A stretch of 51,457 nucleotides of DNA, taken from Deltaproteobacteria bacterium RIFOXYA12_FULL_58_15. GTDB taxonomy: Bacteria; Myxococcota; XYA12-FULL-58-9. How positions within the stretch are numbered: position 1 is the first letter of the stretch; each line of letters opens with the position of its first letter. Positions 1-51,457 of this stretch are shown piece by piece. The notes beneath the pieces are model-generated. The model was not told where the DNA came from. It did no database searches and was given only the letters and a program-made list of their open reading frames with translations. Both the position numbers and the translations under genes were made by a program. Location: NCBI GenBank assembly GCA_001798605.1, contig MGST01000067.1, forward strand, positions 1 through 51,457. Reading direction: 5' to 3'.

Positions 1-444
1 GCAGCGGTCTTCTCCAGGGCTTTGGATCTTTTGGTGAGCGACTTGAAGAACAAAAAACACGGCGTTACTTCACGCCCCCGCAATGCGAAAACCTCACCCG
101 AGCCCGCTCCGAAACCGCCTTCGCGGGTGATTCCCCGGAGGGTTCAGCGCGAAGTTTTCGAGCGCGACCAGGGGCAGTGCACCTACCAAGACGCGCGTGG
201 GCATAGGTGCCAAGAACGCTCAGGGCTCGAATATCATCATCGTGTACCCTACGGGCGTGGAGGACTGAGTACCACTGACAATCTGGAGCTTCACTGCAAA
301 CCGCACAACACCTTGGCGGCCGAACAGGACTATGGCACAGACCACTGTGCTCGCTTCAGACGCCAAGCAGTTTACGAGCCACGAGCGGTGTATTGTGTCT
401 CGGCTTGGAGCCGAGATCTTGCTCTTTCCGGAGAGAGTCAATGA
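1..444 (+). CDS. HNH endonuclease, C-terminal part (5' end outside window)
   Basis: The reading frame is open at the window edge, so this is the 3' end of a longer gene. Visible residues run from a helical segment (FSRALDLLVSDL) into a compact HNH nuclease domain. The core is VQREVFERDQGQCTY, then a second Cys (GHRCQE), LEYHHRVPYGRGG, TDNLELHCKPHN and a short tail. The paired His of EYHH, the Asn of TDN and the final His of CKPHN are the usual metal and catalytic positions of the HNH fold. Such C-terminal HNH domains behind a helical N-terminus are common, often multicopy, in deltaproteobacterial genomes. The cellular role of this family is not established. It lies next to transposase debris, which fits a mobile or decaying region. 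Confidence 0.8.
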   Translation, partial: AAVFSRALDLLVSDLKNKKHGVTSRPRNAKTSPEPAPKPPSRVIPRRVQREVFERDQGQCTYQDARGHRCQERSGLEYHHRVPYGRGGLSTTDNLELHCKPHNTLAAEQDYGTDHCARFRRQAVYEPRAVYCVSAWSRDLALSGESQ

Positions 445-483
445 GTTGACGCAAACCACTCCAAACAGGGCAGCCACCTCGCT

Positions 484-744
484 TTGCTAAATCTAGCCGG
501 TGGCGAAAGCGTCAACGACATCGACGTGCTCGAAAGGGATGCCGGTTTTGCTGCTGTGTTTCGACAGTTTCGCATGCATGGCTTCAAGGCATATCAGCCG
601 TTGAATATCTGGTGGGCCGAGCAGCAACTCGTCGTGCGCTCTGAGTTTCGTGACGGCAATGTTGTGATGACCTCGCTGGCGGTCGATTGCCCAGTGGCAA
701 ATTCGGTGCCCAAACGGGCCGGCGCAGCCAGTTGCGGTGCTTGA
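484..744 (+). pseudogene. IS1380-like transposase remnant
   Basis: Two stretches look like separate parts of an IS1380-family transposase. An N-terminal piece reads NLAGGESVNDIDVLERDAGF. It is joined to an internal piece, YQPLNIWWAEQQLVVRSEFR followed by DGN. In intact proteins of this family (about 430-470 aa) these motifs lie far apart, so an internal deletion is inferred. The rest of the transposase is absent. The frame stops at 744, continues open but unrecognisable to 900, and then stops again. No terminal inverted repeats or target duplications were identified. Family assignment rests on remembered motif resemblance and is moderately sure. Confidence 0.55.
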
Positions 745-1013
745 CAGCGCTGCCGATGCACTCAGGCTTGGCGATTGAGGGTTGCGGCGGCACGTTGGGC
801 GCCTCATCGGGCCAGGTGGTGGATCGTGGCTCACTTCCCAGCTTGCGATCCCGAAGAGTTTGTGGAAAATCCCTTGGCCTTTTTGGGCATGTCGGAATAA
901 ACGACCCATGTGCCAGGTTACAGGGGGTTGACCTCGGTTGAAGAAAAGAATGGACCGTTAAACACAGCAAAGAATAATTTTGGCGGGATGCCGCAAAAGA
1001 GAGTCCCACAACC
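745..1013. other. Intergenic stretch without a recognisable gene
   Basis: This stretch separates the transposase remnant from the ABC operon. Short frames exist on both strands, but none has a convincing start, ribosome binding site or family motif. The frame following the pseudogene stays open to 900 and ends in DPEEFVENPLAFLGMSE, which I could not place. It probably holds decayed mobile-element sequence and the promoter for the downstream ABC operon. I could not pick out a clear -35/-10 pair. Confidence 0.4.
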
Positions 1014-1946
1014 ATGATCGTCGCAGAGCAACTAACCAAGTATTATGGCGACCGAGCGGCTGTGACCGGAATCGACTTCACCATTCGCGACGGCGAGGTG
1101 GTGGGGTTGCTCGGTCTCAACGGCGCCGGCAAGACCACCATCCTCAAGATCCTCAGCGGTTTGCTGTTGCCCACCTCGGGGCGTGTGACCGTCGCTGGCC
1201 TGAGCATGGCAGAGCAACCCGAACAGGCACGGGCACGCATCGGCTTTTTGCCGGAGCAACCACCGCTCTATCCCGAGATGACCGTCAACGGTTATCTGCA
1301 GTTCGTCGCGCACATCAAGAGCTTCACCGGGGATATCGATGCGGCGATCACCGAAGCGACGGCGGCGGCGGATCTCAGTCACGTGCGTGATCACGTCATC
1401 GCCACCCTCTCGAACGGCTTCCAACGCCGCGTGGGTATCGCCCAGGCGATTATTCACAAGCCGGCTTTGATCCTTCTCGACGAGCCGACCAGCGGCCTCG
1501 ACCCCGTGCAGGTCGTGCAGATGCGTGATCTCATCCGTGGTCTGCGGGGCAAAAACACGATCATGCTGTCGAGCCACAACCTGCACGAGATCAAAGAAGT
1601 CTGCGACCGCATCTTGGTGATCAAAGATGGGCAGATCGCCGCGGAGGGCACGGAGGCCGAGCTCGGCAAACGGGTCACCACCGCGACCAAGCTCTCCGTG
1701 GAGGTCCGTGCCGCTGCCGGAGCTTTCCGCGAAGCCATGGCCAAAGCCAAGAACGTCGCCCACTTCGAGATCAACACGGAAAAGGACGGCGTTACCACCG
1801 CGACGGTGGAGCTCGCCAAGGATTGCCGGGAAGAGCTGGCCAAGACCCTCGTGGATGCGGGCTTCGGACTGCGACGCTTCGAGCGCATCGAGCTCGAGCT
1901 CGAGAGCATCTTCCTCGAGCTCACCCGCAAGGAGGTACAGTCATGA
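1014..1946 (+). CDS. ABC transporter ATP-binding protein (GldA-like)
   Basis: This 310-aa ATPase powers an ABC-2 type exporter. The Walker A motif GLNGAGKTT is at residues 34-42, and the Q-loop region follows near residue 82 (PEQPPLYPEMT). The signature LSNGFQRR (132-139) departs from LSGGQ in the way usual for this subfamily. Walker B and the D-loop are ALILLDEPTSGLD (151-163), and the switch His is in LSSHNLHE. The roughly 90-residue tail after the nucleotide-binding domain is typical of GldA/CcmA-like proteins. Its stop overlaps the permease start (ATGA), so the two are translationally coupled. In Bacteroidota, GldA/F/G support gliding. In other phyla the same set is widespread with unknown substrate, so motility should not be assumed. 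Confidence 0.9.
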   Translation: MIVAEQLTKYYGDRAAVTGIDFTIRDGEVVGLLGLNGAGKTTILKILSGLLLPTSGRVTVAGLSMAEQPEQARARIGFLPEQPPLYPEMTVNGYLQFVAHIKSFTGDIDAAITEATAAADLSHVRDHVIATLSNGFQRRVGIAQAIIHKPALILLDEPTSGLDPVQVVQMRDLIRGLRGKNTIMLSSHNLHEIKEVCDRILVIKDGQIAAEGTEAELGKRVTTATKLSVEVRAAAGAFREAMAKAKNVAHFEINTEKDGVTTATVELAKDCREELAKTLVDAGFGLRRFERIELELESIFLELTRKEVQS

Positions 1947-2668
1947 ACAATGTCTGGTGGATCATCCGTCGCGAGTTCGGAAGCTACCTGCGCTCGCCTA
2001 TTGGCTACATCATCATCTTTGCGGTGCTGGTCGTTGATGGCCTGCTGTTCAACGCCTTTGCCATGGGCACCGGCGCACAGAAGTCCAGCCAAGTGCTGGA
2101 GAACTTCTTCTTTTTTACCAGCGGCACCACCCTATTCGCCGCCATATTCATCGGCATGCGACTCATCGCCGAGGAGCGACAAACCGGCACGCTGGCATTG
2201 CTCGCCACCTCACCGGTGCGTGAATGGCAGCTCATCTTGGGCAAGTTCCTCGCGGCCTTGGTGTTTCTGTGCGTCATGACCGCGCTCACCATCTATATGC
2301 CGCTGTTGGTGATGATCAACGGCAAGGTGTCTATGGCGCACATCCTTGCCGGTTACCTGGGCATCTTCCTACTCGGTGCCGCTGCGGTGGCCTTGGTGCT
2401 GCTTTGCTCCGCCATTGCCCCCAATCAGCTCGTTGCGGCAGTTCTGGGCGCTGCAGTGGTCACCACCTTTCTTCTGATGTGGTTGTTGTCACGCATCGCG
2501 AGCCCCCCCCTGGAAGACCTACTCGCCTATCTATCGATTCACGACAAACACTTCAGGCCGTTTATGCGCGGCATCATCAGCGTCAAAGACGTCGTCTTCT
2601 ATGTGTCGCTCATCTGGGTGTCGCTCTTGGTTGCCACCCGTTTTCTCGAATCACGACGGTGGCGGTAG
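1943..2668 (+). CDS. ABC-2 type permease (GldF-like)
   Basis: The start is the ATG at 1943, preceded by GGAGG at 1931-1935 and overlapping the stop of the ATPase gene. An in-frame start further upstream would lie deep inside that gene. The 241-aa product is an integral membrane protein with about six hydrophobic segments. These include GYIIIFAVLVVDGLLF near the N-terminus, two segments around FLAALVFLCVMTALTIY, and a last one at VVFYVSLIWVSLLVATRF. The phrase RLIAEERQTGTLALLATSPV is the conserved cytoplasmic coupling stretch of ABC-2 permeases, where EExxGTLExLLxxPV is usual. It forms the membrane channel for the ATPase encoded just upstream. Confidence 0.9.
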   Translation: MNNVWWIIRREFGSYLRSPIGYIIIFAVLVVDGLLFNAFAMGTGAQKSSQVLENFFFFTSGTTLFAAIFIGMRLIAEERQTGTLALLATSPVREWQLILGKFLAALVFLCVMTALTIYMPLLVMINGKVSMAHILAGYLGIFLLGAAAVALVLLCSAIAPNQLVAAVLGAAVVTTFLLMWLLSRIASPPLEDLLAYLSIHDKHFRPFMRGIISVKDVVFYVSLIWVSLLVATRFLESRRWR

Positions 2669-2680
2669 GAGACAACAGCC

Positions 2681-4537
2681 ATGACAACTGATCAGAAGAA
2701 GAAACCAGCACCGTCCTATCTACCCATGGGTCTGCTCTTGGGAGGCCTGGGGGCTCTTTACCTTGGCGAGCGCGCCCTCGACGATATGGCTCGTTATGTC
2801 GTCTCCGGCCTTGGCGGCCTCTCGTTGCTCGCATCCCTCGGGCTCGCCCTCAGCCGCATCAAGAAGAGTGATGGTCAACGACGTACCGCCGCGAAGCGCA
2901 TCGTCATCGAGTACGGCGTCGGTATCGTCGCCCTGCTTGTGTACTTCCTGTTGGCGTCAGGGACCGTCGCCGCCGACGGCAAGCTGCACACCATGCTGCA
3001 AGTCATTTGGCCTGCGGTGTTGCTCCTCGCGCTCGTTCCTGCCATCGCCATGGAAATGGCGTTCTTGAGCATGGCGCGAGCTCCCGAGCTCGAGTTGTGG
3101 CGCATCCGCTTTGCCGGGCGTGGCGCTCGCATCATCGCACTTGCCATTGTCGCCTTTGCCGGTTTGAACTTTGCGTCGAACAAATGGAACAGCAAGATCG
3201 ACCTGAGCTATTTCAAAACGACCAAACCGGGAACGTCCACTGCTGCCATCGTCGAGCATCTGACCAAGCCCCTGGAGTTCGTCCTCTTCTTCAACGCGGG
3301 CAATGATGTCCTCGAACAGGCGCGCGACTACACCGAGTCCCTGGCTGGCAACAACGCTCTCGCGACCGTCAAGGTCGTCGATCAGGCCCTCGACCCCGAG
3401 CTCGCCCGAGATCTGCGAGTCCGGGCCAACGGCTACCTGGTACTCCGGAGTGGCGACAAGTCTGAGAGCATCCGCATCGGCATGGATCTCGAGGACGCTC
3501 GCTCGACCCTGCGTGAGCTCGACGCCAAAGTGCAGGAGAGTCTCCTCAAAGTCCTCAAGCCACCACGAGTGGCCTACTTCACCACCGGCCACGGTGAGCG
3601 CGACTACTCCCCCCAGCGCGAAGACAAGCGCCCCGGTTTGCGCGACTTCCGCAAGGTTCTCGAGATGCTCGGCTTCAAGGTGAAACGCCTCGGCCTGACC
3701 GATGGCCTCGGTTCGGAGATCCCTGGGGATGCTTCCGTGGTCATTATCGCCGGACCGACTGAGCCGTTCTTGTCCGAAGAGCGCGAGGCGTTGATCAAGT
3801 ACGCCAAGGCTGGCGGCCGACTGTTTGTCTTCATTGATCCCGATTCCGTTGGCGGCGAGATGAACCGCGGCACCATCGCCACGGAGGACGCACTGCTTGC
3901 CGAGCTCGGTGTCAAGGTGAGCGAACAGTTGGTTGCCAATGAGCAATACCAAGTGCGCCTCAAGGACAGCGGACCGAGCCCCTACAACCTCGTCACCACG
4001 CGGGCGACTTCACATCCCTCTGTCGAGGCGGTGAGCAGCTCGGGCAACCGCCTCGCGGTCGTCTTGCTCGGTGCCGGAAAGCTAAGCTCAATCGAGAGCC
4101 CGCCGGCGGAAACCAAGGTCACCATGACCCTGCGCTCAATGCAGAAAAGCTGGCTCGATCTCAATCACAATCGCAAGCTCGACCAAGACACGGAAAAAGA
4201 AGAAGCTATCGATTTCGCGGCTGCCATCGAGCGCCCTGTCACTGGCGACAACAGCGACGCCCTGCGCGCTATTGTTGTTGCGGACGCAGACATCGCCGGG
4301 GACGGCGTGGTGCCCAATCCAGGCAACAGCTACTTTCTCGCCGATGGCGTGCGCTGGCTGGTGGACGACGAAGAAACCGCTGGCACCGTCGAGAGCGAGA
4401 AAGACGTACCTGTCGTTCACCGCGAGGATGAGGATACCATCTGGTTTTACGGTACCAGCATCATCATCCCCATCATTGTCTTGTCTGCTGGCTTGTTGAT
4501 TAGCCGCAAGAAACAACCGAAACGGAGGGCAAGCTGA
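2681..4537 (+). CDS. GldG-family ABC auxiliary protein
   Basis: This 618-aa protein has four predicted membrane segments in its first 170 residues (for example LPMGLLLGGLGALYL and IVALLVYFLLASGTVA). A large exported domain follows, and a last membrane segment (IIIPIIVLSAGLLI) sits close to a basic C-terminus. The exported part contains a substrate-binding-like region typical of GldG/ABC_transp_aux proteins, with the landmark VAYFTTGHGERDY near residue 290 and VVIIAGPTEPF, which resembles a glutamine-amidotransferase-like fold. It starts 12 bases after the permease stop and overlaps the next gene by one base (TGATG). It probably assembles with the permease; the substrate is unknown. Confidence 0.85.
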   Translation: MTTDQKKKPAPSYLPMGLLLGGLGALYLGERALDDMARYVVSGLGGLSLLASLGLALSRIKKSDGQRRTAAKRIVIEYGVGIVALLVYFLLASGTVAADGKLHTMLQVIWPAVLLLALVPAIAMEMAFLSMARAPELELWRIRFAGRGARIIALAIVAFAGLNFASNKWNSKIDLSYFKTTKPGTSTAAIVEHLTKPLEFVLFFNAGNDVLEQARDYTESLAGNNALATVKVVDQALDPELARDLRVRANGYLVLRSGDKSESIRIGMDLEDARSTLRELDAKVQESLLKVLKPPRVAYFTTGHGERDYSPQREDKRPGLRDFRKVLEMLGFKVKRLGLTDGLGSEIPGDASVVIIAGPTEPFLSEEREALIKYAKAGGRLFVFIDPDSVGGEMNRGTIATEDALLAELGVKVSEQLVANEQYQVRLKDSGPSPYNLVTTRATSHPSVEAVSSSGNRLAVVLLGAGKLSSIESPPAETKVTMTLRSMQKSWLDLNHNRKLDQDTEKEEAIDFAAAIERPVTGDNSDALRAIVVADADIAGDGVVPNPGNSYFLADGVRWLVDDEETAGTVESEKDVPVVHREDEDTIWFYGTSIIIPIIVLSAGLLISRKKQPKRRAS

Positions 4538-5637
4538 TGGACAAAAGTCTTTGGGGCCATACTGTTTTTGCCGTCATCACAGCGATCGCCGCGTACGTGG
4601 CTTGGACCGCCCCCAGCCTGGATGCCACGGAAACTGTTGAGATGATTTCCGGTGCCCCCGCGTCCTTGACCAAGGTGAGCTGGCATGAAGAGCGCTGGGA
4701 CGTGAGCCTGGTCCGCAGGGCCAAGAGCGATGCGTTCGATATCACCGTGCAGCGTCTCAACCCGCCGCCAAAGGTACCAAAAGTACCAAAGGCAGACACC
4801 GCAGACGGCACGGAGGCGGACACCGACGAGCAGACAGAAACCCCTGATGCCGTTGAGCCTGCCGGCGCAGAGCCTGCTGATTCAGAGCCTGCCAATTCAG
4901 AGGAGCCCAAAGAACCCTTGGAAGCGCCCAAGCCCGCGGAAACTTTTCCGACGACAGACAAGATGGCTGACATTCTCGCCAAGGTCGCCCCCCTCGAGGC
5001 TGCTCGCTCTCTCGGCAAAGTCGCAACGGAGAAACTGGCTGCCATGGGGCTCGACGAGCCAGCATCGAGACTGATCCTGGTTTTCGGAGACAAAGAACAC
5101 GTGGTGCAGATCGGCGACGCCACCTTCGGCGGCGGCGATATCTATGCCTTGCGCGCAGACGGTGAAGTCTTCCTGCTGCCGGCGGCGACGCTCGCCAATA
5201 TGCGCCACGGCGCGACCGCACTGCAGGACAAGAACGTCATTGGCACCAAACAAGATGAGGTCGTTCGACTCAACGTAACGGCCGGCGTCGAGACCCGTGA
5301 ACTCAGCCAACGTCACCAAAAAGATGAGAAGACGCGTTTCTTCTCCGACCCGGCTGAGCCAGACGAAAAACTAGAGCTCGCGAGCAAGTGGGCCGAGCGC
5401 CTCTGGCGATTGCGAGTGATGCGTTTCGCCGACGGGGCACCTGGGGGTACTCCAACGCTTGCGGTAGAGCTTTTCGGCGAAAACGGCAAAGCCCTCGACG
5501 TCTTGCAGATCTGGACCCCCGATGACAGTGAGGCCATCGCGGTATCGAGTCGCTACGAAAAACCCCTCCTCATTGCCAAGACGTCGGCAGACTCCCTGCT
5601 CAAGGATCTTCCCGCCCTCCTCTCCGAAGGCCGCTGA
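4537..5637 (+). CDS. DUF4340 domain-containing protein
   Basis: This 366-aa protein is anchored by one N-terminal hydrophobic segment (HTVFAVITAIAAYVAWTA) and is otherwise predicted to be exported. A low-complexity acidic and proline-rich stretch at about residues 75-135 (many E, P, A and D) separates a short first segment from the main DUF4340 region. DUF4340 proteins regularly follow GldG-type genes, and this one is translationally coupled to it by a one-base overlap. It is presumably the last subunit of this ABC system and may bind substrate or envelope polymers. The family has no established biochemical function. Repeated AEPADSEPANSEEP-like sequence suggests slippage within the linker. 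Confidence 0.8.
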   Translation: MDKSLWGHTVFAVITAIAAYVAWTAPSLDATETVEMISGAPASLTKVSWHEERWDVSLVRRAKSDAFDITVQRLNPPPKVPKVPKADTADGTEADTDEQTETPDAVEPAGAEPADSEPANSEEPKEPLEAPKPAETFPTTDKMADILAKVAPLEAARSLGKVATEKLAAMGLDEPASRLILVFGDKEHVVQIGDATFGGGDIYALRADGEVFLLPAATLANMRHGATALQDKNVIGTKQDEVVRLNVTAGVETRELSQRHQKDEKTRFFSDPAEPDEKLELASKWAERLWRLRVMRFADGAPGGTPTLAVELFGENGKALDVLQIWTPDDSEAIAVSSRYEKPLLIAKTSADSLLKDLPALLSEGR

Positions 5638-5704
5638 CGTTCGGCATCACTTTTCGGCAGGCCTGATGCTGAAAATGGGTGACAAATAAATGCCACCGCG
5701 CTAG

Positions 5705-7186
5705 ATGTGCGCCTGCTTGAAAAGCGAACCTCCCATATGCTCGATTCCGAAGTTGGCCGCGGTCAACCCTCGCCGTTTTGACCGCGTTGCCTGCTTGGAA
5801 GTTATGGAGTGCTTGTTGTCGCGGAAACGCGACCAGTTTTTCTATCCGACCCACGACGCCTCCTCTACCGCCTGCTTGTTAACCCACAGCATCGGCCCCG
5901 ACCATATCATTCCGTTTTCGTTGCGGCGACGAGTCCGCTCCTTCGTTAACGACTCGGCGGTCATCCATCTCTCCAACATGACCGAGCAACTCCGACACTT
6001 CCGCATCGACAGTTTTCTCCCGGCCTATCGTTCGTCGATTCCCATGGAGCTCTGGGCCCGCACACACAGTCTGCACCTTCTGTCGCCGTCGGCTCGCCTC
6101 CAACGACGACTCGAGGACAAGGTGCGTTTCGACCGAATCCTGCGCGCCCATGCGGTGCCGGCACCGCAGAGTCAAATCCTCGCAACAGTGGCCGATAGCA
6201 ACGCGGTGCACCGCTACCCACTGGTCTTGCAAACTGCACACAGTGAAGGTGGGGAGGGCACGTATCTGGTGCGCAGCCGCGACGAGCTACATGAACGGCT
6301 CGCGAATCCCAAATCCACCTATCCAATGCTGACACGTGAGTTCATCTGTGGCCCTGCGTTTGGGGTCACCCTCGTTGTTGGCGACCAAGACTTACTGATT
6401 TCGTCGGTTCGCGGCCAGTGCATCGATCTCGAACGACGTGGGAGCGGTTTGTTCGGCATCCAATGGCTTGCCACCGGTCATTTTTCCCCACGTCTGCGGG
6501 CGTCGATGGACGCCACGTTTGCACTGTTGGGGCGGGTGTTGCGCGCCGAGGGGTTTCGCGGTGCCGCCAGTATCGATTTCATGGTGGACGGCGAACAGGT
6601 TCTCGTCATCGAGTGCAACCCGAGGTTTTCCGCTGCCACGCCGCAGTTGTCGTTGCAGCCCTCCTTGCTCCATGGCCTCGACTTTGCGACCGAGTACGTG
6701 CGAGCGCTCACCGGTGCCCGTCTCGGCGGGGATTTGCCCTTCGTCCCGGAATCGTCTTACCAGGGTTGTTGTGTCGACTTTGGCGACTGGATTACGCCGC
6801 AACTGCGCGCCATCAATCTTCGACGGGTCGGCGGTATGCCGCGGATCGGGGTCTACGAAATGAGTCCCGAGGCCCCCCAGTTCGCCGGCCACGACACCGA
6901 GCCGCTACGCTTCGTGAGTGAGAACGTCGCCGATGTAAGCGGTGCCGATCGGCTGTTGTTCCACTACTCGACGACCACTGGGTCTCGCATCGGCTCCAAG
7001 AGTGATCTCGGCTCGCTGATCGTCAATTTTCCCATGTTCGACTTCTCGAACGACGCTGCTCATCTCACCGCACGTGGCGACTCCCTCCTGCACGCCTTGC
7101 AGCGACAGGTCGCCGGCAAAAAGAATCTGCGCCCGCATCTTGCAGCACAAGCCACCGTCGCCGCGGTTGTTGCCGCGGCTCACTGA
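5705..7186 (+). CDS. ATP-grasp domain ligase of unknown substrate
   Basis: The 493-aa product is an ATP-grasp enzyme, a family that joins a carboxylate (as acyl phosphate) to an amine or similar nucleophile. Evidence is the glycine-rich ATP loop near residues 178-190 (TAHSEGGEGTYLV) and the metal-binding strand VLVIECNPRFSAATPQ near residues 299-314, where Glu and Asn are the usual Mg2+ ligands. The roughly 150 C-terminal residues beyond the ATP-grasp core are not recognised. The start is uncertain. No ribosome binding site precedes 5705, and an ATG at 5804 is an alternative. The gene converges with the PLP-dependent decarboxylase and overlaps it by seven bases. A joint small-molecule pathway is possible but inferred from proximity only. 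Confidence 0.75.
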   Translation: MCACLKSEPPICSIPKLAAVNPRRFDRVACLEVMECLLSRKRDQFFYPTHDASSTACLLTHSIGPDHIIPFSLRRRVRSFVNDSAVIHLSNMTEQLRHFRIDSFLPAYRSSIPMELWARTHSLHLLSPSARLQRRLEDKVRFDRILRAHAVPAPQSQILATVADSNAVHRYPLVLQTAHSEGGEGTYLVRSRDELHERLANPKSTYPMLTREFICGPAFGVTLVVGDQDLLISSVRGQCIDLERRGSGLFGIQWLATGHFSPRLRASMDATFALLGRVLRAEGFRGAASIDFMVDGEQVLVIECNPRFSAATPQLSLQPSLLHGLDFATEYVRALTGARLGGDLPFVPESSYQGCCVDFGDWITPQLRAINLRRVGGMPRIGVYEMSPEAPQFAGHDTEPLRFVSENVADVSGADRLLFHYSTTTGSRIGSKSDLGSLIVNFPMFDFSNDAAHLTARGDSLLHALQRQVAGKKNLRPHLAAQATVAAVVAAAH

Positions 7187-8463
7187 TTCGCAAGTTCCAC
7201 AACCGGCGGCACACCGCGAATGAAGGCCTGCGCCAGAGTGTAGGTGTATGCGCCTTGGTAGGGTAGGCAGAGCAGATCACCATGTCGCAGGGCGCGACCG
7301 CGTACGTAATATCCCCACAGGTCGTGGGGCGTACAAAGATTTCCGTAGACGAGCGTGGGCACCTCACGGTGCGGCGCAAAGCGCGTGAGATTGAAGATGG
7401 GCACATAGTCGAAGTATTCGTACTTCTCCCAACCCACCATGTTGGTTCCACCGTCGACAATGACAACCTCGTTCCCCTTGGTCTCGGCAACACCTAACAG
7501 AAAATGCATGACACTGTGGCTGATGAACTTCCCGGGCTCAGCCCACAGCCGAATGGCGGGGTTGTGACAGTGGACATGACGGGCAAAGGCCTGACCAATC
7601 TTGGTGGCAAAGGTCTCGACGGGTACCACCTCGGCGATCTCGAAACTCGGTTGAAAATCCCCCGCCAGGATTCGCTGCAACAACTCCGTACGAGAGGCAA
7701 AACTCATCACCTGGCGGCGATTCCATGGATAACTGCCCTGGAACACCTCCGGCGGGACACCGCCGCCAATGTCGACAAACGCGAGTGCCTGCACCGGAAT
7801 CTGTGCTGAAGGCAGAGCGAATTGCTCGCCCAGCATACGCAAGGTCTTCAACACCCGTTGCGGCGAAGGGTGCGTGCCTCCATGGAAGTGGATGCCGCGC
7901 ATGTCGATGTGCGGATGGCGACGGGCGCGACGAAAGAAATGCGGCAGCTCCTCAATGGGAATGCCGAACTTGCCCCATCCGCTCTGCTCGGACGTATGGA
8001 TTCGGACGCCACAACGCACTTGGCAACCGAGGCCTCGGGCAAGGTCGTTGACCATGCTCAACTCCCGAACCGAGTCGAGATGAATCACCACCTGGTCGCG
8101 GTGCTGCAACGCCAACTCGAGCGCCTCTCTGCCCTTGGCTGGCCCGGTGAGCACGATCGCTTGCGGTCCAGCCGCCAATGCCGCGCGTAGCTCGGGTGCA
8201 CTCGAGGCGTCGAGGTTGTGACCGTTTGCGCAGATCGTGGCAAGCAAACCGGGATAGGGGTTTGACTTCATCGCGTAGAAAATCGAAACCGGGACCTCTG
8301 CCCGGGCAAAGGCGCGACTGAAGCGGGTGAGATTGGCGATGGCTTCGTCGGCGTCGTAAACATACAGGGGCGTCCGGTGGCGCTTGGCCAATGCCAACAG
8401 CTTTGCTCTGATGCGCCCGAGGCGATCGATTCGCGCCGCAAAACGTTGGGGTGGGTCGTGCAT
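7180..8463 (-). CDS. PLP-dependent amino acid decarboxylase (fold type III, LysA/ODC-like)
   Basis: The start is the ATG at 8463, with a perfect AGGAGG seven bases upstream. A longer frame exists but has no such site. The 427-aa protein has the diaminopimelate/ornithine decarboxylase layout. It shows TPLYVYD (31-37), the PLP-lysine motif YAMKSNP (K66), HFHGGTH (192-198), DIGGG (231-235), EPGKFIS (309-315), and the C-terminal domain motif GNLCTPHD (374-381), whose Cys377 matches the catalytic Cys of the partner subunit. YQGAY (402-406) supplies the phosphate-binding Tyr. Substrate is not clear; divergence from canonical LysA motifs suggests a specialised decarboxylase. It is last in an operon with orn and a PIG-L deacetylase. 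Confidence 0.85.
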   Translation of the reverse strand: MHDPPQRFAARIDRLGRIRAKLLALAKRHRTPLYVYDADEAIANLTRFSRAFARAEVPVSIFYAMKSNPYPGLLATICANGHNLDASSAPELRAALAAGPQAIVLTGPAKGREALELALQHRDQVVIHLDSVRELSMVNDLARGLGCQVRCGVRIHTSEQSGWGKFGIPIEELPHFFRRARRHPHIDMRGIHFHGGTHPSPQRVLKTLRMLGEQFALPSAQIPVQALAFVDIGGGVPPEVFQGSYPWNRRQVMSFASRTELLQRILAGDFQPSFEIAEVVPVETFATKIGQAFARHVHCHNPAIRLWAEPGKFISHSVMHFLLGVAETKGNEVVIVDGGTNMVGWEKYEYFDYVPIFNLTRFAPHREVPTLVYGNLCTPHDLWGYYVRGRALRHGDLLCLPYQGAYTYTLAQAFIRGVPPVVELANQ

Positions 8464-8470
8464 GATTGAA

Positions 8471-8476
8471 CCTCCT
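8471..8476 (-). promoter_or_regulatory. Ribosome binding site fixing the decarboxylase start
   Basis: AGGAGG on the minus strand, seven bases from the ATG at 8463. It argues for a start 20 codons downstream of the longest open frame. Confidence 0.8.
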
Positions 8477-8509
8477 AAGTTGCGCCTTCTTTTAGCGCAA
8501 TGAGCACGG

Positions 8510-9250
8510 CTACTGCCACCCACAGAGGTAGTACCACTCCTTGGTGATCACCCGCCCAAAGAACGTCTCGGGTTGCATTCCCAACAAGAACTGGTTCGTG
8601 GTTGGCCGTTGACTGCGGTAGATGTCGACCAACTTGCACTTGACCTGATTCTCAGGCGCGCCACAGGCAAGCTCTAGCAACTTGGCCGGCTGCCTCTGGC
8701 GACTGCCAAAGATCAATCGCGCGAGCCCCGGTGGCGTAAGCATCAACAGTCTTGTGTCAGCTTTCAGTGATACCAATGCAGCCCGAACAATGTGGTGAGT
8801 GGCCACATGATCGGGGTGGTAGTTGGTGCCCGAGGGCTCGAACGTCACAATCGTGTCGGGCCGCAGACTCTCGAGCTGCCGACGCAAATACCCAGCAGCT
8901 TCGTCGTGGTAGCTCTTGAGATTGAAATCGTGAAATCGGCCCTCGGCCAGCACCTGGGGGATTTGCAGCAAAGCCGCCGCCTCGGAGAGCTCCTCTCGTC
9001 GAACCTCAAAGTGATCTCGACCCCCGACGACCCCGGGATCTGTCTTTGGATTGGCACGGCCGTCGGTGAGCACAATGATAGCGCGACTTTGACCACACGC
9101 ACCGAGCTGACGAAGGAGGCCGCCACTTGTGATCTCATCGTCCATGTGCGCAAACACAGCGACCACCCGACCCAATGATTCGCGCACGTCGTGCTCGAGC
9201 CGTTGACGGGACTCCAACGCCGCGATGCGACGGCCGATAAGGTGGTGCAT
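8510..9250 (-). CDS. PIG-L/LmbE family deacetylase
   Basis: This 246-aa protein carries the zinc-binding motif AHMDDE (34-39), a variant of AHPDDE, and the later HPDH motif (NYHPDHVATH). Together these give the His/Asp/His zinc site of the family. PIG-L proteins remove N-acetyl groups from GlcNAc-type sugars, mycothiol or bacillithiol precursors and some antibiotic intermediates. The C-terminal portion (YRSQRPTTNQFLLGMQPETF) resembles the sugar-related members. The gene starts 11 bases after orn and ends 46 bases before the decarboxylase start, so the three are probably co-transcribed. Acetylated-thiol or natural-product metabolism would fit, but no substrate can be assigned. Confidence 0.85.
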   Translation of the reverse strand: MHHLIGRRIAALESRQRLEHDVRESLGRVVAVFAHMDDEITSGGLLRQLGACGQSRAIIVLTDGRANPKTDPGVVGGRDHFEVRREELSEAAALLQIPQVLAEGRFHDFNLKSYHDEAAGYLRRQLESLRPDTIVTFEPSGTNYHPDHVATHHIVRAALVSLKADTRLLMLTPPGLARLIFGSRQRQPAKLLELACGAPENQVKCKLVDIYRSQRPTTNQFLLGMQPETFFGRVITKEWYYLCGWQ

Positions 9251-9261
9251 GACTTCTCGGT

Positions 9262-9801
9262 TTATTTGAAAACTGCGCCACGCAAAAACTGCAGCTCGGC
9301 TATCGACTGCTCGATGTCAAAGAGGGCGGCATGTTCGCCATCGGATGGTTTGTCATAGCTCGTGTTGTACCACCAACCAGCAAGCTCCTTGAGTGTCGAG
9401 ACATCAACCAGACGATAGTGCATGTATTGATCGAACAGCGGCATGTATTTGCACAGAAACCGTCGGTCCTGCCACACCGAGTTGCCGCAGAGCCTGGCCG
9501 TGCGGTAGGTGGCATGACGCGCCAATATCTCGAGGGCCCGGGACTCCACGTCGTTGACCGTCACCTTGGACGCGCGGATCTTGTCGAGCAATCCAGTTTT
9601 TTCGTGCATGGTCCGCACAAACGGCCCCATCGACTGGAGAACCGATTCGGGTTGCCATATGGCCACCGCAAAGGGGTCGGCCAACCGATTCAACTCTCGA
9701 TCGGTGAGAATCATCGCCATCTCGACGATGGCGCAGGTTTCAGGATCGAGACCTGTCATCTCCAGGTCAATCCAGACAAGAACGTCGTCTCTGGGGCTCA
9801 C
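9262..9801 (-). CDS. orn: Oligoribonuclease
   Basis: Orn is a 3'-5' exonuclease that degrades di- to short oligoribonucleotides, including pGpG from cyclic-di-GMP turnover. The best start is GTG at 9801, five bases from GGGAGG, giving 179 aa, the usual family length. Motifs include VWIDLEMTGLDPET (DEDDh residues D12 and E14), SVWQDRRFL and the C-terminal EHAALFDIEQSI with the catalytic His and Asp. A longer frame upstream would add 30 unrelated residues. It is first in an operon with PIG-L and decarboxylase genes. Orn is normally housekeeping, so the pairing may be incidental. Confidence 0.92.
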   Translation of the reverse strand: MSPRDDVLVWIDLEMTGLDPETCAIVEMAMILTDRELNRLADPFAVAIWQPESVLQSMGPFVRTMHEKTGLLDKIRASKVTVNDVESRALEILARHATYRTARLCGNSVWQDRRFLCKYMPLFDQYMHYRLVDVSTLKELAGWWYNTSYDKPSDGEHAALFDIEQSIAELQFLRGAVFK

Positions 9802-9806
9802 ATCTT

Positions 9807-9812
9807 CCTCCC
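9807..9812 (-). promoter_or_regulatory. Ribosome binding site fixing the orn GTG start
   Basis: GGGAGG on the minus strand, five bases from the GTG at 9801. It supports a 179-aa Orn over the longer open frame. Confidence 0.75.
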
Positions 9813-10005
9813 AAAAAAAAGACTCTCTGGTTTGAATACCAGGAGTGCTCGGTGCGTCCCTGCACGGATGCAAAATCGATCCTTGGGGCACTGCCAGTCA
9901 AATAGCAGAAACAGTACTTTGCACCAAGATCACACACATGGTATTGGTTTGCGTCTCTTGGCGAAGAGGAATTCCATTTTCATTGTCAATTCAAGGAGAA
10001 ACCGA

Positions 10006-10677
10006 ATGAAGAATTTTTGGCCCCTGCCGTTGGCGGTATTGCTCATCGGTGGACTTACGGCGTGCCCGAGCCCTACCATCTACCACACCGCGAAGCCAAT
10101 CGCCGCGGGGCAAAATGAGATCACCATAGCCCCCAACCTCGCTGGCTTCATTTTTCCCGATGTGGAAACAGGTGCCGGCACCGTCGACGGTTTGAACATC
10201 ACCGCCCCTGGCGCTGAGGTCGCCTTCCGTCACGGCATCGACGAATCCATGGACTTCGGTATCAAGTGGTCCACGTCCAACCCCATCTCCCTCACGGCGG
10301 ACCTCAACTTTGCCCTCCTCAACACCGGCAGCCTGGTCCTGTCCATCGACCCCACCATCACTCCGGTCTACTTCAGCGCAGGTGACGCATCGACCTTCAT
10401 GCTCTGGGTCACCGTGCCCGTGTTGTTCGACATCCTCAGCACCGACGCGACGGCGCTGACGGTCGGCCTCGTGCCCGGAATTATCTACGGCTCGGTCAGT
10501 GGTGCCAGTGGTGACGACAGAGTTTCCGTCGATGGCTTCGAGTACGGCGGCGGTGCCATGGTTGGCTTCAAGGCCCGCCTCGGTGAAACCTTCTCGATGA
10601 TGCCGACCGGTACGATCATGTACTGGATGGACTCCGAGTGGATCACCTACACCATCGGCCTCGGCTTCATGTTCTAG
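10006..10677 (+). CDS. Small outer-membrane barrel-like lipoprotein
   Basis: The ATG at 10006 follows AAGGAGA by seven bases. The 223-aa product begins with a lipoprotein signal whose lipobox is LTAC (Cys about residue 20). The remainder alternates hydrophobic and polar residues in short strands, with many Gly and aromatic residues, and ends in Phe (GLGFMF), as do many outer-membrane barrels. Four to eight strands could be drawn. I do not recognise a named family. It faces the convergent exported barrel-like gene at 10686 with only eight bases between. That junction includes the palindrome AGCCGGCT, too short to call a terminator. Confidence 0.65.
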   Translation: MKNFWPLPLAVLLIGGLTACPSPTIYHTAKPIAAGQNEITIAPNLAGFIFPDVETGAGTVDGLNITAPGAEVAFRHGIDESMDFGIKWSTSNPISLTADLNFALLNTGSLVLSIDPTITPVYFSAGDASTFMLWVTVPVLFDILSTDATALTVGLVPGIIYGSVSGASGDDRVSVDGFEYGGGAMVGFKARLGETFSMMPTGTIMYWMDSEWITYTIGLGFMF

Positions 10678-10685
10678 CCAGCCGG

Positions 10686-11327
10686 CTAGCCATCACGTCC
10701 GACCAACCACCCCACCTCCAACAACAACAGCGAGTCTAGGCGCCGAGGTTGGTAGCGCATGCCGAACCTCGCCCCGAGGTGCACCGTCTTCCCCAAGGCG
10801 ACCACCGCCCCCACAGAGGCACCGGGTGCGAAGTCGAGACGCATGCCGTGCCGATCGGGCCCCACACCGTCACTCACCCGAACGGTGCGTAGCAATCCCC
10901 CAGCCTCTGCCATAGCGTCGAGACGAAATGGACCGTGCCAATGCATATAGCCAAGACCTACCGTCAGCGTGGTTTGGGTGTTGCGGTAGGTGAGTTGAGC
11001 TGTTCCCTGGGAGGACCAGCTCACATCGAGCGCCACCGCGGCACCGACAAACTCGCCCCACTCTCGAAGTTGCCGATGCGCCCCGAGACGTAGCAGCCAA
11101 TCTGTCGAACGTTCGCCATCAGCCCGCTGCCAATACAATCGTCCCGCACCGAGCTCGACCTGCCAATCGTGTGCCTCGGGCGGCGCAAAGAATCTGCGCC
11201 AATAGGTACGGATTCGTTCGGCCTGCTCGGATGGCTCGGATGACTTGGGATGGCGAGTGGCGGCAGCCACATCGAAAGCCACAGAACAAACGGCGAAGCT
11301 GACCCATGCAACAGTCAACGAACGCAT
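10686..11327 (-). CDS. Exported barrel-like protein of unknown function
   Basis: The start chosen is the ATG at 11327, with CGGAG upstream and a clear signal peptide (RSLTVAWVSFAVCSVAFDVA, cut near AAA). The mature part (about 190 aa) contains alternating strands such as WQVELGAGRLYWQR, TLTVGLGYMHWHGPFRLDAM and VHLGARFGMRYQPRRLDSLL. It therefore looks like a small outer-membrane beta-barrel, though the C-terminus is not a classic aromatic end. Its start overlaps the end of the metalloprotease-like gene by 13 bases, so the two are probably co-translated. Function unknown. Confidence 0.6.
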   Translation of the reverse strand: MRSLTVAWVSFAVCSVAFDVAAATRHPKSSEPSEQAERIRTYWRRFFAPPEAHDWQVELGAGRLYWQRADGERSTDWLLRLGAHRQLREWGEFVGAAVALDVSWSSQGTAQLTYRNTQTTLTVGLGYMHWHGPFRLDAMAEAGGLLRTVRVSDGVGPDRHGMRLDFAPGASVGAVVALGKTVHLGARFGMRYQPRRLDSLLLLEVGWLVGRDG

Positions 11328-12442
11328 GCGAGATCTCCGGCGACCGCGTCGAGACGCATAGCAAAAAGTTGGCATCCCGCTTCTTGGAGGTCGGCAGGCA
11401 ACCCCTCGATCACAAAATCGAAGAACAGGGTGAGCGTAAGACGTTCATCGATTCCTTTGATCCTGTTGAGCGCTCCCACCACCGCCGAGGTGACCGTGTC
11501 GGCGTCGGTAGACCCCCGCAAAGCCCACAGAGCAGACGCCACCACAGAGCCGAGGATGTACGGATCGTAGTCGACGAGATCGTCGCTTTGCACGGAAGCT
11601 CGCAGCGCTGCATCGTAGAGGCGCTCGACCGACACATCGCGGTCAATACCGAGCTCCTCGGCGTCTGAAATCGAGGCTGCGAGGAAGTTTGGATCGCTCA
11701 CGGCGACCGCGGCAAAGAAATCAGCCACCCCCTCGTCGAGGGACCGTCGCTCGTTGACCACAAGGTTGTCCCACGATTCCAAGGCGTAGACGGGCACACG
11801 ACGATCGGCATCGACGAGACGATTGAAGACCGCGTGACTGTACTCGTGAACAACGACACCGCGGTTGGCGTATAGGGGGACGTCATTCAAGATCACCTGT
11901 GGCGGAATAACGAATGCATCGATGGTGCTTATGTACGCAGCGTTGTCCGTCACCAGCGGCAACGGCAGCATCCAGAGGTTAACGGTGATCGGCATGTTGT
12001 AATAGACCCGCATCGTTCCGACGACGTCAGGCGACACCCCCAAACTGTCGAAGAAGAGGCTTGCCTGCTCGAGGTGATGATAGAGGGTCAACATCATGGC
12101 GCTGTGAAAATCCCACGGCATGGCCACACCGTTGTCCCGCACCACCACCTGAATGTCCGGCGTCGAGTCGCCAGAGACAACGATCGCCTCGGCCCACTCC
12201 TGTTCTGTCTCGGGGTTGCCGTTCTCGATGTTCGCTTTGCCGCCTCCTCGCAGCTTTGCGACGCTGCCACGACCTTCTCGCAGATTGTCGAGGGTCTCGA
12301 TGCGGGAGCGCATGAGCCGGTATTGCTGGGTGCTGGAATCAACATCGTAGACGAGAAAATCCCGAACTTGGTTGTCAACACCGCACGCAACGCCATTCAT
12401 CACGGCAACAACGACAAGCCCAAAAAGGAAACTACGAATCAT
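11315..12442 (-). CDS. Putative secreted zinc metalloprotease-like lipoprotein
   Basis: The start is placed at the ATG at 12442, just before a hydrophobic signal (IRSFLFGLVVVAVMNGVAC). That signal ends in a possible, imperfect lipobox. The 375-aa protein has HEYSH at residues 199-203 and SLDEGVADFFA with Glu237 34 residues later, the pattern of HExxH proteases with a downstream Glu ligand (gluzincins). The N-terminal part (NLREGRGSVAKLRGGGKANI and onwards) is unrecognised. It is preceded 43 bases upstream by the GDPD gene and followed by an overlapping barrel-like gene. Proteolytic activity is inferred from motif spacing only; no substrate can be named. Confidence 0.65.
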   Translation of the reverse strand: MIRSFLFGLVVVAVMNGVACGVDNQVRDFLVYDVDSSTQQYRLMRSRIETLDNLREGRGSVAKLRGGGKANIENGNPETEQEWAEAIVVSGDSTPDIQVVVRDNGVAMPWDFHSAMMLTLYHHLEQASLFFDSLGVSPDVVGTMRVYYNMPITVNLWMLPLPLVTDNAAYISTIDAFVIPPQVILNDVPLYANRGVVVHEYSHAVFNRLVDADRRVPVYALESWDNLVVNERRSLDEGVADFFAAVAVSDPNFLAASISDAEELGIDRDVSVERLYDAALRASVQSDDLVDYDPYILGSVVASALWALRGSTDADTVTSAVVGALNRIKGIDERLTLTLFFDFVIEGLPADLQEAGCQLFAMRLDAVAGDLACVR

Positions 12443-12485
12443 GTCGCCATCCGCTCGTACGCCAAAAGCGGCGCGGTTAGGGCCC

Positions 12486-13271
12486 TCACCAACGTGAAGC
12501 GAAGACCTCGTGTAGGGCGCTTGGATCGTCAGTAAAGATGCCATCGACACCGCGCGCTATCCAGTCACTCGCCTCCTTGGGGTCGTTGACGGTCCACAGG
12601 TGCACTTCAATCCCGGCGGCGTGCGCAGCGTCGATGACTCGCCTCGTGGCAACGGGCAAGAGGGACCAGGCAAAGCGGTGATGCCGCACGGGGATTTGCA
12701 GGGCGCGCCCGCGGAAGCGCTGCAACGACCTGCCGCGATAGGCGTCAACAAGAAACCCTTTGACCTCGCCACGACACAAGCTCAGGGGGCAACTCGGCTC
12801 GAAGGTAACCAGCTCCGCCATGACATCGTCGTCGGCGGCGGCCAGCACCACATTCTGCGGCCCAATCCGATGCAGCACATCGAGCACTTCTCGCGCCATA
12901 CCGCGATCTTTGATCTCAATGTTGAACCCGGCGTTGGGAAACGCTTTCAGGACATCCTCGAGGCGGGGTACGATACAGCCACCGTCGCGAAACAAAGTTT
13001 CTCCGTTCGCCTCGAAGTTGTGGCCCGCATCGAGACGCAACAGCTCTGCGGCAGAGAGGCTCGCAACCGGACCCGTGCCATTGGTCGTGCGCGCCACGGT
13101 GGCATCGTGAATGACGACCACCTCGCGATCACGGGTTAGCCTGACGTCCATTTCCAAGACCTGGGCACCCACTCGCATCGCCAGGTCAAATGCCTCTAAT
13201 GTGTTTTCTGGAGCGTAGCGGCTTGCGCCCCGATGCGCCATCAACAATGGCCGTGACAACCCGTCAAACAT
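12486..13271 (-). CDS. Glycerophosphodiester phosphodiesterase
   Basis: This GDPD-family enzyme hydrolyses glycerophosphodiesters to glycerol-3-phosphate and an alcohol. Motifs are MAHRGASRYAPENT (His13), EMDVRLTRDREVVVIHD (Glu40, Asp42 and His55, metal and catalytic residues), FNIEIKD, and the C-terminal VHLWTVND and GVDGIFTDDP. The full TIM-barrel length (261 aa) is present. An in-frame ATG at 13298 could add nine residues. I preferred 13271, which has a GGCGG-like site five bases upstream. No signal peptide is apparent, so it is probably cytoplasmic. It heads a small operon with the metalloprotease-like and barrel-like genes. Confidence 0.9.
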   Translation of the reverse strand: MFDGLSRPLLMAHRGASRYAPENTLEAFDLAMRVGAQVLEMDVRLTRDREVVVIHDATVARTTNGTGPVASLSAAELLRLDAGHNFEANGETLFRDGGCIVPRLEDVLKAFPNAGFNIEIKDRGMAREVLDVLHRIGPQNVVLAAADDDVMAELVTFEPSCPLSLCRGEVKGFLVDAYRGRSLQRFRGRALQIPVRHHRFAWSLLPVATRRVIDAAHAAGIEVHLWTVNDPKEASDWIARGVDGIFTDDPSALHEVFASRW

Positions 13272-13383
13272 GCTGACCGCCCCAACCGACGATGGCATAC
13301 CAAGGCCGACAAATTTTTTGCGTGATTGCGGATGGCGACACTGCAGCGAGAGAGCCTACATCAAGTTGAACGAACGCCATAGT

Positions 13384-13414
13384 CCTACAATCACTGCATG
13401 TACGACATTGTAGG
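13384..13414. repeat. Spaced perfect inverted repeat in a divergent intergenic region
   Basis: CCTACAAT (13384-13391) and ATTGTAGG (13407-13414) form a perfect 8-base inverted repeat around a 15-base centre. It lies between the divergent GDPD and ASH/VWA genes. It could be a two-half-site operator or an RNA stem-loop. There is no following T-run, so a rho-independent terminator is unlikely. Confidence 0.5.
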
Positions 13415-13536
13415 GAAACCTGCGCTTGCTTTTTGCCGCGGGTGACCACTTGTCGCTGGCGCCCCAATTACGTAGGGTACGCGGGTTAATAGGGATTGCA
13501 TTCCACTGATTACGTGGTTCGCAAGGAAGGTGTCGC

Positions 13537-16500
13537 ATGCGCAGACCATGGATTCTGACCGGTACGCTGCTCGTCGCTGTCGCAATGTCAGACTGCAACT
13601 GTGAGGAATCACTCGGGGTCGCTGTCGGCCAAATAGAGCTAACGCTTTGCGATCGGCAGCCTGCGTGTGAGTGCACTGAGCTCGGCTCCCCCGCCGTCAT
13701 TGAATTCGGCAACCCAGAGGTGGGCACCGTCGCCCGCCGCACCGTTCGCATCCAGAACGGCAACGCCCCCCGCAAGCTGGTCATCTCACGCATCGATGTG
13801 GGTGCGGACTCGGAATTCCAGGTGACGGGCATTCAACACCGCTCTTCTGGCGAAGATGATGCGGAGGTCACCAACCACAAAATGGCGGATGGATCGTTAA
13901 CTCTGGAGAACGACAATTTGGCCGAGATTTTTTTGACATTCCAACCAGGCAGCACAGCGGAGAGCTCGACGACCTTGACCATCGTCTCCAACTCGGCGTT
14001 GTACGACAACTGGGAGATCCTGCTGCGTGGGGGCGGCGGCTCGGCAGAGGCATGCGTACCCTCCGGCGATTGCGGTGACGGCAGCGTTGTTGATTTCGGC
14101 ACCCATTCGGATGTTGACATTGCCTATGATCCCGCCGTTGGCCTTCCCACCGCCCTCGATACGCAGATGGTCACCGTGACCAACCAGGGCCCCCATGAAA
14201 TCTTTTTCACCGCAGCGATTACCGTCGATGGCATCCCAGAGGTCCCAGGAGAAGTGGTGGGTGATAGGGCGGTGTTCTTCTTGGGCGACCTGGGTTGCCC
14301 GACCCTCGCCGCTGGCGAGAGTGCCGATATCCCGATCGAGTATCGACCGTCCACCGCTGGTGAGCACTTTGGCAAAATGCTCATCAAAGGGGTTGGCGCA
14401 CCGGTTTACATCGATCTCGAAGCTCGCGTCACCGGCGCCCACGTTTGCCTGCGCACTGAAGATGATCTTCCCAATGATTCCACATTGCAATTTGGTGATG
14501 CCCCAGACTACCGCACGCCGTCCAATGCAGAACCGGAAATCCGGCATGTGTGGGTGCAAAACTGTGGATTCCAAGAAGACTTAGTGATCTCTGCCGCGCA
14601 ACTTGGCAGCAACACCGACCCTGACTTCTCCAGCACCGCCCTGCCCTGGGCGCAAACCTCTCCCATCGCCCCCGGGGAAGAGATCGAGGTCGCCGTGGCC
14701 CTGGGTCCCGTGTCACCGCAGTTGGTCGGCGTCGACGGCAACCTCGAACTCACCACCAACGACCTGCGCCTGGCCACCGCCTACGTCCACCTGCAGGGAT
14801 TCATTGGCTTGCCCGAAGTCTGCTACCTCACCGCGAGCCCGAGTCCCGTGGACTTTGGTTGGGTCGCGTCCGACGATGCCGCGCAGGGCACCTGTGTGCC
14901 CCCAATTATCCTTCCCAACTGCGCGAGGATCTCGCGGATGAAGACCGTCAGGCTCATCAACATTGGAGAGCGCGCCTGTGACAACATCGAAGTCGGGCCC
15001 GTCACCACCCTTGTTGGCACCGCCGGCATGTTCACCATGCCGAGTACGCCCACACCCTTTAGGCTCGAGCCCGGCGATGTATCCGACGCCATCGACGTTC
15101 TCTTCGCCATGGCGCCGCAACAGGATCCCATCAATTATAGCGCCCGTTTGGAATTCACCTCGCCGGAAAACGCCGTGGGTACCGCCGATGTACTCTTGCA
15201 GGCTATCGGTGGCGGCTCACCTGCTTGCGCGGTGGAAGTGAGCCCCCTGAGCCCGCCAACCATCTCTGGCGATCAAATGTGCCCGTACAAGTCGCTGAAG
15301 TTTGGCGGCGTCAACTACGGCAACACACGCACCCTCAACATGCAAATCAGAAACATCGGCTCCGAGGATTGCGTCATCGACAACGTCCGCAAAAAACAGG
15401 GCACCGCGGACAGCTTCTCCTTTCCAACCACATCCTTCAACATCGCCATCGGTGCGTCCCATACGATTCCCGTGAGTTTCGAGTCGCCCGTTCCGAGTGG
15501 CGGCCTCTTCGAGGACTTCCCCTTTGGTTGCGTGACCAACGGCATGCAGTTTGACTACGCGAGCCAAAGCACCGATTGGGCCACCGAGACCGTGCCGTTC
15601 TTGGCTCTCGGCAAGCCTCCGAGCATCGACGTCATCCCCGGCGAGATCGACTTCGGCGAGGTCACGGTCGGCTGCTGTTCGGCGCAAAGACGCGTGTCAA
15701 TCTACAACTCGGGTATCACCACGCTCGACCTCGATGGAGTTGCGGTATTGAGAGGCGTCAACTTCATCGCCACCTCCCCGTCTTCGATGAGCATCCGTGT
15801 GAGCGGCAGTTCCGATTTCATGGTGCAGTTCTGCGCCACGGCCGAGGGCGAGGCCGTCGATGTCGTTGAGATCACGGGTCACGACCAAGAAGACAACGAG
15901 GAGTTCATCACCGTCTCTCTGAGTGGCACCGGCGTTCTCGACAGCCAGGGCAACGATCAGTATCGACAACCCAGTCGCCCCATGGTTGATGTCCTCTTCG
16001 TCGTCGACGACTCGGGTTCGATGCAGGGGGAGCAGGACGAGCTGGCCGCGAACTTCGATGCCTTCATCGGCCAGGCGGTCGAGCTCGACACCGATTACCA
16101 CTTGGGCGTAACGAACACGGATGGTGAAACGGAGTGGGCGGGACGCCTGCACGCTTGCACGACAAATGCTTGGGGCAAATTCATCGTTGACAGTCAACCT
16201 CCCGCACAACAGGAGACCCAGTTCTCCTGCAATGTGAACGTCTCCGATCCCGCCGATGGCCGACCGAGCACCGACAACAAAGAGTCCGCCCTGCACGCAG
16301 CACGGTCAGCCTTCGAATACGCCACCCTCGAATGGAACGAGGGATTCTATCGTGAGGCCGCCAAGCTTTACATCATCTTGGTCACCGACGAAGTCGATCA
16401 ATCTGATGGTACTGCCGCTCTCTACTTCGACTTCTTTCAAAATCTCAAAGGCATCGGTAACCCCGACCTCCTCAACATTTCGGCCATCACCGGTCCCCCC

Positions 16501-16899
16501 CCCGACGGTTGCGAATCGTCCAATGGCGCTGCCGAAAGCAACCTGCTCGACTTCAATGCCGTGGAGTTGGCGGGCGGCCAATTCCGCTCTATCTGCTCTG
16601 CCGACTGGACCGACTTGCTCGACTCTTTGGGTCTCGATGTGTTCAACGCCAGACGGCAGTTCCCACTTTCACGCCCTGCAACGCCGGTCACCATCGACGT
16701 CTGGGTATGTCCGAGCACTTGCCCAGAGGTCCCATCCGCCGCGGCAGGGTGCACCCACGTGCAGCAAAACGGTGCCGACGGTTGGACCTACGACGCCGAC
16801 GTCAACGCTGTGACCTTCCACGGAAACTCCTTGCCAGAAGCTGGCGAGTGCGTGGCTGTGAGCTATATCGCCATGTGCTACGCAGCAGGGGAAGGCTGA
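13537..16899 (+). CDS. Large secreted ASH-repeat (choice-of-anchor D) and VWA domain protein
   Basis: The 1120-aa product starts after GGAAGG and has an N-terminal hydrophobic segment (WILTGTLLVAVAM) followed by SDCNC, a possible lipidation site though not a canonical lipobox. About 700 residues follow of repeated Ig-like ASH/choice-of-anchor D units. Their hallmark recurs as IEFGNPEVGTVARRTVRIQN, VDFGTHSD, FGDAPDYRTP, VDFGWVASDD and IDFGEVTVGCCSAQRRVSI. A VWA domain begins near residue 816 with the MIDAS motif VVDDSGSM. A Cys-containing C-terminal region follows (VWVCPSTCPE, ECVAVSYIAMC). Such proteins are abundant and mostly unstudied in Myxococcota; adhesion or surface scaffolding is plausible. 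Its stop abuts the convergent DUF362 gene with no intervening base. Confidence 0.85.
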   Translation: MRRPWILTGTLLVAVAMSDCNCEESLGVAVGQIELTLCDRQPACECTELGSPAVIEFGNPEVGTVARRTVRIQNGNAPRKLVISRIDVGADSEFQVTGIQHRSSGEDDAEVTNHKMADGSLTLENDNLAEIFLTFQPGSTAESSTTLTIVSNSALYDNWEILLRGGGGSAEACVPSGDCGDGSVVDFGTHSDVDIAYDPAVGLPTALDTQMVTVTNQGPHEIFFTAAITVDGIPEVPGEVVGDRAVFFLGDLGCPTLAAGESADIPIEYRPSTAGEHFGKMLIKGVGAPVYIDLEARVTGAHVCLRTEDDLPNDSTLQFGDAPDYRTPSNAEPEIRHVWVQNCGFQEDLVISAAQLGSNTDPDFSSTALPWAQTSPIAPGEEIEVAVALGPVSPQLVGVDGNLELTTNDLRLATAYVHLQGFIGLPEVCYLTASPSPVDFGWVASDDAAQGTCVPPIILPNCARISRMKTVRLINIGERACDNIEVGPVTTLVGTAGMFTMPSTPTPFRLEPGDVSDAIDVLFAMAPQQDPINYSARLEFTSPENAVGTADVLLQAIGGGSPACAVEVSPLSPPTISGDQMCPYKSLKFGGVNYGNTRTLNMQIRNIGSEDCVIDNVRKKQGTADSFSFPTTSFNIAIGASHTIPVSFESPVPSGGLFEDFPFGCVTNGMQFDYASQSTDWATETVPFLALGKPPSIDVIPGEIDFGEVTVGCCSAQRRVSIYNSGITTLDLDGVAVLRGVNFIATSPSSMSIRVSGSSDFMVQFCATAEGEAVDVVEITGHDQEDNEEFITVSLSGTGVLDSQGNDQYRQPSRPMVDVLFVVDDSGSMQGEQDELAANFDAFIGQAVELDTDYHLGVTNTDGETEWAGRLHACTTNAWGKFIVDSQPPAQQETQFSCNVNVSDPADGRPSTDNKESALHAARSAFEYATLEWNEGFYREAAKLYIILVTDEVDQSDGTAALYFDFFQNLKGIGNPDLLNISAITGPPPDGCESSNGAAESNLLDFNAVELAGGQFRSICSADWTDLLDSLGLDVFNARRQFPLSRPATPVTIDVWVCPSTCPEVPSAAAGCTHVQQNGADGWTYDADVNAVTFHGNSLPEAGECVAVSYIAMCYAAGEG

Positions 16900-18369
16900 T
16901 CACTCGGGCGTCTGCTGCGGTGGTTTCTTCAGGGCTATCGCTGAAGGCGAGCGCAGCTTGCCGAAGAAACGGCCGATCTTTGCCAACACGTAGTGCCAGC
17001 TGAAGCGGAAGACGATGCGCGGATCGAAATAGGGATTTTTGGTCTTTCCTAGCCAGGAAAGATTCAGGACCATCTCGGCAACGCTGACAGTGCAACCACG
17101 AATGCGGATGACCCTTTTCCCAACCGCGAAGATTTGTTCGAAGAAGAACTTGAGAATCTTGCCGACCAGGTCTCCTGCGTGTACCCGCTCGGGGCTGATG
17201 AGCTTGCGCTCCTTATAAAGGAAGGGAATGTCGACGTCCTTGCCGCCGATCTTGCCACACCAACGGGCGCAATCACCAATGAACAGGACCTTCTCTCCCT
17301 GACCCACGTCGATGTCACCCCGGTACGCACCGTAGACCAGATGAATGGGCTTGATGCTGTTCTCGACGTCATCTTCCATCTGGCCAATGATGCCCATCGC
17401 CTCAGTGAGTGCCCCGGGACAACCTCCCCAGCAGTAATCGTAGGTGTCGGGGGGCGGGCCGACGTAAACCTTGAGATTGGATTTGCCGTTGTACTGGGCA
17501 TCGGCCTTGTCCAGGGAGAGCTCGAACCCCTTCGCTCGTCCCTTGGCCTCCTCGAGAGTGACGTCGCCTTCGATGCTGACATCATCGAGTGACAATGATC
17601 CCCAACCGCGCTCGGCGACGATGCGAATGTGGTCCACATCGCGAGGATCGAGGCCCGCAATGTGAGTGCAAACGACATCGGTGGAAACCGCATCATCCCC
17701 GACAATAATGAGCCCGAGGGGGAACGGCTTGGGCGTCAGCATCGTCTTGGCACCAGCGGTGATCGCGTCCATGACGCAAATCTTCGGCTGAATGACCTCG
17801 TAGAGGTCGGCTATCTTGGAGTGCAAATGATGGTCGTGATCGATGAGACGGTGCTCGTCGTCCTGTATGCCGATATAGAGCTTGAGGTTGAAAGTGACCT
17901 TGGTCCACGGATGCGCCTTGAACTTGGGCGCCGAAACCAAGAACTCGGTCTCGGCAATCGCCTCTGGGATATAGATGTAGTCCCTGAGGCGCCCCTCCAT
18001 GTGCAGGTCGCGACGAACCTGAGGCATCTCATCAAAATAACGCGGACGCACGTGATGCTTTCGCATGACCTTGGGATAACCAGCCTCGGCAAAAGCATAA
18101 CGTGTCGGGATGGTGATGCCGCAGCGCTCCCCAAGGGAGAGGTCGGTCATCTCATCGCCACGTTCTTTGAGGGCACCAAACAGGCCATCGAGAAACTCGG
18201 GGCGCGTGAATGCGTGAGGGAAAAAAAGACGATGCGCAATGACGGTATTGGGCTTGACCAGCGTCCTCCCCTGGGGCTTGATCCCAAGCTCGTCCATACT
18301 TTCGCCGATGATGGCGCGAATACGATCGGGATCGTAATCGTCACACCGGCGTAGAATCACTCTTGGCAC
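16900..18369 (-). CDS. DUF362 domain-containing protein
   Basis: The 489-aa protein matches the DUF362 pattern. GRTLVKPNTVIAHRLFFPHA in the N-terminal part and TEFLVSAPKFKAHPWTKVTF followed by NLKLYIG are characteristic, then VMDAITAG and a VSTDVV segment. DUF362 regions often accompany ferredoxin-like domains. Here no CxxCxxC ferredoxin motif is seen, but Cys residues occur in YDYCWGGCPGALTEAM and GDCARWCGKIGG, which could bind metal. The C-terminal 90 residues are basic and hydrophobic without clear membrane segments. Function unknown. The gene is transcribed towards the VWA protein gene, and the two stops form a TGATCA junction. Confidence 0.8.
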   Translation of the reverse strand: MPRVILRRCDDYDPDRIRAIIGESMDELGIKPQGRTLVKPNTVIAHRLFFPHAFTRPEFLDGLFGALKERGDEMTDLSLGERCGITIPTRYAFAEAGYPKVMRKHHVRPRYFDEMPQVRRDLHMEGRLRDYIYIPEAIAETEFLVSAPKFKAHPWTKVTFNLKLYIGIQDDEHRLIDHDHHLHSKIADLYEVIQPKICVMDAITAGAKTMLTPKPFPLGLIIVGDDAVSTDVVCTHIAGLDPRDVDHIRIVAERGWGSLSLDDVSIEGDVTLEEAKGRAKGFELSLDKADAQYNGKSNLKVYVGPPPDTYDYCWGGCPGALTEAMGIIGQMEDDVENSIKPIHLVYGAYRGDIDVGQGEKVLFIGDCARWCGKIGGKDVDIPFLYKERKLISPERVHAGDLVGKILKFFFEQIFAVGKRVIRIRGCTVSVAEMVLNLSWLGKTKNPYFDPRIVFRFSWHYVLAKIGRFFGKLRSPSAIALKKPPQQTPE

Positions 18370-18449
18370 GCTGGTATGATGCGCGTCCCCGGAGGGAAGT
18401 GCAACTGCAAAACCAAAAAGGCAATTCTGCCCTGTGGAGGCTATAGATC

Positions 18450-19334
18450 ATGCGACCATTTTTCAGCTGCTTATCACTTTTCACCCTCTTGCTGTTTGCC
18501 GCAGAATCTCAGGCGCAACCTCGTGCACGGCGACGTGGTCCGCCGCCCGCGCCTCCAGGGCACGTCCAACCGAAGCCCGAACCACCAGACACTGCGGCAA
18601 TTTGTCAATCTCGACAGTCTGTGTTGGCTCAGGAGCAGCGTCGCCTCGACGCCTCGCAGTCAGACCTCGCGGGTGTCGACTCTGAGCTCGAAGCACTCAA
18701 ACAACGCATGGCGCAATTGACCAACGAACGCAATGCTCTGCAACGCCGTATGGACTCGCAAGAACGACGGGTGAGCGCCCTCAAGAAGTCCTACGACAAG
18801 GAATGCACCAAGAACGAAACCTGCGAGCAGTACGAGACCTTGGTCACGACACTCGACAAGCAGTCCTCTGAGGTCGAAAAGGAGATGGCCATCGTCCGCA
18901 CGGACATGACCACCAGCAGAACCGAGATTAACAACCTTCAGCGAGAGATCGATCCACTGCGAACTGAATACGCGTCACTCAAATGCAACGACATGGTGCC
19001 GGGTGAGACTTCACAGGAAACCATCGACCGCTGCGCGGCGATCTTCAGCCAGTGGAATCGTCTGCAGGCGCGAGTGAACCAGCTCAACAGTCGTTTGAGC
19101 GAGCTCAGAAGCCGTTACCAACAGCTCCTGTCACAGCTGCGCAGCATCGAGTCACGCGGCAAAAACTATGAGACCTACCTTGCGAGCAACTGTTCTTCGA
19201 GCGCCAAGCTCGTCACGGTCCGCGGCTACGGCGGCGTGCGCCAGCGAGCTGAGAAGCTCGGCAAAGAGCTCGATGACCTGATCCATGATGCCACCAAGCT
19301 CAGAGGCATCGAGATCACGGTAACTCCCAAATAG
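18450..19334 (+). CDS. Exported coiled-coil protein of unknown function
   Basis: The 294-aa protein has a signal peptide (RPFFSCLSLFTLLLFAAESQ, cut near AQA). A proline-rich linker follows (RRRGPPPAPPGHVQPKPEPP), then a long heptad-rich coiled coil from about residue 55 to 245 (LEALKQRMAQLTNERNALQR is a good sample). Six Cys residues (for example KECTKNETCEQYE and DRCAAIF) are spread along the coil and may form disulfides. It resembles periplasmic EnvC/YibP-like coiled coils in style only; no LytM domain is present. The next gene can start directly after its stop codon, implying a common transcript. Confidence 0.65.
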   Translation: MRPFFSCLSLFTLLLFAAESQAQPRARRRGPPPAPPGHVQPKPEPPDTAAICQSRQSVLAQEQRRLDASQSDLAGVDSELEALKQRMAQLTNERNALQRRMDSQERRVSALKKSYDKECTKNETCEQYETLVTTLDKQSSEVEKEMAIVRTDMTTSRTEINNLQREIDPLRTEYASLKCNDMVPGETSQETIDRCAAIFSQWNRLQARVNQLNSRLSELRSRYQQLLSQLRSIESRGKNYETYLASNCSSSAKLVTVRGYGGVRQRAEKLGKELDDLIHDATKLRGIEITVTPK

Positions 19335-20093
19335 TTGAGAGCGGCGAGGTCCGGGCTGAGCTCGGGCCTCGCTGCCATTCTCTTGTCACAAGCAACAGGC
19401 AGAACAGTCGTCTCCTTTCCTACAGTGGAGGCGCTCGGGAATCTTTGGCGAGAGGTCAATGCCAGACCTTTGTGGTCTCGCCCTAACTTCTGGCGTTGGC
19501 TGCAATTGCGTCGGCGTATGCATTTGCGCCTCATTCCCTTCGAGGGAGTGCGAATCTTGGCCCCCGCCGGCAAGATCAACGACTGCTCCTGTTGCAGTGA
19601 CATCTGTTGTGTCGGCCCGCGCTCGACAGTCCTTCTGCGACTCAAAGACATTGCCACACTGTTGGACCTGGGACGCTCAGATCTGTTGACCACCCAGAAA
19701 CCGCGCTTTGGCGAAGACGAACAGTTGTCCCACCCGGCGTTGCGACGCCACCTAGCCAGTGACGCCTGGCACACCTTCCCCGTACTTCGCCAGGACTCCA
19801 TGGGCGCTTGCGCGGCTCTCAGCCGCTCTGGGCAATGCTCCCTCTATCCACACTGGCCGCTCTCTTGCGCTCGTTTCCCCTATTCTCTACACGCGGACGA
19901 ACGTGAGGTGTTCTTCAGCAAACGGTGCGAGTCATACTGGATTCGCCCCGGCGTGGATCAACGCATCGAGAAAATGGCTCGGGCCGCCGTCGAAAGCTAC
20001 AACGAGCGAATCCGCGATGCCGTATTGCTCGAGTATGCGAGAGACCGCTTAGGGCAAATCGGGCTGCTGCCGTTCCTTGCTGAACAACCATAG
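19335..20093 (+). CDS. YkgJ-type cysteine-cluster protein (putative Zn/Fe-binding)
   Basis: The core carries the cysteine pattern of the YkgJ/CxxCxxCC family. It shows NDCSCCSDICCVGP, then CAALSRSGQCSLYPHWPLSC followed by ARFPYSLH, then CESYW, with RLKDIA between the two halves. Members are proposed to bind zinc or iron; no catalytic role is established. The frame begins with TTG at 19335 immediately after the preceding stop. No ribosome binding site supports it, and the true start may be further in (for example ATG 19518, which keeps all the Cys). The N-terminal 60 residues are therefore doubtful. Confidence 0.65.
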   Translation: MRAARSGLSSGLAAILLSQATGRTVVSFPTVEALGNLWREVNARPLWSRPNFWRWLQLRRRMHLRLIPFEGVRILAPAGKINDCSCCSDICCVGPRSTVLLRLKDIATLLDLGRSDLLTTQKPRFGEDEQLSHPALRRHLASDAWHTFPVLRQDSMGACAALSRSGQCSLYPHWPLSCARFPYSLHADEREVFFSKRCESYWIRPGVDQRIEKMARAAVESYNERIRDAVLLEYARDRLGQIGLLPFLAEQP

Positions 20094-20095
20094 TC

Positions 20096-20140
20096 CTCCG
20101 GAAACTCCGGAACCTCTGGAACCCCCGGAACCCCCGATCC
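20096..20140. repeat. Five imperfect 9-base tandem repeats
   Basis: Units CTCCGGAAA, CTCCGGAAC, CTCTGGAAC, CCCCGGAAC and CCCCGATCC follow each other directly after the stop of the YkgJ-type gene. This looks like a simple-sequence expansion in a short intergenic stretch. Confidence 0.8.
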
Positions 20141-20216
20141 GCGATTGACATTCGCATCAAAGCAGTGGGATTGTTTGATGTTGGGAAGATTTCACGAGCT
20201 CGGAGAGATTTCCTTC

Positions 20217-21824
20217 ATGCGGATTCTGCCCTTCGTGTTGCTTTGCTCGATGGCGTCGCCAGTTGCGGCACAAACCCCGGGTGTCCTGGCTTCAACGGAT
20301 TCCAACACCAACCGCAAGGCCCAAGCAAGCGTGTCGTCGCCCTCTGCCACTTCTAACAAGGGTACCCGCGGCGTGCACCGAGTCGAAGCCGCGACGGCAC
20401 ACCCCACCGGCGATATCATTCTGGTCGTTGGTGCGCAGTACTCCTACAACACTGGGCTGTTCACCGCGGACGACACCAACGAAAATCACGCCCAACACCT
20501 CACGGTGGTGTGGGCGCCCATTGACCACCTCGAGCTTCGGTTGCGCCAGTCGACGGTGTCGAATCGCAATGACGCGTTTTTGCCATCCACCACCCAAAAT
20601 CTCGGCGACCCCACCGTGGGTCTCAAGTTCAGCTATCCGCTGATGGCGGAGCTCGGTATTGGTGCCGATCTCGCATTCATGCTGCCGACATCAGCGAAAG
20701 GGACCGGCCTCAACGCTGGGGCGTTCGTGCTCGAAGCCAACGCCATCGTCTCCTACGTGCCGATGCCCTGGCTCGGGGTGCACCTCAATGCTGGATATCG
20801 CCTCGACAACACCAAGGAGATCTTCAAGCGAGACCTCCTGCCAGTTCAGCGGTTCACTGCAGGTATCTCGCAGGATAACCTCATCCTCGCAGGTCTCGGA
20901 GTCGACACCTCTTTTCTGGTTGGGAAAGAAATGACGGCAGGCGGATTTGCTGAGTTCCACGCCGGTCTTGCCCCAGAGTTTGATGAAAGCCCAATCCGCG
21001 CAACGGTGGGCGGGAAATGGTTGCCCTTTGGCGAAAACGCGGTCGACGTGGTGGTAGGTGCTGATTTCGCTGTGGCTGGCACCCCGACGAAGAACGCAAC
21101 CATGGCGGGAATTCCAGCATGGGAGGCCTTTGGCCAGATTGCCGCACACCTCAATCCGCCTGAGACACTCGTCGCTGCAGTGAGCGGTCCAGCCGGATGT
21201 ACAACCCAAGCCCAATGTGAACAGAACCAGCAGTGCGTCGACGGCTACTGCCATTGGGTGCAAAAGGTCATCGAAGAGAAAGAGGTCATCAAAGAGGTCC
21301 CGATACCTTCCTTCTCCATCAAGGGCGGAGTCTTCAACAAGGCTTCGGGAGATCCCCTCAACTATGCCACCCTGACATTCAGCGGTGTCCCAGGCAGCGC
21401 CCTGGCGGTGGATTACAAGACCGCGACCTTTGAGTCGTGGCCGCTGCCCAGCGGCGAAGGGTTGGTGAAGGTCGTGGCTTCAGCGCCCGAATGCACTCCC
21501 TCAGAACAAATGGTCAACAAGGGCAAAGCCGGCGACGTCAAAGAGATCGTCTTCAAGCTGCAATGCGGTGTTGCCATCGGCGAGATCAAAGGCAGCCTCA
21601 AGGACGCCCGCACCGGCAAGCCGGTGAAGAACGGACAGATCTTCATTCCAGCCCTCAAACAGAAGATCAAGACTGACGACGATGGCAAATTCAGTGCTGA
21701 GGTGAAAGCCGGCAAACATCAGATCCTCATCTCGGGAAAGAAGTACGGCACCCAACGCAAAGAGATCGAAATAAGAGCTGGCGACGTCGTCATCCTCAAC
21801 ATCGATATGGACAAGGGACGGTAA
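20217..21824 (+). CDS. Outer-membrane barrel-like protein with Cys motif and two carboxypeptidase-regulatory-like domains
   Basis: The start is ATG 20217 (GGAGAG nine bases upstream), giving a signal peptide (RILPFVLLCSMASPVAAQ). An upstream ATG would place that signal internally. Of 535 aa, about 40-340 read as a beta-barrel (many short amphipathic strands such as DIILVVGAQYSY and LGVHLNAGYRL). A short Cys motif follows (CTTQAQCEQNQQCVDGYC), then a charged linker (EEKEVIKEVPIP). The C-terminus has two Ig-like regulatory domains, the second containing IGEIKGSLKDARTGKPVKNG. The arrangement suggests a barrel with a folded periplasmic or surface appendage. It precedes a FecR-domain lipoprotein by 47 bases. 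Confidence 0.65.
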   Translation: MRILPFVLLCSMASPVAAQTPGVLASTDSNTNRKAQASVSSPSATSNKGTRGVHRVEAATAHPTGDIILVVGAQYSYNTGLFTADDTNENHAQHLTVVWAPIDHLELRLRQSTVSNRNDAFLPSTTQNLGDPTVGLKFSYPLMAELGIGADLAFMLPTSAKGTGLNAGAFVLEANAIVSYVPMPWLGVHLNAGYRLDNTKEIFKRDLLPVQRFTAGISQDNLILAGLGVDTSFLVGKEMTAGGFAEFHAGLAPEFDESPIRATVGGKWLPFGENAVDVVVGADFAVAGTPTKNATMAGIPAWEAFGQIAAHLNPPETLVAAVSGPAGCTTQAQCEQNQQCVDGYCHWVQKVIEEKEVIKEVPIPSFSIKGGVFNKASGDPLNYATLTFSGVPGSALAVDYKTATFESWPLPSGEGLVKVVASAPECTPSEQMVNKGKAGDVKEIVFKLQCGVAIGEIKGSLKDARTGKPVKNGQIFIPALKQKIKTDDDGKFSAEVKAGKHQILISGKKYGTQRKEIEIRAGDVVILNIDMDKGR

Positions 21825-21871
21825 CGATCACGGGCGAAAGCGAGGTTGCCTAAGGCGAGGTGTGGGCAAAA

Positions 21872-23863
21872 ATGAGCGGCCTGTCGACAAGAAAACGATT
21901 GAGTCTTTGGCTGACACTGTTGTTGTCACTCTGCGCCTTGGCACCTTATGGTTGCCAAGATGCCGTCAGCGCCGTGGCGCATGTCCGCGCAGTGAAGGGC
22001 GACGTCACCTGGAAGATCAACGACGAAGGTGCACCGCAGCCAGCCGAGCCAGAGGTCAGTTTGCCTGAGGGTAGTCTGGTTATTACCCAAGAGGGCACCG
22101 CCCAGATCGAGTTCGCCGGTGGAAACTTTCTCGACCTGCAACCCAACACGACCTTGGTAATCCGCAAGGCGGGCGGTACGGCTGCTCAGTTTGGCGCTGT
22201 CCTTCTCTCTGGAAACGCAACGGCTTCTTCAAAAGGCCGTGGAGTCCTGTTGGCAATTGGCACGCCATTCGGCCTGACCGAATTCGGCACCCAAGAGCTG
22301 TCGTTCGAAATCAGCCACCTAAACGGCCTGCACGTCCTCATCGGCGAGGTGTCCGTGATCGACGCTGGTGGCCAGAGGACAACTTTGGGAGCGGGCGACG
22401 ACTTTGTCATTCCCGGCGTCACCGTGGTTCTTCGACGCTGTTCAGCCGACAGTGATTGCAAGGACAACGAGGCCTGTGACCTGGAGACATCTCACTGCAT
22501 TCTCAAACTCGAGCCAATCCAGTTCGTCCTCCTCGCCAATCCCCAACAGGTGCAAGTTCTCCGTGCGGGTGAATCCACGTGGCGATCACCTAAGAAGCGC
22601 GACTTTCTCGCTAGAGGTGACATGGTGCGCACGCGCAAGGCGAGCACCACACAGATCCAGCTCGGCGACGTCGCCGAGCTGAAGCTCAGGCCGCAAACCC
22701 AGATGATCCTCAATGATGCGGGTCTCAGCAAAGAAAGCCACCGAGCAAAGTATGGCTTGGAGAGCGGTAGCGTCCTCATCCACGTCGACCAGAACTCCGA
22801 AGTCGGTGCCAGGCACGAGCTCGAAGTTGCCGGCCTCGTCATGAAAGTGGAACCGGGGCTCAAGGAAGCGACGGTGGAAGTGAATGCCCCAACAAAAGAC
22901 AAGGCCCAAATCAAGGTTCACTTCGGCCGGGCGACACTGTCTGACGGCACCGTTGTTGAAGCAGGGCGCGCCGTCACCATCGAGAAGGGCGTGGTCATCA
23001 CCACGTCCGCGCCCTTGGCTGTCACGGGTGTCGAGCTCAAGCCCAAATCGAGCTCAATCATCTATTACACGAGCTCGATCCCACCGATCCTCTTCAACTG
23101 GAAAGCAGAAGAGGGTGCCGAGAGTTACGAGCTGGAAATCGCAAAGGATCGAGATTTCGACAAGCGAGTATTCCGTGAGAAAGTGAGCACCAATTCCTTC
23201 GTGCATGAGCGATTCCCGGCGGGTCGTTTCTATTGGCGTGTCAAAGGCACGGGCAACTGGATTCGAGGTATGCTCTCGGTTGAGAAGAAAACCGACAACA
23301 CCAACCAGCCCAAACACCACAACAAAGTCGTCGATACTGGCGAAAAGACCGTCATCTATTACCAGAAGGCTCTCCCAGACCTGACCTTCACCTGGAAAGC
23401 CGTCGAGGGTGCGACCCAATATCGTCTGCGCATCTACCCCGACGGCGAGTTTGACAAGCCCATGGTGGAACAAGAATCGGCAGAAAACACCAAGTACTTC
23501 GCAAAGGGTAGATTCCCAGAGGGAAAATATTTCTGGCAACAGTCGGCGCTGGCTGCTGACGGCTCCGAGCTCAAGACTGGCAAGATGAACACCTTGCAGA
23601 TTGCCTACGACAATGCCATCACCGACCTCGACGTCAAGAGTCCCAGGCCAGATATGAGAACCCGTAGCAAGACCGTTTCGACCTATGGAGAGCTGCAACT
23701 GGGAGCCAAGTTGTCGATCAACGGAAAGCGGGCTGGCCTCGACAGCAAAGGCCGGTTCCGGGAGGTGATTCCGCTCAACAAAGGCAACAACCAGATTGTC
23801 TACACGACCATTTCCTCTGACGGTATCGAGAGATTCTACGTTCGCAATGTCACCCGACATTAA
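21872..23863 (+). CDS. FecR-domain envelope protein with two Ig-like repeats
   Basis: The ATG at 21872 is preferred to a GTG at 21860, because the AGGCGAGG site lies 11 bases before it. The 663-aa protein starts with a hydrophobic signal ending APYGC, possibly lipidated though the lipobox is imperfect. It contains a FecR-like domain (VRAVKGDVTWKIN ... FAGGNFLDLQPNTTLVIR), a Cys motif (CSADSDCKDNEACDLETSHC), a second FecR-like region (LRAGESTWRSPKKRDFLARG ... ELKLRPQTQMIL), and two fibronectin-like repeats. Each repeat starts with the same phrase (IIYYTSSIPPILFNWKAEEG; VIYYQKALPDLTFTWKAVEG). FecR domains in myxobacteria are usually extracytoplasmic binding domains, not anti-sigma factors. The kinase gene begins 19 bases downstream. 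Confidence 0.75.
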   Translation: MSGLSTRKRLSLWLTLLLSLCALAPYGCQDAVSAVAHVRAVKGDVTWKINDEGAPQPAEPEVSLPEGSLVITQEGTAQIEFAGGNFLDLQPNTTLVIRKAGGTAAQFGAVLLSGNATASSKGRGVLLAIGTPFGLTEFGTQELSFEISHLNGLHVLIGEVSVIDAGGQRTTLGAGDDFVIPGVTVVLRRCSADSDCKDNEACDLETSHCILKLEPIQFVLLANPQQVQVLRAGESTWRSPKKRDFLARGDMVRTRKASTTQIQLGDVAELKLRPQTQMILNDAGLSKESHRAKYGLESGSVLIHVDQNSEVGARHELEVAGLVMKVEPGLKEATVEVNAPTKDKAQIKVHFGRATLSDGTVVEAGRAVTIEKGVVITTSAPLAVTGVELKPKSSSIIYYTSSIPPILFNWKAEEGAESYELEIAKDRDFDKRVFREKVSTNSFVHERFPAGRFYWRVKGTGNWIRGMLSVEKKTDNTNQPKHHNKVVDTGEKTVIYYQKALPDLTFTWKAVEGATQYRLRIYPDGEFDKPMVEQESAENTKYFAKGRFPEGKYFWQQSALAADGSELKTGKMNTLQIAYDNAITDLDVKSPRPDMRTRSKTVSTYGELQLGAKLSINGKRAGLDSKGRFREVIPLNKGNNQIVYTTISSDGIERFYVRNVTRH

Positions 23864-23882
23864 TTGTTGGTAGGATCGCCAC

Positions 23883-25886
23883 ATGGTCGTAGACTCCCCA
23901 GTCACTCAGAGCCCCAGCGGCTTGGTGGAGATCCGTTGCACCTCCTGCAATCGGTCGTTTCGCATCGACGCCGCTTGGACCGAAAACGTCAGCGCCGCCC
24001 GCTGCGTGTGCGGAGCTCGGCTCGCCCTGAGGGGTGAAGACGCATTGACGCCCCCCGGTACTCAACGATTGGGTAAATACCTCCTGCATCAACGCATCGC
24101 TGTCGGCGGCATGGGCGAGATTTTCTATGGCAAGATCGCCGGCGTTGAGGGCTTTGAGCGCGAGGTGGCCATTAAAAAAATGTTGCCTCACTTGTCGGAG
24201 GACCGGGGCTTCATCGGCATGATGGTCAAGGAGGCCAAGCTCACCGTTCTCTTGCACCACCCCAACATCATCCAAGTCTTCGACCTCGCGCGGCAAGGCA
24301 ACGAATATTACATCGCCATGGAGTACGTCCCAGGGGTGACGGTTGCCCACCTCCTGGAACTGTCTCACAAGAGCCGATCGATGTTGCCCTATGAGGTCGT
24401 GATCTACATGGTCATGCAAGTCCTGCGCGGCCTTGCGTACGCCCACGACTTGCGTGGGCCAACCGGCGAGCCGATGAATGTCCTTCATCGCGACATCACG
24501 CCACAGAACATCATGGTCACAGCGGATGCGTGGGTGAAGATTGCCGATTTCGGTATAGCCAAAGCGCGCAACGAGATCTCGACCACCAGCCCCGGCATGA
24601 TCAAGGGCAAACTCGGCTACATAGCCCCCGAACAACTATCCGGTAGCCAGCCAGATCAGCGCCTCGACATTTTCTGTGCGGGAATTCTTCTTTGGGAAGC
24701 CTTGGCGACCAAACGCCTGTTCAAAGGTGCCGATGAGATCGACACGTTCCGGTTGATTACCGAGTGCAGGATCCCTCCCCTCTCCAAATACCGTGACGAT
24801 GTGCCGCCAGAAATCGAGGAGGCGGTACGAGGAGCGTTGACCCGAGACCCCAACCAACGCTACCGCACCGCCGACCAGTTCTACGACGCGCTCAATCAGG
24901 CCATCTTTCCCAGCACAGCCGACGATTTTGCCAGCATCGCCAGGCGCTATTTCGCGGCTCATCAGGAATACTTCTCTGGCGTCGTCAAGCGAACCGAGAG
25001 TCTCAAAGATGCCGAAAGCCTCGATGATGAGGTCACCGAGGAGATGGAGGTCACCAGCACACCGCTGGATGAGCTCGTCGAAGTTACGGATCTCCTCCAC
25101 CCGCCCAAGAAGAAATCACGCAAGGGCTTACTGTTTCTGTTGGCAGCGATGGCCGTGGCGCTGCTCGGCGTCGTGGGTTGGGCAGTCGCCGACAGATTCC
25201 TGACCCACGCTGACACCTCCGACAGCACACCAACGCCAGTCTTCAATGCGCTTACCCAAGAAGAGGTACAACTCGCAGTCAATGGTGAGCGTCAACGGTT
25301 TCTCGAGTGTTACAACCGTGGCGACAAGAGATTCCGCAAGATTGCCGAGCTCAGCGCGCGGTTGGTGATTCCCTCAACAGGCGGTGTTGCCGAGGTCGGG
25401 CTTTCACCGCCGAAGGCAGAGTTGGGCCAAGTCGGTCCGTGCGTCGAAAACCTCCTCGCAGGCCTGAAGTTCCGTTCTCACGGTGCTCCGGTTGTCACCA
25501 CCCAAGTCAGCCTGCCGGCACCGCTCGATTCCGTGCCGCCGCCGGATGTCAAACCGCCGACACCAGCCCCAACACCAGCCTCTATGCCAGCGGCCCCGCC
25601 AAAGCCCCTCACGGGGAACGAGATCCAGGCGGCAGTGCAGAAGAAATACGGTGCTATCACCAAGTGCATTGATGACCTCGCGGATGTCCAAAGCGCTCCC
25701 AACAACGTCAGCGCCACGATAACCATCGGCACCAACGGCCGCGTCTCTCAGGTGACGTTTGCTCCCAGCGTGGGCACAGACTCGGTCGAACAGTGCCTGC
25801 GCCGCACCTTGAAATCCCTGCGACTGCGTCCTCAACCCGTGGACGATTTCAAAGTCTCGATCCCACTGAAAATCACCCAGATCTGA
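23883..25886 (+). CDS. Transmembrane Ser/Thr protein kinase with two PglI/AgmX-like C-terminal domains
   Basis: The 667-aa kinase has three parts. First is an N-terminal zinc-ribbon-like motif (CTSCNRSFRID ... CVCG, Cys 19, 22, 41, 43). Second is a protein kinase domain (about 66-340) with the Gly loop IAVGGMGEIFYG, the ATP lysine in VAIKK (K98), HRDITPQN (202-209), DFG (222-224) and APE (248-250). Third, after a transmembrane segment (about 415-437), are two tandem domains of similar layout. Each has a Cys pair with near-equal spacing (C476/C520 and C595/C638), separated by a Pro-rich linker, and matches the PglI/AgmX C-terminal pattern. Cytoplasmic phosphorylation driven by the periplasmic part is the natural inference. 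The FHA gene lies 32 bases downstream. Confidence 0.9.
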   Translation: MVVDSPVTQSPSGLVEIRCTSCNRSFRIDAAWTENVSAARCVCGARLALRGEDALTPPGTQRLGKYLLHQRIAVGGMGEIFYGKIAGVEGFEREVAIKKMLPHLSEDRGFIGMMVKEAKLTVLLHHPNIIQVFDLARQGNEYYIAMEYVPGVTVAHLLELSHKSRSMLPYEVVIYMVMQVLRGLAYAHDLRGPTGEPMNVLHRDITPQNIMVTADAWVKIADFGIAKARNEISTTSPGMIKGKLGYIAPEQLSGSQPDQRLDIFCAGILLWEALATKRLFKGADEIDTFRLITECRIPPLSKYRDDVPPEIEEAVRGALTRDPNQRYRTADQFYDALNQAIFPSTADDFASIARRYFAAHQEYFSGVVKRTESLKDAESLDDEVTEEMEVTSTPLDELVEVTDLLHPPKKKSRKGLLFLLAAMAVALLGVVGWAVADRFLTHADTSDSTPTPVFNALTQEEVQLAVNGERQRFLECYNRGDKRFRKIAELSARLVIPSTGGVAEVGLSPPKAELGQVGPCVENLLAGLKFRSHGAPVVTTQVSLPAPLDSVPPPDVKPPTPAPTPASMPAAPPKPLTGNEIQAAVQKKYGAITKCIDDLADVQSAPNNVSATITIGTNGRVSQVTFAPSVGTDSVEQCLRRTLKSLRLRPQPVDDFKVSIPLKITQI

Positions 25887-25918
25887 GCTGATACTTTTGT
25901 CGATGGCCCGTTGTTGCT

Positions 25919-26473
25919 ATGTTGCACGGCGGTATGGCTCGCCTCTACGAGTTTGTTATCCCCGTGCGCAAGCAAACACGGCAGGAGTTTGCCAAGGCAA
26001 ATCCCCATTTGTTTCTCTTGATGCAACGCCCCGAGCAAGAGAAAGGTACCTGGACATTCAAAACCCTGACTCTCTCCATGAAGGGGGCAAAGATCGCAAA
26101 ATTCGCCGCTGACGAAGACATCAGGCTCCTCCCAGAAATCGCCGAGTTTGACGTTTTCCCCGTCGTCAAGGCGGCCGACAGCCCTTGGCCCGAACGGATT
26201 AGCGTCGGCCGCGCCCGCAACAACGACATCGTCCTTCCGGATAGCTCGGTATCAAAGCTACACGCTCATTTCATTACCGAAAACGACAGATATTGCGTCG
26301 TCGATGCCAACTCCCACAACGGCACAACCATAAACGAGCACAAGCTGGAATCCGGCAAGGTGACAGACGTCAATGTGGGTGATTGCATTACATTTGGCAG
26401 GAGTATGGTGAGGCTTCTCCTGGCCACCGACCTTTACGATCTGGTGGCGAAACACGTTGAGGAGAAGCAGTAA
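25919..26473 (+). CDS. FHA domain protein
   Basis: The 184-aa protein carries a C-terminal FHA phosphothreonine-binding domain. Key residues are SVGRARNNDIVLPDSSVSK (Gly-Arg, Asn-Asp-Ile and Ser of the binding loops), HAHFI and SHNGTTIN (the Asn-Gly that contacts phosphothreonine). The N-terminal 90 residues (ARLYEFVIPVRKQTR and following) are not recognised. Its place directly behind a Ser/Thr kinase suggests it reads the kinase's phosphorylation. The start may be 25919 or the in-frame ATG at 25934; neither has a strong ribosome binding site. Signal-transfer partnership is inferred from synteny. Confidence 0.85.
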   Translation: MLHGGMARLYEFVIPVRKQTRQEFAKANPHLFLLMQRPEQEKGTWTFKTLTLSMKGAKIAKFAADEDIRLLPEIAEFDVFPVVKAADSPWPERISVGRARNNDIVLPDSSVSKLHAHFITENDRYCVVDANSHNGTTINEHKLESGKVTDVNVGDCITFGRSMVRLLLATDLYDLVAKHVEEKQ

Positions 26474-26549
26474 CTGCGCATATGAATAGGGTTGGAATAG
26501 ACACGTCCAAGGTAGCGTACGTTTTTGTCGGTGGAAATGGAGAACCGAG

Positions 26550-27668
26550 ATGAGGCTCCACAGTTTGCTTTCCTTTGTGGCATTTGTTTTTTTGAGCAGC
26601 CAGGCCCACGCAGCCGCCAAACTGGCAATGACACAGGGCCAGGTATGGACACAGGCACCAGGGGCCGCAGAAAAGTCAGCCAAAACTGGCGATGAGCTCG
26701 CCGCGGGCACCCAGATTCGCACGGGCAAATCGAGTAGCACCGAAGTAAGGTTTGAGGATGGCTCACTGCTTAAGGTGCGACCAGAGTCGTCCTTGAAACT
26801 ATCGGGCAATAAACGGCAGAAGAACAAAAGCTCGGTGTTGCTCTTTTTTGGGCGCGTGTGGAGCAAGGTCACCAAGTCGGTGGGCAAGGAAACGACGTTC
26901 GAGGTCAACACCCCCAATGCCGTATGCGGTGTTCGTGGCACCGAGTTCGAGACCGCCGTGGCTGACGACGGCTCGGTTCGCGTGCGAGTCACCGAAGGCA
27001 GTGTCGGCGTTGGTGCCGATGACCCTGACACAGAGGTGGCCGCCGGACAGGAAATCGCCGGCGATGAAGAGGGCGTAGATGAAACCTACGACGCCGAGGA
27101 ACAGGCGAAGTGGGAGATGTGGGAAAAACAGAAGAAGGAACGTTTGCGCAAGGGCGGCCGCGGCATTGTCGACAAGGTCAAGGCCAACATCATGACCCGT
27201 AAACAGGCCCTGGAAACCCTGCGCAAACAACAACAGGATATAGAGACCAAGCGCAAGGCTGCTGAAAGTCGCGCACGCAGTGGCGACAAAGCCGCGATGG
27301 ATGAAATCCGCAACTACAATCAACAACTCGGTGCCATAGCCGATCAGATCGCCGACCTGGGAGATCTCGCCGAGAGTCAATTCGGTATCGTCGACCACTT
27401 CGCCGACCTCGCTACCGATCCCCGCTTCAAAATGGTCGACCGCAAATACTTGGAAGCAGAAGCCGAGAGCTTGCGGCGCGTGAAGAAGACCCTCGACAAG
27501 TTGGTATCCGAAGGCACCGATATCTCCATCGAAGCCATGGACAAGATGCTCGACGACATGGGCAAGGGAGAAGGCGGCTTGCGCGACGACGATTCCGCCG
27601 CCGATGACCTGTTCGGCCCTGGTAAGAAGAAAAAAGGTGGCAGCGGAAAAGATCCCTTCGACTTCTGA
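26550..27668 (+). CDS. Exported FecR-domain protein with coiled coil
   Basis: The 372-aa protein has a signal peptide (RLHSLLSFVAFVFLSSQAHA). A FecR domain at about 23-165 contains GTQIRTGKSSSTEVRFEDGS and TPNAVCGVRGTEFE, the latter being the recurrent signature of bacterial FecR domains. An acidic linker and a long coiled coil follow (about 180-330, for example RKQQQDIETKRKAAESRARS), then a charged tail with GKKKKGGSGKDPFDF. It resembles the FecR lipoprotein upstream in the first domain but lacks the Ig-like repeats. It lies between the FHA gene and the chemoreceptor-like gene, all in one direction. Confidence 0.8.
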   Translation: MRLHSLLSFVAFVFLSSQAHAAAKLAMTQGQVWTQAPGAAEKSAKTGDELAAGTQIRTGKSSSTEVRFEDGSLLKVRPESSLKLSGNKRQKNKSSVLLFFGRVWSKVTKSVGKETTFEVNTPNAVCGVRGTEFETAVADDGSVRVRVTEGSVGVGADDPDTEVAAGQEIAGDEEGVDETYDAEEQAKWEMWEKQKKERLRKGGRGIVDKVKANIMTRKQALETLRKQQQDIETKRKAAESRARSGDKAAMDEIRNYNQQLGAIADQIADLGDLAESQFGIVDHFADLATDPRFKMVDRKYLEAEAESLRRVKKTLDKLVSEGTDISIEAMDKMLDDMGKGEGGLRDDDSAADDLFGPGKKKKGGSGKDPFDF

Positions 27669-27752
27669 CCTACGCTATCCGAAGACTCTGGTCCCCACTC
27701 CCCACCCTTGCTATACGTCGCTCCCGTGGTGTTAGAGTAGCGTCCTCAGCAT

Positions 27753-27760
27753 GGGAGGAG
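27753..27760 (+). promoter_or_regulatory. Ribosome binding site fixing the chemoreceptor GTG start
   Basis: GGGAGGAG ends six bases before the GTG at 27767, which supports that unusual start codon. Confidence 0.8.
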
Positions 27761-27766
27761 TGGGCA

Positions 27767-29467
27767 GTGCCCCCAAACGACAACAAACCCCTCATCACTG
27801 GCGTCCCCAACGTTATCCTCGTTGTGGGAGGCATTCTTCTGGCTGGCTTGTTGGTCGCCAAATACTTTGCCACACCAGGCGATGTCTCAGAGGAGCAGCT
27901 GCTGCTGATCGACGGCGCAATTAACAATGTGTTCTGGACGGCGCTTGGGAGCTCATTGATTGCAGTGCTCGTGCTCGCGGTCAAAATGCGGCGAGACACC
28001 TCAGCAGGCGTAGATATTGGCCCATTCGTGCAACTGTTGGCCACCGGGGACGTGGCTCGCGCCACCGCCCTGGCGGGCGAACAGGGACAGCTGACTCCCG
28101 CCGTTGAAAACGCCCTGCGGCAAATCAGCGAAAGACACAGCGCCTCCAGTGATGCCTCGGGTTTGCGCCTGCGGGCACTCGAGCACATCGGCACTGCCAC
28201 AACCAGTCTTGGTGAGTCCTTGCAACAACAGAATGGGGCGATCGTTGCCCTCAAGGTCTCCTGTGAGGCCAGTCGCGACTTCTTCTCAAGCGTGGCCCGC
28301 AGCATCGAAGGCCTGTCGCGCAGCTCCGAAGAAACTTCATCCAGCATCCTAGAGATGGTGGCGATCAACAACGAGGTCTCAGAGAACATCCACAACCTCG
28401 CCCTCAGCGTTCAAGAGACAACCACAGCGATCGAAGAGATGACCTTCTCGGTCAAAGAGGTGGCTCGCAACATCGAAGACCTCAGCACCGCCGCAGAGGA
28501 AACGGCGGCTTCCATGAACCAGATGGACGTCTCGATCAGTCAGGTCGAGACCAACGCCAATGAAACCTCCAGGCTGTCAGAGACGGTGACCAGCGACGCA
28601 GAAACTGGCGTGGCCGCCATCAACCGCACCATTCAAGGTATTGATCGCATCAAGGAATCGAGCCGCGGCGCAGCCGTGGTCCTTGGCAACCTCGGCGAAA
28701 AGATCGACGAGATCGGCAACATCCTCACCGTCATCGATGACGTTGCCGAGCAAACCAACCTCTTGGCCCTTAACGCTGCGATCATCGCCGCGCAGGCTGG
28801 CGAGCATGGGCGCGGGTTTGCGGTTGTCGCCGACGAGATCAAAGCGTTGGCCGAGCGCACAGGAGCCTCAACCAAGGAAATCGCTGATCTCATCAAAACG
28901 GTTCAGTCTGAATCGCGCAACGCCATCGCCACCATGTCGAAGGGCGTTGAAGCTGTCGAAGAAGGTGTGCGTCTTGGACACAACGCCGAGGAAGCACTGA
29001 TGAAGATCGTGGAGTCCGCAAAACGCTCCACCTTGATGATCAAGGCCATCGCCCAAGCCACTGTAGAGCAGGCCAAGGGCTCAAAACAGGTAACCAACGC
29101 CATCAGCCGAATCGCGGAGACAGTGCAACAGATCGCGTTAGCTACTTCGGAGCAGGCCAAGGGCTCAGAACAGATCATGAAAAGCGCCGAGCGGATGCGT
29201 ACCATTACGCAACAGGTCGAGCGCAGCACCGAAGAGCAGAACCGTGGTGGTCAGCAGGTCACCGAGGCGATGGAGAACATTCGCGATATCGTCGAACGGG
29301 TCACGGCCGACCAGGATCGCTACACCAACGCCGCGGGCAAGATGGACAATGCATCCGCACAGGTTGTAGCCAACTCCGAGAGAGCGAGAGAGACGCTCGA
29401 CGAGATCGAGAAGAATTTGGCCCAGATGCTCGCTTCCCTCGACGCCAAAAAAGCCCGGGTCGGCTAG
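27767..29467 (+). CDS. Methyl-accepting chemotaxis protein without a sensor domain
   Basis: The 566-aa protein has two membrane segments (about 13-33 and 53-73) joined by a loop of only about 20 residues, so no periplasmic ligand domain is present. A cytoplasmic helical region follows without an evident HAMP domain. The long signalling coiled coil has the hairpin tip DVAEQTNLLALNAA, then GEHGRGFAVVADEIKALAER, which is the CheA/CheW contact. Repeated AxEQAKGSxQ segments (VEQAKGSKQVTNAI, SEQAKGSEQIMKSA) near the C-terminal arm contain likely methylation-type Gln/Glu sites. Input presumably comes from the membrane or cytoplasm. The tatA/B gene starts 14 bases after it, so they may share a transcript. 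Confidence 0.9.
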   Translation: MPPNDNKPLITGVPNVILVVGGILLAGLLVAKYFATPGDVSEEQLLLIDGAINNVFWTALGSSLIAVLVLAVKMRRDTSAGVDIGPFVQLLATGDVARATALAGEQGQLTPAVENALRQISERHSASSDASGLRLRALEHIGTATTSLGESLQQQNGAIVALKVSCEASRDFFSSVARSIEGLSRSSEETSSSILEMVAINNEVSENIHNLALSVQETTTAIEEMTFSVKEVARNIEDLSTAAEETAASMNQMDVSISQVETNANETSRLSETVTSDAETGVAAINRTIQGIDRIKESSRGAAVVLGNLGEKIDEIGNILTVIDDVAEQTNLLALNAAIIAAQAGEHGRGFAVVADEIKALAERTGASTKEIADLIKTVQSESRNAIATMSKGVEAVEEGVRLGHNAEEALMKIVESAKRSTLMIKAIAQATVEQAKGSKQVTNAISRIAETVQQIALATSEQAKGSEQIMKSAERMRTITQQVERSTEEQNRGGQQVTEAMENIRDIVERVTADQDRYTNAAGKMDNASAQVVANSERARETLDEIEKNLAQMLASLDAKKARVG

Positions 29468-29481
29468 CGCCGGTTTTGCCA

Positions 29482-29778
29482 ATGTTTGGTCTCGGCATTT
29501 GGGAGGTTGTGGTGATCTTGGCAGTCGCCCTGATCGTCATGGGTCCCCGCAGACTCCCCGACGCGGGCAAGCAGCTTGGTCGGGCTCTACGTGAGTTTCG
29601 CCGCGCCACCAACGAGCTTAGATACAACCTCGAAGAGGCCGCCGCTGAGCCAAGGCGGCGCCCAGTTGCCGATGACCCCGATACTCAATCGAAGGAGGTG
29701 ACCAGAACAGCACAGAGTGCCATCGGTCCAACAGAGGCACCCCTGGCAACCCCCCCGGACGATTCCAAAACCCCATGA
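29482..29778 (+). CDS. Twin-arginine translocase TatA/TatB subunit
   Basis: The start is the ATG at 29482 (MFGLGIWEVVVIL); a TTG six bases upstream is less likely. The 98-aa protein has one N-terminal membrane helix, the hinge MGPRRLPDAGKQLG with the Gly-Pro typical of TatB and TatA, and an amphipathic helix (RALREFRRATNELRYNLEEA). A charged, disordered tail follows. The helix begins with Glu (WEVV), a position more TatB-like. Assignment between TatA and TatB is not settled. It overlaps tatC by four bases (ATGA), giving tight translational coupling. The complex exports folded proteins with RR signals. Confidence 0.9.
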   Translation: MFGLGIWEVVVILAVALIVMGPRRLPDAGKQLGRALREFRRATNELRYNLEEAAAEPRRRPVADDPDTQSKEVTRTAQSAIGPTEAPLATPPDDSKTP

Positions 29779-30539
29779 CCGACCAAGATGCACAGACCCC
29801 GGAACCGGGGAGAATGAGTCTCTTCGAGCACCTTGATGAGCTGCGACGTCGACTCATTGCCTGCGTCGTCGTCATGGGAGTGTGCACAATAGTCTTGTTC
29901 AGCCTTGCGCCGAACTTGTTCAAGTATTTGCGCCGGCCCCTCGACGCCATCGCAGCCAATGGGCTGATGCAGCTGCAGGTGCTAAGCCCCCTGGAGATGT
30001 TCCTCACCTACCTCAAGCTTGCAGTCCTCGGGGCATTGTTCGTGTCGGCACCTTGGATCCTGCTGCAGGTGTGGATGTTCGTCTCGCCAGGCCTGTACAA
30101 GAACGAAAAGCGATGGATCCTCCCGTTTGTTTTCTTAGGCACCGCCTTCTTCATTGGCGGCGCTGCTTTTGGATATTTCCTGGTACTCCCTCTCGGCTTC
30201 GATTACCTGGTGAGTTTCACCCCTGCAGAGGTTACCAACGCCTGGTCCGTCGAGAAGTACTTCTCGATTGTTACCCGTTTGCTCCTCGGGTTTGGTGTCG
30301 TGTTCGAGGTTCCCCTGTTGATGTGGATCCTCTCGGCAGCGGGTATCGTGCAGCCCAAGTCCTTTTCCAAATTCCGCAAATACTGGATTGTCTTGGCGTG
30401 GATCATCGGCGCCATCCTCACCCCACCTGACCCCTTTACCCAAGCAATGATGGCTGTGCCATTAATGATCTTCTTCGAGGTGGGCCTGCTCGGTGGCAGG
30501 TTACTCTACCGCCGCCGCCAGGACGCCGCCTTCAAATAA
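29775..30539 (+). CDS. tatC: Sec-independent protein translocase TatC
   Basis: The 254-aa integral membrane protein has the six-helix TatC layout. It begins with SLFEHLDELRRRLIACVVVM, where HLxELRxR is the twin-arginine-signal recognition region. PLEMFLTYLKLA, WILLQVWMFVSPGLYKNEKR and FGVVFEVPLL, then ARILTPPDP-like AILTPPDPFTQ, are the other classic motifs. TatC is the receptor for RR signal peptides in the Tat complex. It overlaps the upstream tatA/B gene by four bases and ends three bases before the 3' end of the convergent RNase P RNA gene. Confidence 0.95.
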   Translation: MTDQDAQTPEPGRMSLFEHLDELRRRLIACVVVMGVCTIVLFSLAPNLFKYLRRPLDAIAANGLMQLQVLSPLEMFLTYLKLAVLGALFVSAPWILLQVWMFVSPGLYKNEKRWILPFVFLGTAFFIGGAAFGYFLVLPLGFDYLVSFTPAEVTNAWSVEKYFSIVTRLLLGFGVVFEVPLLMWILSAAGIVQPKSFSKFRKYWIVLAWIIGAILTPPDPFTQAMMAVPLMIFFEVGLLGGRLLYRRRQDAAFK

Positions 30540-30542
30540 AGA

Positions 30543-30950
30543 GCTCATCGGAGTGGGCCTGTAAGCCGAGTTCTGTCCCAGCGAAGCTGGTGACGATCAT
30601 TCATCTAGGCATACGGTTGCCCGCACACTCGAGCTGCCTACCCGAGCCCCAATCAACGGGCCGTTGACGCGAGGCAAGCCTCGCCGGGGCTCCTATTTGG
30701 CATTGCTCCGGGTGGGGTTTTCCATGCCGGTCAGTGTCGCCACGACCGCGGTGCGCTCTTACCGCACCTTTTCACCTTGACCACCTCACGTCCCAAAAGA
30801 CGCTACGGATGGCCGTCTGCTCTCTGTGGCACTATCCGTCGAGTTGCCTCGCCTGGCCGTTAGCCAGCACCCTGCCCTGTGGAGCTCGGACTTTCCTCCC
30901 GCTCCCAACCGAGGTTGAAAACCAGCGATCGCCCGGCCCACTCCGATGAG
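30543..30950 (-). ncRNA. rnpB: RNase P RNA, bacterial class A
   Basis: On the minus strand the RNA begins CTCATCGGAGTGGGCCGGGC and ends GGCCCACTCCGATGAG. These two ends pair as helix P1. Conserved core elements are present: GGAGGAAAGTCCGAGCTCC near the 5' side, AGGGCAGGGTGCTGGCTAAC, GGTAAGAGCGCACCG in the middle, and ACAGAACTCGGCTTACAGGC at the 3' side. It is the catalytic subunit that matures tRNA 5' ends. Ends are set by the P1 pairing and could shift by a few bases. Open frames inside this stretch are not genes. Confidence 0.95.
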
Positions 30951-30988
30951 CCGACGGCAAATTAGCAGAATGTACCGAAAGCCGAAAG

Positions 30989-31016
30989 GGCGTGTTCTCT
31001 TTGGCGTGTTCTATTT
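30989..31016. repeat. 14-base tandem duplication across the RNase H stop
   Basis: GGCGTGTTCTCTTT (30989-31002) is followed at once by GGCGTGTTCTATTT (31003-31016). One base differs, and this creates the minus-strand TAG stop at 31011-31013. It looks like a local duplication at the 3' end of the RNase H-like gene. Confidence 0.7.
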
Positions 31017-31607
31017 GGCCAAATCGATGGCGAGGTTGGCTTGGGTGTCTGCAACCGCGTTCTGTCCATGGGGCACCTGACGCACTTCGAATCGGCGAAA
31101 CAGCTGCATCAAGTCGCGGGCGGTGCTGTGCATCCGCGCCAAGCGGTCATTGGATACACGGCACTTGCCGTTGATCTGCCGCACCAACAGATCGCTGTCG
31201 GAACGTAGCGCCACGTCGATTGCGCCCAGGGCATGGGCGGCCTGCAACGAACGGACCACCGCCTCATACTCCGCCTCGTTGTCCGTGCGATCGCCGAGGA
31301 ATGCGTTGCCCTCTTGCAGAATGTCCTGGGGGCCATGGATGACCCACCCGGCACCAGCCGGCCCAGGGTTCCCGCGGGAGGCACCAACAACATACACCTC
31401 GACCCTCAGGGCATCATCTCTTGCCCCAGCAGCTATCGCCTCCGCGTGCTTGGGTGAACGGACTTCGTCGGCCACCGCCCTCAAAGAGGAGCGAATGTGA
31501 TCCTCACTCAAATAGGGAAACTCATCGCAGGTAATGTGGAGGGACTCGTGTTCGGCTATGAACCGAATGAGCTCACAAGCATCAGGTACCTTGCGCCGGC
31601 GGGTCAC
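31011..31607 (-). CDS. RNase HI-like protein with altered first catalytic residue
   Basis: The 198-aa protein has an N-terminal segment of about 65 residues followed by an RNase H fold. VYVVGASRGNPGPAGAGWVI (71-90) is the first strand, but residue 74 is Val where the family has the catalytic Asp (DGASRGNPG). The other three expected residues are in place: E113 (TDNEAEYEA), D137 (RSDSDLLVRQI) and D187 (NAVADTQAN). E. coli RNase HI loses activity when the first Asp is replaced, so activity is doubtful. It may bind RNA/DNA hybrids without cutting, or use another residue. The gene start overlaps the upstream zinc-ribbon gene by four bases. N-terminal residues have no recognised domain. Confidence 0.85.
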   Translation of the reverse strand: MTRRRKVPDACELIRFIAEHESLHITCDEFPYLSEDHIRSSLRAVADEVRSPKHAEAIAAGARDDALRVEVYVVGASRGNPGPAGAGWVIHGPQDILQEGNAFLGDRTDNEAEYEAVVRSLQAAHALGAIDVALRSDSDLLVRQINGKCRVSNDRLARMHSTARDLMQLFRRFEVRQVPHGQNAVADTQANLAIDLAK

Positions 31608-32356
31608 GGTGCAGCCTCTGCCCCCTTCCTGTCGTCACTTTCCTGGTGAAGGAAGTTGTCCCACACAATGATTCGCTGACAGGCCGGACATTGCTCGAGA
31701 GTGTCTCCGCGTTGCAGAATATTGTAGAGCTGCGGGGGGAGCCGCATGTTACAGCCCTGACAACTGCCGTCAATGACAGTCACCAGCCCAATGCCGTGGC
31801 GTGCCTTGCGGATGGAGTCGTACTTCTTCAACAACCCGACAGGAATGTTGGGAAGAAGGATCTCTCGACGGGCGGTCGACTTCGCAACGCTATCGTTTGA
31901 CTGCTTCATTTCCCGTTCGACACGCGCACGTTCGGTGGCGCAGTCAACTTCTTCCTCGGCGAGACGATCCTGCAAGACGTCGAGTTGCTTGTCCAATTGC
32001 TCCCGATGCGCCATCAACTCGAGGATTCTCTCCTCGGCTTCCCGATTGGCTCGTTTGGACGCCTCGACCTCGCGGGATAACGCCAGATACTCGCGCTGAT
32101 TGCGAATCTCATTGAGGCGAGTTTCCCACTTACGGATCTTGATGTTTTCGGCCTGGACGGTGCCCTCGAGTGTCTTTGCCTCGCGGAGGTTGTCTTCGCG
32201 CTGAGTCGTGAGGGTCTCCACCTCAGTTCTCACCGCCTTGACGCTGTTCTCGAGCTCTTGCAGACATGCCTCGAAGGCTTCTCGATTCTTGTCGGTATCT
32301 CGGATCTCCAGGTCGATCTTTTGGATTTCGTGCAGATCAATCAACTTCTGGCGCAC
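31604..32356 (-). CDS. Coiled-coil protein with C4 zinc ribbon (CT398-like)
   Basis: The 250-aa protein consists of a long coiled coil (about 5-165, for example ETLTTQREDNLREAKTLEGT and RNQREYLALSREVEASKRAN). A C-terminal zinc ribbon follows (DGSCQGCNMRLP ... QCPACQRII), with four Cys to bind one Zn2+. The family is widespread and often lies near RNase H and sigma-factor-associated genes, as here. A role in transcription or flagellar and secretion functions has been suggested, but none is settled. It is co-translated with the RNase H-like gene (four-base overlap). Confidence 0.85.
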   Translation of the reverse strand: MRQKLIDLHEIQKIDLEIRDTDKNREAFEACLQELENSVKAVRTEVETLTTQREDNLREAKTLEGTVQAENIKIRKWETRLNEIRNQREYLALSREVEASKRANREAEERILELMAHREQLDKQLDVLQDRLAEEEVDCATERARVEREMKQSNDSVAKSTARREILLPNIPVGLLKKYDSIRKARHGIGLVTVIDGSCQGCNMRLPPQLYNILQRGDTLEQCPACQRIIVWDNFLHQESDDRKGAEAAP

Positions 32357-32438
32357 GCGAGCATACCTCCTACCACGCAGCTTTTTAGGGGAATCCTGCG
32401 CGGCTGTGTTGACGGCGGGGGCCGCGCGCTGGATTTCC

Positions 32439-32513
32439 TGGTGGGCCCACCAGGGATCGAACCTGGGACCTATCGGTTATGAGCCGACGGCTCTACCGCT
32501 GAGCTATGGGCCC
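32439..32513 (-). tRNA. tRNA with CAT anticodon (Met elongator or lysidine-modified Ile2)
   Basis: A complete cloverleaf is read on the minus strand. The acceptor GGGCCCA pairs with TGGGCCC, followed by A and an encoded CCA. The D-arm is GCTC/GAGC, the anticodon loop is CTCATAA, and the T-arm has TTCGATC. A genomic CAT reads AUG, unless TilS modifies C34 to lysidine, in which case it reads AUA. The acceptor pairs C4-G69 and C5-G68 match the positive TilS determinants known from E. coli, so Ile2 is slightly favoured, but I cannot decide. It lies 161 bases downstream of the rpoD stop on the same strand. Confidence 0.9.
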
Positions 32514-32583
32514 CAGAAATCCACACGGTTAACCTCTCGTCGTCCTGTGCCTTTCCCCGGCACCAAACCTCTTAGGGCTGCGG

Positions 32584-32612
32584 CTTTTAGCACGCGCAGA
32601 ACCAGCGTGCAA
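32584..32612 (-). promoter_or_regulatory. Candidate promoter upstream of the tRNA
   Basis: On the minus strand TTGCAC (32607-32612) is separated by 17 bases from TAAAAG (32584-32589), a plausible sigma-70 -35/-10 pair about 70 bases before the mature tRNA 5' end. It is the best-spaced match in the rpoD-tRNA gap, though each box departs from consensus. Confidence 0.3.
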
Positions 32613-32674
32613 CTGCTAGCAAGCATTCCTTCAACATCTCGATTTGCTAAGACAATTTGCCGCATTACGGCACC

Positions 32675-34597
32675 TCAGCTATCCACAAACGCCTTGAGAC
32701 GTTTCGACCGCGATGGGTGTCGCAGCTTGCGCAAGGCCTTCGCCTCAATCTGTCGAATGCGTTCACGAGTGACCTCGAAGTCCTGCCCCACTTCCTCGAG
32801 GGTATGATCACTCTTTTCGCCGATGCCGAAACGCATGCGCAGGACCTTCTCTTCGCGAGGCGTCAAGGTCGCCAACACCTTTCGCGTCTGTTCGGCAAGA
32901 TTGTTGGAGATCACGGCATCCGACGGAGACGTGACGGCCTTATCCTCGATGAAGTCCCCAAGATGGGAATCCTCTTCCTCACCAATCGGCGTCTCCAAGG
33001 AGAGCGGCTCCTTTGCGATCTTGAGAACCTTGCGAACCTTATCGATCGGCAACTCCATCTTGCCGGCTATTTCCTCTGGAGTCGGCTCCCGCCCAATTTC
33101 TTGAACCAAGTAGCGGCTGGTGCGAATCAGCTTGTTGATCGTCTCGATCATATGCACTGGGATACGAATGGTGCGAGCCTGATCGGCAATGGCACGAGTG
33201 ATCGCCTGGCGGATCCACCACGTCGCGTAGGTTGAGAATTTGTACCCCCGACGATACTCGAATTTGTCCACCGCCTTCATCAAGCCGATGTTACCCTCTT
33301 GAATAAGATCGAGAAATTGCAGACCGCGGTTCGTGTACTTCTTCGCGATTGAAACAACGAGGCGCAAATTGGCCTCAACCAACTCATCTTTCGCCCGTTC
33401 TGCTTTGCGCTCACCACGAATGATCGCGTCGTAGGTTTCGCGCAACACGTCAATTGCGACTCCCGCCTCTTCCTCGATGCGTTTGATCTTTCGTTGACTG
33501 CTCTTGATGACGCGATCAACCTCGTGCAGCTCCTCGACCTTGGTACCCAGCTGTTTGCAGATGCGTCGCTCTTCTTTGATCGTCTTTTTGCTGTCGCGCA
33601 GCAAGCGACGCAACTCATTCCCATCCATCTCCAACCGCCGCTCAACGAGGCGGACTTCGGTCTCCGCCTTTTCGACGCGACGAATGAGGGATTTCAACCG
33701 CAGTACAATGCGATCTATCTGCTTCTTCGACAACCGAATGTCCTCGAGAGCTTTTTGCATCAAGAGCCGGTTGTCGTCTAACGTTTTGCCCAAACGTTTG
33801 TGGGCACGGTCAGTTGCCCCACGGTCATCCAGTTGTTGCAAGAGTTTTTCGTTGTCGCGATTGACCTTGCTAATCTTGTCAATCTGCTTGAGGATCCTCT
33901 CCCGCCGTGACTCATCGGCAGCCTCGTCGCTGTCTTCGTCATAGTCGCGCACGACGTCACGCACGCGAACCTTTCCCGCCCGAAGCCGATCGCCGAGCTC
34001 AATGATTTCCTGAATGGCAATCTGAGAATTGATGACAACGGCAAGGACCTCTTTCTCCCCATCCTCGATCCGTTTCGCGATCTCGACCTCGCCCTCGCGG
34101 GTCAACAATGGAACAGAGCCCATCCTTCGCAAATACATGCGAACGGGGTCGGTCGACTTGCCGACGGCATCTTCCTCGGCGGTAGACCGTTTGCTCTTGG
34201 TTGTTGTCACCGGTCGCGCTGACACCTGGCGATCGAGTATCTCGACCTCGCTCTTATAGAAAAGGTCGAGCACCTCGTCGATTTGTTCCGATGAGATCGA
34301 CTCTTCGGGCAGGGCATCGTTGACCTCGTCCATGGTGACGAAGCCCTTTTCTTTGCCTTGGGTCAGAAGGTCTTTGATCTGTTGGCGATCCTTGGGTTCC
34401 TTGGCGTTCTCACGCACCTCCGAAGCGGTCGACGGCCCCCTGGCAACAAAAAGCCCAACTGTCGCGTCCCGAGTGACTTTCTTTTTCTTGCTGGTCTGGG
34501 CGGACTTATTCTCTGCACGCACCTTGGGCAGACCAACCACCATCTTGGTCGTTTTCTTTGCCATGTTGGTCTTCGTGGTCTTCTTCTTGGTCGCCAT
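32675..34597 (-). CDS. rpoD: RNA polymerase primary sigma factor (sigma-70)
   Basis: The ATG at 34597 with GGAG upstream gives 640 aa. A basic N-terminal tail ([19 protein letters not shown]) precedes region 1.1 ([20 protein letters not shown]). Then come region 1.2 ([20 protein letters not shown]), a long variable region rich in coiled coil, and region 2 ([60 protein letters not shown]). Region 3 follows, then region 4 with [14 protein letters not shown] and the helix-turn-helix [20 protein letters not shown]. It directs most housekeeping transcription. It follows dnaG by 78 bases, the usual macromolecular-synthesis pairing. The basic Lys/Thr tail is an extension I do not find in typical RpoD. 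Confidence 0.97.
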
Positions 34598-34675
34598 GAC
34601 TACTCCACGTGGTCCTCTCATCGGCGTCACCATACGGGCCAATCACCGAGTTCACTCAAACTCGTCACCAGCCAC

Positions 34676-36448
34676 TCAGCCCGTACCAGGCCGTTTAAGC
34701 TCCCTCTCACGCCGCGTCAAGTTCTGGATACGCCGCAGAAGATCGTCCGTATCCTCACCACGGGCCTCAGCCTCGGCAAGCTCACGCATCATCTCCCGCC
34801 TAACGGCCTGCATGTGCCGGCCCTTCAACCTGCTCAGCACATCATCAAACGTTCGACTCTCCCGCGCCGCCAACTCCTCCGGCTCGCCAGTCGTGTCGGG
34901 CACAATCGCCGTCAAGTTCGCCAGCACTCTCCCGTCGGTGATGTGCCGCTCCAGAATTTCGTGAATGGCCTCGTCTGAGTTCGCCATGTCGTCGAGCAAT
35001 GCGCGCATGACGTCCCCGGCAAACTCGGCAAGGTCACCACACCGACCTCGCAACTGCGGAAACAGAAACACATCACGAAGAATGTTCTGCTCGAACTGAT
35101 CGAGCCTCTTGCTCTGCGCTTTGGCGATTGGACTCTCTGCCGACGCTACAGCAGTGGGTTCGGGCGACTTCGGTTTCACCACGGGAGGTTTGGGGCGTAG
35201 ATGCTCCTGCAGCCTTTCAACGGTCACACCCACCTTGTCAGCCAACCGTGACGTGTAGAGGTCTCTCTCCAACCCTGAGGGCAACGCATGCAACAAGGGA
35301 GCCAGGTCCCTGGCGGCCTGAGCGCGCTCCTCAATGGAATGCTCGCCAGCAAAAGAAACTTCGATAAAGTGCTCGAGGGCCGGTTTCGCGTCTTTCACCG
35401 CCGCGAGCAGAACGCCCGATCCCTTGTCCCGCAGCAAGCTGTCGGGATCACTCCCGGCGGTCAGTGGTGCCACGAGGGTCTTCATCTTCGCAGCGATGAG
35501 CTTCTGAGCAGCCTCACGGCTGGCTGCTCGACCGGCAGCATCACCATCAAACATGACAACTGCTTCTTTCGCCAGTCGCGACACCATCTGTGCGTGGTTG
35601 TCACCGAACGCCGTGCCAAGAGAAGCCACCGCCTCCCCGACGCCATCACGTTCACACGCCAACACGTCCATCTGGCCCTCGACGAGAACAATTCTGCCGC
35701 TTTTGCGGATAGCTTCCTCGGCTACCTCCCATCCATATAGAAGGTGGCGCTTGCGAAAAAGCTCTGTTTCTCGAGAGTTGATATACTTAGGTCCGTTTTC
35801 CCCCAGTCGTCTGGCGCTGAAACCCGCCAAATTGCCCATGCTGTCGAACACTGGGAACACCACACGCCCTTCGAAAAGCATGCGCCTGTTGTCCTCAGTC
35901 ATAATGCCCGCACGGTTTAGGAGCTCCACTGGCACTTTTTTGGCGTGCAGATACGAGAGTGCTTCACCGGCAGCCCCACCAAATCCGAGCCGGCGCTCAC
36001 GGGCGAACTCTGCGGGAAGCCCTCGCTCGGTGAGGTATACGCGCGCCCTCGCACCACCCGACTGCCAAAGGGCATGCTCAAAAAAAGCTTGCAGGAATTC
36101 ATTGGTGTGGGCGAGCTCCTCACGCTGCTTGCGCTGCTTCTTCTCCTCATCCGACTCGGGTTCGAGCTCAACGCCAGAATCCTTGGCCAAGACTCGCGCA
36201 GCTTCTTGGAAGCTCAAGCCCTGGTGCCGCATGAGAAACGAAAACACATCACCGCCTGCGTGGCAGCCAAAACAATAGTAGAGTCCTTTCTCTGACGAAA
36301 CGGAGAATGACGGCGTGTTCTCACCATGGAAAGGACACAGGCCTAGATACCTTTGACCCTTCTTCTTGAGCACGATGCGGGCACCAATCACCTTGACGAT
36401 GTCGGCCCTTTCGCGAATCGCACTTATCTTGTCCGAAGACAACAGCAC
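34676..36448 (-). CDS. dnaG: DNA primase
   Basis: DnaG makes RNA primers for replication. The 590-aa frame from GTG 36448 starts two or three residues before the conserved SSDKISAIRERADIVKVIGA. The N-terminal zinc domain is C-x-x-H...C-x-x-C (GLCPFHGENTPSFSV, YYCFGCHAGG). The TOPRIM core has VLVEGQMDVLA (catalytic Glu) and MFDGDAAGRAAS (DxD-like metal site). The C-terminal DnaB-binding region is present. A TTG at 36502 is an alternative, but it overlaps the predicted -10 box and would be untranscribed in part, so 36448 is preferred. It is upstream of rpoD in a shared operon. Confidence 0.93.
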   Translation of the reverse strand: MLLSSDKISAIRERADIVKVIGARIVLKKKGQRYLGLCPFHGENTPSFSVSSEKGLYYCFGCHAGGDVFSFLMRHQGLSFQEAARVLAKDSGVELEPESDEEKKQRKQREELAHTNEFLQAFFEHALWQSGGARARVYLTERGLPAEFARERRLGFGGAAGEALSYLHAKKVPVELLNRAGIMTEDNRRMLFEGRVVFPVFDSMGNLAGFSARRLGENGPKYINSRETELFRKRHLLYGWEVAEEAIRKSGRIVLVEGQMDVLACERDGVGEAVASLGTAFGDNHAQMVSRLAKEAVVMFDGDAAGRAASREAAQKLIAAKMKTLVAPLTAGSDPDSLLRDKGSGVLLAAVKDAKPALEHFIEVSFAGEHSIEERAQAARDLAPLLHALPSGLERDLYTSRLADKVGVTVERLQEHLRPKPPVVKPKSPEPTAVASAESPIAKAQSKRLDQFEQNILRDVFLFPQLRGRCGDLAEFAGDVMRALLDDMANSDEAIHEILERHITDGRVLANLTAIVPDTTGEPEELAARESRTFDDVLSRLKGRHMQAVRREMMRELAEAEARGEDTDDLLRRIQNLTRRERELKRPGTG

Positions 36449-36503
36449 GTGGTTTCGATAGCCGTTCCTTCCCAGCGCACACCGAGAGGCGGGGACCGGC
36501 AAT

Positions 36504-36533
36504 TAGATAGGTAAGCACCGACTTGGCTGTCAA
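36504..36533 (-). promoter_or_regulatory. Candidate sigma-70 promoter for dnaG-rpoD
   Basis: A perfect TTGACA (36528-36533, minus strand) is followed after 18 bases by TATCTA (36504-36509), a weak -10. Transcription would begin about 50 bases before the GTG at 36448. This places the alternative TTG start at 36502 next to the -10 box and disfavours it. Confidence 0.4.
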
Positions 36534-36622
36534 GGAGCGCGAGCAATAATACTTGTCAACATTTCCAGGTCGGTCACGGCGGCGGCGTGAATAAACAATA
36601 GCGGCGGCGAGAATGAAGCGCG

Positions 36623-36667
36623 GGCCAGGAAATCCGCCTGTTGCTGCCCAGGCCAGGAAATCCGCCT
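36623..36667. repeat. 17-base direct repeat
   Basis: GGCCAGGAAATCCGCCT occurs identically at 36623-36639 and 36651-36667, eleven bases apart, in the divergent region between dnaG and the modular lipoprotein. It may be a tandem operator or a duplication footprint. Confidence 0.7.
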
Positions 36668-36755
36668 TGACGAATGGGTTCCGGTGTCATATGGCCGGCG
36701 ACAAGCGGAAACGTTCTTTTCACAATTGGCAGGTATGCCCAAAAAGAGTGAGCCC

Positions 36756-39700
36756 ATGAGAATAACAATCAAGACCGTAGCACTCACATTGGCACTTGGT
36801 GCCTTCGCTGCATGCGACGAAGACGAACCAAAACCCAACCCCAATCCCCAATCCAAATGCACTTCCAACGACAATTGCAGCGGTGCCAAACCGATCTGCA
36901 ATGTTGCAACGGGTGTCTGTGAGGATGGCGGGGCCTGCCAATTCGGCACCGACTGCACCAATCCTGATGCACCCATCTGCAACCTCGCCACGGGGTCGTG
37001 CGTGGCAGATTGCAAGTCCAACGACGATTGTTCAGGCACCCTACCCGTGTGCAACATCATCACCGGTTACTGCCAAGCCGACACGCTTTGCGGCGGTGCC
37101 AACGCCTGTGCCGAGCCAACTCCGGTCTGCAATGAGATCGGCATGTGCGTGGGCACCGAGTGCGATGGCGTCGACTGCATCACCGAGTTCGCCGCAAACT
37201 CCCACTGCGAAGTGTACGACGCGGAATCCTATTGTCCCTGCAATGACGGCTTTGCCATCGATCCCATCGCAGGGGACACATGTGTACCGACCACCGGTTG
37301 CGTTGACGACAACGTCGGTCACGATGTTGCCACCGCCACCCCCATCAGCTTCCCCTATGACGGCATCCACCACATGTGCTCGGGCCTCATGGACGTCTTT
37401 CAGATTGACCTGACCGCAGGCCAAGCTTTTTGGATCCTACTGGACAACTTCTCGCCGACCACCACCGACCTCGACCTCTATCTGGCCGATGGCCCAAATC
37501 CCGACGACGTCGTGGCCTATTCTGAGAACTATCAATCCGAAGGAATCACAAACGAGTCACTCGTCTACACCGCAACAGCAACCCAATCGTACTACGTTGT
37601 CGTCATGCCGTACGGTGCCGCCAACCAAGACTACCACCTGCAGATCGAAGCCGATGTCGAGACCGCCTGCCCTGGGGGGGTGAGCGACTGCCCGCCGGTC
37701 CGCCCTGTCTGTAACGAAATCGCCATGTGCACGAGCGCTGTGTGCGAGGGCGTTGTCTGTGCGGATGAGTTTGCCGCCAACTCCCATTGCGAAGAAGGCA
37801 ATCACCCATACTACGGCCCCATTCCAATCTGCCCTTGCAATGATGGGTACGCCATCAACCCGATCACCGAGAACGAGTGCCTTTCCACCGCCGGTTGTAC
37901 CGACGACGCCATCGGCAATGACTACGCTGGTGCCCAGGCCGTCACCGTGCCCTTCGACGGCACCGCCCACATCTGCTCCGGTAGCTCAGACTTTTACAAG
38001 TTTGATCTCGCGGTGGACGATGAGATTTGGATCGTTGTCGACAACTTCGACATCTCCACCACCGACCTCGACATCGTCTTGTTCGGCGCTCCCAATAACG
38101 ACGGCTACATCACTCACTCCGCAGAGTATCAGAGCGATGGCATCACTCGTGAGGTCATCACCCACACGGCAACCGTCGCCGGCACATACTACCTTGAAGT
38201 TTATCCCTACGGCCACGCCAACGCCGCCTATGACGTCGCGATTGGTTTCATGGTCGATGAGTTGGCCTGCAGCACCGACGACAACTGCAACGCCTTCTGG
38301 CCACATTGCAACGAAGTTGATCTCTGCGTCGGCCCAGAGTGCGCTGACCTCGACTGCACTGTAGAAATGGCCAACTCCCACTGCACGGTCGCAGAGGACT
38401 ATTACGGTGCCGCGGCGCCCATGTGCGTCTGCAACGAAGACTACGCCATCGACGCCATCACTGGCGATACGTGTTACGATACAACCAGCTGCGTGGACGA
38501 CGACGCTAGCCATGACGTGACCACCGCGACCCCGTTGACCCTCGATTACGACGCCACCCGCCACGCCTGCTCACTGTTCGACAATGCCGACTTCTTTAGT
38601 TTCGACCTCGCGGCAGGCGACATCCTCTGGGTCGACGTCGATGGCTTTGACTCCCGTACCCACGATCTGGCCGCCTACCTGTTGAATAATCCGGAGCTCC
38701 TGCAGACGAACGTCGTCGCTGCCTCAGACAACATGCAGAACGCCAACCAGGACATCTACGAATCTTTCGTCTATCCTGTCGCGACAGCCGGAACCTATTA
38801 CCTCGGCGTTGGCTCCTGGTACTACGCGGACACCGCGTACGACCTTTCGGTTCGCACCCATTGCCTAAGCAGCGAAGAATGTCCCGGACCGTTTATGAGC
38901 TGCAACGACCAGAGTGTTTGTATCGACGCAGGTTGTGCTGCCGACAACATCGCAGACACCGCCGCAGCGGCCACAGAGGCGGTCTCGGTTCCCTACGAAG
39001 GACATCACACCGTCTGTGCGCAGGACAACGACTACTTCAAGATCACCTTGGCTCAAGGCGATATCGTTTTTGTCGACGTTTTGTTTAAAGACGACTGGGG
39101 GGACATTGACGCCCAAGTCGTCGATTCCGCAGGCACGGTCGTGGATTCTAGCGGATCGACCTCCGATGACGAGCACATGTCCTTCATCGCCGCGACTGCG
39201 GGTGACTACTTCGTGCGTGTTTGGGCCTTCAGTGGCGCAAACAAGTATGACCTGATCATCCGCACCCATTGCATCGCGACGGATGAGTGCCCCCAGACCC
39301 CAGGAACCCCTGCCATCACAAACTATTGCACCAGCGACGGTACGTGCGCCGCCATTCCGACCTGCGAAAATGACGAGCCATGTAGCCAGATGACCTCATT
39401 CGGAGAGGAACGCTGGATCTGCAACCCCTTTGTGACAGAAAATGCCTTCTGCGGGATCCTCCCCGAGCACCTGTGCACCGAGGCCACCGAAGAAGACAAC
39501 GACACCCTGGGCAACGCCTATTCACTCGAGTTTGATGGTAGCCTCATCGGCCAAGCCTGCTTCAACGACACCGAGTGGTACGCGTTGGTTTTGGATGGAA
39601 CGTCGACCTTTACGGCGAGCTTAATTTTCCCCGAGGGCGACCTCGACCTCATCATTCTGGGTACCCCACCGTCGGTGTACATCGCTGGGGCCGAAGAGGA

Positions 39701-39929
39701 CGCCCAGAGCGGCGGCACCGAGGTGGCCACTGTTGAGTATCTGGAGGCAGGCACCTATTACCTCTATGTGGACACCTCTTACTTGGATACGGGTGACAAC
39801 TTCGATTACACCCTCACCCTTTCGGCGTTGACCTCTGCGGCCTGCGCCTTCAACGAAGACTGCGCTGATTCAGGGGACCGCTCGTTGTGCAGCACCACGT
39901 CTGGTGCCTGCGTCGTCCCAGAGATGTAA
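36756..39929 (+). CDS. Large modular lipoprotein with Cys-rich linkers and PPC-like domains
   Basis: The start is ATG 36756, which puts a lipoprotein signal at the N-terminus (RITIKTVALTLALGAFAAC, lipobox FAAC, Cys20). An earlier ATG would bury it. The 1057-aa chain first has short Cys motifs of the C..NDNCSG..P.CN..TG.C type. Three tandem modules of about 190 aa follow, each with a Cys-rich EGF-like stretch (EFAANSHCE ... CPCNDGYAI) and a beta-sandwich resembling the prepeptidase C-terminal (PPC) domain (VFQIDLTAGQAFWILLDNF; GTYYLEVYPYG). Two further PPC-like domains and a last Cys motif close the chain. Proteins of this style are common surface lipoproteins in Myxococcota. No catalytic domain is visible. 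Confidence 0.8.
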   Translation: MRITIKTVALTLALGAFAACDEDEPKPNPNPQSKCTSNDNCSGAKPICNVATGVCEDGGACQFGTDCTNPDAPICNLATGSCVADCKSNDDCSGTLPVCNIITGYCQADTLCGGANACAEPTPVCNEIGMCVGTECDGVDCITEFAANSHCEVYDAESYCPCNDGFAIDPIAGDTCVPTTGCVDDNVGHDVATATPISFPYDGIHHMCSGLMDVFQIDLTAGQAFWILLDNFSPTTTDLDLYLADGPNPDDVVAYSENYQSEGITNESLVYTATATQSYYVVVMPYGAANQDYHLQIEADVETACPGGVSDCPPVRPVCNEIAMCTSAVCEGVVCADEFAANSHCEEGNHPYYGPIPICPCNDGYAINPITENECLSTAGCTDDAIGNDYAGAQAVTVPFDGTAHICSGSSDFYKFDLAVDDEIWIVVDNFDISTTDLDIVLFGAPNNDGYITHSAEYQSDGITREVITHTATVAGTYYLEVYPYGHANAAYDVAIGFMVDELACSTDDNCNAFWPHCNEVDLCVGPECADLDCTVEMANSHCTVAEDYYGAAAPMCVCNEDYAIDAITGDTCYDTTSCVDDDASHDVTTATPLTLDYDATRHACSLFDNADFFSFDLAAGDILWVDVDGFDSRTHDLAAYLLNNPELLQTNVVAASDNMQNANQDIYESFVYPVATAGTYYLGVGSWYYADTAYDLSVRTHCLSSEECPGPFMSCNDQSVCIDAGCAADNIADTAAAATEAVSVPYEGHHTVCAQDNDYFKITLAQGDIVFVDVLFKDDWGDIDAQVVDSAGTVVDSSGSTSDDEHMSFIAATAGDYFVRVWAFSGANKYDLIIRTHCIATDECPQTPGTPAITNYCTSDGTCAAIPTCENDEPCSQMTSFGEERWICNPFVTENAFCGILPEHLCTEATEEDNDTLGNAYSLEFDGSLIGQACFNDTEWYALVLDGTSTFTASLIFPEGDLDLIILGTPPSVYIAGAEEDAQSGGTEVATVEYLEAGTYYLYVDTSYLDTGDNFDYTLTLSALTSAACAFNEDCADSGDRSLCSTTSGACVVPEM

Positions 39930-39961
39930 GCGCCTGGGCCTTTTCGCCCAACTTCACTCCC

Positions 39962-40726
39962 TCAACGTTTTTCGGGAACAAAGATGGTTCCGTCTGCCGG
40001 CTCGGCATCTTCGGTCTCATCTTTTGACTTCGCTTCAGAGTCATGATCGTCGGTCGTTGTCGACTCGACGATTGGCTGGGCGCGCACGGCGCTGTGCGGG
40101 ACCCGTGGCACATCGAGGGGTTCGAGCTCGACAAGGAACTCATCCATGGCGGTGGACAGCATCTCGGACATGGCGCGGGTAGCCTGGGCAAATGTCCTCT
40201 GTGACAAGGGACGGCGCTCATCAAAGCGGAAGGTGTGCAATGTTTCGCCCGTGGCGAACTCCGTGAGAACCAAGGTCAAGGCCAGGTGGGCAAACCACTC
40301 GTCCTCGCTGTCATAGACTTCTATGGCGTCGAGTTGGCCACCGAGAATGTAGTTGGGTCGTAGCTCGCCGAGCTCCCGTACCACGGCGGCAAAACGATGA
40401 CTCTGACCGAGTACCCTGGCGACGACGTCGGCAACGCCACGACTGGGTTTGACCGCCCATACGTTATCTTCGTTATACTGCAGCTCGTAGGGATTGCGCC
40501 GCACCACGTATTGGAACTTCTCGAACACTGTGTCGGCATCGAGGTTGCGAACGCGGACCATACCGGCAATCGGTTGCTCGACCATCCCCGAGGCACTGAC
40601 ACCGTGCAGAACATAGTAACTGCGCGCTGGCACCGACGTGCCAAAACAAGCTACGAGGGAACCGCAAGCCATGGTGGAACCCATGACGCGGGCCAAGAGC
40701 CTCTGGTGCGCTGGATGCTTGAACAT
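39962..40726 (-). CDS. PqiC/ABC-transport auxiliary lipoprotein
   Basis: The 254-aa protein has a signal followed by VACFG, a likely lipidation site (Cys27). Segments SYYVLHGVSASGMV, GMVRVRNLDADTVFEKFQYV and ELRPNYILGGQLDAIEVYDS are typical of the PqiC/ABC_trans_aux fold (DUF330-like). Such lipoproteins partner MCE-type transporters in the outer membrane or periplasm. A low-complexity acidic C-terminus (TTDDHDSEAKSKDETEDAEP) is variable. It is the last gene of the Mla-like operon, three bases after mlaD. It presumably completes the chain between inner and outer membranes. Confidence 0.8.
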   Translation of the reverse strand: MFKHPAHQRLLARVMGSTMACGSLVACFGTSVPARSYYVLHGVSASGMVEQPIAGMVRVRNLDADTVFEKFQYVVRRNPYELQYNEDNVWAVKPSRGVADVVARVLGQSHRFAAVVRELGELRPNYILGGQLDAIEVYDSEDEWFAHLALTLVLTEFATGETLHTFRFDERRPLSQRTFAQATRAMSEMLSTAMDEFLVELEPLDVPRVPHSAVRAQPIVESTTTDDHDSEAKSKDETEDAEPADGTIFVPEKR

Positions 40727-40729
40727 TGA

Positions 40730-41755
40730 CTACTCCTTGCCACGAATCAAAGTCGATGGGTCCTGTGCAATGATGCGACTGAACTCGCGCACGTACTCCG
40801 CCGCCTGACGCAAGTCGGCCAGCGCCGCAATGAAGTCCTCGCGTCCGGCGCGAACGGTCAGATCCGTTGACTCGATGAGCGTGGTCATGTCGTCGAGAGT
40901 CTTCACCATTCCCGCCATGGCCAAACGCAGATCCTGACTGGACAGCCGTTCATCGAGACTGCTCATGGCCTTGCGCGTGGAGGTCACCGCCCCCGCGAGC
41001 TCGTCGGGATCAATCTTGCTCACTGGGCGCTTAAGATCTCTCAGGGCGGTGCGAGTCTCTTCAAGGGTCTTGGTGATCTCCGCGGTCACCGTCTTGAGCG
41101 AACGGTCGCCTTCTCGAGTGAGACCGGCGACCGCGTCGCCGGCCTTGGCCACACCGCCGAGCGCATCCTTGAGGGGCTCCCGGTTGGTCTCAAGGAACCG
41201 GTCGAGCTCGCGAGCAAGGGCGGTGGTGGAATCAATGAGACTTTCGATTCGCTCCCGGTTCTCATCTTTGGTCCAGTCCGCCAATCGGTTGGCGACAAGC
41301 TCTACCTTTTTGGCGATGTCCTCCGCCTGCCCGGTGATCCTGCCCATAAACGACTCACCGGCCTCGAGTTGGGCACCGGGAGGAATGCGAGGCTTCTTGG
41401 GATCCCCAGCCGCGAGGTTGATGGTCTTGAGACCGGTCAAGCCGCTCTGCGCCATCACGGCCTTGGTTCCCTCGTAGAGAACCGTACGGGGATTAAGCTT
41501 GAGGGTTACCTCGATGACCGCTGGATCGTCGGGGGCAATCACCAAATCGGTGACAGTTCCCACTCGCAGGCCCTGGTACTTGACTGGCGCGCTCACCTCG
41601 AGGCCGCCCACCTCCTCGGTAAAACGGACGGTGTAGAAATCGTTCTTTTCCCAAATCTTGAGGCCGGCAAGGACCAGCACCGCTCCCGCGAGCAACATCG
41701 TGCCGGTCACCATGAATGCGCCAAGCCGAACCTTTTGTGCCCTGTTGAGGTTCAC
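40730..41755 (-). CDS. MlaD-like MCE domain protein
   Basis: The 341-aa protein has one N-terminal membrane helix (LGAFMVTGTMLLAGAVLVLA) followed by the MCE domain (about 39-130). The MCE domain includes YTVRFTEEVGGLEVSAPVKY, VGTVTDLVIAP and SGLTGLKTINLAAG. A long helical region follows (for example RIESLIDSTTALARELDRFL and onwards). MCE proteins form hexameric rings that shuttle lipids across the periplasm. The long C-terminal helices resemble those of PqiB-/YebT-like or Mce proteins, which could build a tube. It overlaps the ATPase gene by four bases. Confidence 0.9.
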   Translation of the reverse strand: MNLNRAQKVRLGAFMVTGTMLLAGAVLVLAGLKIWEKNDFYTVRFTEEVGGLEVSAPVKYQGLRVGTVTDLVIAPDDPAVIEVTLKLNPRTVLYEGTKAVMAQSGLTGLKTINLAAGDPKKPRIPPGAQLEAGESFMGRITGQAEDIAKKVELVANRLADWTKDENRERIESLIDSTTALARELDRFLETNREPLKDALGGVAKAGDAVAGLTREGDRSLKTVTAEITKTLEETRTALRDLKRPVSKIDPDELAGAVTSTRKAMSSLDERLSSQDLRLAMAGMVKTLDDMTTLIESTDLTVRAGREDFIAALADLRQAAEYVREFSRIIAQDPSTLIRGKE

Positions 41756-42552
41756 TGCCTCTCCTTTTCGGTGAGCTTGCGCAAGATTGATGCCCGCTCA
41801 CCGTATGCAACGTCCCCTACTCTGTCAAAGAAGGCTCGCACCTCAGGGACCTCCAGTGCACGAACCTCGGCAAGTTTGCCGGCAGCGAGAACCTCACCCT
41901 TGCCAAGCATGGTCACCTGGTCGGCGATGGTCTCGATGCTTGCGAGCTCGTGGGTGACCACGACCACCGACATGCCAAAGCGATCGCGCAAATCGAGAAT
42001 GAGTCGGTCGAGGGCGGCAGCGGTAATGGGATCCAACCCCGCGCTCGGCTCATCGCAAAAGAGCACCTCCGGGTCCAACGCCATGGCACGCGCCAATGCC
42101 GCCCGTTTTTTCATGCCACCCGATAGCTCCGGTGGCGTTAAAGCCGCCGCATGATCGAGCCCCACGAGAGCCAGCTTCATCCGCACCATCTCATCGATGA
42201 TAGCACGAGGGAGATCACCCGATCGCTCCTGGATCGGCAATGCCACATTGTCGTGCACCGTGATGGAGTTGATGAGCGCCCCTCCTTGAAACAGCAAACC
42301 AATGCGGGCAAGAGTGCCTTCCCACTCGGATTCTTCGGCCGTCTGTTGGTCAACCCCCAGAAGCGTTACGCTGCCGTCTGCGGGCTGCTCCAAACCGACA
42401 ATGTTCTTGAGCAGCGTGCTCTTGCCACATCCGGATCCACCGAGGATGACGTGCACTTCCCCGGGCTCGACCGCCATACTGACGCCATTGAGGACCGTGT
42501 GCTCCCCGTAGCGCGCCACCAGATCTTTAACTTCGACCGTGAGCCGTCTCAT
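41752..42552 (-). CDS. MlaF-like ABC transporter ATP-binding protein
   Basis: The 266-aa ATPase has Walker A GGSGCGKST (about 38-46), the Q-loop region (GLLFQGGALINSITVHDNVA), signature ELSGGMKKR, Walker B VLFCDEPSAGLDP and the switch His in VVVTHEL. The GLLFQGGALINS phrase is diagnostic of the MlaF/MkI subfamily, which drives MCE-type lipid transport. The ATG at 42552 is used; a GTG three bases earlier is also possible. Its neighbours (permease, MCE protein, lipoprotein) complete the inner-membrane complex. Confidence 0.92.
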   Translation of the reverse strand: MRRLTVEVKDLVARYGEHTVLNGVSMAVEPGEVHVILGGSGCGKSTLLKNIVGLEQPADGSVTLLGVDQQTAEESEWEGTLARIGLLFQGGALINSITVHDNVALPIQERSGDLPRAIIDEMVRMKLALVGLDHAAALTPPELSGGMKKRAALARAMALDPEVLFCDEPSAGLDPITAAALDRLILDLRDRFGMSVVVVTHELASIETIADQVTMLGKGEVLAAGKLAEVRALEVPEVRAFFDRVGDVAYGERASILRKLTEKERQ

Positions 42553-42555
42553 CAC

Positions 42556-43617
42556 TCACCCACCAAAGTAGAAGATCAGGCTAAACAAGGCGTCCGCAAC
42601 GACCACAGCAAAAATGCTGGCGACGACGCTGGTCGTCGTACTCAAGCCAACAGCATCAGCGCCGCCGCGGGTGCGCATGCCACAAAGGGCACCAATGGTA
42701 ACGATGAGCTGAGCAAAAACGATGCTCTTGAGAATGCCGATGAGCAGATCTCGCAAGAACAGGGACTGTAGCAGCCGGTCAATGAATGGCTCAAGGCCAA
42801 CGTCGAGATAGGTCACGGCAACAATGAATCCGCCGAGAATCCCCAAGAAGTCTGCCATCACCGTAATGAGAGGTTGGGTGATCGAGATCGCAATGACCTT
42901 GGGCAACACCAAAAAGCGCGTGGGGTTGAGTCCCATGGTTCGGAGAGCGTCAATCTCTTCGGTGATTGTCATGGTCGCGATCTCCGCCGCGACCGACGAA
43001 CCCGACCGCCCCGCCACGACGATCGCAGCCATCAAAGGACCGAGCTCACGCGTGAGAGAGACGCCAATAAGATCGACGATGAAGATGTTGGCACCGAATT
43101 GGCGCAATTGCGCCGCGCTCATCAGGGCAACGGTGCCGCCCACGAGAAAGGCGATGAGGCCAACCACACCGAGGGCCCGCGAGCCCATGTTGGCCATCTC
43201 GTAGGCAACGACGCGCCAACGGATTTTGGGCGGCCGAAACAGGCCAACAACGCCGAACCACGCGACGTCAGCACAGAGGGCGAGATACAGGAGCAGAACC
43301 TCATGGCTTTTCGCCGTACCTTCGCCGATACGCTCGAGAAACCCGGGTCGTGGTGGTTTGGGTGGATCCCCTTCGACCACGGGAAACAGATCGAGGGTCT
43401 TGGCCACCTCAGGGCGGACACCGGTGACCTTGAGTGCACGACCTTCGCGCACCGCCCTGCGGTAGTACGTAGCCAACAATGCTGCGCCAGCACTGTCGAC
43501 CAATGTGATGGCGGACAGATCGAGAGTGACAGGCCCACCACGTCGCCACAGGATCTCTATCTCGTTCGCGATGCCCGCCACGTGCGCACGAATCAATTTT
43601 CCCTCAGGCGGCTGCAT
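42556..43617 (-). CDS. MlaE-like permease with fused N-terminal STAS domain
   Basis: The 353-aa protein begins with a STAS domain (VTLDLSAITLVDSAGAALLA), the job done by the separate MlaB protein in E. coli. An MlaE permease follows with motifs VGLIAFLVGGTVALMSAAQL, VSLTRELGPLMAAIVVAGRS and VAAEIATMTITEEIDALRTM, the classic permease core. About five membrane helices are predicted. The fusion of MlaB and MlaE is known in other bacteria. The gene start overlaps the stop of the upstream barrel-like gene by one base (TGATG). Confidence 0.92.
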   Translation of the reverse strand: MQPPEGKLIRAHVAGIANEIEILWRRGGPVTLDLSAITLVDSAGAALLATYYRRAVREGRALKVTGVRPEVAKTLDLFPVVEGDPPKPPRPGFLERIGEGTAKSHEVLLLYLALCADVAWFGVVGLFRPPKIRWRVVAYEMANMGSRALGVVGLIAFLVGGTVALMSAAQLRQFGANIFIVDLIGVSLTRELGPLMAAIVVAGRSGSSVAAEIATMTITEEIDALRTMGLNPTRFLVLPKVIAISITQPLITVMADFLGILGGFIVAVTYLDVGLEPFIDRLLQSLFLRDLLIGILKSIVFAQLIVTIGALCGMRTRGGADAVGLSTTTSVVASIFAVVVADALFSLIFYFGG

Positions 43618-45161
43618 CAGAATAGCTCTACCGAGAATCTGAGACGGACGTCGTGTTCCAATTGGTCCGTCTCAGAAAGAGTCTTGTCACGCAAGAACCG
43701 AAGAATGTAGTTGATGCTGATAAAATGGGTGAGCTTGACCGCCAAGGAACCCTCAACTTCGAGAATCACGTGGTTGAGATCGTCGAAGGGAACCAGCGCG
43801 TCCATTTCCACATTGGCAACGACCCAGCGGGTGACACGGACGACGCCCAAGAGCGTGCCTTCAATGCCAACGAGATGACTGTCTGGGACACGCAAATACA
43901 ACAAGGGGTCCGCAGAATCACCACTGGTTTGCTCCAGCAAACCGCGGGTTAGCCTGTGCCGCGCGCCCACCCCGGATCGCAAGGTTGCTTCACCAAAGAC
44001 CGTCTTGAAAAAACGGACGTTCACCCCAACGCCTTCTTTGACTGATGTGAGTCCCACCGGAGAGCGAAGCAACAATTTGTCCAGATTCTCTTCAGTGCGC
44101 CGGACTGTGCCGTCTTCGCGCCGAACCTCGATATCCCGCCGCCCGTCGAAATACTGCCAGCCCTCGAGGAGGTTGGTCTCACCGCTGAACCGGAGATAGG
44201 GGCCAATCCAAGGGCGGACGCGATAGACATAGAGGCCGTCGAGATCGGCCCGATCCTGAATGGTTTGCCACGGCAACTCCGGAGACTTGTTCCAACCCTC
44301 TTCGATCTGCAGGCGCAGGATGAGCGGACTGTCGAAGATCTCGGCGCTGAGCTTGGTGTCGAGGAACGCGCGAACAGCGTACGACTCACCATCGGGACTG
44401 CCCACAACGTTCGTGCGTGAGTTCAAGCTCAAGTCGCCGCCAAAGATGAGAGTCGTCCACAAGGTGCCCCGCTGAAACAAAAACAGCTCCTCCTCGGGGA
44501 TCTCGCCGCCACCTTTAAATTCGGCGGTGCTGGCATCCTGCACCAATTGAAAATGGGTGAGCCGACCAGAAGTTAGACGGACGGTGGAGAAGTCCCGTCG
44601 TGCCCTGTAGGTCTCGCCGACGCGGACAATCTTGTACAGTCCAGGCCGCAAGATCCAGGTTGACACCGGCTCCCCCGCTTCTTCATCGGCCCCAAAGCCA
44701 ATCCCGAGATACTCGCGATCCTCGACACGAATGAGCTCATAGGATCCACGCAAGCTGCTCATTTGCTCGTCAACGATGTGGACCGCGAGACCCGCCCAGC
44801 TTGCCGGAACAACAGAGGTGAACAGCTCGCGTACCGACGTCTGCACGGAGAAACGCTGATCCACTGTCCCCGAACCCATGTGGACATTGTATGTGCCCGG
44901 CGAGAGGATGATGCGCTTGCCTGTTGTTCCTTGTGCAACACGCCGGTCATCCTGCCAGATGGATACTGGCGGCTCATCCAGTGGGTTGGTCATCGCTGGC
45001 ACAAATATGGCACCTTTGCCAAAGGGCACGATGGTAGGATCTCTCTCCATCTGCTCTGCGATGCTACCGGCGCTCCATTGCAGTGTGTCTGATGACGCAT
45101 CTGCGGCGTCGGCCACGCCGCCTTGGCCGAAAAGGAGCAATGCCACTGAAATGGGAAGCAT
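43617..45161 (-). CDS. Predicted outer-membrane protein heading the Mla-type operon
   Basis: The 514-aa product has a short signal (LPISVALLLFGQGGVADA). An N-terminal part of about 190 aa has PEGA/Ig-like features (IILSPGTYNVHMGSGTVDQR, RPGLYKIVRVGETYRARRDF). A C-terminal region alternates charged and hydrophobic residues in strands and ends LRFSVELF, with a terminal Phe typical of outer-membrane beta-barrels. No named family is recognised. The gene is translationally coupled to the permease, so it may be the outer-membrane exit or entry point for the transporter. That role is inferred, since MlaA- or LetB-like partners are not encoded here. Confidence 0.65.
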   Translation of the reverse strand: MLPISVALLLFGQGGVADAADASSDTLQWSAGSIAEQMERDPTIVPFGKGAIFVPAMTNPLDEPPVSIWQDDRRVAQGTTGKRIILSPGTYNVHMGSGTVDQRFSVQTSVRELFTSVVPASWAGLAVHIVDEQMSSLRGSYELIRVEDREYLGIGFGADEEAGEPVSTWILRPGLYKIVRVGETYRARRDFSTVRLTSGRLTHFQLVQDASTAEFKGGGEIPEEELFLFQRGTLWTTLIFGGDLSLNSRTNVVGSPDGESYAVRAFLDTKLSAEIFDSPLILRLQIEEGWNKSPELPWQTIQDRADLDGLYVYRVRPWIGPYLRFSGETNLLEGWQYFDGRRDIEVRREDGTVRRTEENLDKLLLRSPVGLTSVKEGVGVNVRFFKTVFGEATLRSGVGARHRLTRGLLEQTSGDSADPLLYLRVPDSHLVGIEGTLLGVVRVTRWVVANVEMDALVPFDDLNHVILEVEGSLAVKLTHFISINYILRFLRDKTLSETDQLEHDVRLRFSVELF

Positions 45162-45416
45162 CGTCAGCGGAGATTAGCAGCGTCCCTGGGGTAAAGGGTA
45201 GCCCGCACCGGCCGTCGGCTCACTCACACTCGACTCATCTTCGAGATAAATGCGAGCTGCCTTGACAAGAGGGGCGTGCACACCAGTTTGTAAGAGCAAT
45301 ACTTGTGGACATGGGTGCCGCAGCTGCTAACCTCGACCAGGTCTTAGCGGTGTAGCCGCCGCTCATCACAGCCTGGCAAACTTTTTAAGTCCGCCACAGC
45401 GCGGGGAGGTGTTGTT

Positions 45417-45845
45417 ATGAACATGGGTTGGAATGCAAGTCTCGCCACCGGCATCAACGCCATCGACTCGGAGCATTTCGATTTTTTGCGGCGAATGAAT
45501 GCCCTTCTCAACAACCGAGACGGGTGCGACAGCGTCGCAAGTGCTCTGCACATGCTGACATTTTTGGAGCACCACGTCTTGCATCATTTTGTTGAGGAAG
45601 AAGAACAGATGGTTCTGCACGACTACCCTGCCATGCTCGTCCATCGCGATGAGCATGTCCGCCTCGTCGATTCAGTCCTCAACGCCCGGTGCGACCTAGA
45701 GTTGCACAACAACAGGCTTGAAGTAATCATCCTGTCCAACCGCTTGCTTGCAAGCGGGCTCCTCGAGCATCTCAACACCTTGGATCGCAGTTTCGCTCAA
45801 TTTTTGCGCCCGGCCCCTTTCCAATCGCAATGGGATTGCGTATGA
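45417..45845 (+). CDS. Bacteriohemerythrin
   Basis: The 142-aa protein starts after GGGGAGG and has the iron-ligand pattern of hemerythrins. His20 (AIDSEHFDF), His57 and Glu61 (EHHVLHHFVEEEEQM), His76 and His80 (LVHRDEHVRL), and His118 with Asp123 (LLEHLNTLD) would bind the di-iron centre that carries O2. The last motif has LASGLLEHL instead of the usual Trp-containing segment. Bacteriohemerythrins deliver or sense oxygen. The gene lies 50 bases before the oxygen-sensitive-type activase gene on the same strand. Confidence 0.9.
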   Translation: MNMGWNASLATGINAIDSEHFDFLRRMNALLNNRDGCDSVASALHMLTFLEHHVLHHFVEEEEQMVLHDYPAMLVHRDEHVRLVDSVLNARCDLELHNNRLEVIILSNRLLASGLLEHLNTLDRSFAQFLRPAPFQSQWDCV

Positions 45846-45895
45846 CACCGCCTCGGCCGCGGGTCGCCAAAAACCTATAGACGAGGAACCTACGG

Positions 45896-48800
45896 ATGCA
45901 CAACAGTATCATCGGCGTCGACATCGGTGCTCTCACCGTCAATGCCGTGATCCTCGACCCATCTGGCGACACGGTCAACAGCGCCTACTGTTTCCATCAA
46001 GGCAACCCGCTCACCACTTTGCGACGTTTGCTCGAAGGCATGACCAACGGTACCCCAGCGGGGATCGCGGTCACAGGCTCTGGTGCCAAAATCTGTTTGA
46101 CCCGTGATGTCATGCTGGTCGACGAAGTGCAGGCTGCAACCGCGGCCGTCCGCGCTCTTTTGCCCAACGCTCGTAACATTCTCGACATCGGCGGTGCCAG
46201 TCTCACCCTGATCCGACTCAATTCGGTTGGTCTTTTTCGCAGCTTCTCATCCAACTCCCAATGTGCGGCTGGCACCGGCTCGTTCCTCGATGAACAGGCG
46301 ATGCGTCTCGGCCTAACTTATGGAGACATTGCTCAATTGGATGGCGTGGACGAACCACCGTCTGTCGCCACGCGTTGCGCTGTCTTTGCCAAAAGTGACC
46401 TCATTCACCTGCAACAAGCCGGTGCCACCGCCCAAGAAATGTGGAGCGGTCTGTGTCGAGGCATGGCGCAAACGGCTTTGCAAACCCTGCTCAAGGGCAA
46501 ACCTTTGGCTGGCTTGACCGCCCTGGTCGGGGGCGTCGCACAGAATCGCGAAGTGCTGCGTTGGCTGCGGCAGCTCGCAGATTCCGAACTGGTAACCCAC
46601 GCCGACGCCCACATGTCTGGGGCACTGGGTGCGGCATTGTTGGCCCACACATCGGGCAGGCTCACGCCGATCCATTGGCACGAGTGGCTCGAGAAAGCGG
46701 ACGACGGCACGGCTATGCACGTCCGCGCTCCAGTAGCCCAATGCAATACGAGCGAAGGCGAGCCGTCCGGTTTTGCCAGCGAGCACGCTGATGAGCCGCT
46801 GGCCCTGGTGCGCACACAGTACCCTAGCTTCGAGGTCCTCGAGAGTTACAGCGACACGGCCGACAACGAGGTGCGCATCAGCCGCTGGCCGAACAACGCG
46901 GTGGTGCGAGGATTCCTCGGTATCGACATTGGTTCAACGAGCACCAAATTGTGCTTCATCGATGAAGACGGCGATGTCTTGGTCGACATCTATCGCAAGA
47001 CCGCTGGCGATCCTGTCGGTGCGACTAAGCAGCTCTTTGCGGCGATGTTGGCCTTAGCGAACGCACGCCACGCCCAATTCGAGATCATCGCTTCTGGCAC
47101 AACTGGCTCGGGGCGCAAGCTCGTCGGAGCAGTCATTGGCGCAGACACCATTGCCAACGAGATTAGCGCACACGTCGCCGGCGCAACCCACGTCGACCCA
47201 CAGCTCGAGACCATCTTCGAAATCGGTGGCCAAGATTCGAAGTACATGCGCACACACGCTGGTGCCGTCGTCGACGCCAACATGAACTACGTCTGCGCCG
47301 CTGGCACAGGCTCCTTTGTCGAGGAGCAAGCACGCAAGCTCGGCGTGCCCTTGGACGAGGTCGGCGATCAGGTCTTGGGGCTGGTTCCGCCGCAGACCTC
47401 CGATCGCTGCACCGTGTTTATGGAGCAGGACGTTAACAGACTCCTGCGCCACGGCAACAACGCATCCATGGCGCTCGCAGCGGTCATGCGTTCCGTGGTG
47501 CAAAACTACCTCAACAAGGTGGTCGGCAATCGACCGTACTCCCGCGCCAAGATCGGATTCCAAGGTGCCACGGCACGCAACAAAGGGCTCGTCGCAGCGT
47601 TTGAAACCCTTCTCGGCGTCGAGATGGTCGTGTCGCCTTACTGTCATGTCATGGGTGCGTGGGGCGTGGCGCTCCTCGCACGGGAGCATCTGCGCATAGG
47701 GGGTGAGACCTCCCGCTTCATCGGACTTGATCTCTCCGGGCGACATGTGGAGCTGCGCAAAGAGCGTTGCAAGTTGTGCAACAACGATTGTGAAATTACA
47801 TTCGCGAACATCGAGGGGTGTGACGAAGAGCCCTCCTGGGGCTATGTCTGCGGCCGCGACGCCGCTGATGAGAAGATGCGAGTCCATCGCGAGCACAGCC
47901 TCTTTAGGAAACGCCAACGTTGGTTGTGGGGCGACGGTGCCGCAACCCGTGTGCCGAAGAACGACCACCGACAGCCCCTTGTCGTTCTTCCCCGTGCCTT
48001 GACCACTTTTTCGCACCTACCGATGTGGCGCCGATTGTTGGAGGAGCTCGGCGCAGAGATCACCTTGACGGCCGAGTCGACTCGGCAAACCCGCGAGCGT
48101 GGTGCCGCGCTCACGAGTGCTGACTTCTGTTTCCCGGTCAAGCTGGCCCACGGCCAGGTGGCCGAGGCGTTGGAGACAGATGCAGACTTTGTCTTCATTC
48201 CCCGAATGGTTGCTCAACCCCCTGCCGGCAACCAAAGCAACACGTATTTGTGTCCCTACGTGCAAGCATTCCCTTCTGTCATCGATGCCGCCATTTCGCA
48301 AATCGGTGGGAATACCTCGAAGTTGTTGATGCCGACTTTTGACCGTCGGCAATCATTGCACCGGCAAGTGAAGTCACTGCACACGGCTCTTGGCCCGGCC
48401 CTGGGCGTCACCGAGATCCAAGTCCGACAAGCCCTTGAGGCCGCCATCGCCGTGCAGGACGCCTTCGAACGACGGTGTCAAGACGCCGGCCGCGATGTGC
48501 TCAGAGCTTTGGCGGCATCGGCAAAAACTTCAAAGCCGGGCATCGTCATCATTGGCAGGCCGTACAATGTGGGTGATGCGAGCGTCAATTTGGAGCTGCC
48601 ACGGAAAATCGCCGAGATGGGTTATCAGGTGATACCCATCGACTTTGTCCCGTACGAGCCGATCGACATCCATCCGCGTTACCACAATGTCTTTTGGGCC
48701 TATGGCCAAAGGATTCTTGCGACCCTCGAGACTGTTCGCAACCGCGACGATCTGTTTGCCATCTATTTCACCAATTTCAACTGCGGGCCCGATTCGTTCT

Positions 48801-50221
48801 TGCTCAGCTACGCCGAGGAGATCATGGGTGACAAACCGATGCTCGCCCTCGAGCTCGACGAGCATGGTGCCGACGCCGGTTACATCACCCGTATCGAAGC
48901 CTTCCTCGACGTAACCCGCAGTTGGAATTCGAGTCCCGCGCCAAGCATCGCTGCTCTGCCACAGTGCTCAGAGGATGAGCTGCGCGATCGACACATCTGG
49001 GTGCCCGCCATGCACCCTATTGGCAGCAAGATGTTCGCCGCGGGATTCCGTGCTGCCGGTTATGATTCCGACGCTCTCCCCACGGAGACGCACGCCGACC
49101 TCGCACTTGGCCAACGCCACACCAGAGGCTGTGAGTGCCTGCCGGTGCGAACCATGGTGGGAAGCCTGATCAATGCCCTCGAGCGCGACCCGAGCGGCAA
49201 AAAGCAGGCCGTGTTTATGCCCACCGGCAAGGGGCCGTGTCGCTTTGGCCAGTACTCAGCGCTCCACCGCATGATTCTGGAGCGCACCGGGCACGAGGAC
49301 ACGATGATTCTCGCGCCCTCTTCTGACAACAACTACTTCGGGTTGTCCGAGGGCCTGCGGCGAACCATGTGGAAGGCTCTCCTCACTGGCGATGCCATAT
49401 TCAGATCGGCATGTCGTGTTCGCCCTTACGAGAGAACTCCAGGGGATACAGACCAAGCCCTCGCCTCCTGGACCGACCTTGCCGCAAAGACCGTTGAGGA
49501 AAGGGGCGATCTCTTGGACCTGGTGGAACGGGCCGGACGCGCTTTTCTACGCATCCCCACTCGCAACGAGCGCAAGCCTCTGGTGGGCGTGGTCGGCGAG
49601 ATCTATGTGCGCAACAATGTATTCTGCAATGAGGATGTTGTTCACGTCATCGAGCGCGCCGGTGGTGAGGCGTGGGTAACGCCGCTGACCGAATGGATGC
49701 TTTTCACCGGCGCCGAGGATGCAAGAAACTTTGTCGATTTGCCAAAATCCATTGGCGAAGCGGTAACCCAGGGAAAGCGCATCATCAAATCTCGTTGGAT
49801 GAAGAACAATGATGCCACTTTCCACAAGGCTGTCGGCGCGATTCTCGCGGACCGCCACGAACCCGACATTGACGACACTGTCATCGCTGGCCGTCGCTAT
49901 CTGCCGTTCAATATTGGAGGTGAAGCCATCTTGACCCTCGGCCGCTCTGTCCACTTCGCACAGCAAGGGGCCTCGCTCATCGTCAACATCTCGCCATTTG
50001 GCTGCATGGCTGGCACGATCTGCGCTGCTCTGTTCACAAAAATGGAACGTGAGCTGCAGGTGTCCGTCATCAACATGTTTTACGATGGGAGCGGCGATGA
50101 GAATAGCCGGCTCGAGGTGTTCTTGGCCAATCTAGAACCCTCCGCCGCACGTTCGGGGCCGCCGAGGGACCGTTCACAAAAAGTAGGCAACAAGAGTCCG
50201 TTCGCATTTTTCCGCATGTAG
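45896..50221 (+). CDS. Giant 2-hydroxyacyl-CoA dehydratase activase-related fusion protein
   Basis: The 1441-aa protein contains two tandem BadF/BcrA/HgdC-type ASKHA ATPase modules (about 1-260 and 338-600). Each has GxDIGxxTxxxVxxD-like phosphate loops (GVDIGALTVNAVILD; GIDIGSTSTKLCFID), a CAAGTGSF motif (C123; C467) and an RCxVF motif (C161; C505). In HgdC two such Cys per subunit bind the shared [4Fe-4S] cluster. Then comes a Cys-rich segment (C625, C628, C632, C642, C652), a DUF2229-like domain (SADFCFPVKLAHG, IPRMV), and a C-terminal region like dehydratase D components (FMPTGKGPCRFGQY, NISPFGCMAGT). Family members of this length are known and unstudied; the enzymatic reaction is unknown. 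GAGGAA sits eight bases before the start. Confidence 0.9.
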   Translation: MHNSIIGVDIGALTVNAVILDPSGDTVNSAYCFHQGNPLTTLRRLLEGMTNGTPAGIAVTGSGAKICLTRDVMLVDEVQAATAAVRALLPNARNILDIGGASLTLIRLNSVGLFRSFSSNSQCAAGTGSFLDEQAMRLGLTYGDIAQLDGVDEPPSVATRCAVFAKSDLIHLQQAGATAQEMWSGLCRGMAQTALQTLLKGKPLAGLTALVGGVAQNREVLRWLRQLADSELVTHADAHMSGALGAALLAHTSGRLTPIHWHEWLEKADDGTAMHVRAPVAQCNTSEGEPSGFASEHADEPLALVRTQYPSFEVLESYSDTADNEVRISRWPNNAVVRGFLGIDIGSTSTKLCFIDEDGDVLVDIYRKTAGDPVGATKQLFAAMLALANARHAQFEIIASGTTGSGRKLVGAVIGADTIANEISAHVAGATHVDPQLETIFEIGGQDSKYMRTHAGAVVDANMNYVCAAGTGSFVEEQARKLGVPLDEVGDQVLGLVPPQTSDRCTVFMEQDVNRLLRHGNNASMALAAVMRSVVQNYLNKVVGNRPYSRAKIGFQGATARNKGLVAAFETLLGVEMVVSPYCHVMGAWGVALLAREHLRIGGETSRFIGLDLSGRHVELRKERCKLCNNDCEITFANIEGCDEEPSWGYVCGRDAADEKMRVHREHSLFRKRQRWLWGDGAATRVPKNDHRQPLVVLPRALTTFSHLPMWRRLLEELGAEITLTAESTRQTRERGAALTSADFCFPVKLAHGQVAEALETDADFVFIPRMVAQPPAGNQSNTYLCPYVQAFPSVIDAAISQIGGNTSKLLMPTFDRRQSLHRQVKSLHTALGPALGVTEIQVRQALEAAIAVQDAFERRCQDAGRDVLRALAASAKTSKPGIVIIGRPYNVGDASVNLELPRKIAEMGYQVIPIDFVPYEPIDIHPRYHNVFWAYGQRILATLETVRNRDDLFAIYFTNFNCGPDSFLLSYAEEIMGDKPMLALELDEHGADAGYITRIEAFLDVTRSWNSSPAPSIAALPQCSEDELRDRHIWVPAMHPIGSKMFAAGFRAAGYDSDALPTETHADLALGQRHTRGCECLPVRTMVGSLINALERDPSGKKQAVFMPTGKGPCRFGQYSALHRMILERTGHEDTMILAPSSDNNYFGLSEGLRRTMWKALLTGDAIFRSACRVRPYERTPGDTDQALASWTDLAAKTVEERGDLLDLVERAGRAFLRIPTRNERKPLVGVVGEIYVRNNVFCNEDVVHVIERAGGEAWVTPLTEWMLFTGAEDARNFVDLPKSIGEAVTQGKRIIKSRWMKNNDATFHKAVGAILADRHEPDIDDTVIAGRRYLPFNIGGEAILTLGRSVHFAQQGASLIVNISPFGCMAGTICAALFTKMERELQVSVINMFYDGSGDENSRLEVFLANLEPSAARSGPPRDRSQKVGNKSPFAFFRM

Positions 50222-50241
50222 CCTGTTGTCCGACCCGGTCG

Positions 50242-50964
50242 TCAATCACGAGACGGGCTGGCATCGTCGCGAACAACCGTTTGCAGGTCATGGAGTTCGG
50301 GATTTGACCCAAGACCCGCAGGTTTCGGAGGGGTAATGATCCCACCCGAGATGATCATCTTGAAGGCGTCATCGACCGACATGTCGAGATAGATGACGTC
50401 CTCCTCGGGAGCGAAAAGAAGCCAACCGCTGGTCGGATTGGGCGTTGTCGGGACGAAGACAGACACCATATTTCTCTTCGTCTTCTCCTGGACTTCACCG
50501 CCGGTGCGACTTGTCACCAGAGCCATGGTCCAAAGATCCTTGCGCGGATACTCAACAAGTACGACTCGACTGAATGCCTCCCCCTTGGAGCGGGAGAAGG
50601 TTTCAAAGAATTGACGGATCGCGGAATAGATGCCGCGAACAAAGGGCAATTGCAGAATGAGCCGATCGAACGCGGCAATGAGCTGCCTACCGATGACATT
50701 GCCGCCAACGAGGCCGACCAAGTAAATGAGCAGAACCGTCAATGCAACACTCACCAGTGGGGCGACGTGGTTCAGCCACGCTTGCGCACTCCACGCCCCA
50801 ATGCTCACCCACCCGATCACCTTTAGGACGACGGGCGTGACCGTCGTGGCGATGATTCCAAACACAGAGAAGATAATCCACACGGTGAGCACCAAAGGCA
50901 GCACAACAACCAGTCCCGTGAGAAATGTTCGGCGAAATGTCTTGCGATGCGGCAATTTGTCCAC
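50242..50964 (-). CDS. DUF502 family membrane protein
   Basis: The start is GTG 50964 with GAGGAGA five bases upstream. The open frame extends further but with unrelated residues. The 240-aa protein has two hydrophobic regions (TFLTGLVVVLPLVLTVWIIF and VSVALTVLLIYLVGLVGGNV). It also has the DUF502 motifs PFVRGIYSAIRQFFETF and VFVPTTPNPTSGWLLFAPEE, then VIYLDMSVDDAFKMIISGG. DUF502 proteins are inner-membrane and of unknown function. It is transcribed away from the phosphoheptose isomerase gene. Confidence 0.9.
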   Translation of the reverse strand: MDKLPHRKTFRRTFLTGLVVVLPLVLTVWIIFSVFGIIATTVTPVVLKVIGWVSIGAWSAQAWLNHVAPLVSVALTVLLIYLVGLVGGNVIGRQLIAAFDRLILQLPFVRGIYSAIRQFFETFSRSKGEAFSRVVLVEYPRKDLWTMALVTSRTGGEVQEKTKRNMVSVFVPTTPNPTSGWLLFAPEEDVIYLDMSVDDAFKMIISGGIITPPKPAGLGSNPELHDLQTVVRDDASPSRD

Positions 50965-50969
50965 AGCTG

Positions 50970-50976
50970 TCTCCTC
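50970..50976 (-). promoter_or_regulatory. Ribosome binding site fixing the DUF502 GTG start
   Basis: GAGGAGA on the minus strand, five bases from the GTG at 50964. It argues against the 63-codon longer frame. Confidence 0.75.
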
Positions 50977-51106
50977 GAGGGTGCGTTGCCTCGGTCTTGT
51001 AGGTGAGCAACGTTTGCTTGGCAATGGGCGCCGCGCTTGCTTTGCCGTGCATCCTCTTGGATAACCCGTTTCATGGGCAATGCCACACTGGGGTCGAGGA
51101 GAAACT

Positions 51107-51457
51107 ATGGCAGATGAGTTGTTGCAGGCGTTGATCGCTGACTCCGTGCACAAGAGTATTGCGGTGAAACAGCAGCTCGTGCCACTCTATCCGGGCATTG
51201 CCCGCGCCGCCGCAGTCATGGTTGACACCTTCGAACGTGGCGGCAAAGCCATATTTTTTGGCAATGGCGGTAGCGCCGCAGATGCTCAGCACTTCGCCGC
51301 AGAGCTGGTGGGCAGATTCAGTTACGAACGCCCCCCGCTGCCGGCCTTGGCCCTGAGCACCAACACCTCTGCGGTGACTGCCGTCGCCAACGATCTGGGT
51401 TATGATCAGGTCTTCTCCCGCCTGTTGCGCGCTCACGCACGCGCCGGTGACGTGGTG
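51107..51457 (+). CDS. gmhA: Phosphoheptose isomerase (SIS domain), 3' end outside window
   Basis: An ATG at 51107 with GAGGAG upstream opens 117 codons that run to the window edge. The product carries the GmhA signature GGKAIFFGNGGSAADAQHFA with following AELVGRF, and LALSTNTSAVTAVANDLGYD, then VFSRLLRAHARAGDVV. The SIS-domain enzyme converts sedoheptulose-7-phosphate to D-glycero-D-manno-heptose-7-phosphate for LPS inner core or S-layer sugars. Length and the remaining C-terminus are beyond the window. A related SIS protein such as DiaA is less likely because of the AELVGRF motif. Confidence 0.88.
   Translation, partial: MADELLQALIADSVHKSIAVKQQLVPLYPGIARAAAVMVDTFERGGKAIFFGNGGSAADAQHFAAELVGRFSYERPPLPALALSTNTSAVTAVANDLGYDQVFSRLLRAHARAGDVV

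Follow-up and report, generated by a model that had tools for sequence, protein, structure and literature searches.

A chemoreceptor with an altered signalling tip in front of the tat genes as a probable Che8 input in myxobacteria

What do genes that join FecR, Ser/Thr kinase, FHA, and chemoreceptor domains in a single run have in common, and where does the run end? The question is raised by a contig of Deltaproteobacteria bacterium RIFOXYA12_FULL_58_15 (Myxococcota; assembly GCA_001798605.1, contig MGST01000067.1), of which a stretch of 51,457 nucleotides, here called the window, was analyzed. A sequence-only reading had described six genes, BARREL to MCP, in one direction with gaps of 19-98 bases. 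All six reading frames proved open, with gaps of 35, 19, 32, 76, and 98 bp, respectively, and the domain calls (CarboxypepD_reg_2 on the barrel protein, FecR on the second and fifth genes, Pkinase, FHA, and MCPsignal) were confirmed. The end set at 29467 did not hold, as tatA/B and tatC, missed by that reading, continue the run. The start of tatA/B lies 8 bp behind the MCP stop and tatA/B overlaps tatC by 4 bp, which rules out a closed six-gene unit, and CC and CxxC precede BARREL in the same direction (Table 1). Positions 18300-31200, scanned on both strands, held 1 promoter-like and 11 terminator-like sites versus 3.6 and 13.6 in shuffles, respectively. Separate promoters or terminators between the genes, which the earlier reading had named as evidence against its unit, were not seen, since neither kind of site was found on the plus strand in the intergenic gaps of the run; the nearest plus-strand terminator-like site follows tatC. 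The six-gene stretch is probably the front of a tat operon.

Table 1. Genes of the run in the window, with position, strand, and supporting features.
Gene	Product	Position	Strand	Supporting features
CC	probably secreted coiled-coil protein	18450..19334	+	signal-like N terminus (by eye), coiled-coil matches
CxxC	CxxCxxCC-type protein	19335..20093	+	PF03692 E=3e-4, under cut-off
BARREL	probable outer-membrane barrel with C-terminal CarboxypepD_reg domain	20217..21824	+	PF13715
FECR1	probable FecR-domain lipoprotein	21860..23863	+	PF04773, Glucodextran_B
KIN	Ser/Thr kinase, one TM, two C-terminal AgmX/PglI domains	23883..25886	+	PF00069, NF033768
FHA	FHA protein without TM	25919..26473	+	PF00498 5e-17
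FECR2	probably secreted FecR + coiled-coil protein, LipL45/Lsa33-like	26550..27668	+	PF04773 4e-18
MCP	two-TM chemoreceptor without recognized sensor domain	27767..29467	+	PF00015 2e-46
TatA/B		29476..29778	+	tatAE and tatB models, both just under cut-offs
TatC		29775..30539	+	PF00902 4e-71; TIGR00945 above cut-off

The chemoreceptor carries the tip sequence NAAIIAAQAGEHG and matched PF00015 with 158 bits against a cut-off of 34.6. It is 566 aa long with TM-like stretches at 13-31 and 52-70, about 20 residues apart, and, as had been noticed from the sequence, no sensor domain matched in the domain search, nor did HAMP. Alignment to 2ch7 placed Ile and Gln at the positions of the Glu/Arg pair (Tsr E385/R388), which forms an inter-dimer ionic lock at the tip of canonical receptors according to the part of PMC8144572 consulted. 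In every tip of a tat-linked receptor that was read, Glu and Arg were likewise replaced by Ile/Leu and Gln. This altered tip occurred in each of 20 loci read in addition to the window and in 9 of 9 of a further set. On the receptor tree, the tat-linked receptors are not a single clade, and no bootstrap tree held them as one group. Two label changes were needed, a number as low as in none of 500 shuffles, because the long-branched source-genome receptor C351 falls inside. Tip variants were also found away from tat, and the tip is therefore not tat-specific. The loss of the lock would bar receptors of this type from mixed trimers with canonical ones and so place them in a private array.

Across the Myxococcota, to which the genome searches were confined except for one contig scan with FecR2, the element that myxobacteria have retained most widely is the unusual-tip chemoreceptor beside the Tat exporter genes. 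Of the 31 families sampled, 13 have the receptor in front of tat, an arrangement that is far from universal. Among the matches listed, the tip variant lay less than 10 kb upstream of tatC and codirectional with it in 59 of the 70 genomes listed for both; three of the remaining 11 were checked and all were linked, with Asp replacing the last Glu of the pattern. In the four loci of family f8, the distance from the receptor stop to tatC is roughly -23 to +2 bp. In the loci read of f3, f10, f13, f17, f19, and f21, receptor and tat are 0.6-5.7 kb apart, frequently with unrelated genes between them. The order members G005 and G006 showed no receptor directly before tatA (0.8 kb of sequence is present there in G006), and 10 of 20 further tatC neighborhoods showed none in the 5-6 kb upstream, with one more not judgeable.

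A named member of the class is McpJ of Myxococcus xanthus. The parts of the literature consulted list McpJ as MXAN_5907, MmrA as 5906, and TatB/C as 5905-5904, describe McpJ as an orphan receptor that phylogeny places with Che7/Che8, and report no defect upon deletion of mcpJ; neither the tat linkage nor the tip change is mentioned in them. McpJ resembles the window receptor in its position before tat, in a layout like that of locus L088 (receptor-MFS-TatA-TatC), but has 723 aa and a HAMP domain, whereas the window receptor is shorter, lacks a HAMP match, and follows a kinase/FecR module. No description of the receptor and tat arrangement, or of the arrangement of FecR, kinase, and FHA, was found in the sources searched, as far as these were accessible (including passages of PMC13323110).

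The linkage may stem from inheritance alone. Receptor, kinase module, and tat may be unrelated functions in an old common transcription unit, as could be expected from the missing phenotype of mcpJ, the variable intervening genes of several families, the tatC loci without a receptor nearby, and the absence of FecR1 and full-length kinase in two order genomes (G003 and G005). However, the linkage persists in 13 families although the genes in between turn over, and in f8 the receptor abuts tatC itself, which makes mere co-expression a somewhat unlikely account.

A function of the receptor is instead suggested by its co-occurrence with one chemosensory pathway. The source genome, with six CheW-domain matches, contains a cluster (G000:C42) of CheY-CheA-CheW-CheW-(RR+HEAT)-CheR-CheB, in which no MCP gene was found. 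By gene content and order it is likened to the Che8 cluster (MXAN_4751-4759), with 36-56% identity to its counterpart L104 of a Myxococcus-like genome. A cluster resembling che8 has also been reported from Geobacter. Of the 58 genomes compared, 33 have a Che8-type CheA, and 31 of these carry the tip pattern, versus 0 of the 25 others (p=2e-14). Restricted to genomes with at least three CheW matches, the counts were 31 of 33 versus 0 of 5 (p=4e-5). The p values overstate independence, as genomes share ancestry. The CheA threshold (E<=1e-115) was chosen after the list was seen. Counted by family, the pattern was present in 12 of 13 versus 0 of 11. Two genomes, G016 and G054, have the Che8-type CheA and lack the exact pattern. 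Outside the threshold lie a 38% CheA-like match in G005 (2e-101) and a 47% fragment in G056. Neither a CheW match nor the tip pattern was found in G005 and G006, and two f8 genomes hold an Ile-tip receptor inside the Che8 cluster itself. Independence of CheA owing to the tip was ruled out, as the pattern occurs only with Che8-type CheA in the 58 genomes, and so was a Che7 receptor with the same tip, as the receptor in L105, a cluster inferred to be Che7, keeps Glu and Arg.

We therefore regard the McpJ-type receptors without ionic lock in front of tatA/B-tatC as most likely a transmembrane input of Che8, with a probability of about 0.6 that holds jointly for the placement at the front of a tat operon. 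The class would feed the CheY-CheA-CheW-CheW-RR/HEAT-CheR-CheB pathway, and on the strength of co-occurrence MCP is predicted to bind CheW8 and control CheA8. The function of Che8 is described as little known in the consulted part of a 2022 paper, the che8 entries in its table of M. xanthus genes include no receptor, and the sections of the literature at hand contain no experimental receptor assignment for Che8 of M. xanthus. The joint recurrence of receptor class, altered tip, Che8, and tat in many myxobacteria thus provides a concrete candidate receptor for Che8. The altered tip offers a sequence-based criterion for assigning receptors to arrays as well as a simple test case of whether the ionic lock decides array membership, and the tat linkage gives a reason to consider Tat or envelope signals for Che8.

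A direct tie of this receptor to Tat transport is the least certain step. As an extension of the Che8 reading, bare transmembrane helices could allow the receptor to sense either the proton motive force or the state of the Tat translocase. The tat linkage and the two TM stretches of MCP without sensor domain agree with this, but the sensing parts vary across the class, with a HAMP domain in 5 of the 11 tat-linked receptors scanned and many longer than MCP, and we consider such sensing unlikely. In M. xanthus, CheA8 reportedly acts on MXAN_4468, a response regulator, leading to stronger HrcA repression of groESL. It is a highly speculative thought that a receptor produced together with the Tat translocase informs Che8 of export load or proton motive force via a private array of rewired tips, and that Che8 sets cytoplasmic folding capacity, thereby coupling the export of folded proteins to chaperonin supply, with the FecR-kinase module adding an outer-envelope signal. 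The proteins of the cluster were ruled out as Tat substrates, as their N termini lack a twin-arginine motif.

Conservation of the remaining genes among eight genomes of the taxonomic order (G000 being the source genome) is modular. In G001, of another genus in the same family, ten homologues from CC to TatC occur in identical order and direction, and the arrangement is therefore not due to chance; the gene order is kept in family f1, and conservation outside the species was thus found as anticipated. The CC homologue in G001 matched at 42%, and the barrel homologues in G001, G004, and G006, all beside FecR1, at 53, 44, and 28%, respectively. The CxxC gene is present at the locus in G001, G003, and G005; in G004 and G006 it adjoins the barrel gene. 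The presence of FecR1 coincides with that of the full-length kinase, with both in six of the eight genomes and neither found in G003 and G005. FHA relatives at E<1e-30 were confined to G000, G001, G002, and G005, of which G005 lacks the full-length kinase, and the FHA matches of the kinase-bearing G004, G006, and G007 were weaker (5e-16 or worse). This different distribution rules out a fixed pairing of FHA with the kinase and leaves only the FecR1-kinase pair of a proposed FecR-kinase-FHA trio. FecR2 was near full length in seven of the eight genomes, and likewise in G011 and G008 with a single stop within the matched frame. The envelope-sensing chain first proposed starts with FecR proteins as sensors of the envelope, continues with a kinase that responds via its outer domains and with FHA as reader of phosphothreonine, and ends in the chemoreceptor as output. 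This chain agrees with the paired FecR1 and kinase beside the barrel, the intact kinase motifs, the well-scoring FHA domain, and the order in f1, but is improbable beyond its FecR1-kinase link, as the distributions of FHA and receptor differ from that of the kinase and the receptor tracks Che8 and tat, staying with the latter in G003, in which neither the full-length kinase nor FecR1 nor an FHA relative (E<1e-30) was found.

In the source's taxonomic order, the receptor is preceded by a probable envelope module of the barrel, the FecR lipoprotein, and a kinase whose GltJ/TonB-like domains lie across the membrane, completed by FHA and the secreted FecR2. Barrel, FecR1, and kinase tail may form one sensing unit, and FecR2 may belong nearer to receptor and Tat. 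The structure model of BARREL (mean pLDDT 52) has a run of long strands and better modelled C-terminal domains, which is consistent with a barrel, though weakly. FECR1 has a cysteine after its hydrophobic N-terminal stretch in what is not a textbook lipobox. Both FecR proteins have signal-like N termini and no other TM-like stretch. They share PF04773 with the FecR anti-sigma regulators but differ from these in their N termini and in lacking an anti-sigma part; such a role was ruled out, as no cytoplasmic part and no anti-sigma match is present. Domain searches of the ten parts from CC to TatC yielded no sigma gene. FECR2 resembles the LipL45/Lsa33 proteins of spirochaetes in matching NF033165 and NF047849, but scored far under the curated cut-offs (59 vs 350 and 76 vs 420).

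The catalytic Lys, HRD, DFG, and APE motifs of KIN were invariant in an alignment of six sequences. N-terminal zinc-finger-like CxxC and CxC pairs, a single TM-like stretch (417-435), and NF033768 (AgmX/PglI, myxo_SS_tail) in two stretches (57.5 bits vs a cut-off of 40) give it the layout of GltJ, which has a zinc-finger-like N terminus, a TM segment, and AgmX/PglI domains. GltJ/AgmX are not known to carry a kinase domain and have gliding genes as neighbors; no gliding-gene family was above its cut-off in the domain searches of the ten parts. In KIN, by contrast, the Ser/Thr kinase domain is located between the finger and the TM stretch.

The six codirectional genes that the sequence-only reading had proposed as an envelope-sensing chain are confirmed on contig C67 of the 6.37 Mb draft source genome (G000), with gaps of 35, 19, 32, 76, and 98 bp. 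The domains named there also match Pfam (CarboxypepD_reg_2 in the barrel protein, FecR twice, Pkinase, FHA, and MCPsignal). The chemoreceptor (MCP), however, is not the final gene: TatA/B begins 8 bp past the stop codon of MCP and shares 4 bp with tatC, making tat the nearer neighbour compared with FecR2 at 98 bp. A sequence scan for separate promoters and terminators, which would have spoken against a linked unit, placed no plus-strand site in any intergenic gap, and promoter-like or terminator-like sites were not more frequent than in shuffled sequence; such a scan does not prove a single transcript. In the kinase, cysteine pairs lie at the N terminus, the HRD/DFG/APE motifs are intact, one stretch is TM-like, and two match AgmX/PglI. 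The predicted barrel structure is weak (mean pLDDT 52) and shows long strands in series, with C-terminal domains modelled better. FecR2 relatives bearing names were Myxococcota MAGs. A short tandem array of 4.7 copies of the 9-bp unit CCTCCGGAA lies immediately 5' of the barrel gene.

TatC was present in 177 of 193 Myxococcota genomes. A receptor occurred codirectionally upstream in 15 of 40 tatC loci (L052-L091), and 8 of the remaining 25 had less than 2.5 kb of sequence upstream. Among the matches listed for both, the receptor tip variant and tatC were at most 10 kb apart in 59 of 70 genomes, while the other 11 had them on different contigs (8) or more than 500 kb apart (3). In these last three, a second receptor precedes tatC, with Asp replacing the last Glu of the pattern. 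Twenty further tatC neighbourhoods, those three included, had a receptor in 9 cases and none in the 5-6 kb of available upstream sequence in 10; the remaining one, G124, is assigned to neither group. Linkage was found in 13 of 31 sampled families (f1, f2, f3, f6, f8, f10, f13, f17, f18, f19, f21, f26, and f29). With gene starts extrapolated from alignments, about 1-126 bp separate receptor and tatA in the loci read from f1, f2, f6, f18, f26, and f29, and the receptor directly adjoins tatC in those from f8; at other loci the genes in between encode an MFS protein, a carbon-nitrogen hydrolase, a histidine kinase, or a DUF885 protein, or are unassigned. No description of this linkage in Myxococcota was found in the literature, most subscription journals being outside coverage, and the available text of PMC13323110 describes Tat structures without a link to receptors. 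TatC matches fell into two separated pieces with a large internal insert at L086, L088, L089, and L090, and a large insert is described for M. xanthus TatC (PMC13323110, available text). At L055-L058 (f7) the split lies elsewhere, which suggests a different insert.

At the hairpin tip of the signalling domain, NAAIEAARAGE of Thermotoga 2ch7 corresponds to NAAIIAAQAGE in the window receptor. The two altered positions correspond to Tsr E385 and R388, whose homologues are described as ionic locks that tie together the dimers within a trimer (PMC8144572, in part). Apart from the window, both were replaced in all 20 loci compared, which gave 21 rows because one locus contributed two; at L042, among them, the contig stops inside the gene for the receptor. 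Replacement of both was also seen in 9 of 9 receptors of the further tatC neighbourhoods. The tip-variant DNA pattern occurred in 124 of 193 genomes and its reversed control in none. Within G000, receptors at C351 and C107 carry Ile/Leu and Gln at the lock positions, while that at C69 is canonical. In two f8 genomes, G009 and G018 (loci L101 and L103), the Che8 cluster includes a receptor gene, placed after the second CheW and before the HEAT protein; there Ile is kept and the second site is Gly or Ala. The tip therefore characterizes a class that extends beyond the tat-linked genes. On a tree built from 31 signalling domains, tat-linked receptors need two label changes, compared with a shuffled mean of 8.6.

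A cluster at C42 of G000 encodes CheY, CheA, two CheW, a HEAT-repeat response regulator, CheR, and CheB, with no MCP match within it, and is consistent with M. xanthus che8 as tabulated in PMC3945109 (MXAN_4751-4759). The same order, also without an MCP match, occurs in G001, G003, G004, G007, G010, G011, and the inferred Myxococcus-like G049. With the C42 CheA as query (E<=1e-115), 33 of 58 relatives gave a hit and 25 did not. The tip pattern was found in 31 of the 33 genomes with Che8-type CheA (absent in G016 and G054) versus 0 of the 25 without. G017, G023, G029, G051, and G056 have at least three CheW hits each but neither Che8-type CheA nor the tip pattern, though a Che8 fragment may be present in G056. 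Neither a CheW hit nor the tip pattern occurs in G005 or G006. In G005, FECR2 adjoins tatA with no receptor between, while a 38% CheA-like frame is still present; in G006, no receptor precedes tatA in the 0.8 kb of sequence there. Most likely, the receptor serves as input to the predicted Che8 pathway, and its changed tip would keep it in a separate array.

In the sources as available, the M. xanthus receptor McpJ (MXAN_5907) is expressed, forms one or two subpolar clusters as does Mcp7, is assigned to Che7/Che8 by phylogeny, and showed no defect on deletion in that study's assays (PMC3945109). MmrA is MXAN_5906, and TatABC are MXAN_2960 and MXAN_5905-4 (PMC3924187). MXAN_4468 is held to be phosphorylated by CheA8 and CheA7 and represses groESL through HrcA, Che8 being otherwise little known (PMC9040617); che8 also occurs in Anaeromyxobacter and Geobacter (PMC2330069).

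Comparison within the order covered eight genomes (G000-G007). Gene order is kept outside the species, with all ten parts of G001 in window order.

Features located in the source genome (G000) and order of parts in the compared genomes
Genome	Position	Strand	Feature or order
G000	window 20095-20136		Tandem array
G000	window 20217-29467	+	Six-gene run
G000	window 27767-29467	+	MCP
G000	window 40730-43617	-	Mce/Mla-like set
G000	C133:42289-44193		Long kinase paralogue
G000	C236:45353-46987		Long kinase paralogue
G001			CC-CxxC-BARREL-FECR1-KIN-FHA-FECR2-MCP-TatA-TatC
G002			FECR1-KIN-FHA-FECR2-MCP; contig ends on both sides
G003			CxxC-FECR2-MCP-TatA-TatC
G004			CxxC-BARREL-FECR1, about 6 kb, KIN-FECR2-MCP, 5.7 kb, TatA-TatC
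G005			DUF362-CxxC-FHA-FECR2-TatA-TatC
G006			CxxC-BARREL-FECR1-KIN; tat on separate contig
G007			FECR2-MCP-TatA-TatC

Co-occurrence of a FecR, kinase, and FHA trio, as had been proposed, held for its first two members. FECR1 and a full-length kinase were both found in G000, G001, G002, G004, G006, and G007, and neither in G003 and G005, so clean a match having odds of 1 in 28 by chance (simple arithmetic over eight genomes). FHA does not track the kinase, since relatives at E<1e-30 are limited to G000, G001, G002, and G005. The G007 copies of FECR1 and the kinase are on separate contigs, with no barrel found next to FECR1. Within this order the kinase module appears as an addition, in which barrel, FecR1, and kinase tail probably act jointly across the envelope. 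The two further long kinase paralogues of G000 (53% identity) had no FecR1 or barrel match in the flanks fetched around them. Further along the window, minus-strand genes resemble an Mce/Mla-type lipid transport set of MlaD-like protein, ABC ATPase, and permease, as judged by eye from translations.
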